From positions 1 through 38,052 of the forward strand of contig DAOWFP010000066.1 of assembly GCA_030637895.1 (NCBI GenBank): a stretch of 38,052 nucleotides of DNA. The letters run 5' to 3'. Below are positions 1 through 38,052 of this stretch, piece by piece. Below the pieces are notes generated by a model that was not told the DNA's origin, did no database searches, and saw only the letters and a list, made by a program, of their open reading frames with translations. A program made the translations under genes and the position numbers. The DNA comes from Bacteroidota bacterium. GTDB lineage: Bacteria > Bacteroidota > Bacteroidia > Bacteroidales > GCA-2748055. Numbering within the stretch: the first letter of the stretch is position 1; each line of letters starts with the position of its first letter.

Positions 1-2172
1 AGGTACACCATTTAATTCAGCTGATTGGATATATATGTTTGTGCCGGTAGAATTCTTAGCAATTAATTTGAAGGTATTTCCATTCTGTAAATGGATTGAT
101 ACTTTACTAAATACCGGGCTTGTAATTGTATAAAATGGAATTCCGGGTTTGATGGGAAAAAAGCCCATGGATGAGAATACTACAAATGCGGACATGGAAC
201 CCCCATCTTCATCACCAGGGACACCGAAAATGTTATCCTGAAACCATGTATCCAGAATTTGCCGGGTCCATTTCTGGGTTTTCCAGGGAGAATCGGTATA
301 ATTAAAAAGGTATGGAATATGAAAGGAGACCTGGTTTCCCATGGAAAAATTGCCGATCAAACCAGTTTGATCTGGAAATTTTGCCCAGAAATGATATTTA
401 CTCTGGTCCAATCCCTCCCTGAAAAGTTGGTCAAGGCGGTTTTCAAACAGAATTTTACCCCCCATCAGGTCCTGAAGACCTTCGATGTCATGTTGTACAT
501 ACCATAAATAAGACCATCCATTGTGCTCGTTGTAATAATCTCGCCCCCCGGGGCCACCATCAAATTTGGGATCAATTTCTATCCAGTTTCCAAGCGCATC
601 TTTTGGCATAAAAAATCCTTTTTCAAACCAATACAGGTTTTTATAGTTCTCGGATTTTAGAATGAATCGCCTGTTAATCATATCATTACCCAACTCCATC
701 GCCATTTCACTTAATGCCCAGCTGTCGTAACTATGTGCTAACGTTATAGCTACTGCTGATCGTTTTTGCCCCGGTTTTCCCAGGGCCAGTGTATCCGTTT
801 CCTTCTCCCCGGGATGTAACGCAGGATAATATCCATTCATATTATAGAAATCTTCAAGCAAGCCTTTCGGACCATTCCGGCTGGGAAGCATGGTTGCCAG
901 CTCAGCACTTTTCAATATGCCTTCAAACGCTTTATCAACATCAAAGTTTCTAATCCCTTTGCGATAGGCATCCAGGAACATGATGGATGAATGAAATCCA
1001 AACATACCAGCCCGGTCTCCAAAATGTCTTGGATAATCAGGCATCCAGCCACTTTGCCGGTACATCCTGACATATGAATAAAGCATATCCGATTCTACCG
1101 CTGGATTGAGGAGCATGCGTAAGGGATGAAGCGCAATAAAATTCCCCCAGGAATAGTCATCCACATAAAAAGACCTGCTATCTTCATGAATCTGATTGTC
1201 ATATCCACTGAAATACCTCCCATTCTCAGTGATATTTACCATCCGGACATAACAGCGATATAAAGCTGTATAAAAGCTGCGTTTCTGTCCTTCGGTTCCA
1301 CCTTCTACCTGTATCTGGCTGATAACTTTATCCCAGGCCGATCTCCCATTATTCTTGAGTTCTTCAAAGCTTACCCCATTCAACTCCTGATAGTAATTAC
1401 TTTTCGCCTGGTCCTGGCTGATAAATGAAATAGCATAACGAAATTCAACACATGATGAATCGCTTTCTGAATAGTTGATCCAGACTTTATTTCCTTCACT
1501 TTTATATCCGGGAATCCCGGTAAAAACCCCATATAAATATGCAATCCCATTTTGTTGATGATGCAAATCAGTCACTGATTCTTTGCCATAAATTTCATTT
1601 GGAATAGCCATCTCATATGAGCCATTTGCATAATAATGTGACAACAATAGATTCTTTTTGACATTTTCAGGAAATGAAAATCGGTAAATTCCGGTTCTTT
1701 CTCCTGCAGTAAATTCAAGAAGTATGTCATCATCTGTAAGCAAGGTGGCATAATACCAGGGCCGGGTTATTTCATGGTTATATTCGTAATTCAATCGCTT
1801 GCTAACACTCACATCAGTTACTTCTCCAGTTAACGGTTTGATGGAAAAAATAAGTTGTGGAGTAATGACATTCAATGCGAGACATGGAAAATCGGTGATC
1901 TCAGCATCCAGATGATCTTTCCGGTTTGGGAATACCCTCACCATTTGATTTGGTAAATGAACGACTGGCCTGTTAGGATTTAGAAGAGGCGCCACATTGC
2001 CAATCGTAGGATCAATATAGTTGAGGTCGGGGTTGCATGCAGGGTTTTGATCATATGAATAAATGGAGTGATGTTGAATTTGGGAAAACCCCGGTTTACA
2101 AATAAGTATTGCTGTCAAAAATAAAATGAGATGCAGGGTATTGCTGGTATTACACCTCTGAGTATTTTTCAT
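1..2172 (-). CDS. GH92 family alpha-mannosidase-like protein, C-terminus truncated by window edge
   Basis: Own reverse-strand translation from ATG at 2172 (MKNTQRCNTSNTLHLILFLTAILICKPGFSQ...), open to base 1 with no stop, so absent from the ORF track. GH92-like motifs: IDPTIGNVAPLL, HEDSRSFYVDDYSWGNFIALHPLRMLLNP, GNQVSFHIPYLFNYTDSPWKTQKW, GVPGDEDGGSMSAFVVFSSMGFFPI. Collinear with the GH92 at 7409-9661. Confidence 0.88.
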   Translation of the reverse strand, partial: MKNTQRCNTSNTLHLILFLTAILICKPGFSQIQHHSIYSYDQNPACNPDLNYIDPTIGNVAPLLNPNRPVVHLPNQMVRVFPNRKDHLDAEITDFPCLALNVITPQLIFSIKPLTGEVTDVSVSKRLNYEYNHEITRPWYYATLLTDDDILLEFTAGERTGIYRFSFPENVKKNLLLSHYYANGSYEMAIPNEIYGKESVTDLHHQQNGIAYLYGVFTGIPGYKSEGNKVWINYSESDSSCVEFRYAISFISQDQAKSNYYQELNGVSFEELKNNGRSAWDKVISQIQVEGGTEGQKRSFYTALYRCYVRMVNITENGRYFSGYDNQIHEDSRSFYVDDYSWGNFIALHPLRMLLNPAVESDMLYSYVRMYRQSGWMPDYPRHFGDRAGMFGFHSSIMFLDAYRKGIRNFDVDKAFEGILKSAELATMLPSRNGPKGLLEDFYNMNGYYPALHPGEKETDTLALGKPGQKRSAVAITLAHSYDSWALSEMAMELGNDMINRRFILKSENYKNLYWFEKGFFMPKDALGNWIEIDPKFDGGPGGRDYYNEHNGWSYLWYVQHDIEGLQDLMGGKILFENRLDQLFREGLDQSKYHFWAKFPDQTGLIGNFSMGNQVSFHIPYLFNYTDSPWKTQKWTRQILDTWFQDNIFGVPGDEDGGSMSAFVVFSSMGFFPIKPGIPFYTITSPVFSKVSIHLQNGNTFKLIAKNSTGTNIYIQSAELNGVP

Positions 2173-2221
2173 AGCATTTTGAATTTTTTGAATCCTGCAG
2201 GGTTCAAATTTCCAGTCTTAC

Positions 2222-4159
2222 CTAGTCGATCACCTTGTAATGTTTCATAAGCTTCACATAGTCTTTCCGCTTGTCCAATTCAGCTTTTGATACATCTTTG
2301 CCTTTTAAGCTCTTATTCTCAGCTTCAATTCTGTATACTTTGTTTTGCAAAGCCCTGTAGTATCCATCGGCGGTGGCCTTATTGGTAAAATGGGCATTGG
2401 TGTATGGATTGTTGGCTATACCAGCGTCCAGAGTTGCAATCCAGTCCGCAGGGATAGTGGAAGTCCCGGTCAATGCTCCACAAAGGGCTGCAGCACTGGC
2501 TGCAGTACAATCCGTATCATATCCCCTGTTGGTTGCTATAAGAACACTCTGTTTTACATTGCCTTTTGTTGCCTTAAACAGGGCAAATGCAAAGCCTACA
2601 TTTTCATAAATACTTGAGTTCGGATATTTCTCTATTCTTGCGAATGCGTTGTACTTACTATCCGGATCCATGTATACATCTGTTAATTCCTGCCACATAT
2701 CCCTGTTCATCGGATCATCATACTTCTCTGTGATGCTCATCACATACCTGAGTTCTTCCTCAATTTCAGGCGAAGCATATTCAAGGGCTCCCTCAATGAC
2801 CGATTCGACTGTTGCATCGGGAAGCATTGCCAAAGCCATTGCTGCATTATAAACAGCACCCCAGGCAAATGCATCGTCATTGGGATCTTCATAGTAGAAT
2901 TTCCCCATTTCATTCATATCAGCAATTGCATTGTCAGGATCGCCGGCATTAATTGCGGGCAATGCCTGAAAGGTGCGGGCTGTTAAATGAATATGCTCAC
3001 CCAGGTCTCTTGGAGAACCGAATTTCGTGATTGGAAAATCTTCTGGCTCTACTCCCCACTGTACAAAAGCCAATAATACCCGGTCATAATTCTGGGTCAT
3101 GTGGTACATATCTTCAATTTCAGCATCACGCAACCAAACCTTCATTAAATCCTGGTAATCTATGCGATCCTGTTTTTCCATGATAGCAGTCGAAATCAGT
3201 TTATGCCTCTCGCCACCGTCTTCAGTCGCGCCGGCCGGATGCGTCCAGGCACCAGAGTAGTGTTTGTATGGAATAAATTTGTCCTGAAAGCCAAACATTT
3301 CCTGAATCCGGTCCTGAGAACAATTGTATTCAGTAATTGCTCCCATGGCACATCCCGCTCTGAATCCCAGCAGCGTGCCATAAATTCTGTCGTAGACAAC
3401 ACTACGAATCGGCTCTCCATCGTCATTTTGTATGGTATAATAATGTGATTCAACGGTGGCAATATTTGCGTTTTCAGCAGATACCAGTCGAATGACAACT
3501 GTTTCATCATCTTCAGGAACAAGATCATCTTTCACCTGGAATCTAATGAAGCCTTCATCATTACCTGCCGGAATGATAAGTTTCTTAGATTCGAACAGGA
3601 AATCTTCACCTTCTTCCGCCAGTACACCCTGAACAGTATATCTTAAGTCTATGGCCTCAGGGAAGGTATTCGATAGCATAACCTTCACTTCGACTGATTC
3701 ATTCGATTCAACATTAATGGAAGAAGGCATCTCAAATTCAACATCAGGGAAAGCGGCATCAAGAATCTGAATGGAGGCCTGGCTATATTGTTCATCAATT
3801 ACATAGTCTTCGCTTTCAAGGATTCGTATTCTGGCCTCTTCAGTTCCTTCCAATAATCCATCATCAATCGGCCTGATATGGATCTCATTGTATTTATCTA
3901 CTTTCTGAATATTTCCCAGTCCAAGTGACCGGTAATCAAGGCCTTCTCCAGCGCTTCCCTCGCACTTTAATTTCACCTTCAGGCCGGGGACTGGCTCCCC
4001 TAACTGATATACCCTGAATGTACCCACATTTTGTCCCTCCTTACAGTGGCCATCCCATACAACAATTGCAACCTTTGGTTTTTGTCCAAATAGAACCGAT
4101 CCTGGAATAACCAGCCAGCAGGCCATTGCTGTGATCAGAAGTTTTAAGATGTGTCTCAT
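2222..4159 (-). CDS. Secreted ADP-ribosylglycohydrolase-fold protein with N-terminal Calx-beta-like region
   Basis: 645 aa. Signal peptide; Calx-beta-like VKDDLVPEDDETVVIRLVSAENANI; ADP-ribosylglycohydrolase-like YDRIYGTLLGFRAGCAMGA and C-terminal RGYDTDCTAASAAALCGALTG. Confidence 0.82.
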   Translation of the reverse strand: MRHILKLLITAMACWLVIPGSVLFGQKPKVAIVVWDGHCKEGQNVGTFRVYQLGEPVPGLKVKLKCEGSAGEGLDYRSLGLGNIQKVDKYNEIHIRPIDDGLLEGTEEARIRILESEDYVIDEQYSQASIQILDAAFPDVEFEMPSSINVESNESVEVKVMLSNTFPEAIDLRYTVQGVLAEEGEDFLFESKKLIIPAGNDEGFIRFQVKDDLVPEDDETVVIRLVSAENANIATVESHYYTIQNDDGEPIRSVVYDRIYGTLLGFRAGCAMGAITEYNCSQDRIQEMFGFQDKFIPYKHYSGAWTHPAGATEDGGERHKLISTAIMEKQDRIDYQDLMKVWLRDAEIEDMYHMTQNYDRVLLAFVQWGVEPEDFPITKFGSPRDLGEHIHLTARTFQALPAINAGDPDNAIADMNEMGKFYYEDPNDDAFAWGAVYNAAMALAMLPDATVESVIEGALEYASPEIEEELRYVMSITEKYDDPMNRDMWQELTDVYMDPDSKYNAFARIEKYPNSSIYENVGFAFALFKATKGNVKQSVLIATNRGYDTDCTAASAAALCGALTGTSTIPADWIATLDAGIANNPYTNAHFTNKATADGYYRALQNKVYRIEAENKSLKGKDVSKAELDKRKDYVKLMKHYKVID

Positions 4160-4213
4160 GACAAAAAAATTTATTGATTTATATCACTAATTAAAGTGAA
4201 ACGGGTATTCATT

Positions 4214-5785
4214 CTATTTGATATTAAAAATCTGATATGCTGTAAATTCATTGTTGAACATATCGGTAGTACTTATTTTTATCATATGCGATCCTTCCTG
4301 TAAATCAAAAGGCATTTTTGCTGTCCAGATATGTGAGCACTCCTGGGCTTTGACCCATTCATCGATATCTTTATAGGCATTGAAAAATTCAACAACAAGC
4401 GGATCGGTCATGATCTGGTGATTCATCCTTACAGGAGGGCGGTCGTCCAGTTGATATGTCACTTCGTCATCAGGATTTCCGGCAAACACATTCACAATGA
4501 TCTGTTCACTTTCAAGACTATCCAATGATATTTCGCCCCTGGGTGCACTGATCCTCATTTGAAAATCGGGATGATGATTGGCGGGATGAAATTTAAAGCT
4601 GTAGGTATTGTCCTTGAAATTAAAAACAAAAAAACCATTGGGAGTGCCGTCCTGTGCCACGGCTAATGGAATACCGCGCTCATCCTTCACCTTCGACCAC
4701 CATGAACCACAGGCTGCACCAACTACGAGATAGTGAAATTGTACCGGCTGGGTCCAGTGCTTTTCCTTATCGTAATTCATGTTTACAATCTTATGCTGGT
4801 GCCCGGCAAGAGCCAGCAAATGTTTTCTGTTTTTCAATGTATCGAAGACCTTATCTATGGTTTCCTTTTTCATGGGGCCTTCAAGGATCGGGATATGTGT
4901 TATGATCACAAGCAAATAATCATCAGGGACAAATTTCAGGTCATTTGCCATCCATATTAATTGTTTGTCATCAAAACCACCGGAATATCTGCCATTTTTG
5001 TCTTCCTTTTTGTTCCATCCCTTATATTGTATGGAATTCAGGACCATGAAATGCACCTTCCCCTTATTAAAAGAATAATAGTCCGGGCCGAATACCCTTC
5101 GGAATGTTTCTGCTTTGAAGCTGTCGCTTTCGGCTTTTAAATTCATGTCGTGATTCCCGATCACATTGTAAGCCGGTATTTCAAGATGCCTGACTCCATC
5201 GTTAAGTTTGCCATAAAGGCTTAAATCGTCCTCAACCAGGTCGCCCAGAGCCATATAGAAATCTGCATCGTAATCAAACATTTCGGAAACCACATCGTTC
5301 AGGTAGTAATTAACCTGCTCGGCTGTATAGGGTTGCGGATCGCCAGTTATAATTACATTGAACTGATTCTTCTGTTCCGATGCTATCAGTGCAAAATTCA
5401 CGCTCTCAGGCAGGGCCCCAGTAACAGGTATCCCCTCATAATCGAGCCCTTCTGGCGAACCCCCGGGTTGATGGATGTAGTAGAATTGGGGCAAATTATT
5501 TTCATCGAGAGGAACATCATAAGCACTTGGTTTTGAAACGAATATTAAGGTCCTGTCACTTACCGGCAGTGAATATCTGCCTTTGGAATCGGTTTTAACT
5601 GCTTCACGCTGATTTGAAACGATCACATCCGCAATCCCCGGTTCATTCTCATCCAATATCCCATTGGCGTTTACATCATGAAACACGATGCCGCTTACAA
5701 GATCATTGTCCTGTGCAAAACTACTTATCTGAATCAATGACAGGGTAAGAATTATCGCCGGTAAAACTGTGAATCTGCTTCTCAT
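4214..5785 (-). CDS. Calcineurin-like metallophosphoesterase with N-terminal SdrD-B-like domain
   Basis: 523 aa. GIVFHDVNANGILDENEPGIADVIV (SdrD-B-like) then GDPQPYT, MALGDLVEDD, VIGNHDMN, IITHIPI, LAGHQHK. Confidence 0.88.
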   Translation of the reverse strand: MRSRFTVLPAIILTLSLIQISSFAQDNDLVSGIVFHDVNANGILDENEPGIADVIVSNQREAVKTDSKGRYSLPVSDRTLIFVSKPSAYDVPLDENNLPQFYYIHQPGGSPEGLDYEGIPVTGALPESVNFALIASEQKNQFNVIITGDPQPYTAEQVNYYLNDVVSEMFDYDADFYMALGDLVEDDLSLYGKLNDGVRHLEIPAYNVIGNHDMNLKAESDSFKAETFRRVFGPDYYSFNKGKVHFMVLNSIQYKGWNKKEDKNGRYSGGFDDKQLIWMANDLKFVPDDYLLVIITHIPILEGPMKKETIDKVFDTLKNRKHLLALAGHQHKIVNMNYDKEKHWTQPVQFHYLVVGAACGSWWSKVKDERGIPLAVAQDGTPNGFFVFNFKDNTYSFKFHPANHHPDFQMRISAPRGEISLDSLESEQIIVNVFAGNPDDEVTYQLDDRPPVRMNHQIMTDPLVVEFFNAYKDIDEWVKAQECSHIWTAKMPFDLQEGSHMIKISTTDMFNNEFTAYQIFNIK

Positions 5786-5813
5786 TTTTTCTGATTATGC
5801 TGTTTCAAGTGTC

Positions 5814-7295
5814 TTACCTGGTATTTTCTGAATTTCGTATCTCGTTCAACTTCTCCGATAGCTTAAACGCCATGCCTGGATTGGTCTGGATGAGATTTGT
5901 GGTCTCGCCCGGGTCTTTGCTCAAATCGTACAACTGGGCTTCAAAGTCCTTCAGGTTCTCCAGCCTGTTCTCCGGTAAACCCTCGGGAGGGGTATCATCA
6001 ATAAATTTCCAGTTTCCATCGTGCAATGCGTGCATCCCGTTGACATCGGCAGTTACCATGGAAGTTCTCGGATTGGGATTGCTTTTGTCCAGCAGCGCGG
6101 GCAGGAAACTATAGCTATCCGGAGCCACATTTTTTGATGCAGGAAGCGTTCCCTCGGTGATATCGCACACAGTGGCAAATATGTCCAGGAGATTTATCAT
6201 ATCATCTGAGACTGATCCCTCCTTCACCACCCCAGGCCAGGATACAATTAAGGGAACATTGCACCCTCCCTGGTAAATGGTATGTTTATCACCCCGAAGC
6301 TCACCGTTAATTTTCAGGCCATATTTCTGGGCCAGTCGTTCAGGAGCCTCGGGCCTGTGAGGCCCGGGAATATCACCCCCATTGTCGCTGGTAAAGATGA
6401 TCACTGTATTCTCCAGCAGATTCATATACTCCAGGGTTTCAATGATCCTGCCCACACTCATATCCAGATCCTGGATGAAATCGCCGTATGGGCCACAATC
6501 GCTCATTCCGCGCATCTGGGCCGAGGGAGTACTTGGATGGTGAACAGCTACGGGAGCAAAATAGAGGAAAAAAGGATCCTCACTGCTTTGCTCTTTGATC
6601 CAGTTTACAGATTTCTCTGTCAGCAACTCCATCACCTCCTCATTAATTCTCTGGGGTGCATCATAGCCAATGTAGCGATCTCCGTAATAGGACCGGGAAT
6701 AGGGCTGTATGCGATCACTCCTGATGCCGTAAATTTGATCGTTTTCAATATATACCCCCAATTTGTCATCATGATTCTGCGGTACTCCAAAATGATAATC
6801 AAAACCTAAATCCAGGGGCCCTGGAGATAGTTTCCCGGTATATGCCATGGGATCCTTATTGAGCCCGTGACCGTAGCCTAAATGCCATTTCCCAACAGCT
6901 GCGGTATGATAGCCTCTCTCCTTTAACCAATCAGCCACCGTGGTTCTTTCCGGATCCGGAAGCAGGTCACCCAGCGGGTGAGTTACCCCATATTTCAGGG
7001 GGGACCTCCAGGAGTATCGCCCGGTAAGAAATCCATAGCGGGTCGGGGTACAAATGGAGGCGGGTGTACTGGCATTGGTGAACCGCATACCACGGTCGGC
7101 TATGCGGTTTATGTGCGGGGTCCGAACCAGTTCCGGATCTGCACCGTAGGAATTTAAACTGCCATATCCAAAATCATCCGCCAGGATGAATATGATATTA
7201 GGCCTTTGTGGATTTTCCTGAGCCATGGCTGAGAATGCCATTCCGAATATGGCAATAAATACAATTATTCTTCCAATTGATTTTCCTTGTATCAT
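5814..7295 (-). CDS. Type I (S1) sulfatase
   Basis: Track ORF 5814-7430; preferred start is Met46 at 7295 (MIQGKSIGRIIVFIAIFGMAFSAMAQ signal peptide), avoiding overlap with the upstream GH92. RPNIIFILADDFGYG; formylglycine motif CTPTR at 7038-7052 followed by YGFLTGRYSWR; VGKWHLGYG. Confidence 0.92.
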   Translation of the reverse strand: MIQGKSIGRIIVFIAIFGMAFSAMAQENPQRPNIIFILADDFGYGSLNSYGADPELVRTPHINRIADRGMRFTNASTPASICTPTRYGFLTGRYSWRSPLKYGVTHPLGDLLPDPERTTVADWLKERGYHTAAVGKWHLGYGHGLNKDPMAYTGKLSPGPLDLGFDYHFGVPQNHDDKLGVYIENDQIYGIRSDRIQPYSRSYYGDRYIGYDAPQRINEEVMELLTEKSVNWIKEQSSEDPFFLYFAPVAVHHPSTPSAQMRGMSDCGPYGDFIQDLDMSVGRIIETLEYMNLLENTVIIFTSDNGGDIPGPHRPEAPERLAQKYGLKINGELRGDKHTIYQGGCNVPLIVSWPGVVKEGSVSDDMINLLDIFATVCDITEGTLPASKNVAPDSYSFLPALLDKSNPNPRTSMVTADVNGMHALHDGNWKFIDDTPPEGLPENRLENLKDFEAQLYDLSKDPGETTNLIQTNPGMAFKLSEKLNEIRNSENTR

Positions 7296-7408
7296 AGTCG
7301 CTCTATTTTTTATAAAATATTCCGATAACACAACAATCAAATACCACCTTTTGAAGTAGTGCTTTTCCATTTTTAGAGTAAACGATTTATTTAGAGGCAA
7401 GACGACAC

Positions 7409-9661
7409 TTATTGGACTCCAGCTCCCCACGATTTATTGGCTTTTGGCCCCATTTCAAATAGCAGTTTCCCACCCTTCATCACTTCTTCATGAGTGATCC
7501 ATGGTGCGTCCAGTGTTTCGCCATTTAGCTCAGCAGACTGGATATACTTGTTTTCAGCGGATACATTCCGGGCCTCTAATTCAAAAAGCTGTCCATTACC
7601 CAGGTCGACCGAGACATGCTCAAAGACAGGACTCCCAATGGTATAGACCGGATCCCCCGGTGTCACAGGGTAGAGCCCAATCTGGCTGAAGACAACAAAG
7701 GCTGACATGCCTCCTCCATCTTCATCACCAGGCACTCCCATTAAATCGTTGCGAAACCACTCATCCAGTAATTTCCTAATGGATTTTTGCGTCTTCCAGG
7801 GCTGACCCGCATAGTTGTACAGATAAGGCACATGTAGGGAGGGTTCATTGGCCATGGAGAACTGTCCCACGTTCCCGGTATGATCTGGTAACTGGGCATA
7901 AAAACTATATTTACTTTTCCCCAGGGGTTCTTTGAACATGGCATCCAGTTCCCTGACAAATGCTTCCATACCACCCATTAGCAGGATAAGGTCGGGAATA
8001 TTATGTTGTACATCCCATCGGTAGACCCAGGCGTTATTCTCTCCATAATAGCCCCTGGCTCCCATTCCCCCCGAGTACCTGTAGTCGAAGGGCTCAATGA
8101 AGTTCCCGTTCCAATCCTTTGGGTGAAAAAATTTGGTTTCCCCATTGAACAGCTTCCGGTAATTGAGTGAAGCCTCCATGAAGTGTGCCGCATCCTCATT
8201 CTTCCCCAGTTCCTCTGCTAATTGAGCAAGGCACCACTGGTCGTAGGAAGTCCCCAGAGTGACAGCCACCGGCTGGCGGCGCTCAAAGGAATGCACCTCA
8301 GGGATGGTCTCTTCATCACCTTCGTATAATGCAGGGATGTAGCCCTTTTCATGGTAAAATGCATCAAGTTTTCCGGCAGGCAATCCTGACCAGGGTGCCA
8401 GTGTTTTTTCCATAATAGCTCCCCTGGTAGCGTTGTAAGCTTTTTCCAGGTCGAAATTGCCCAGCCCTTTTCGATGGGCATCGATTACGGAAGCTACTCC
8501 ATGGTTGGAGTTCATGCGCCGGCTGTCTCCTGTTATCTCAGGAAAGGTGGGCCACCAGAAGCGATCCATCTGCTCAGACATCAATACAAAGGAGTGAAGA
8601 ATATCTTCCTCCTGTTCCGGATCAAGAAGAATACGGAGCGGATGATGGGCTCGGTAAGAATCCCAGATCCAGTCATCCGTGTAAAAGGGCCGTCCTTTAT
8701 CCTCATGGACCTTGCCGTCAAAAGCACTGTAATATCGTCCGTTTTCCGAAATGCAAACCGGCCTCTCAAAACAACGGTAAAGGGAGGTGTAGAATACTAT
8801 CTGGTCATCGGTCGAATTTCCTTTGATACGGACTTTACCCAGAGCCTCGTTCCAGATATTGCGTCCGGCAGTTTGAAGTTCGTCTATTGTTTTTCCAAGC
8901 ACTTCACGCTCCATGTTCTGCTTTGCCTGGGCTTCATCAATAAAGGATATGCCGTATTTCATCTGCAGTATCCTGGTTTCCTGGGGGTACCTTAATATCA
9001 GGCAGGCATCCTTTCCTTCAGCCATGATAGCTTCACTGGTCGTTCCGTCTTTCATTGACACAACATTGGCAGGAGCCTTTTCTGGAAGAAAGTAAAGGTA
9101 AACCCGCGTATCGTTCTCAATGACCTGGAATCCGCTGATGGCCTCGCCGTCCCATTTTAATTCTCCCCTTTTTGAGTTCAGGACCAGTTGGACCGGGGCA
9201 TCCTTTTCAAACTCAAGTTTATAAGCAGCAGATTGATGCGACAGCCCGAAATCTACCTGGACTTGGGCCTCATCAAGGTAGACTGAATAGGAATAGGGCG
9301 TGAGTTTTTCCTGGTCGTAACTGTAATCTATAACGGATTTTAGCTGGGTCTCTTCTCCCTGAAAAGGGCTTAGATTAAATGCCGAACTGCCCCTGTGGCT
9401 GGTCACTACCAGGGGTAGACCATGTAGGCTGACTCCGGTATAGTCTCTTCGCTCAGGGTAAACCCGCAGCATGCTGTTGGGAAGGTGTATGGTGGGGAAA
9501 GTAGGGACCAGCAGATGGCTGATGTTTCCCATGTAAGGGTTCACGTAATCAACCGCTTGTTTTTCTCCTCCTTTGTGCAATTCCGGTTGGGATTTACAGC
9601 CCATACAAAGAAGTAGGATCAGGCCTATGCTTGCGCTAAAATAAAATTTATGTTTCTTCAC
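7409..9661 (-). CDS. GH92 family alpha-mannosidase-like lipoprotein
   Basis: 750 aa. Lipobox-like LLLCMGCKS; VNPYMGNISHLLVPTFPTIHLPNSMLRVYP; MANEPSLHVPYLYNYAGQPWKTQ; GVPGDEDGGGMSAFVVFSQIGLYPV. Confidence 0.9.
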   Translation of the reverse strand: MKKHKFYFSASIGLILLLCMGCKSQPELHKGGEKQAVDYVNPYMGNISHLLVPTFPTIHLPNSMLRVYPERRDYTGVSLHGLPLVVTSHRGSSAFNLSPFQGEETQLKSVIDYSYDQEKLTPYSYSVYLDEAQVQVDFGLSHQSAAYKLEFEKDAPVQLVLNSKRGELKWDGEAISGFQVIENDTRVYLYFLPEKAPANVVSMKDGTTSEAIMAEGKDACLILRYPQETRILQMKYGISFIDEAQAKQNMEREVLGKTIDELQTAGRNIWNEALGKVRIKGNSTDDQIVFYTSLYRCFERPVCISENGRYYSAFDGKVHEDKGRPFYTDDWIWDSYRAHHPLRILLDPEQEEDILHSFVLMSEQMDRFWWPTFPEITGDSRRMNSNHGVASVIDAHRKGLGNFDLEKAYNATRGAIMEKTLAPWSGLPAGKLDAFYHEKGYIPALYEGDEETIPEVHSFERRQPVAVTLGTSYDQWCLAQLAEELGKNEDAAHFMEASLNYRKLFNGETKFFHPKDWNGNFIEPFDYRYSGGMGARGYYGENNAWVYRWDVQHNIPDLILLMGGMEAFVRELDAMFKEPLGKSKYSFYAQLPDHTGNVGQFSMANEPSLHVPYLYNYAGQPWKTQKSIRKLLDEWFRNDLMGVPGDEDGGGMSAFVVFSQIGLYPVTPGDPVYTIGSPVFEHVSVDLGNGQLFELEARNVSAENKYIQSAELNGETLDAPWITHEEVMKGGKLLFEMGPKANKSWGAGVQ

Positions 9662-9758
9662 TTGTTCAATTTATCAGTTTTAAAATACCCTGTTGACTTC
9701 ATCACCAGATACCCGGATTCCTGAAGCTCTATATACAAGGGACAATATATAACGGAGG

Positions 9759-9802
9759 AAGTAATAAAATATTAATATTTCTTTAATATCCCTTTCATTA
9801 CC
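9759..9802. promoter_or_regulatory. Candidate operator C: TTAA direct repeats, 11-bp phase
   Basis: aagtaataaaa|tattaatattt|ctttaatatcc|ctttcattacc; exact TTAA at 9772 and 9783, degenerate copies GTAA at 9761 and TTCA at 9794; upstream of GH92 at 9661. Confidence 0.45.
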
Positions 9803-9909
9803 CCAATCCTTGTTGGGATTCTTCCCTAAGCTGATCCTCATCCCCGTTCAGTCCTCCATAGGTTGAAATATCAGAGAAGGGCGTTTCTGACAACACTCTA
9901 TGATGGTAC

Positions 9910-12645
9910 TTACGAATTCAGCTTCAATGAGGTCGTAGAATAGAACTTATATTTACCTGAACCAATTTCTATTTCTGCCTGGCCATTCTCAAAACCACGC
10001 AATTGAATTTCCTTGCTATCCAGTATGGAAATACCGCTCTCAGTAATATCAGTTTTGGAGCTTGCCGGAATAAAAACAGTGGCTGATGTATTTTCCGGAA
10101 TATCAACTTCAAGGATAAAGCTTTCTTCGGTTTTCTCCCAGCTAACTTCAATCTTACCATAGGGAGAAATATGATAACCTAAGGCCCACTGCAGCGAATC
10201 AATTTGGGCGGGTTTAATGATAATATGCTTATAACCCGGGGCTTCCGTGTCGATCTGAATGCCTAATAAACCGCGTTGAAACCAGCCACCAATCCCATTC
10301 AGGCAACCATGAACCCGTGAATTGACCGGCTCCCAGTACTCGGGCCAGGTAATCTCACCCCTTGCAATAAACTCCCCATAGCTGGGATAGGTGGTTTGAT
10401 TCATGAGTGTGTGCAAGAGCTCATGCTTCCCTGTTTCGGTCAGGTATTTGGTCAGATAGTAGGTACCGTGAATTCCGGTATCAAAATGGCCATTCTGGTT
10501 TTTATTTATTTCTTCCGCCAACCTTTTCTCTACTTCAGGAATATCTTTCTCAGGCACTATTCCGGCCATCAGTGGCATCACCAGGTGGGTTTGTCTGGTA
10601 TCGATGTAGGTGTAGTTTATAGAATCATAATAGAAGTGGTTAATCGCATCGCTTAATTCCTGTGCTTTGGTCCGGTAAGCAAGGGCATTATCTTCCATTT
10701 TCAGAATATGAGCGATGTTGGCCGCAATTTTCAATACATATACATAGTAACAGTTGTTAAACAAGCTGGCTTCAGCAGTAAAACTTTCCTCATTTCCATG
10801 TGGATTTGCCCAATCCCCAAGGAAAAGCCATCGCTTACCATCCATGTACTCCCAATCGCCTGCGGATACCACATTCAGCAATCCATTTTCATTTATATGT
10901 TCTTCCATATACACGAGCCATTTTTGAGCAGCAAGAAAGGTGCTTTCCAGTATCCGTGTATTGCCATAGCTCAGATATACTTCCCAGGGCAGGGTGAGAA
11001 TAAAACCACTCCATGCAGGACCTCCTCCGCCCCCCAGAGTAGGTGCAGTATGGTTTATGCGCCCGCTTGCATCCTGAATATCCACCCAGTCCTGTGCCCA
11101 TTTTGTGAAGAAGGGGTGTGAAGCATAGGCATCGTTTGCTATATCCAGGCTGCCATGACCGTCGCCTCCGTATCCCAGCCTTTCACGGTGAGGGCAATCC
11201 ACAGACATACCTCCGGTGGATAGACTCTCGTAGGTATAGCAGGTGTTATCGTAAATCTGGTTCAGCAACTCATTTGAACAGTGAAAATCACCAAAGCGTT
11301 CACGGTCATTTGTAACCTGGTATCCAACTATATCATGTAGCTCCGGCTGGTAATCAATACCAGCAATGCTAATATATTCAACCTGGTGATAGGAAAACCT
11401 GTTTCTAAACTTCCCCTCTCCATCATCACCAATTACCAGCACGTTTGTCTGGTTAAATTCCACCGCTCTGTCCGGATAGGAGGAAGCTGAAATGGAGATA
11501 CGCTGTCCCGGCCTTCCCTTCAATGTGGCCTCAATCCAACCTGTGTAGATGGAATCCATGGTAAATTGATACTGTCGCTCTCCCGTTTTCTTCAAGGATA
11601 TAGCCGACCGTTTCTTTACCATCCTGTTGGGTTCCAGAAAATCAGAACTTAGCTTCAATCCACATGCTACCACATCAACCCTGGCCCACTGGCTCTCCTC
11701 AAAATGGTCTAGTGCCCATTCCACATCATGATCCGCATCCACAACCAGGTCTCCACCAAAATCGCTGTTTTGCCATCTACCCAGGTGGTAGGTATTGCTC
11801 GCCGAATAGCTCCACGATTCTCCTGTGGCGATCCAATGCTCCGGACTAATTCGAAATTGAGCCCTGCATAAAGGACTTTTTTCTACATTGAAATCTACTT
11901 TGGGATTAGCATCCGAAAAATCTGCCCATCCTGACGACAACCAGATAACAATGTTGTTCTTGCCTTCCTTCAAGTGTGGAGCAATATCATAACTTGAATA
12001 CAGGACCCTGTTTCTAAGATCTGAAACCGAGGGGCTAAGCACAGCATCGCTTACCTTCTTGCCATTCACATATAGTTCGTGAAATCCAAGGGATGCGACA
12101 AAGGCAGGGGCAAAAAGGGGTGTTCTATCCAGATCAAAATCATATTTAAAGTAGGGACAATTGCTTGAATCAATGTCCGGACCATAAATCCATTCTCCAA
12201 GCCACTCATTTTCATCCAGGATTCCCGTCTCGAAAGATGCCCATTTGCTGAATTTACTTTTGCTTCCCTTATTATCTTCAATTTGAATTCTCCAATAGTA
12301 TTTCCTTGCCGATTGGAGGGGCTCGCCTTCATACCTGATATTTACAGAATTCCCGGAAGGTATTTTACCTGAATTCCAAATGGGCCAGCTAGCATCCTCA
12401 GGTATTCTTTCAGATTCATATACCAGTATTCTGTACGAGGACTGAGCAACATTCCGTCTGCCAGGAGCATCAATTTCCCAGCTCAGGTAAGGACGTGAAT
12501 GTTCAACACCCCTGGGATTGGATAAAAACTCACACTTAAGCTTCCTTGCGATCAGGTCATAGGACAGATCTTTCTTATCCTGACAGGCCGTAAGGAGGAT
12601 AAGAGTCCCTATCATCAAAACAAGATTTACTGACCTATTTATCAT
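9910..12645 (-). CDS. GH78 alpha-L-rhamnosidase
   Basis: 911 aa. Lipobox-like ILLTACQ; SYRILVYES...ARKYYWRIQIED N-domain; MSVDCPHRERLGYGGDGHGSLDIA catalytic motif; GEITWPEYWEPVNSRVHGCLNGIGGWFQRGLLGI. Confidence 0.92.
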   Translation of the reverse strand: MINRSVNLVLMIGTLILLTACQDKKDLSYDLIARKLKCEFLSNPRGVEHSRPYLSWEIDAPGRRNVAQSSYRILVYESERIPEDASWPIWNSGKIPSGNSVNIRYEGEPLQSARKYYWRIQIEDNKGSKSKFSKWASFETGILDENEWLGEWIYGPDIDSSNCPYFKYDFDLDRTPLFAPAFVASLGFHELYVNGKKVSDAVLSPSVSDLRNRVLYSSYDIAPHLKEGKNNIVIWLSSGWADFSDANPKVDFNVEKSPLCRAQFRISPEHWIATGESWSYSASNTYHLGRWQNSDFGGDLVVDADHDVEWALDHFEESQWARVDVVACGLKLSSDFLEPNRMVKKRSAISLKKTGERQYQFTMDSIYTGWIEATLKGRPGQRISISASSYPDRAVEFNQTNVLVIGDDGEGKFRNRFSYHQVEYISIAGIDYQPELHDIVGYQVTNDRERFGDFHCSNELLNQIYDNTCYTYESLSTGGMSVDCPHRERLGYGGDGHGSLDIANDAYASHPFFTKWAQDWVDIQDASGRINHTAPTLGGGGGPAWSGFILTLPWEVYLSYGNTRILESTFLAAQKWLVYMEEHINENGLLNVVSAGDWEYMDGKRWLFLGDWANPHGNEESFTAEASLFNNCYYVYVLKIAANIAHILKMEDNALAYRTKAQELSDAINHFYYDSINYTYIDTRQTHLVMPLMAGIVPEKDIPEVEKRLAEEINKNQNGHFDTGIHGTYYLTKYLTETGKHELLHTLMNQTTYPSYGEFIARGEITWPEYWEPVNSRVHGCLNGIGGWFQRGLLGIQIDTEAPGYKHIIIKPAQIDSLQWALGYHISPYGKIEVSWEKTEESFILEVDIPENTSATVFIPASSKTDITESGISILDSKEIQLRGFENGQAEIEIGSGKYKFYSTTSLKLNS

Positions 12646-12778
12646 GCCTGTGAATTAGATTTACCGGACATTTACAAGAAACTCCATGGAAGATAGAAAC
12701 AGATAGTTTTTTGGGTTAATTCTCATCCTCTGTTAAGCCTGTTGGCTATCCTAATATAGGATCCCGGGAATAGCAAAA

Positions 12779-12811
12779 CATTAAAGTCGCATTAATAAAA
12801 GATTAAAGCTT
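12779..12811. promoter_or_regulatory. Candidate operator B: three TTAA direct repeats, exact 11-bp phase
   Basis: cattaaagtcg|cattaataaaa|gattaaagctt; TTAA at 12781, 12792, 12803; upstream of GH78. Confidence 0.5.
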
Positions 12812-12821
12812 CAATAATAGC

Positions 12822-15230
12822 TTAAAGGTGCTTTGTCCAGATCTCTTTGATGGTTTCCTCCTGGGAATAACCAGTGGGGCATTCCTCACTTTTTGTATTC
12901 GCATGGTAGTTGCCATTTGTTTCGTTGGGACAGGATATCATGCGACTCACCGGCATTTGCAGATGTCCGTTGGGATCGGTTTCTTTTAACCAGTTAAAGG
13001 CATATTTCAACCAATCGTTCCTGTATTCCTCTGGCTGCTGAGCATACCAGGAGATCTCATCCCAGCCCCAAACAAAGATGGAGGTGGTGTCTGCTTCATT
13101 GGGTGGAGTCTTTCGTCCGTAGTTATCAAACTCAACCAGGTAAGGAAGGCTTTTACAGCTCCAGCCACTGGGTGAGATACATCCTTTACTTTTTTTGAAA
13201 AGCCCATCCAGGTAGTTCACCTCCAGCTTACTTTCATAGGGTTTCTCAGGAATTTCTTTGATGCGCATGGGAAAGGAGTTAAAATCGATCAGGCTTACAC
13301 CGTCCTTTACCATATCTCCCCTGGGCACATGGGCATCAAGCAGGACCCAATTCCTGCGGGCATGCTTCCCTGCATACTCCCGGATCTTTGTCAAAAGTCC
13401 GGCCCAATCTTTCCGTTCCGGATCATTCATTCCAATGAGCTCCACCTGTCCCAGATGAAAAGCTTCACAGCCCAGATCCATGTACGATCCTGCCAGGTAG
13501 TAGAACCAGAGTCGCGATTCCACTTTACTGATATCAGGCACGCTGCTTCCCTCCCGCCAGTGATTCACATAAATACCCTTGTCATTCAGCATGGCTTCAT
13601 AGGAGAAATTTCTTTGCTCATCAGGCAATCCAAAATCTTCAAATACCCAATGTGGTATTTTCACCTCATTCACTTCTTCGGTCACAATTTCAAATAAACA
13701 GCCCTGGAAAATTATTTCCGGATCAAATGCATGGAGGGTATCCATCAGGGATTTTGCATCGCTCCAGAAATCAGGATCATTTAAACGACTTTCGCCTCCC
13801 CAACGATAGAGGGCCCGCCCGATAAATTTGGCACCGATATTCTTTATTAATCGGATATCGTCGGAATGAAAGGGATAGGTACGTCGGCCTTCGGGATGAT
13901 GTGGTACCAGGAAAAAGGCCATGGTGACTGAGCGGTCCAGGTAGTTTTCCAACACCTCTCGTGATATCCCATCTTTATCAAAATTGAATGACCTGGACCC
14001 TCCAAATGTCCTGTTATATAGATTCTCCTCTTTATCAAAGCAGCCTGCCATTTGAATAACAGCCTGATCATTCTCAATGCTTATGGGAGAATCGGAAACA
14101 TAATTTCTCATGCGGCTTCCCCATATGGATACAGTTAATTTCTTATCTCCTCTTACCAGCAGGAAATCCCATGACATATTTTCAGGGACCGTGGTAAGTG
14201 CTCCATTCCCCCCCGAAAATGCTTCCACATTGCTCAGAGAAGTATGCCCCTCTCCTTCGATAATGATGGGATGTATATTTTCAACGCTCTCGCCGGTATT
14301 GGCGATAATGGAGCCCTGTGCAATCTGCCAGTTACGGTTCTTTGTGTTGTTGCCTCGTTTTAAAATGCCAACAGCCACACAGTCGAAGTTGAAATTGGTA
14401 AGTTGCCCGTAGGATTCTCCATCCAGCAGAATCCCTCCATAAGTGCCAAAGGTGAAGAGATCAATCAGCTGTGCATTATCGGTATGATTTATGGTAAAGG
14501 TAAAGGTCTTTTTTGCGATGACGGCATCCACCACTTCCCTGCTGAACTGCCCTCCAATAAAACGCTGTATGGCAGGATTCACATGACAATGCAAGATGCG
14601 TGGAACATCATAACAGTAATTTATCCGGATAAACTCACCACTGAGGGGGTATCCGTAGCAGTGTTCAAAGGTCATTAGCTCGCAGGCAAATTTTCGCTGC
14701 GCATTAAAATCAAAGGCCAGGTATTCACCGTAAAAGGTAAGGCATGAAAGGTAGACACCCTGAGATCTGCTGGTTTCCGAAACCTTTATGGTGGCCGGAT
14801 ATGGAATAATGGCCGTCGGATCATCAATGGTTTGCTCGGGATACCAGAACTGGATCCCCTTTATCTGTGTACCCGACTCTACGGTAATGAAGGCATTCTC
14901 CTGATCGGTAATGGCAAAAACACTTCCCACCGGCTGCTTTTTGGTTGAATGGGCCGTCCCCCGCGGAGTTGGTCCATGCACCCCGATCAGTGAAACATTT
15001 TTCTTCAAAATGATTCCGCCGTCCACTGCATAGGGTTCTTCTGAGGGTTCTACCAGGAGAGCCGAACCGGTAGCAGAGGCCCAGTCAATGGCTTTTTGAA
15101 GGTTGAGCTTATTTTTGGCGGAACTGTTCCCCGGCTTTACACCAAATTTTTGAATACTTGGTATCTCGGATGCTACGGCCAGATTTATACTGAGGACCAG
15201 CAGCAAAGATATGATTGCAATCCTTTTCAT
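12822..15230 (-). CDS. Pectate-lyase-superfamily beta-helix protein with an uncharacterised C-terminal domain
   Basis: 802 aa. Signal peptide; IQKFGVKPGNSSAKNKLNLQKAIDWASATGSALLVEPSEEPYAVDGGIILKKNVSLIGVHG typical of the beta-helix N-terminus; from about YLDRSVTMAFFLVPHHPEGRRTYPF onward a distinct non-repetitive region. Confidence 0.75.
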   Translation of the reverse strand: MKRIAIISLLLVLSINLAVASEIPSIQKFGVKPGNSSAKNKLNLQKAIDWASATGSALLVEPSEEPYAVDGGIILKKNVSLIGVHGPTPRGTAHSTKKQPVGSVFAITDQENAFITVESGTQIKGIQFWYPEQTIDDPTAIIPYPATIKVSETSRSQGVYLSCLTFYGEYLAFDFNAQRKFACELMTFEHCYGYPLSGEFIRINYCYDVPRILHCHVNPAIQRFIGGQFSREVVDAVIAKKTFTFTINHTDNAQLIDLFTFGTYGGILLDGESYGQLTNFNFDCVAVGILKRGNNTKNRNWQIAQGSIIANTGESVENIHPIIIEGEGHTSLSNVEAFSGGNGALTTVPENMSWDFLLVRGDKKLTVSIWGSRMRNYVSDSPISIENDQAVIQMAGCFDKEENLYNRTFGGSRSFNFDKDGISREVLENYLDRSVTMAFFLVPHHPEGRRTYPFHSDDIRLIKNIGAKFIGRALYRWGGESRLNDPDFWSDAKSLMDTLHAFDPEIIFQGCLFEIVTEEVNEVKIPHWVFEDFGLPDEQRNFSYEAMLNDKGIYVNHWREGSSVPDISKVESRLWFYYLAGSYMDLGCEAFHLGQVELIGMNDPERKDWAGLLTKIREYAGKHARRNWVLLDAHVPRGDMVKDGVSLIDFNSFPMRIKEIPEKPYESKLEVNYLDGLFKKSKGCISPSGWSCKSLPYLVEFDNYGRKTPPNEADTTSIFVWGWDEISWYAQQPEEYRNDWLKYAFNWLKETDPNGHLQMPVSRMISCPNETNGNYHANTKSEECPTGYSQEETIKEIWTKHL

Positions 15231-15239
15231 TTTTTTGTA

Positions 15240-16328
15240 TTAAGGTTCTAACAACTTTGATAAGTCCACCGAATCGTAGGGTTTTTCTCCGAATCCCGCA
15301 TAATACTCCAGGAGAATCCTTTCGCCTGTTTCATCTATTTTAATCACAGCATATCCGGGTAAATCGGTCTGTTTAAAATAGCTTACATGCTTCGCCTCTT
15401 CAGCCAACATGGCCTTTCTAGCCTCCAGAGTTTCGGGCTGCCACCCGCTCATGTTTTCCGCAAGCGATGGGCCATATTCCGTAATCACTTTTGCAGGCTC
15501 CTGGTAATCTCTTTCTTTGATCACACTGATTACCATAAGTTGTACCACTGGCCCGTAGGGAGTTTCCCGCCGCACAAGCGAATAACGATGCAGGTGGCCG
15601 CATAAGACTATCGCTTTGTGACTGGCAATGACTTTAAGAAGCTCATCCCGCTTTTCAGTATCCCGCCTCAGGGTGTGCCAGCACCTTTCTGTAACCGGGA
15701 TTACAGGTTCATGGATAGCCACGAATTTATACTTCGCATCCGACCCTGAAAGTTCCTGCTCAAGGAAAGAGATCATATCTGTCTCTTTATCCCAGGGATC
15801 CAAACAGGTGATCTGAACATTGTTGTAGCAGTAGGAATAACTGGCACGCTTGATATCCGGATTTCCGGTCTGTTTTCTGATCATGGGAACATAGTGTTCC
15901 TGAAAGGCTTCATGTGCTCCGGGCCCTGTTATATCGTGATTTCCCTTGGTCAGGATCCAGGGTGCGGGCATTCTGGCAGCTTCAATGGCTTCCATGGTAT
16001 TGGATGCCATCTGATGGGCTTTTACATCATTACCGGCAAGACCTTCCGACAGATCTCCCAGTTGAATGATCGCTTTTACTGGTGGATCGGTATGTTCAGC
16101 TCTCTTTTTGAGAACCGACATAAAATCGGTCCAGTTCTCCCTGGTGTAAACGGTGTATTCTTCCGTCACCTGGCGCAAGTCACCCGGCTTCTGCTTAAGC
16201 CAGTCCATATCATGATCATCCAGAAGATCATAATGCAAATCCCCAAGCACGATGAAACTGCTGCTCTGGTCCTCTGAGCAATTACTTAGTAAAACCAGCA
16301 GTGAAGCCAGCAACAAAAATCTTTTCAT
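15240..16328 (-). CDS. Calcineurin-like metallophosphoesterase, lipoprotein
   Basis: Start re-assigned to Met6 of the 16343 ORF (MKRFLLLASLLVLLSNCSEDQ, lipobox). VLGDLHYDLLDDHD, QLGDLSEG, TKGNHDITG, AIHEP, CGHLHRYS. Confidence 0.88.
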   Translation of the reverse strand: MKRFLLLASLLVLLSNCSEDQSSSFIVLGDLHYDLLDDHDMDWLKQKPGDLRQVTEEYTVYTRENWTDFMSVLKKRAEHTDPPVKAIIQLGDLSEGLAGNDVKAHQMASNTMEAIEAARMPAPWILTKGNHDITGPGAHEAFQEHYVPMIRKQTGNPDIKRASYSYCYNNVQITCLDPWDKETDMISFLEQELSGSDAKYKFVAIHEPVIPVTERCWHTLRRDTEKRDELLKVIASHKAIVLCGHLHRYSLVRRETPYGPVVQLMVISVIKERDYQEPAKVITEYGPSLAENMSGWQPETLEARKAMLAEEAKHVSYFKQTDLPGYAVIKIDETGERILLEYYAGFGEKPYDSVDLSKLLEP

Positions 16329-16345
16329 TACAATAAGATTCAACT

Positions 16346-17437
16346 TTACCTGCTTAATTTAACCGGCATCCCGGTTTCGCTGCTTTGACGTGCAGCCTCC
16401 AGGATCTCTACTACAGTAAGGTTTATTTCCAAAGAGGATAAATCGGTAGGAGCAACCTTGATATCTCCTTTGACCGCTGCCGCAAAAAAGGCAAAAGGAT
16501 CCGTAAATGGAGCCGCTGATACCGGCACTTTCTTAAGTTCCTCACCTGTTTTTTCGTCCAGGCGGAACCTGATGGTTTCTGCATCATCTATAAATACATA
16601 TCCGGAATTTCCATAGATATGCATGTCTTTCCGGTTGAAGGGCCAGTTCCATGAGGCATGAATAACTCCCTCCATGTCCGGATAGGAAAGAACGATGGTA
16701 GCATCATCATCCACATGGGGATAGACATCTGGCTTATACTGCTTTAATTCAGCATATACAGTGAGGGGCTTTTCCCCTTTGAGCATCCAGGTGATCAGGT
16801 CAGCGCCATAACATCCAAAGTCGATCACAGCCCCACCTCCATTTAACACAGGATCGGTCAGCCACTCTAAAAATTCAGGATTCACACCAATTTCTTTGGG
16901 ACCTTTATGGCCGTCGTAGACAATAACCTTTCTTAATTCCCCGAGCTCTCCATTTCTTACCATGTCATATCCCACATAATTAGAAGGATACCAGGTGGTT
17001 TCATAGTTGGTCAAAACCTGAATTCCATGCTCCTCTGAAAGCTTTTTCATGATCCCTGCATGTTCAGTAGATACGGCCAGGGGTTTTTCAACCATCACAT
17101 CAATGCCTCGTTTGGCACAGGCTTGCACCACCTCTAAATGATCGAAGATTGAAGTAAAAGTGATAACCCCATCAGGCCTGGTCTTCTCCAGCATCTCTTC
17201 CAGTGACTCATAAATCAGATTCTTGTCAAGGTGATAAGCCTCAGCATATCGATCTGAAAGATCGGTATTGCTTTCTGCGATTCCCACAATTTGAATATCT
17301 TCCCGATCCAGGTTTCTAAGTAAAGGGATCACATGCGAATGAGACAATCCCGCAACCCCAATTCTTACAGGCTCCTGGCCGGATATGGGATTCATTAGAA
17401 CTCCCATGCACAGAATAAAAAGAGTGGTAATTCTCAT
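16346..17437 (-). CDS. Gfo/Idh/MocA family oxidoreductase
   Basis: 363 aa. RIGVAGLSHSHVIPLL nucleotide-binding start, VMVEKPLAVSTEHA (EKP motif), GGAVIDFGCYGADLITWML. Confidence 0.9.
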   Translation of the reverse strand: MRITTLFILCMGVLMNPISGQEPVRIGVAGLSHSHVIPLLRNLDREDIQIVGIAESNTDLSDRYAEAYHLDKNLIYESLEEMLEKTRPDGVITFTSIFDHLEVVQACAKRGIDVMVEKPLAVSTEHAGIMKKLSEEHGIQVLTNYETTWYPSNYVGYDMVRNGELGELRKVIVYDGHKGPKEIGVNPEFLEWLTDPVLNGGGAVIDFGCYGADLITWMLKGEKPLTVYAELKQYKPDVYPHVDDDATIVLSYPDMEGVIHASWNWPFNRKDMHIYGNSGYVFIDDAETIRFRLDEKTGEELKKVPVSAAPFTDPFAFFAAAVKGDIKVAPTDLSSLEINLTVVEILEAARQSSETGMPVKLSR

Positions 17438-17465
17438 AGCAAACCGTAAAGTTTGGCATTAGGTA

Positions 17466-18569
17466 TCAGGTACTAATCTGCTGCAGTGCATAGGCATAAG
17501 CACCCAGCGCTATAGACTCACTGGCTCCCCTTGTGCTGGTGGCGATGGCCAGCCTGGGTACCGGATCATAGGATATGGTTTTGTCAGTTCCCGGAATAGG
17601 AAGGGTTTTGGAATAATCCCTGAAAAAATCCTTCCGCTCCTCTTCATTGTCCAGGTTAAATACCTTCTGTACCAATCTGGGTAGTTCATCTGCATTGGAG
17701 GGACGAAACTTGTAGTTCAACTCCTCCATCACGGCTGGCATATAAAGATCCCTTGCGCCGGTAATCCCTCCACCGATCACAGCGATTCCATCAGAAAGAG
17801 TCAGGATATTGGCTACCGTATCACCCAGGGCACGTCCTGTGGCTTCATATGCTTTCAAAGCTGCTTCTCTGTTCCCCTCCTTCTCTCCTCTGGCTATCTC
17901 ATATATATCCTTGGGTTCCAGTTCGTTGGGATATTTAATACCAGCCTCTTCGGCGTAAAACCTTTGAACAGACCGAATGCTCACCGCATCTTCAGCATTG
18001 ATGGTAGGGTGATGCCTGTTGCTGAAAAGCCACACTTCTGCAGCAGTTACATTATCACCGGTGATCAGCTGACCGTTCGAAACAAAGCCACCACCAAAAC
18101 CGGTACCCAGTGTAAAGCCAAAGAGGTTCTTGTATCTTTTTGGACTTCCTGAGGCCTCAAGTTGGCTGTTGATCTCGGGTAAAATCCCTCCAAGAGCCTC
18201 TCCATAGGCAAAGAGGTCGCCATCATTGTTTATATATACCGGCAATCCAAACTCCTCTTCCAGGATGCTTTTCAGCGGCACACCTCCCTGAAAAGCAGGA
18301 AGATTGTTGGAATTATCTATGATCCCGTTGGCATAGTCTGCCGGCCCCGGAAAGGCAAAACTAATTGCCACGGGGATCTCCTCTATGGATTGAATAACCT
18401 CACTAAAGCCCTCCTTCATGGTGGCCAGGCATCTTTCCAGGTGATCTGCATTGGAATCCTTTCTGATCCCGCCTGTGATGGCTTTGCCGCTTTTGAATGC
18501 ATTAAATACGAAATTAGTTCCACCTGCATCCAGGGTCAACACCACCCGTTCATCATTATAAATATTCAT
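17466..18569 (-). CDS. ROK-family sugar kinase/regulator-like protein
   Basis: 367 aa. LTLDAGGTNFVF, VAISFAFPGPADYANGII, VYINNDGDLFAYGEALGG, FTLGTGFGGGFVSNGQL. Confidence 0.85.
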   Translation of the reverse strand: MNIYNDERVVLTLDAGGTNFVFNAFKSGKAITGGIRKDSNADHLERCLATMKEGFSEVIQSIEEIPVAISFAFPGPADYANGIIDNSNNLPAFQGGVPLKSILEEEFGLPVYINNDGDLFAYGEALGGILPEINSQLEASGSPKRYKNLFGFTLGTGFGGGFVSNGQLITGDNVTAAEVWLFSNRHHPTINAEDAVSIRSVQRFYAEEAGIKYPNELEPKDIYEIARGEKEGNREAALKAYEATGRALGDTVANILTLSDGIAVIGGGITGARDLYMPAVMEELNYKFRPSNADELPRLVQKVFNLDNEEERKDFFRDYSKTLPIPGTDKTISYDPVPRLAIATSTRGASESIALGAYAYALQQIST

Positions 18570-18572
18570 CTC

Positions 18573-19730
18573 TTATGCTTTAGAGGTTCGGGTCGCGATG
18601 TACAGAATATATATCATGCAGAGACCGGGGACAATAAATCCGGCCATCAGACCTGCCATGTCTGCAACCACACCAAACAGGATGGGTACAAAGGCTCCTC
18701 CAATAATAGCTGTTACCATAAGGCCCGAAATTTCATTGCTTCTGTCAGGGTAGGCATCCACAGTAATGGAAAATATGAGTGGGAAAATATTTGCAAAACC
18801 CAGCCCGATGATGGCGATAAATACAAAGGCCAGCACCTCACTTGAGGCAATAAAGAGACCAGCAATACCTAAAATGGAAAGGATGCTGGTAATAATCAGG
18901 AACCTCTTAGGTGATAACCAGTTCAGAATCACACCGCCTAAAAACCTTCCGGTCATCAGGGACAAAAAGAAAAACAGGGTGCCAAACAATCCCTTTTCTT
19001 TGATATCGAAGTCAAATTTCGCTTCTAGAAAGTTAGGGAGTTTCGCACTCATGCTCACCTCGGAGCCCACGTAGAGAAAAATGCCAATGACCATGAGCAG
19101 TATATAGGGATTCTTCAACAGTCCTAAACATGATTTCAGTGTGGCCGGCTTTTCAGGAGTGGCCTTTTCTTCGATGCGAGTGACTAACAATATAACTACA
19201 ACCAGTAGCATCACCCCTCCATAGATCGGAAACAGTAATTTCCAGTCCAATCCCCAATAACGTGCAGCCAGAATGGGGATCAGTGAACCCGACAGGGAGC
19301 CAATGGCCTTCACAAACTGTCCGAAGCTTAGGTTCCTGGAATATTTCCCTTCTGGCGAAACATCCCGCATTATTGGATTCCCTGCTACCTGAAGCATTGT
19401 GGCTCCGGTACCCAGAAAAAGAAGACCTCCCAGAATTAGTATAAAGGATTCATAATTTCCAATGATGGGCAGGATCATTCCCACCAGTGCTGCAAACAAG
19501 CCCATCATCAGCACATGCTTCCTTCCCTTCCGGTCCTGGTACAAACCCATTGGAATGGAGAGTAAGCCAAACATAATGAAGGCCATGAAGGTTACCAGCC
19601 CGGCCTGAAAATTATTCAGGGCGAAATCTGATTGCAGTTGGCTGGTCAGGGGTCCGGATACATCTCCAAAACCCATCACCAGGAAAGCCAGAAATATGGG
19701 CGTCGATTTAAACATGTTGTTCTTTGTCAT
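18573..19730 (-). CDS. MFS sugar transporter (FucP-like)
   Basis: 385 aa, multiple hydrophobic segments, MGLYQDRKGRKHVLMMG MFS loop motif; 3 bp upstream of the ROK gene. Confidence 0.85.
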   Translation of the reverse strand: MTKNNMFKSTPIFLAFLVMGFGDVSGPLTSQLQSDFALNNFQAGLVTFMAFIMFGLLSIPMGLYQDRKGRKHVLMMGLFAALVGMILPIIGNYESFILILGGLLFLGTGATMLQVAGNPIMRDVSPEGKYSRNLSFGQFVKAIGSLSGSLIPILAARYWGLDWKLLFPIYGGVMLLVVVILLVTRIEEKATPEKPATLKSCLGLLKNPYILLMVIGIFLYVGSEVSMSAKLPNFLEAKFDFDIKEKGLFGTLFFFLSLMTGRFLGGVILNWLSPKRFLIITSILSILGIAGLFIASSEVLAFVFIAIIGLGFANIFPLIFSITVDAYPDRSNEISGLMVTAIIGGAFVPILFGVVADMAGLMAGFIVPGLCMIYILYIATRTSKA

Positions 19731-19794
19731 AGCTCAAATTGGTCGGTTCGAAAAAAGAATTTTTGTTTAATATAGCATCATTGCTGAAAAAAAA

Positions 19795-19816
19795 CATTAA
19801 TTAATTCTTAAAAAGA
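19795..19816. promoter_or_regulatory. Candidate operator A: TTAA direct repeats, 11-bp phase
   Basis: cattaattaat|tcttaaaaaga; TTAA at 19797 and 19808 (an extra TTAA at 19801). Lies between the divergent MFS and regulator genes. Confidence 0.45.
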
Positions 19817-19932
19817 TCAAACAAAATATATTTCCATGTGTTGAAAGCACTAACTTGTTTTTCTAATATAATTCATACATCTTCGCAACAAGCTATGGAT
19901 AAATTTTTTGCCTATTCACAAGTTCTCAGCGG

Positions 19933-22458
19933 GTGACCTATAATACAAAAACAAAGAATAGCTTATTGAGTCGGATATTATGGCTATTCCTACTCGCCTT
20001 CATGCACTTATGCACCATTGTTGAAGGACAGTATTATGGAATGAAGTTTGCCGGTATTGAACATTCTCTTGATCAGCGATCAGGTCTTAATCTTACTCCG
20101 GAGCATTCTCTTAATTTCAAGGGCAATCTGGATCTGGAGTTTTACCTTCGTTTTGAAGCGGATCATGAATCCTACTTTGGTTACATCTTTCGACTCATTC
20201 TCGGAGATAAGAACATCGACTTAATTCATGGTGTCGTCCCCGGTAATCCCAATAACTTCGAATTGATCCTCGATGGGAAAACCAGTGATATCGCTTTTAA
20301 GGTTCCTCTTGATGATCTAAGAAAAGGCTGGTTAAAAATCAGGCTGGAGCTAAATTTCGAAGAGGGTCAGATTACCTTCTATTACAATGACATAGCTCTG
20401 GTGGAAGATCTAGACGCCTATGATCCTAGAAGTGGTTTTCGATTGATGTTTGGGGCCAACTCATTTGGTAACTTTTCATCCACAGATGTTCCAAATATGA
20501 TTATCCGGGACGTGCAGGTGAAAAGTGGGAAAAACACCAGGATAATCTGGCCCCTGGATGAAACTGGTGGTATTATCGCCCATTCCTTTCCCGGGGGAAA
20601 TAATGGAATTGCAGTCAATCCGGAATGGTTATTGAAATACCATAATACCTGGGACCAGAGGTTGAGCAAGCAGATATCCGGAGAAGTAAAGACAGCCTTT
20701 GATTCCAAAAACGATGATCTTTATTTACTCACTACGGATTCTCTCCATATATATAATATAGCGGATGATTCCATAAGAAGCTTAGCTCTGGGATTAGCTT
20801 ACCCCCTTGAAAGTTCCACCCAAATTATCTTTGACACCTCCTCCAATAATCTATTGATGTACTCCCTGGATTATAATTTTATAGCCACTTTTGATTGGGA
20901 GACAAGGATGTGGGACACATATGATACGGGTCCAAGAGATATTACAGTCTACTGGCACCACAGCCGTTTTATTGATCAGGATGGATCGCTTATTGCCTTC
21001 GGTGGCTATGGGCAGTATACCTTTAAAAATTCGGTATTTCTCTGGAATCCCGAAAAGAGTCGTTTCGATAGCATTAGTTACCAGGGAGACTTTCTTCCCA
21101 GGTATCTTGCAGGGGCAGGCTATAATCCCGGCGATAGTCTTTTCTATTTAATAGGTGGCTACGGTAGTGAAAGCGGAAAACAATCTGAGAGTCCGGACTA
21201 CTATTATGAGTTGATCCGTTTCTCCCCGGACGACAGAGCTTTTTCCAATGTGCATAAGTTCGAGGATACAGAGGCCGGATTCTGCTTTGCTAATTCCATT
21301 GTTTTTGATGATGCCAACAATCTTTATGCGCTTTATTTTCCCAAATATCAATTTGACAACCAGCTCCAGTTAATCAAGGTCTCACCTGAGAATCCTGAAA
21401 TTTTTGAGCTGGGGAACGCCATTGATTTCAGTTTTCTGGATATAAACTCAAGTGCTGATCTTTATTACAGCCAGAGATCCGGTTCCCTCCTGGCATTATC
21501 ATCCTACACTTCAGATGGCACCACTCAGGTCTCTATTAATACCATTGCATTTCCACCGCAAAGTTTTTCGACAAAAACTGTAGCAGAGCAAAAACGAAAC
21601 CCTGGTATTGTTAAATACTTTTTGATTGCAGTCCTGGTGTTTGTAGCCAGCTACCTGATTAGTCTTCTAAGGAAAAAGGGGAAGTCTTCAAAAAGAAAAA
21701 CTATTTCTACCCACAGGGAAGGAGCTCCAACAACCAGGGCGAACTCCATCATCCTATTCGGGGGATTCCAGGTAATAGACAAAGCCGGGAACGATATCAC
21801 AGGTCAGTTTACCCCCCTGCCGAAGAAATTATTTCTGTTCATTCTTCTGCACTCCTTGCGAAACGATAAAGGGGTCTCATCCAACACCCTTTATGAAACC
21901 TTCTGGTTTGAAAAAGCAGTGGAAAGTGCCAGAAATAACAGGGCTGTGAATATCGTAAAATTGAAATCCCTGCTCGACAGTCTTGATTCTGCTGCCATCT
22001 CAAAAGCTACCGGTTACTGGAAATTCAATTTTGACCCTGCTGCGATATCTATAGACTATTTTGAATACCTGCAACTTGTCAGCCAGACAAAGGAAACAAC
22101 AAGGGAGCAAGTTGTTCGTCTTCTGGCTATTATTGAAAACAATCCCTTTTTAAACAATACAAATGCTGATTGGCTCGACCCCTTCAAATCTGAAGTATCC
22201 AATGCCATCATTGACACCTTATTCAGGTATATCCATAACGCTGATGATGATCCAGAGTTTCTGCTGCACCTGACCAAATGCATTTTTCAATGTGATATCG
22301 TTAGTGAAGAAGCACTTAAGATCCAGTTGCGCTTGCTCATCAAGCAAGGCAAGCACAGCCTGGCACAGAAAGCTTACTCGATTTTTCTTAAGGAGTACGA
22401 AACGCTTTATAATGAAGCCTACGGTTTAAGCTTTAAACAGCTTATTGGCGAGGAGTAG
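19933..22458 (+). CDS. Membrane-spanning SARP/OmpR-type one-component regulator with LamG-like and Kelch-like ectodomain
   Basis: 841 aa from GTG at 19933 (in-frame stop TAA at 19900-19902 upstream; no earlier ATG). Signal-like SRILWLFLLAFMHLCTIVEG; LamG-like residues ~35-200; Kelch-like IAFGGYGQYTFKNSVFLWNPEKSRF and FYLIGGYGSESGK; TM IVKYFLIAVLVFVASYLISLL; cytoplasmic ILFGGFQVIDKAGNDITGQFTPLPKKLFLFILLHSLRNDKGVSSNTLYETFWFEKAVESARNNRAVNIVKLKSLL resembling a SARP winged helix, then a helical BTAD-like tail. Confidence 0.8.
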   Translation: MTYNTKTKNSLLSRILWLFLLAFMHLCTIVEGQYYGMKFAGIEHSLDQRSGLNLTPEHSLNFKGNLDLEFYLRFEADHESYFGYIFRLILGDKNIDLIHGVVPGNPNNFELILDGKTSDIAFKVPLDDLRKGWLKIRLELNFEEGQITFYYNDIALVEDLDAYDPRSGFRLMFGANSFGNFSSTDVPNMIIRDVQVKSGKNTRIIWPLDETGGIIAHSFPGGNNGIAVNPEWLLKYHNTWDQRLSKQISGEVKTAFDSKNDDLYLLTTDSLHIYNIADDSIRSLALGLAYPLESSTQIIFDTSSNNLLMYSLDYNFIATFDWETRMWDTYDTGPRDITVYWHHSRFIDQDGSLIAFGGYGQYTFKNSVFLWNPEKSRFDSISYQGDFLPRYLAGAGYNPGDSLFYLIGGYGSESGKQSESPDYYYELIRFSPDDRAFSNVHKFEDTEAGFCFANSIVFDDANNLYALYFPKYQFDNQLQLIKVSPENPEIFELGNAIDFSFLDINSSADLYYSQRSGSLLALSSYTSDGTTQVSINTIAFPPQSFSTKTVAEQKRNPGIVKYFLIAVLVFVASYLISLLRKKGKSSKRKTISTHREGAPTTRANSIILFGGFQVIDKAGNDITGQFTPLPKKLFLFILLHSLRNDKGVSSNTLYETFWFEKAVESARNNRAVNIVKLKSLLDSLDSAAISKATGYWKFNFDPAAISIDYFEYLQLVSQTKETTREQVVRLLAIIENNPFLNNTNADWLDPFKSEVSNAIIDTLFRYIHNADDDPEFLLHLTKCIFQCDIVSEEALKIQLRLLIKQGKHSLAQKAYSIFLKEYETLYNEAYGLSFKQLIGEE

Positions 22459-22467
22459 TAACACCCT

Positions 22468-22501
22468 AAAAAAAGAGAGTGTACCTTTTGATACACCCTC
22501 T
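22468..22501 (-). terminator. Rho-independent-like terminator for the minus-strand GH92
   Basis: Minus strand: agagggtgta-tcaaaagg-tacactctct followed by tttttta; 10-bp stem with one mismatch and a T tract. Located ~130 bp beyond the GH92 stop, between convergent genes. Confidence 0.7.
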
Positions 22502-22591
22502 AAACCTGAAATACTTCAACTAACTAAATTACTACTAAAAAACTACTTGCGTTATTCTGGGTGCTAATATATAGCTGGATAAATAAAAAAT

Positions 22592-22624
22592 TATTAATAA
22601 TACCTTAATACAGTAATTAATTTC
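22592..22624. promoter_or_regulatory. Candidate site D: TTAA direct repeats, 11-bp phase
   Basis: tattaataata|ccttaatacag|taattaatttc; TTAA at 22594 and 22605 (11 bp), third copy off by one at 22617. Lies 3' of GH92. Confidence 0.3.
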
Positions 22625-22628
22625 GTTT

Positions 22629-24926
22629 TTATTCCCAGAACACTCTTTTTTCTGGTCCCATTATGAATGTAATGGTGGCACCTGCCTCAATATCAGCGTG
22701 ATTAATATATGGTTCCTCTAGCTTAACTCCATTTAGTTGAACCTCCTGTACATATGGATTGGCTTCTGATCTGTTCCTGGCGATAACACTAAAAATCTTC
22801 CCATTGGCCATATCAATTTCCACCCTGTCAAAGGAGGGGCGCCCTATAGAGTAACGAACATCACCCGGACATACAGGATAAAAGCCAATGGAATTCAGAA
22901 TGTACCAGGCAGACATCTGTCCGCAATCCTCATTCCCCACAATTCCATCAGGTTTATCTGTGTAGAACTGCTCCAGGATCTCTGAGACAAGCTCCTGTGT
23001 TCTCCAGGGCTGATCCACGTAGTTATAAAGGTAGGCGATATGGTGACTGGGCTCATTTCCATGTGCATACTGTCCAATCAGGCCTGTAATATCCACACTT
23101 TTCTCTTCCCCAAGAACTTCTGAGGTAATGCTAAAGAGCGAATCAAGTTTAATGATAAATGACTCTGGCCCTCCCATCAGATCAATCAGCCCGTAAACAT
23201 CATGCGGTACATACCAGGTCCATTGCCATGCATTTCCCTCAACATAGGGTGTTGCCCAATGGGCCGAGTACCTTGGATGAAAGGGCTCCAACCAGCTTCC
23301 ATCCAGATTCTTACCACGCATAAAGCCAAGCTCTGGATCAAAATAGGTGGAGTAGCGCTTTGACTTTGCGAAGAACTCCTCGGCTAAATCCTCTTCACCC
23401 ATTTCTTTTGCCATGCTTGCTATGGCCCAGTAGTTATAAGCGAATTCCAATGCCTTTGATACAGAAGAATGCTCCAGATCGCATGGAATGAAGCCATATT
23501 TTTCCTCAAATAACTTCGCTTCCGGCATCAGGTTCCCCCAGGCCTCCTCAGAGGGATAGTTGATCTCTTTAATGGTGTCATAAGCCACTGAATGAACGAT
23601 TGCTTCAAGTGCCTTCTCCGCATCAAAGTTGCGATGGCCCTTCATATAGGCATCAACGATTACCGAAACCGCATGTGATCCGATCATGGTTCCTGTATAG
23701 TTGGAAGCCAATCCCCACATGGGTAATATTCCGCCTTCATCGTATTTCCGCAGGAGAGCCCTGATTAGCTCCTGGTTGTAATCCTGGTTCAGTATGGTAA
23801 ACAAGGGATGAAGCGCACGGTGGGTATCCCACAAGGAAAATACTGTATAATTGGGGCTGCTGGAGTAATGAATCTGCTGATCCATGCCCCGGTAGGTCCC
23901 ATCCACATCAGAATAGATCCCCGGGTATATGGAACTATGGTACAGGGCAGTATAAAAGGTCCTTTTCTCACTCAGGTCATTTGTCTCTATCCGTACTTTT
24001 GACAGCTCCTTCTCCCAGATCCTCTCCGCCTGGCTGCTGATGTAATCGAAATCCCATCCATTTAACTCCTGGTTCAGGTTCTTTGCCGATCCTTCATAAC
24101 TAACTGCACTAAGTCCAATCTTTGCAATAACCTGCTCCCCTTCTTCCGTATGAAATTTTAATTTAAGCTTCGCATTCTTACCTGATACACTTGTACTGCC
24201 CTCCTGCAGCTCATTGTCCAGGTATAACTCGGCATCAAAGGGTTTTGAAAATTTCGCAGTAAAATAGACATAATGATTCTTCGCCCACCCGGAAGTCACT
24301 TTCAGGCCCTGGATCTCTTGCTTATTAAGTATTTTAATCTCGTGAAGAGGGTTTTCATGACCATGAATGGTATGTGTTAGATCTATCAGAATTCCAGCAT
24401 TCTCTGCTTCAGGAAAAGTATAGCGGTGCATTCCCGTATGGTAAGTCGAGCTTAATTCAACTCCTACATTATAATCTGTTAGCTCAACGCTGTAGTAGCC
24501 AGGTCGGGCACTTTCCTTCTCTTTGTTAAATCTTGATCTGTATCCTGAATCGATCTGATCTTCAGAACCTGCATCCAGGGAAACTTCCCCGGTATAAGGC
24601 ATAAATAAAATATCTCCATAGTCTCCAATTCCGGTTCCACTCAGATGGGTATGGCTGAAACCAAGGATGGAAGAGTCTGAGTAGTGATAACCGGCGCAGG
24701 CATCCCAGCCAAGGGTACGTGTATCAGGACTAAGTTGTACCATACCAAAGGGAAGTGTGGCACCGGGAAATGTATGTCCATGGAAATCAGTACCGATAAA
24801 AGGGTCTACATAAGCAACGAATTCTGCACGATTCCGGCTTTTTATTATGGGCCCGCCACAGGCAAAAACGATAAGCGCAAATAGCGTGATGAGGAAAAGT
24901 GGACTTTTGAATCCTATCGTTGTCAT
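22629..24926 (-). CDS. GH92 alpha-mannosidase (canonical motif set)
   Basis: 765 aa. YVDPFIGTDFHGHTFPGATLPFGMVQLSPDT, GWDACAGYHYSDSSILGFSHTHLSGTG, YAHGNEPSHHIAYLYNY, IVGNEDCGQMSAWYILNSIGFYPVCPG. Confidence 0.96.
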   Translation of the reverse strand: MTTIGFKSPLFLITLFALIVFACGGPIIKSRNRAEFVAYVDPFIGTDFHGHTFPGATLPFGMVQLSPDTRTLGWDACAGYHYSDSSILGFSHTHLSGTGIGDYGDILFMPYTGEVSLDAGSEDQIDSGYRSRFNKEKESARPGYYSVELTDYNVGVELSSTYHTGMHRYTFPEAENAGILIDLTHTIHGHENPLHEIKILNKQEIQGLKVTSGWAKNHYVYFTAKFSKPFDAELYLDNELQEGSTSVSGKNAKLKLKFHTEEGEQVIAKIGLSAVSYEGSAKNLNQELNGWDFDYISSQAERIWEKELSKVRIETNDLSEKRTFYTALYHSSIYPGIYSDVDGTYRGMDQQIHYSSSPNYTVFSLWDTHRALHPLFTILNQDYNQELIRALLRKYDEGGILPMWGLASNYTGTMIGSHAVSVIVDAYMKGHRNFDAEKALEAIVHSVAYDTIKEINYPSEEAWGNLMPEAKLFEEKYGFIPCDLEHSSVSKALEFAYNYWAIASMAKEMGEEDLAEEFFAKSKRYSTYFDPELGFMRGKNLDGSWLEPFHPRYSAHWATPYVEGNAWQWTWYVPHDVYGLIDLMGGPESFIIKLDSLFSITSEVLGEEKSVDITGLIGQYAHGNEPSHHIAYLYNYVDQPWRTQELVSEILEQFYTDKPDGIVGNEDCGQMSAWYILNSIGFYPVCPGDVRYSIGRPSFDRVEIDMANGKIFSVIARNRSEANPYVQEVQLNGVKLEEPYINHADIEAGATITFIMGPEKRVFWE

Positions 24927-24965
24927 GCCTTCTAAATTCTAATTAGGCATAAAATAAGATTGGCA

Positions 24966-24998
24966 ACTTAATTTTCGATTAACAAATGATTAATTTAC
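24966..24998. promoter_or_regulatory. Candidate operator E: three TTAA direct repeats, exact 11-bp phase
   Basis: acttaattttc|gattaacaaat|gattaatttac; TTAA at 24968, 24979, 24990; 42 bp upstream of the GH92 start, overlapping the SGNH stop codon. Confidence 0.5.
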
Positions 24999-25717
24999 CG
25001 GGAATCCAATAATTTTGTAGTTGAACTCACTAATTTACTGATAATTTCCCCCACCCATTCCCTGTATTGCTCTCCACTGGGGTGCAATCCGTCTTCGGCC
25101 ACCAGTCCAGGCTCACTTAGCCCCCTCCTGGATATGGGTGTGATATCTAAGCAGGCAATGTCAAATTCAGCTGCTATCCTTTTATTAATCTCGTTATAGG
25201 CATCTATTTCTCTGCTTATGGTCTTGTCCCTTTTCCCAAAGGGTGTAAAGGCATAATCGGGAATAGAGAGTATAAACACTCGGGAGGAATCCTGGGCGAC
25301 AAGCTCCAGAGCCTTATCGATGATTTGCCGCAACTCAGGTTCATAGATATTGATATCCAGGCCCTGGTACTGATTATTTACGCCAATAAGGATGGATACC
25401 AGGTTATAGCTTATATTCCTGTCAAGATCCTTATTAAAACCATTTAATAGATCTGAGGTGGTCCATCCTGTAACTGCAATGTAATCAGGATCCTTTGCTT
25501 TTATACCCTTACTCCTGAGAGCAGCTATAAACTGATATGGCCATCGCTGTTCAGGCTTCACACTCTCTCCAATGGTATAAGAGTCACCCAGTGCCAGCAT
25601 TCGAACCTCCTGCGAAATTGTAATTTCCTGTGACAGAATTTGCATATTCATAGCTAAAAGAATTATATACAGAAAAAGATTTTTTAGAGCTAAACTTTTT
25701 TTAAATATTCGTCTCAT
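24995..25717 (-). CDS. SGNH/GDSL-type hydrolase
   Basis: Start re-assigned to Met17 (MRRIFKKSLALKNLFLYIILLAMNMQILSQ). MLALGDSYTIGE block I, ILIGVNNQYQ, EDGLHPSGEQYREW block V. Confidence 0.88.
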   Translation of the reverse strand: MRRIFKKSLALKNLFLYIILLAMNMQILSQEITISQEVRMLALGDSYTIGESVKPEQRWPYQFIAALRSKGIKAKDPDYIAVTGWTTSDLLNGFNKDLDRNISYNLVSILIGVNNQYQGLDINIYEPELRQIIDKALELVAQDSSRVFILSIPDYAFTPFGKRDKTISREIDAYNEINKRIAAEFDIACLDITPISRRGLSEPGLVAEDGLHPSGEQYREWVGEIISKLVSSTTKLLDSR

Positions 25718-25763
25718 GCTTAGTTGTTTTGTACATTCGTATGATATAATAATAAAAACAATC

Positions 25764-26459
25764 ATGAAAAAAACGCTTTCTCATTCCCTAACAACCTTAT
25801 TCCTTCTATTTTCACTGTTTGCAAGCTCCCATGGACAAGAGAGCTGGATCAAGCTTTTCGATGGTCAGACATTGAAGGGATGGTCCGTACACAGTGGTAA
25901 TGCCACTTACAAAGTGGAGGACGGAGCCATTGTGGGACAGGCCGTGAAAAACAGTCCCAATACCTTCCTGTGCACCGACCGTGAATTTAGTGATTTTATC
26001 CTTGAATTCGAGGTTTTGGTTGATGATGAACTCAATTCCGGAGTGCAGTTCAGAAGCCATATCGCTCCTCAGGAATTGGTCTTCTGGTTCAGGAATGATA
26101 AAGGAGACTATCAGCCTACAACCATCCCTGCAGACAGGGTATACGGGTACCAGGTGGAAATCGCTGCCGGAGGTGGGTCCGGGGGGGTTTACGATGAAGC
26201 CCGAAGGGCCATGACGCCCTGGTGGCCAGAGGAGGGTTCAGAAGAAAGAAAGGCATTTAAGAGTAAGAAATGGAATATCTATCGGATTGAATGCAAAGGT
26301 GATTCAATCAGGACCATTGTGAATGGAGTGATCGTAACTGACTTCAGGGATGCTCTGTCGGGCAGAGGTATCATTGGCCTGCAGGTACATGATGTGGGTA
26401 ATGATTCCACCCCCTACCAGGTACGATGGAGAAACATCAGGCTGCTGCCACTGGATTAA
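25764..26459 (+). CDS. DUF1080 (3-keto-disaccharide hydrolase family) protein
   Basis: Start re-assigned to Met17 of the 25716 ORF (MKKTLSHSLTTLFLLFSLFASSHGQ). WIKLFDGQTLKGWSVHSG, EVLVDDELNSGVQFRSH, YGYQVEIAAG, GIIGLQVH. Confidence 0.92.
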   Translation: MKKTLSHSLTTLFLLFSLFASSHGQESWIKLFDGQTLKGWSVHSGNATYKVEDGAIVGQAVKNSPNTFLCTDREFSDFILEFEVLVDDELNSGVQFRSHIAPQELVFWFRNDKGDYQPTTIPADRVYGYQVEIAAGGGSGGVYDEARRAMTPWWPEEGSEERKAFKSKKWNIYRIECKGDSIRTIVNGVIVTDFRDALSGRGIIGLQVHDVGNDSTPYQVRWRNIRLLPLD

Positions 26460-26465
26460 AATTGA

Positions 26466-27980
26466 TCAGTTTCCCATAAACAGACTGGCTGAAGAAAATT
26501 CCGGATCGCAGGTAAGATTCACGTGCAGCTTTCGAAGTCCGGCTTCATCGCCCGGTGTGGGAATATGGGTCAGGTGGACCTCACAGTTCCGCAATTCGGC
26601 AAGTTTTTCAATAGCCAACTGAGCCGCGGGGTTGGAGATGGCAGAGATTCCGAGCATAATAAGGGTTTCTTCCACGTCGAGGCTGATCATTTTTCCAGTG
26701 AGGACTTCCTTTTTAAGAAATGTGACTTTTTCTATCATGTTTGCCGGGAGAAGGTGCATATGATCGGGCAGCTCTGCCAGGTGCTTGGCAGCATTCAGAA
26801 TCAAGCTTGATGCCGAATGCAACAAGGGGGAATTCTTGCCACTTATGAGGGTGCCATCTCTCAGTTCAATGGCGGCCCCGCAAAATATTCCATTGGACCC
26901 TTTACCTGATTCTCTTGCATCCAGGGCAGCCTGTCTGGCTGGCTGAACCACCTTCCTGTCTTTTACTCTGGCATTTACCTTTTCCATAATTAACTCGGCC
27001 CTGTCAAGGGCTTCTCTGTCCACAAGCCCCATGGTATACTCCACAGCACACCGGAAATACCTGCGGATAATTTCCTGGTGGGAAGCCTCTGCGATCACCG
27101 CATCATCTACAATACCGGCACTTGCTCTGTTGACGCCCATGTCAGTGGGACTTTTGTAGATGGACTCCTCCCCTGTTATCTTTTCAAGTATTCTTCTTAG
27201 TAAAGGAAAGGCTTCAATGTCCCTGTTATAGTTAACCGTTTTCTCATTATATGCTTCCAGGTGATGATGATCAATCTGTACGATGTCCTTCAGGTCCACC
27301 GTAGCTGCCTCGTAAGCAGTATTCACATTATGCGAGAGAGGAAGGTTCCAGATGGGAAAGGTTTCGAATTTGGCATACCCGGCCTTAACTCCAAGTTTAT
27401 ATTCATGATACATATTGTTGAGACAGGTAGCCAGTTTTCCACTGCCCGGTCCGGGAGCAGTCACAACCACGATAGGTTTTTTTGTCTCTATGTAAGGATT
27501 GGCTCCATATCCCTGATCACTGACTATCTGGTCCACATCCATGGGATAACCCTTCGTATATCCATGTGTATATACCTTGATTCCGTTTCTCTCAAGCTTG
27601 TTTTTGAATGAGGTTGCCTGGGCTTGTTCATGGTAGCGTGTTATTACCACAGCAGTTATTTCAAGTCCCCATTCCTTAAACTCATCAATGGTTCTTAGTA
27701 CATCTGAATCATAACTTATGCCAAAATCTGCCCTGATTTTCCTTTTTTCGATATCGCCTGCATGCACACAAAGAATGATATCGATTTTATCTTTTAATTC
27801 CTGAAGGAGACGCATTTTTACATTCGGATCGAAACCAGGCAGAACCCTTGAAGCATGATAATCGTACATGATTTTCCCCCCGAATTCCAGATAGAGTTTC
27901 TCGGGAAAATGATTCACACGCTCCAGGATAGAAGTGGTTTGTTCCTTAATGTAGGCTTCATTGTCGAATCCAATTTTCAT
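26466..27980 (-). CDS. DUF1846 family protein
   Basis: 504 aa. MKIGFDNEAYIKEQTTSILERVNHFPEKLYLEFGGKIMYDYHASRVLPGFDPNVKMRLL and VVTAPGPGSGKLATCLNNMYHEYKLGVKAGYAKFETFPIWNLPLSHNVN match the family as I know it. Confidence 0.88.
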   Translation of the reverse strand: MKIGFDNEAYIKEQTTSILERVNHFPEKLYLEFGGKIMYDYHASRVLPGFDPNVKMRLLQELKDKIDIILCVHAGDIEKRKIRADFGISYDSDVLRTIDEFKEWGLEITAVVITRYHEQAQATSFKNKLERNGIKVYTHGYTKGYPMDVDQIVSDQGYGANPYIETKKPIVVVTAPGPGSGKLATCLNNMYHEYKLGVKAGYAKFETFPIWNLPLSHNVNTAYEAATVDLKDIVQIDHHHLEAYNEKTVNYNRDIEAFPLLRRILEKITGEESIYKSPTDMGVNRASAGIVDDAVIAEASHQEIIRRYFRCAVEYTMGLVDREALDRAELIMEKVNARVKDRKVVQPARQAALDARESGKGSNGIFCGAAIELRDGTLISGKNSPLLHSASSLILNAAKHLAELPDHMHLLPANMIEKVTFLKKEVLTGKMISLDVEETLIMLGISAISNPAAQLAIEKLAELRNCEVHLTHIPTPGDEAGLRKLHVNLTCDPEFSSASLFMGN

Positions 27981-28039
27981 TGCAGTTCCAGGTATATTGG
28001 TTAATAAGCACTTTTAATTTCCAATCTGATCTATGAAGC

Positions 28040-29149
28040 TTAGTTTAATGATTCCACCACATCATCCAGCAGTTTCAATGTTCCTTCCACAGGGTCACCT
28101 CCTGCTTCATATTCAGTGGAAATATACCCCTTGTAGTTTGCATCATTCAGAACCTGAACACAGCGGGCTATATCCACATCCGGATACCTTGACCACCGCT
28201 TGGCATGGCACATCGAAGTGGCCATGGGGATCAATACTTCAAGACCGTTATAGAGCATATACGCATGTTCCCAGTTGCAAAAATCGGGAGAGGCTTCGCA
28301 GAATGGACTATTTACCTCATTGAGGATGATTCTAATATTTATGGGATTTGCAGCCAATCCCCAATGGTTCTCTATGGTAAGCTTAACACCAACTTTTTCA
28401 CCATAATCGGCCATTTCCTTAAAGGATTCAATGGCATTCTTCAAATAGGGTTCGATCTCCAGATTCTGAGGATATCCACCCTGAATGACAGATGCAGGTA
28501 TAATCCGGGGACCACCTGTATTTACACGCATGGACTGAACACCAATGTGTTTGGAAGCATCCAACCATAGTTTTGCCACCCGAATTCCTTCCTTTCTTTT
28601 TTCTTCATCCAGGTCAGCAATATTTCGGGGTGCATTGTTTGAGATATGGACAGCCTTCAATCCACTTGTTGAGATTTTATCAGCAAGCTTATCCAGGTAG
28701 GCTTTTGCTGAAGCTGCGCCCGGATCAAAGTCCCGGAGATAGGTGCGCCCATTTCTTTCAACCTTAACAAACATCGTATCGTCGGACAGATCTCCAAAGA
28801 GTGATGACCAAAGATCCATGGCCGGAACTCCGGGATAGGTATCAAGGGTGAACTGTGGGAAATTGAGAAGCGTAATCTCTCCATATTTTTCCTTTAAAGC
28901 AGTTGTCTCCGGACGTTCAGGTCTTGAGCCATAGGGCCGTCTTATAAAAAGCTGATTGACTGCATAGCTGTTTGATGCCATTTGCTTTAAACGCTCTTCC
29001 CTGCTTCTTTGAATCACTTTTTCATCAGGAACATGTATTGCTGATGCCCGAGTGCCCATCCCGGCTACTCCTACCATTCCAATTCCGGCTGACTTTAAAA
29101 AACTTCGACGTCTGATTGCTGAGGATTGCTTGTCAGGTAAGGATTTCAT
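28040..29149 (-). CDS. Sugar phosphate isomerase/epimerase-like (AP_endonuc_2) TIM-barrel protein with Tat-like signal
   Basis: Start re-assigned to Met53 of the 29305 ORF (MKSLPDKQSSAIRRRSFLKSAGIGMVG, twin-Arg). GVKLTIENHWGLA, YKGYISTEYEAGGDPVEGTLKLLDDV. Confidence 0.85.
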   Translation of the reverse strand: MKSLPDKQSSAIRRRSFLKSAGIGMVGVAGMGTRASAIHVPDEKVIQRSREERLKQMASNSYAVNQLFIRRPYGSRPERPETTALKEKYGEITLLNFPQFTLDTYPGVPAMDLWSSLFGDLSDDTMFVKVERNGRTYLRDFDPGAASAKAYLDKLADKISTSGLKAVHISNNAPRNIADLDEEKRKEGIRVAKLWLDASKHIGVQSMRVNTGGPRIIPASVIQGGYPQNLEIEPYLKNAIESFKEMADYGEKVGVKLTIENHWGLAANPINIRIILNEVNSPFCEASPDFCNWEHAYMLYNGLEVLIPMATSMCHAKRWSRYPDVDIARCVQVLNDANYKGYISTEYEAGGDPVEGTLKLLDDVVESLN

Positions 29150-29391
29150 CTGCTTCTGTATTTTTGTTGGTTCGCGGGATAAGGTAATGATTTTATGTCT
29201 TTTTTTACTGAACTGGATAATGAGTATAATGAGCCGGGGCAGCAATGGATGAATACCATCTCTCTGATTATGAACGATATTCTGGATTCTGTGCGGCAAT
29301 TCCACAGTTTTTATTTCGTCTTTCCCTTGTTTTGTTTTTCAGATCAGGATTTTATTTTCTAATTTGACACAAACTCTTTATCTTCCTGCCC

Positions 29392-29541
29392 ATGAAAGAG
29401 ATTGTTTATCCAAAGAAATTGGACGTGCCCTGTACCCTGGGCAATATTTTTGATCTTCAGGAATATTTCTGTAGCGGAAGGCATACCCGTGCCATAGCGA
29501 GAATTGAAATGGTGAAGTGCAGAAAACTTCATTACAACTAA
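29392..29541 (+). CDS. Candidate small ORF, 49 aa, unknown
   Basis: ATG at 29392 to TAA at 29539-29541: MKEIVYPKKLDVPCTLGNIFDLQEYFCSGRHTRAIARIEMVKCRKLHYN. Below the ORF-track cutoff; no homology evidence. Confidence 0.2.
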   Translation: MKEIVYPKKLDVPCTLGNIFDLQEYFCSGRHTRAIARIEMVKCRKLHYN

Positions 29542-29562
29542 AATCCTGTCACTCATTAGCTT

Positions 29563-29583
29563 AATAACCAATAACCAATAACC
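29563..29583. repeat. Tandem heptamer AATAACC x3 in the 5' leader of the Gfo/Idh/MocA gene
   Basis: aataacc aataacc aataacc read directly, ending 13 bp before ATG at 29597. Confidence 0.9.
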
Positions 29584-29596
29584 CTTTTCATATCCC

Positions 29597-31000
29597 ATGA
29601 AAAAGTCAGATAATCAGAATTCAAGAAGATCATTTCTCAGGAAAGCGGCGCTGGGTACAGCTGCCGTCACTTCAGCCCCTATGGTAATCGGTGGAAGCTA
29701 TAAGCAAAGTCTGCTACTGGGCTCCAGGTCCTACGCACCGGCATCATTTGCAGCAAATGACAGCATCAACCTGGCTCTGATTGGCACAGGCATCCAGGGT
29801 ATCTGGGATACCACTTCAGCCCTGAGGGTTCCAGGTGTAAAGCTGGTGGCCACCTGTGATTTATATACAGGGAGGCTAGCCCGGGCCAAAGAGCTCTGGG
29901 GCAATGATATTTTTGTAACCAGGGACTACCGTGAAATCCTGGACCGAAAAGATGTGGATGCTGTGATTATCGCTACTCCCGACCACTGGCACAAGCGGAT
30001 CAGTATTGAAGCATTGAAAGCGGGAAAAGCGGTTTATTGTGAAAAACCGATGGTGCAGAATTTCGACGAAGGTCATGAACTGATCGAGGCTCATCAAAAA
30101 TCCGGTAAAGTCATGCAGGTGGGTAGCCAGGGCATGTCGTCGCTGGGAAATGAAAAGGCCAAAAAGCTATATGAGGATGGAGCCATTGGTGAGATTGTGA
30201 TGCTCGATATGTATAACGACCGTTACTCATCCCAGGGAGCATGGAATTACCCCATTCCTCCAGATGCCAGTCCCGATACCGTTGATTTTGACACTTTCCT
30301 GGGTGCTGCACCTAAAGTGCCCTATGAATTAAAGCGATTTTTCAGATGGAGAAACTACAAAGACTACGGAACAGGAGTTGCCGGAGATCTCTTTGTGCAT
30401 GCCTTCTCCACCCTGAACTTTGTTATCAGCTCCAATGGCCCCAACCGTGCACTGGCCACTGGCGGATTGCGCTATTGGGATGATGGCCGGGATGTTCCTG
30501 ATGTCAGCATCACACTTTATGATTATCCAGAAACCAAAAACCATGCGGCCTTTAATGCTTCCTTCCGCGTCAATTTCATTGCCGGCAGCGGAGAAGCAGG
30601 CGGATTTCGGCTGGTGGGAACCGAAGGTGCGATGCACGTGGGCTCACAAAGCGTCAAACTTATCCGGACCAAACTAGGAATGAAACCTAGTGAGTATGCA
30701 CTGATAGCACACACCGAAGAGAATCAGAAAAAGATTGTGGCCGCTTATGACAAAAAATTCGCTGATGAAAGATCCAAGGATCTGAACATTGGTGAAACCC
30801 TCTGGGAGGCCCCGTCTGACTACAAAGGGAGTCACTATGATCACTTTAACAACTTCTTCCAGGGAATACGTGGAGAAAAGGAAATTATCGAAAACCCCAC
30901 TTTTGGATTGCGGGCTGCAGGAGCAGCACTTCTGGCCAATGAAAGCTATTACAGAGGGCAACCGGTTAAATGGGATCCCGATGCAATGAAACTAATCTAA
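29597..31000 (+). CDS. Gfo/Idh/MocA family oxidoreductase with Tat-like signal
   Basis: 467 aa. RRSFLRKAALGTAAVTSAPMVIGG; NLALIGTGIQGIWDT; VDAVIIATPDHWHKRISIEALKAGKAVYCEKPM. Confidence 0.93.
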   Translation: MKKSDNQNSRRSFLRKAALGTAAVTSAPMVIGGSYKQSLLLGSRSYAPASFAANDSINLALIGTGIQGIWDTTSALRVPGVKLVATCDLYTGRLARAKELWGNDIFVTRDYREILDRKDVDAVIIATPDHWHKRISIEALKAGKAVYCEKPMVQNFDEGHELIEAHQKSGKVMQVGSQGMSSLGNEKAKKLYEDGAIGEIVMLDMYNDRYSSQGAWNYPIPPDASPDTVDFDTFLGAAPKVPYELKRFFRWRNYKDYGTGVAGDLFVHAFSTLNFVISSNGPNRALATGGLRYWDDGRDVPDVSITLYDYPETKNHAAFNASFRVNFIAGSGEAGGFRLVGTEGAMHVGSQSVKLIRTKLGMKPSEYALIAHTEENQKKIVAAYDKKFADERSKDLNIGETLWEAPSDYKGSHYDHFNNFFQGIRGEKEIIENPTFGLRAAGAALLANESYYRGQPVKWDPDAMKLI

Positions 31001-31015
31001 ACGAACAAGATACAG

Positions 31016-31888
31016 ATGAAACGAATACTTATTTCTCTCTGTCTCATTTTGGGGACAGCATTTATATATGCACAGGACTTACCTTTGAATGTAATTGTAT
31101 TAGGAGCCCATCCAGATGATTGTGAAGGCGATGCAGGTGGTCTGGCCCTGCTTTATGCCAAACTGGGACACAATGTGAAATTTGTTTCTCTGACCAATGG
31201 GGATGCAGGGCACTATGCCAAAGGAGGAGGCGCCCTGGCTAAGATACGGATGGCTGAAGCAGAAGAGGCTGGAAAGAGGCTTGGTGTGAAGGAGTACGTG
31301 GTCATGGATAATCACGATGGCGAACTGATGCCCACTCTTGAAAACCGCCTGAAGGTGATCAGGGAGATCCGGAAATGGGACGCAGATGTTGTGATTGGCC
31401 CCCGGCCCAACGATTACCACCCGGATCACAGGTATACGGCTATATTGATGCAGGATGCTGCTTTCATGGTAGTCGTCCCCAATATAGCGCCTGATGTCCC
31501 TGCCCTGGAAAAGAACCCGGTATTTCTTTATGCAGCGGACCGCTTTCAGAAACCAAACCCATTTGAAGCAGATGTTGCCATAGATATAGATGATGTATTT
31601 GAGCAAAAGATCAATGGTATGGCTGCCCATGCTTCCCAATATTTTGAATGGCTTCCATGGCTCTCCGGGACCCTGGATCAGATCCCGGAAGATGAGGCAG
31701 GCAGGTTAAAATACCTGGCCAAACGTCGGACATTCAGGCCCGGAGCATCCACCAGAGAATCCCTGATTAAATGGTATGGGGAGAAGGGCGAAACAGTCCA
31801 ACATGCCGAAGGTTTTGAGATTTGCGAATATGGCAAGCAACCCAGCGAAAAAGAGATTCGCAGGTTGTTCCCCATGCTGCCTGAGTAA
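31016..31888 (+). CDS. PIG-L/LmbE family deacetylase
   Basis: 290 aa. Signal peptide; VIVLGAHPDDCEGDAGGLALLYAKLGHNVKFVSLTNGDAGHYAKGG; PNDYHPDHRYT. Confidence 0.93.
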   Translation: MKRILISLCLILGTAFIYAQDLPLNVIVLGAHPDDCEGDAGGLALLYAKLGHNVKFVSLTNGDAGHYAKGGGALAKIRMAEAEEAGKRLGVKEYVVMDNHDGELMPTLENRLKVIREIRKWDADVVIGPRPNDYHPDHRYTAILMQDAAFMVVVPNIAPDVPALEKNPVFLYAADRFQKPNPFEADVAIDIDDVFEQKINGMAAHASQYFEWLPWLSGTLDQIPEDEAGRLKYLAKRRTFRPGASTRESLIKWYGEKGETVQHAEGFEICEYGKQPSEKEIRRLFPMLPE

Positions 31889-31893
31889 AGAGA

Positions 31894-33357
31894 TTAATTC
31901 TTCTGGAAGAAATATTCCTGGGAGCCCTCATAAATAGTGATCCCGGTCACGGCCCGTTGTTCATCTATTGAGAATTCAAACTCGGATCCATCATCCTTGT
32001 TGAAGAATCTGGTGGCTGATTCCGGATACATCTCGAAGGGGAAGTCATTCCATATCTGCACACCCTTTAAATGGTTCTCCATTACAGTGATCTCAACAAT
32101 CAAATCCTGGCCCTGATAGGTCCATTGATACTGTCCGGCAAGCCTGTTAATTTCCAGTTCCGATAAGGGAACAATGGACTTGATGCTTGGCTTATATTTT
32201 TCCCAATTATAGACCTTTGAAAAGGAACGTAGAATTTCTGACATCAGTTGGCCACCTTTGTCACCGTTGGTCATTATGGCAACTCCCTGCCCCAGTTTAG
32301 TAAAGGCATACAGACTGCACCTGAAACCTGCATTTGATCCACCATGGGTAAAAGTGATAAGCTCCCCGGAGCCCCCTACGACAGGTCCAAGTCCGTGCAT
32401 ATTCATCTGAGGAGTTAGCATTTCGTTTGTCATCTCCTGTGAGATAATCAGATTTGATTCTCCGGCAAAAGATTGTTGCACTTCAACAGCATACCTGAGC
32501 AGATCGCTTGGTGTGGTCCAGAGCCCGGCAGCAGCCATTTCCGGATAGGTATTCCATCTTCCCTCAATCATCTCACCGTTGGCATGATGCCCGGAAGCAG
32601 CGTTTTCCCATAAAGCTTCAACTAAGGGTTGGTGATAGCTACTTGACTTCATTCCAATCTTTGAAAGGACCGCTTCTTCCATAAGCTCCGGAAAGTCCAT
32701 CCCTGTTACATCGCATAGCATATGTTGCATTATGGTATAGCCCCCACCTGAATAGCTGTATTGTACGCCCGGAATTGTATCTGGATAGATCCTGCCAGAA
32801 TTGGCAGGCTCCTCTCCATTTAAGACTTGTACAGTGGATGGCACTTCATCATCGAAAGCATATCCGCCAAAGCCGTGAACTGTCAATCCGGCACTATGGG
32901 AAAGGATTCTGCGCAGGGTAACTTTCTCTTCCTGGGTAAATTTGTTCTCTTCCACCTGCCACCCCTTGAGGTAGAGATTCACATCATCGTCCAGACCGAT
33001 TTTTCCCTCTTCCACCAGTGCAAGGGCAGCCAGTGCCGCCACAGGTTTGCTGATGGAGGCTGCCTGGAAGAGTGTATTCTCATCCACAAGCCGGGAGCTG
33101 TCGGCAGAGGTAAATCCATATCCCTTCGCCCAGGCTATCTTTCCCTCGTTCAAAAATGCGATACTTACCCCGGGAACCTTATAATATTCCATCCGCTCAA
33201 GGATATTGAATCCATCTCCCCCTTCGCCTTCCACAATAACTGAAGGCAGCAGATTGTTTTCAATAGTTTCTATCAATGCGATATCAGGATCAGGTTTGCT
33301 TGTACAGGAAACCAGCAGGATACACAGGCCTGCACAAAAGATGTTTAGCTGCTTCAT
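31894..33357 (-). CDS. Class C beta-lactamase-like serine hydrolase, lipoprotein
   Basis: 487 aa. Lipobox-like ILLVSCTS; SISK (SxxK) in FQAASISKPVAALAAL; YSYSGGGY; THGGSNAGFR. Confidence 0.92.
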   Translation of the reverse strand: MKQLNIFCAGLCILLVSCTSKPDPDIALIETIENNLLPSVIVEGEGGDGFNILERMEYYKVPGVSIAFLNEGKIAWAKGYGFTSADSSRLVDENTLFQAASISKPVAALAALALVEEGKIGLDDDVNLYLKGWQVEENKFTQEEKVTLRRILSHSAGLTVHGFGGYAFDDEVPSTVQVLNGEEPANSGRIYPDTIPGVQYSYSGGGYTIMQHMLCDVTGMDFPELMEEAVLSKIGMKSSSYHQPLVEALWENAASGHHANGEMIEGRWNTYPEMAAAGLWTTPSDLLRYAVEVQQSFAGESNLIISQEMTNEMLTPQMNMHGLGPVVGGSGELITFTHGGSNAGFRCSLYAFTKLGQGVAIMTNGDKGGQLMSEILRSFSKVYNWEKYKPSIKSIVPLSELEINRLAGQYQWTYQGQDLIVEITVMENHLKGVQIWNDFPFEMYPESATRFFNKDDGSEFEFSIDEQRAVTGITIYEGSQEYFFQKN

Positions 33358-33425
33358 GGAAAGTTGTTTTTGATATGAGAAAGTTAAAAAAATTCTACCT
33401 TTAAGCTGAATCCAAAACTAATCCA

Positions 33426-34223
33426 ATGAAAAGAGCCACATTTTTGCTGACCGCTATTGCGTTTATCGTCATGACTTCCTGCTCCCAGACAAGCGAGCAG
33501 GTCCAGACAGAAACACCCCAAAGAGACTACTTCCATCTCAAGATATTTAGTTTCGAAAGCGCGGAACAGGAAGCTTCGCTGGATACATATTTCCAGAATG
33601 CACTTCTTCCGGCACTTCACAGATCAGGTATTAAAAATGTGGGTGTATTCAAACCCATAGAAGGACTCAATGAGCGCAAAGATTTTACGATGGTCTTGCT
33701 ACCTTTCCAATCGCTGGAACAGTTTGAGCAACTTCCCGGACTTTTATCACAGGATGCAGAATACCAGCAATCCGCTCAGGCCTATATTGATGCACCACAC
33801 GACAAAAGTCCCTATACACGCATCGAAAGTATGATCCTCCGTTCCTTCAGCGCTACTCCTGTAATGGTCCTTCCGGATTTGACCAACCCCAGAACGGAGC
33901 GGGTCTATGAATTCAGAAGCTATGAGGCAGCCACTGAAAAGCTGTATAATTTAAAGGTTGAGATGTTTAACGAAGGTGAATCGGCCCTTTTCCAGGAGCT
34001 GAAATTCAACCCGGTTTTCTTCTGCGAGGTACTCTCCAGTGCACATATGCCCCACCTGATCTATATGACCACTCATGCAGATACTACAGCCCAAAAAGCT
34101 AACTGGGATGCCTTTGTGAGCCACCCTGAGTGGGATAGAATGAAGAATCTGGATCGCTACCAGAACACCGTATCGAGTATAACGAAATACCTGCTTTATC
34201 CTACAGAGTACTCGGACTATTAG
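33426..34223 (+). CDS. NIPSNAP family protein, lipoprotein
   Basis: 265 aa. Lipobox-like IVMTSCSQ; two ferredoxin-like halves: FHLKIFSFESAEQEASLDTYFQNALLPALHRSGIKNVGVFKPI and ERVYEFRSYEAATEKLYNLKVEMFNEGESALFQELKFNPVFFCEVL. Confidence 0.8.
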   Translation: MKRATFLLTAIAFIVMTSCSQTSEQVQTETPQRDYFHLKIFSFESAEQEASLDTYFQNALLPALHRSGIKNVGVFKPIEGLNERKDFTMVLLPFQSLEQFEQLPGLLSQDAEYQQSAQAYIDAPHDKSPYTRIESMILRSFSATPVMVLPDLTNPRTERVYEFRSYEAATEKLYNLKVEMFNEGESALFQELKFNPVFFCEVLSSAHMPHLIYMTTHADTTAQKANWDAFVSHPEWDRMKNLDRYQNTVSSITKYLLYPTEYSDY

Positions 34224-35221
34224 AGCTTCAGAATATCCTGCAGTTCTGTATCAGTGACCGTCAATAAGCCTGAAGAAGGCAATCTGCGGGTGAGCTCCCG
34301 CCAGTTGTTGTCACGGTCAAACACATATTCAAAAACCGGCAGGGCTTCATCCATACGACCGTTGTTAGCCAGGGCCACGGCCTTCCAGTATTTCATCTCC
34401 AGGTTGCGGGGAAACATCTTTTCAGCGGCAGCATATTCCCTGAGTGCAGCCTCCATATCCTGGTGTTCCACAGCCAGATCTCCCCGGTTCATATGATCAT
34501 ATGCCCGGTGGACGCGCAGAAGCCGATCCAGCTCTCCAAGTGGATCCTGATGATCATCTACCCGAAGATTAATCTTATGATCGCTCCACACCTCCTCCAC
34601 CACTTCCGGGCCCACCACAATAAGGGCAGCAGATTGTTTCCCGCGGATATCCCCCCCTGCCGACTGGGCAGCCTGAAGGACCTTCAGAACTCTTTCGGCC
34701 AGTGGAAGATCCCTATGTTCCAAAAAAGCCTTGCTCATGGCCGGAACCACATCGTCATTCAGCATCATATTGGCTTGGACAGAATAATTCTCTCCTATGG
34801 CATGTGATGCCGATGAAATACAACTACTTCCTGTATAGGCTGAAACAGATCCTCCGGCATCCAGGAAAGCCACCTGCCGGTAATCCCTTCCCCTATCGGC
34901 CTTCACCAGGAGTTGCAGAGCCTCCTCGGCGCTCTTTCCCTGCGACATCAGATCCAATCCGTTGGGCCCGTAGGCCGGATTTACAAAGGACTGGGTGGCA
35001 ACCACCCCAACGCCGGAACGGCCCCATGAAATAATGGTACCTACCGAAAACCAGTGACTCTGAACCCCGATGGCCATCTCACCACTTGCCGTATCCAGAG
35101 CAACAATAGAAAAGGTGTGAGCCAGGCGATCACCGGTTTCAGGATGAATTTGTGCGTGGAGCGATTGAACTGAGAAAAAAAAGAATAGACCCAGGATAAT
35201 AGAGGCGAAGCGGACTGTCAT
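34220..35221 (-). CDS. DUF1028 family protein with C-terminal TPR-like region
   Basis: 333 aa. HTFSIVALDTASGEMAIGVQSHWFSVGTIISWGRSGVGVVATQSFVNPAYGPNGLDLM, SSCISSASHAIGENYSVQANMML, GGDIRGKQSAALIVV. Confidence 0.9.
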   Translation of the reverse strand: MTVRFASIILGLFFFFSVQSLHAQIHPETGDRLAHTFSIVALDTASGEMAIGVQSHWFSVGTIISWGRSGVGVVATQSFVNPAYGPNGLDLMSQGKSAEEALQLLVKADRGRDYRQVAFLDAGGSVSAYTGSSCISSASHAIGENYSVQANMMLNDDVVPAMSKAFLEHRDLPLAERVLKVLQAAQSAGGDIRGKQSAALIVVGPEVVEEVWSDHKINLRVDDHQDPLGELDRLLRVHRAYDHMNRGDLAVEHQDMEAALREYAAAEKMFPRNLEMKYWKAVALANNGRMDEALPVFEYVFDRDNNWRELTRRLPSSGLLTVTDTELQDILKL

Positions 35222-35271
35222 TTGTTTGAAATTTTATTAAACGTCAGTCCTAAATTACATATTTAAGGTAA

Positions 35272-36666
35272 TCAATCCTCAACGATCAGCTTCTTAATCC
35301 GCTCAATCTGCTTCTGCTTGTTTACCTCGCGCAGACTGCGTGCAGTTTTGGTGAAGTAGGTGTGAGCAGAGATAAATTTCAGCTGCAGCTTATTCCAGTC
35401 ATTCAGGGTCCCGATTTTATCCTGTTCGCTCAGCTCCTTATAAAGAGTGTTGGAGACCGGGATCATATCACTTCTGCCCAGGTAATCGAGATCAGCATCA
35501 CAGATAATCTCCTGGTAAATATCACTGGGTTGTGGGGGCAGTTTTGTGGCCATGATGATGTTGCAGATTTTTTCAAGCTGCTCTTCCGTGTATCCGTATG
35601 CGGGAAGTAACTTTTTTACCAGTTCGGTGCCATGAAACTCATGTTCATCATAGGAAATGGTATGCCCCACATCATGAAACAGGGCGGCAGTCTTCAGCAG
35701 CAGGATCCCTTCATCATCGAGCCCCTCGGCCCAACCAATCAGTTCCACTTCAGTAACCACATCCACTGTATGCTTCACATTGTGATAATACAGATAGCGG
35801 GGCAATTCTTTCTCAAGCCTGTCAAGTATCAGTTCCTGGATATCGGTAAATTGTATCAATTTGAATTTAGTGTTGAACATGGCATTGGGCATTACTCCCC
35901 GTTCCCGCATGGAGAACTCCGGTCTGATTCCCTGCACCACAAACATCTCCAGATCACCCTTGTATTTCACTGGCATCCTACCATAATAGTCACAAACAAA
36001 AAACTCTTTGATCAGCTCGTAAGTCATTACCGAGATCAGAATTTTCCCGCTCTCACTCACCCCCTGCATACGATGTGCAATATTGACCGTATCACCTTTA
36101 ATGTCATAGCTAATCTTTCTCTTTCCAGATATAGTAGCTGTGACGGGACCGGTATGAATTCCCAGACTCAGGTTCCAGTAACGCTTGCCATCAATGCGCC
36201 TGAGCTGGTTCAGAAATATATTCATCTCCAGGGCAGCCATTATCACATCAATGGGATTCGTGATATTTTTTTCCGGAATCCCCCCGGCAGCCATATAGGT
36301 ATCTCCGATTGTCTTGATCTTATGTATCTTATACTTTTTCAGAATGCGGTCAAACTCAATAAGAACTTCATCCAGCTGGTCCATCACCACCTCGGAAGAA
36401 TCATTATCGGTGAGATGCTTAAATCCTGTGATATAAGCAAAGAGAACCGTAGCCATCTTATACTTCTTGATCCGCTCAACTGGTTTTGGCGCACTGCCCT
36501 CCTTTGCTTCAGCCCGGGACTCTTTCAGCTCTTGTTTAATCATATCCGCCTGCTCTGACAGCTCGGTATGCGATTTCTGCAGCTTTTCATTCTTATCATA
36601 CAGCTCCTGATTCTTCCTGACCAGTTTCTGGATCCGCTTTAACAGTTCATCCTGTTTTTGTCCCAT
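35272..36666 (-). CDS. Coiled coil - class III nucleotidyl cyclase domain - HD domain fusion protein
   Basis: 464 aa. N-terminal coiled coil (MGQKQDELLKRIQKLVRKNQELYDKNEKLQK); cyclase-like MATVLFAYITGFKHL, IKTIGDTYMAAGG, LGIHTGPVTATISGKRKISYDIKGDTVNIAHRMQ; HD TAALFHDVGHTISYDEHEFHG and CDADLDYLG. Confidence 0.88.
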   Translation of the reverse strand: MGQKQDELLKRIQKLVRKNQELYDKNEKLQKSHTELSEQADMIKQELKESRAEAKEGSAPKPVERIKKYKMATVLFAYITGFKHLTDNDSSEVVMDQLDEVLIEFDRILKKYKIHKIKTIGDTYMAAGGIPEKNITNPIDVIMAALEMNIFLNQLRRIDGKRYWNLSLGIHTGPVTATISGKRKISYDIKGDTVNIAHRMQGVSESGKILISVMTYELIKEFFVCDYYGRMPVKYKGDLEMFVVQGIRPEFSMRERGVMPNAMFNTKFKLIQFTDIQELILDRLEKELPRYLYYHNVKHTVDVVTEVELIGWAEGLDDEGILLLKTAALFHDVGHTISYDEHEFHGTELVKKLLPAYGYTEEQLEKICNIIMATKLPPQPSDIYQEIICDADLDYLGRSDMIPVSNTLYKELSEQDKIGTLNDWNKLQLKFISAHTYFTKTARSLREVNKQKQIERIKKLIVED

Positions 36667-36675
36667 TATGTTTAA

Positions 36676-36683
36676 TATCTTTG
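36676..36683 (+). promoter_or_regulatory. Candidate Bacteroidota -7 element TATCTTTG (TANNTTTG)
   Basis: Exact TANNTTTG match in the 39-bp divergent gap, 23 bp before ATG at 36706; no well-spaced -33 box seen. Confidence 0.45.
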
Positions 36684-36705
36684 TAGTGTATTATAAGCAA
36701 CGCCC

Positions 36706-37734
36706 ATGAAAAACAGAGCTATTCTGACTGCATTGATTTTTATCACATTGCAGTCCCTCTACTCTCAAAAGAACGTAAAATCGTTCCTGGTGGTTTCATA
36801 TAATGTGGAAAACCTTTTCGATACCATCAATTCTCCGCTATTTGATGATGACGAATTCACGCCCTCCGGGGCAAAAGCATGGACCTATGACCGGTATACC
36901 AAGAAACTAAATGACCTGGGGCGGGTGATACTCTCCATACCGGGCAGAGACCTCCCGGCTCTTATCGGACTTTCGGAGATTGAAAACCGGGGTGTACTGG
37001 AAGACCTGATCAAAGTTCGCGGTTTACGCAAAGGGGAATATGAGATTGTGCATGAGGATGACCAGGATCCCAGGGGCATAGAGTGTGCATTGCTTTACAG
37101 GCCCGATCTTTTCAAATACAAATCGCATGAATATATTCCCATAGCCGATCCGGTGGATCCTGATTATCTCTACAGGGGAATTCTGCATGTACACGGAAAG
37201 GGGCCCGATGGCTCCAGTCTGCATATTTTCGTAAATCACTGGAAATCGCGTAGCGGCGGTGAGCGGGAGACCCAGAGACAGCGGATGTTTTCGGCCATCA
37301 CCCTTCGGAAGCAGATGGATCTGTTAATGAGCAGAGAATCGGACTTTAAGGTGATTGTTATGGGCGACTTTAACGATGAGCCCACCAACCGAAGCCTTAC
37401 AAATGGCCTTTCGGCCCTAAACAAGCGTCGGAACATCCAGATGGGGGACTACTACAATCTCTTTTATGATCTACATAACATAGAGGCTAAGGGAACATAC
37501 AACTACCAGGGAAACTGGAATATGCTGGACCAGGTAATCGTCTCCTATAACCTATTGGACCAGGAGAGGGGACTCACAACAGGCTACGAAAGCGGAGTGA
37601 TATTGAAGGAAGAGTGGATGCTCTATGAGAGTGAAAAATATGGAGAGAGCCTTCCCTCGGCCACCTACGGGGGACCGGAATACTATGGCGGACCCAGCGA
37701 CCATCTTCCCATATATGTAGTATTCACCTGGTAG
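36706..37734 (+). CDS. Endonuclease/exonuclease/phosphatase family protein
   Basis: 342 aa. [72 protein letters not shown]. Confidence 0.92.
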
Positions 37735-37735
37735 C

Positions 37736-38052
37736 ATGGAGTTCAAGCTCACTTCGGATTACATGCCCACAGGGGATCAGCCGGAAGCCATTCAAGAGCT
37801 GGTGGATGGATTCAATGCCGGTGAGCAGTTCCAAACTCTGCTGGGGGTCACAGGATCGGGGAAAACCTTTACTGTTGCCAATGTAATCAGGGAGCTGGAT
37901 CGTCCTGTACTGGTGCTCAGTCATAACAAAACCCTGGCTGCGCAGCTGTACAGCGAATTCAAACAATTCTTTCCTGAAAACGCAGTAGAGTACTTTGTCA
38001 GCTATTACGACTACTACCAGCCCGAAGCCTATCTCCCGGTAACAGACACCTA
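37736..38052 (+). CDS. uvrB: Excinuclease ABC subunit B, N-terminal fragment (truncated at window edge)
   Basis: Own translation from ATG at 37736: [51 protein letters not shown]...[45 protein letters not shown]; Walker A GVTGSGKT and [10 protein letters not shown] are UvrB hallmarks. Confidence 0.98.

Follow-up and report, generated by a model that had tools for sequence, protein, structure and literature searches.

The SARP module is known from antibiotic control in actinobacteria. Winged helices are also found in the membrane-tethered regulators ToxR and CadC, where they lie N-terminal of the transmembrane (TM) helix. For Bacteroidota, reviews and comparative work name SusR-like proteins, HTCS and ECF/anti-sigma systems as regulators of PULs. 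The DNA-binding domain of SusR was reported to resemble no known factor (PMC3878776). SARP promoters carry direct repeats 11 or 22 bp apart that overlap the -35 element (PMC10936776; PMC10972967); repeats are 11 bp apart and the 3' repeat lies 8 bp from the -10 element (PMC10936776). The Bacteroidota counterpart of this promoter box is the -7 consensus TAnnTTTG (PMC7366714).

The window analysed here is a stretch of 38,052 nucleotides, one contig of a draft Bacteroidota genome (58.75% complete) in which the regulator gene is present as a single copy. With a probability of about 80%, this gene encodes an inner-membrane-spanning one-component activator, whose periplasmic beta domain and kelch propeller are connected by one TM helix to a cytoplasmic SARP module acting on phased repeats (Table 1).

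Table 1. The regulator gene, its domains, and the predicted operators and target genes in the window
Feature	Position	Strand	Basis
Regulator gene, proposed membrane-spanning SARP-type activator	19933..22458	+	841-aa ORF, GTG start; homologues, predicted structure, Foldseek
Signal sequence, residues 1-32, conserved Gln at 33	19933..20028	+	hydropathy; conservation
N-terminal all-beta domain, residues 36-236	20038..20640	+	AF2; without LamG profile match
Kelch beta-propeller, residues 240-540	20650..21552	+	Pfam, PDB profile search, Foldseek
Single TM helix, residues 557-579, then basic low-conservation linker	21601..21669	+	hydropathy, AF2, conservation
OmpR/SARP-type winged helix, residues 603-701	21739..22035	+	AF2, Foldseek, conservation
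All-helical BTAD-like domain, residues 702-830	22036..22422	+	AF2, Foldseek; weak Pfam BTAD in relatives
Predicted operator upstream of GH92a, 23.5 bits, three TTAA repeats at 11-bp spacing, -7 box at canonical offset	24966..24994	-	matrix
Predicted operator upstream of GH92b, 16.8 bits, -7 box TATATTG at canonical offset	9759..9787	-	matrix
Predicted operator upstream of GH78, 16.5/14.1 bits, run of 11-bp repeats, -7 box TATATTAG at canonical offset	12768..12818	-	matrix
Weak two-repeat operator-like element facing the MFS/ROK operon, -7 box at canonical offset	19768..19811	-	conserved in congener L032; PWM alone -0.8
Predicted operator with -7 box in convergent gap, 19.7 bits, antisense to regulator end	22566..22609	-	matrix
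GH92 alpha-mannosidase a, predicted target	22629..24926	-	Pfam; site
GH92 alpha-mannosidase b, predicted target	7409..9661	-	Pfam; site
GH78 alpha-L-rhamnosidase, predicted target	9910..12645	-	Pfam; site
Divergent operon, possible target: MFS sugar transporter, ROK kinase, Gfo/Idh/MocA oxidoreductase, metallophosphoesterase	15240..19730	-	Pfam; operator-like element
Sulfatase adjoining GH92b	5814..7430	-	Pfam

Hydropathy and homologues confirmed the open reading frame, signal peptide and single TM helix that an earlier note had read from the DNA. The only membrane-length hydrophobic segments are residues 9-33 and 556-582, a basic stretch lies C-terminal of the TM helix, and 73 of 74 relatives carry a membrane helix at the matching position. 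Full-length homologues share 23-59% identity with the regulator, and AF2 on 74 sequences gave a mean pLDDT of 88. NCBIfam returned no match for the regulator, nor was there one in viral contigs scanned with the single regulator protein.

The ectodomain matches PDB kelch proteins both by profile search and by fold (Foldseek), and Pfam detected kelch in the regulator itself (PF24681 at 9.5e-7, PF13418 above the cut-off) as well as in 21/21 relatives, so that the propeller claimed by the earlier note is borne out. Residues ~36-236 were predicted by AF2 with high confidence as all-beta. The PDB profile search with this N-terminal domain yielded chance matches only, none below E 0.27. The profile comparison proposed in the earlier note gave a mixed picture: kelch was found and BTAD weakly so (Pfam, 4/23 relatives, best 0.0054), while the region read there as LamG-like (residues 36-236) matched no LamG profile in Pfam, and Trans_reg_C was matched at no E-value, either in the regulator or in its relatives. 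Kelch propellers are often protein-binding, and the PDB matches of this one are mainly of the KEAP1/KLHL type; the ectodomain might accordingly sense a protein partner or a general envelope cue. We regard this as rather doubtful in view of the tight and specific linkage to glycan-degrading genes described below. Furthermore, the Foldseek matches of the ectodomain include the propeller sensor of BT4663, a heparin-sensing HTCS, albeit with poor global superposition. A glycan would thus be the probable ligand.

The cytoplasmic part is the best-conserved region of the regulator family. Modelled alone, it reached a pLDDT of 94.7 in AF2 and displayed the OmpR-type order of a winged helix (beta-beta, helices 628-644, 650-657 and 663-681, hairpin 687-700), directly followed by an all-helical domain (708-826). 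Since Trans_reg_C is unmatched in Pfam, the winged helix rests on structure prediction; likewise, a PDB sequence search with this domain gave chance matches only and was uninformative, so that structure comparison was needed. By Foldseek against the PDB, matches one to six were all AfsR (8hvr, 8k60) or EmbR (2fez, 2ff4), with TM 0.65-0.68 and E 2.8e-6 to 1.5e-4 over 249 columns spanning the whole cytoplasmic domain, after which there was a sharp drop. The SARP/OmpR-like winged helix with a BTAD-like tail, which the earlier note had read from the translation, is therefore supported by predicted structure over the full length of the cytoplasmic domain. The recognition helix (663-681) carries the near-invariant motif AxNNxxVNIxKLK, with A666, N668, N669, V672, N673 and I674 invariant. 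These models support the assignment of the predicted cytoplasmic domain as a SARP module.

Compared with the SARP family (AfsR and EmbR of Streptomyces and Mycobacterium), the regulator shares the winged helix plus BTAD fold over the full cytoplasmic domain and, here at the DNA level only, direct repeats at 11-bp spacing, the 3' one lying ~8 bp from the promoter box. In contrast to classical SARPs, which are cytosolic and actinobacterial, it spans the membrane, has a periplasmic propeller and bears its winged helix C-terminal of the TM helix. It also differs in its occurrence in Bacteroidota, in the predicted control of glycan genes instead of antibiotics or arabinan, and in a sequence too far for Pfam Trans_reg_C. 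Because of the signal sequence, the TM helix and the Bacteroidota relatives, we consider it a SARP-like module in a new setting and not a classical SARP. The precedent of ToxR and CadC, invoked earlier, holds for a membrane-tethered OmpR-type winged helix, but the comparison is loose, as the polarity is opposite and the BTAD present here is absent there. With HTCS the regulator has in common a periplasmic beta-propeller sensor linked to PUL control, whereas kinase, receiver and AraC domains are lacking (Pfam, AF2). An ECF sigma factor with a FecR-type anti-sigma factor was not found by Pfam in the regulator or the window genes, in line with the earlier statement that neither HTCS nor ECF/anti-sigma systems are seen here. 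Closest in design are the SusR-like regulators, inner-membrane one-component proteins with a periplasmic sensor and a cytoplasmic DNA-binding domain that are encoded next to PUL genes (PMC3878776). The winged helix lies C-terminal of the TM helix, as in SusR. SusR motifs, however, are repeats 67 or 77 bp apart (PMC3878776), whereas the predicted operator here consists of 11-bp tandem repeats. The cytoplasmic profile of the regulator is uncommon in an even draw of the phylum (7/198 genomes), which hints that the two DNA-binding domains may differ.

Full-length relatives are spread across Bacteroidota. A whole-genome search found them, mostly at full length and with up to four per genome, in 16/198 related genomes. 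The scan of named genomes, for which a narrower alignment was used as the full alignment A1 was too diverse, revealed 215 loci encoding relatives; the best 80 of these belong to Pedobacter, Sphingobacterium, Mucilaginibacter, Dyadobacter, Chitinophagaceae, Cyclobacterium and Bacteroidales MAGs. Two adjoining copies occur in tandem at loci L126 and L129, and the MAG sequence of the homologue at L031 (453-2930) contains an interrupting stop or frameshift.

Neighbouring genes within 10 kb were clustered and the cluster representatives identified with Pfam. This survey, proposed by the earlier note, disclosed a strong tie of the homologues to carbohydrate genes: among the best 80 of the 215 loci, GH92 alpha-mannosidases occur at 53, GH99-like genes at 48, SusC at 34, SusD types at up to 32 and GH3 at 22, all of them lower bounds because many loci end at contig ends. 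Neither of the two outcomes that the earlier note named as refuting its reading, a cytoplasmic part other than a winged helix or homologues unconnected with carbohydrate genes, was thus obtained. The GH92 background is ~0.03 per 20 kb (227 GH92 in ~165 Mb, 25 genomes), and at the 25 loci with known genome totals GH92 was observed in 17 against 0.69 expected. The GH99-like cluster comprises proteins of ~426 aa (e.g. L072:12759-14036), two scanned members of which fall below the Pfam GH99 cut-off; it is probably an unclassified glycosidase family tied to GH92. Beside 20 distant paralogues, SusC/SusD adjoin about half, sulfatases others and GH92 three. The family as a whole therefore seems to regulate PULs in general, with the alpha-mannoside link applying to the clade of the window regulator.

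The gaps adjoining regulator genes contain TTAA repeats one helical turn apart, with pairs peaking at 11 and 22 bp. Triplets at step 11 occurred in 54/134 regulator-adjacent gaps compared to 7/225 distal gaps, and any other step gave 0-1. The derived operator matrix reads TTAATc.ATTATTAAT..TTTaTTAAgt and is followed at a fixed distance by a -7-type box, whose central TT is present in 96% and 93% of 116 sites. Every one of the 122 sites scoring over 18 bits lies between genes, despite intergenic DNA making up only 10% of the DNA scanned; 53 of them are the training set, itself taken from intergenic DNA. An oriented start lies within 450 bp for 118/122 sites, the commonest genes being GH92, SusC, GH3, DUF5703 and GH99-like. 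Chance occurrence in AT-rich DNA is ruled out by the restriction to step 11, by shuffles and by the fixed -7 box. Judged from the DNA, the TTAA direct repeats at 11-bp steps are probably the operator of the regulator, and the predicted geometry of operator and -7 box closely matches that of published SARP promoters, a match that was not built in.

With a matrix trained without the window, 4/13 gaps of the window exceeded 16 bits, compared to a mean of 0.002 in shuffles; the best score in coding DNA was -0.2. The sites before GH92a, GH92b and GH78 have the correct orientation and carry T, A and TT at the canonical -7 offsets in all three. The divergent sugar transporter operon, to which the earlier note had drawn attention, is faced by an operator-like two-repeat element with a correctly placed -7 box and conserved in a congener, which would be missed by the matrix alone. 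In view of the stronger predicted sites at GH92 and GH78, we rejected the idea that the regulator acts on the divergent transporter alone. A matrix scan of the regulator's own promoter detected no strong site. In the divergent cluster, an 802-aa ORF (12822-15230, minus strand) has no Pfam or NCBIfam match, and elsewhere in the window one protein has an adenylate/guanylate cyclase catalytic domain and, after it, an HD domain (35272-36666, minus strand).

Another strong site lies in the convergent gap without an obvious target gene. There (22465-22609, minus strand), a hairpin with a T-run lies ~100 nt downstream of the antisense operator and -7 box, and operator, -7 box and hairpin are all kept in two congeners (L030 about 2530-2705 and L032 about 4450-4610, both minus strand). 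Rfam gave no credible match for the transcript. Either a small RNA belonging to this regulon could be transcribed from the element, or the element could be left over from an arrangement co-directional with GH92, as seen in L033/L034.

For whole-genome scans a profile including the -7 box (R1) was used with a cut-off of E<=0.01. It was cleaner than a degenerate IUPAC pattern allowing 2 mismatches, which was rejected as too noisy, with similar counts in control genomes and for the reversed pattern. The GH92a site (E 3.8e-4) tops the ranking for the whole genome; the sites that come next, on contig C127, precede a further GH92, a gene for a PQQ-type propeller and a sulfatase/GH99-like operon. This second cluster (L150) encodes GH92, sulfatases, GH99-like and GH120-like proteins and an enolase-superfamily protein beside the predicted operator sites; its PQQ-type propeller protein shows weak similarity to the lambda-carrageenase propeller. 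Sites passing the cut-off were found in 7/8 related genomes with the regulator and in 0/10 without; two of the seven (G022, G026) had supplied training sites, and without both the values are 5/6 and 0/10. In G023, diverged regulators are present and a strong site is absent.

Direct repeats of 11 bp are also used by OmpR/PhoB-type regulators; at afsS, PhoP and AfsR have a site in common (PMC10972967). The TTAA repeats, which are spread through the regulon and not confined to the vicinity of the regulator, might thus belong to another winged-helix protein, e.g. an OmpR/PhoB-type response regulator or a soluble SARP, that the membrane protein modulates or to which it is unrelated. This is quite unlikely, as the strong sites track the regulator gene across related genomes, the repeats concentrate in regulator-adjacent gaps, the lag-11 TTAA signal recurs beside distant paralogues and the recognition helix of the membrane regulator is near-invariant. 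Less probable still is that the regulator represses its targets. The direction of regulation is unreadable from sequence, but the repeats lie over the expected -33 region, upstream of the -7 box, and leave the start site uncovered, as in activating SARP promoters, and a BTAD domain is present.

For an activator of this kind, the periplasmic part would meet a cue which, judging by the predicted targets only, is most likely an alpha-mannoside-containing, often sulfated oligosaccharide. The SARP modules, presumably dimerising, would then assemble side by side on the tandem TTAA-type repeats at 11-bp steps. As these lie at a fixed distance just upstream of the target -7 box, BTAD and winged helix could recruit RNA polymerase bound to the primary sigma factor of Bacteroidota. 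In the window, the two GH92 genes, the GH78 gene and probably the MFS/ROK operon would be targets, and on the other contig the GH92, propeller gene and sulfatase/GH99-like operon. Alternatively, regulated intramembrane proteolysis might free the SARP domain as a soluble activator: the linker between TM and winged helix (residues 580-602) is basic, poorly conserved and modelled with pLDDT <50, and sites on distant contigs would have to be within reach of a tethered activator. No site-2-protease partner, however, was seen among the annotated cluster representatives of the surveyed neighbours, and SusR is described as a membrane protein binding promoters (PMC3878776). Release is accordingly the more doubtful option, and DNA binding by the tethered protein is preferred.

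A SARP version in PUL control, of which the earlier note was not aware, was not encountered in our literature search either: no SARP or kelch regulator in Bacteroidota PULs was found, subscription papers being mostly outside this search. On balance we lean towards the view that PULs have one more class of regulators in addition to SusR, HTCS and ECF/anti-sigma. Its members would be one-component SARP activators that span the membrane, read periplasmic glycan with a kelch propeller and recruit the Bacteroidota RNA polymerase via phased 11-bp repeats. The class would be widespread in mainly environmental Bacteroidota and, in the clade studied here, serve chiefly the breakdown of alpha-mannosides, often sulfated. 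The switching of most polysaccharide loci in non-gut Bacteroidota is poorly known, because the regulator classes were defined in Bacteroides. The family presented here places a SARP module in a transmembrane receptor and has a readable operator; regulons may therefore be predicted from sequence, and these predictions would be testable in cultured Pedobacter, Mucilaginibacter and Dyadobacter.
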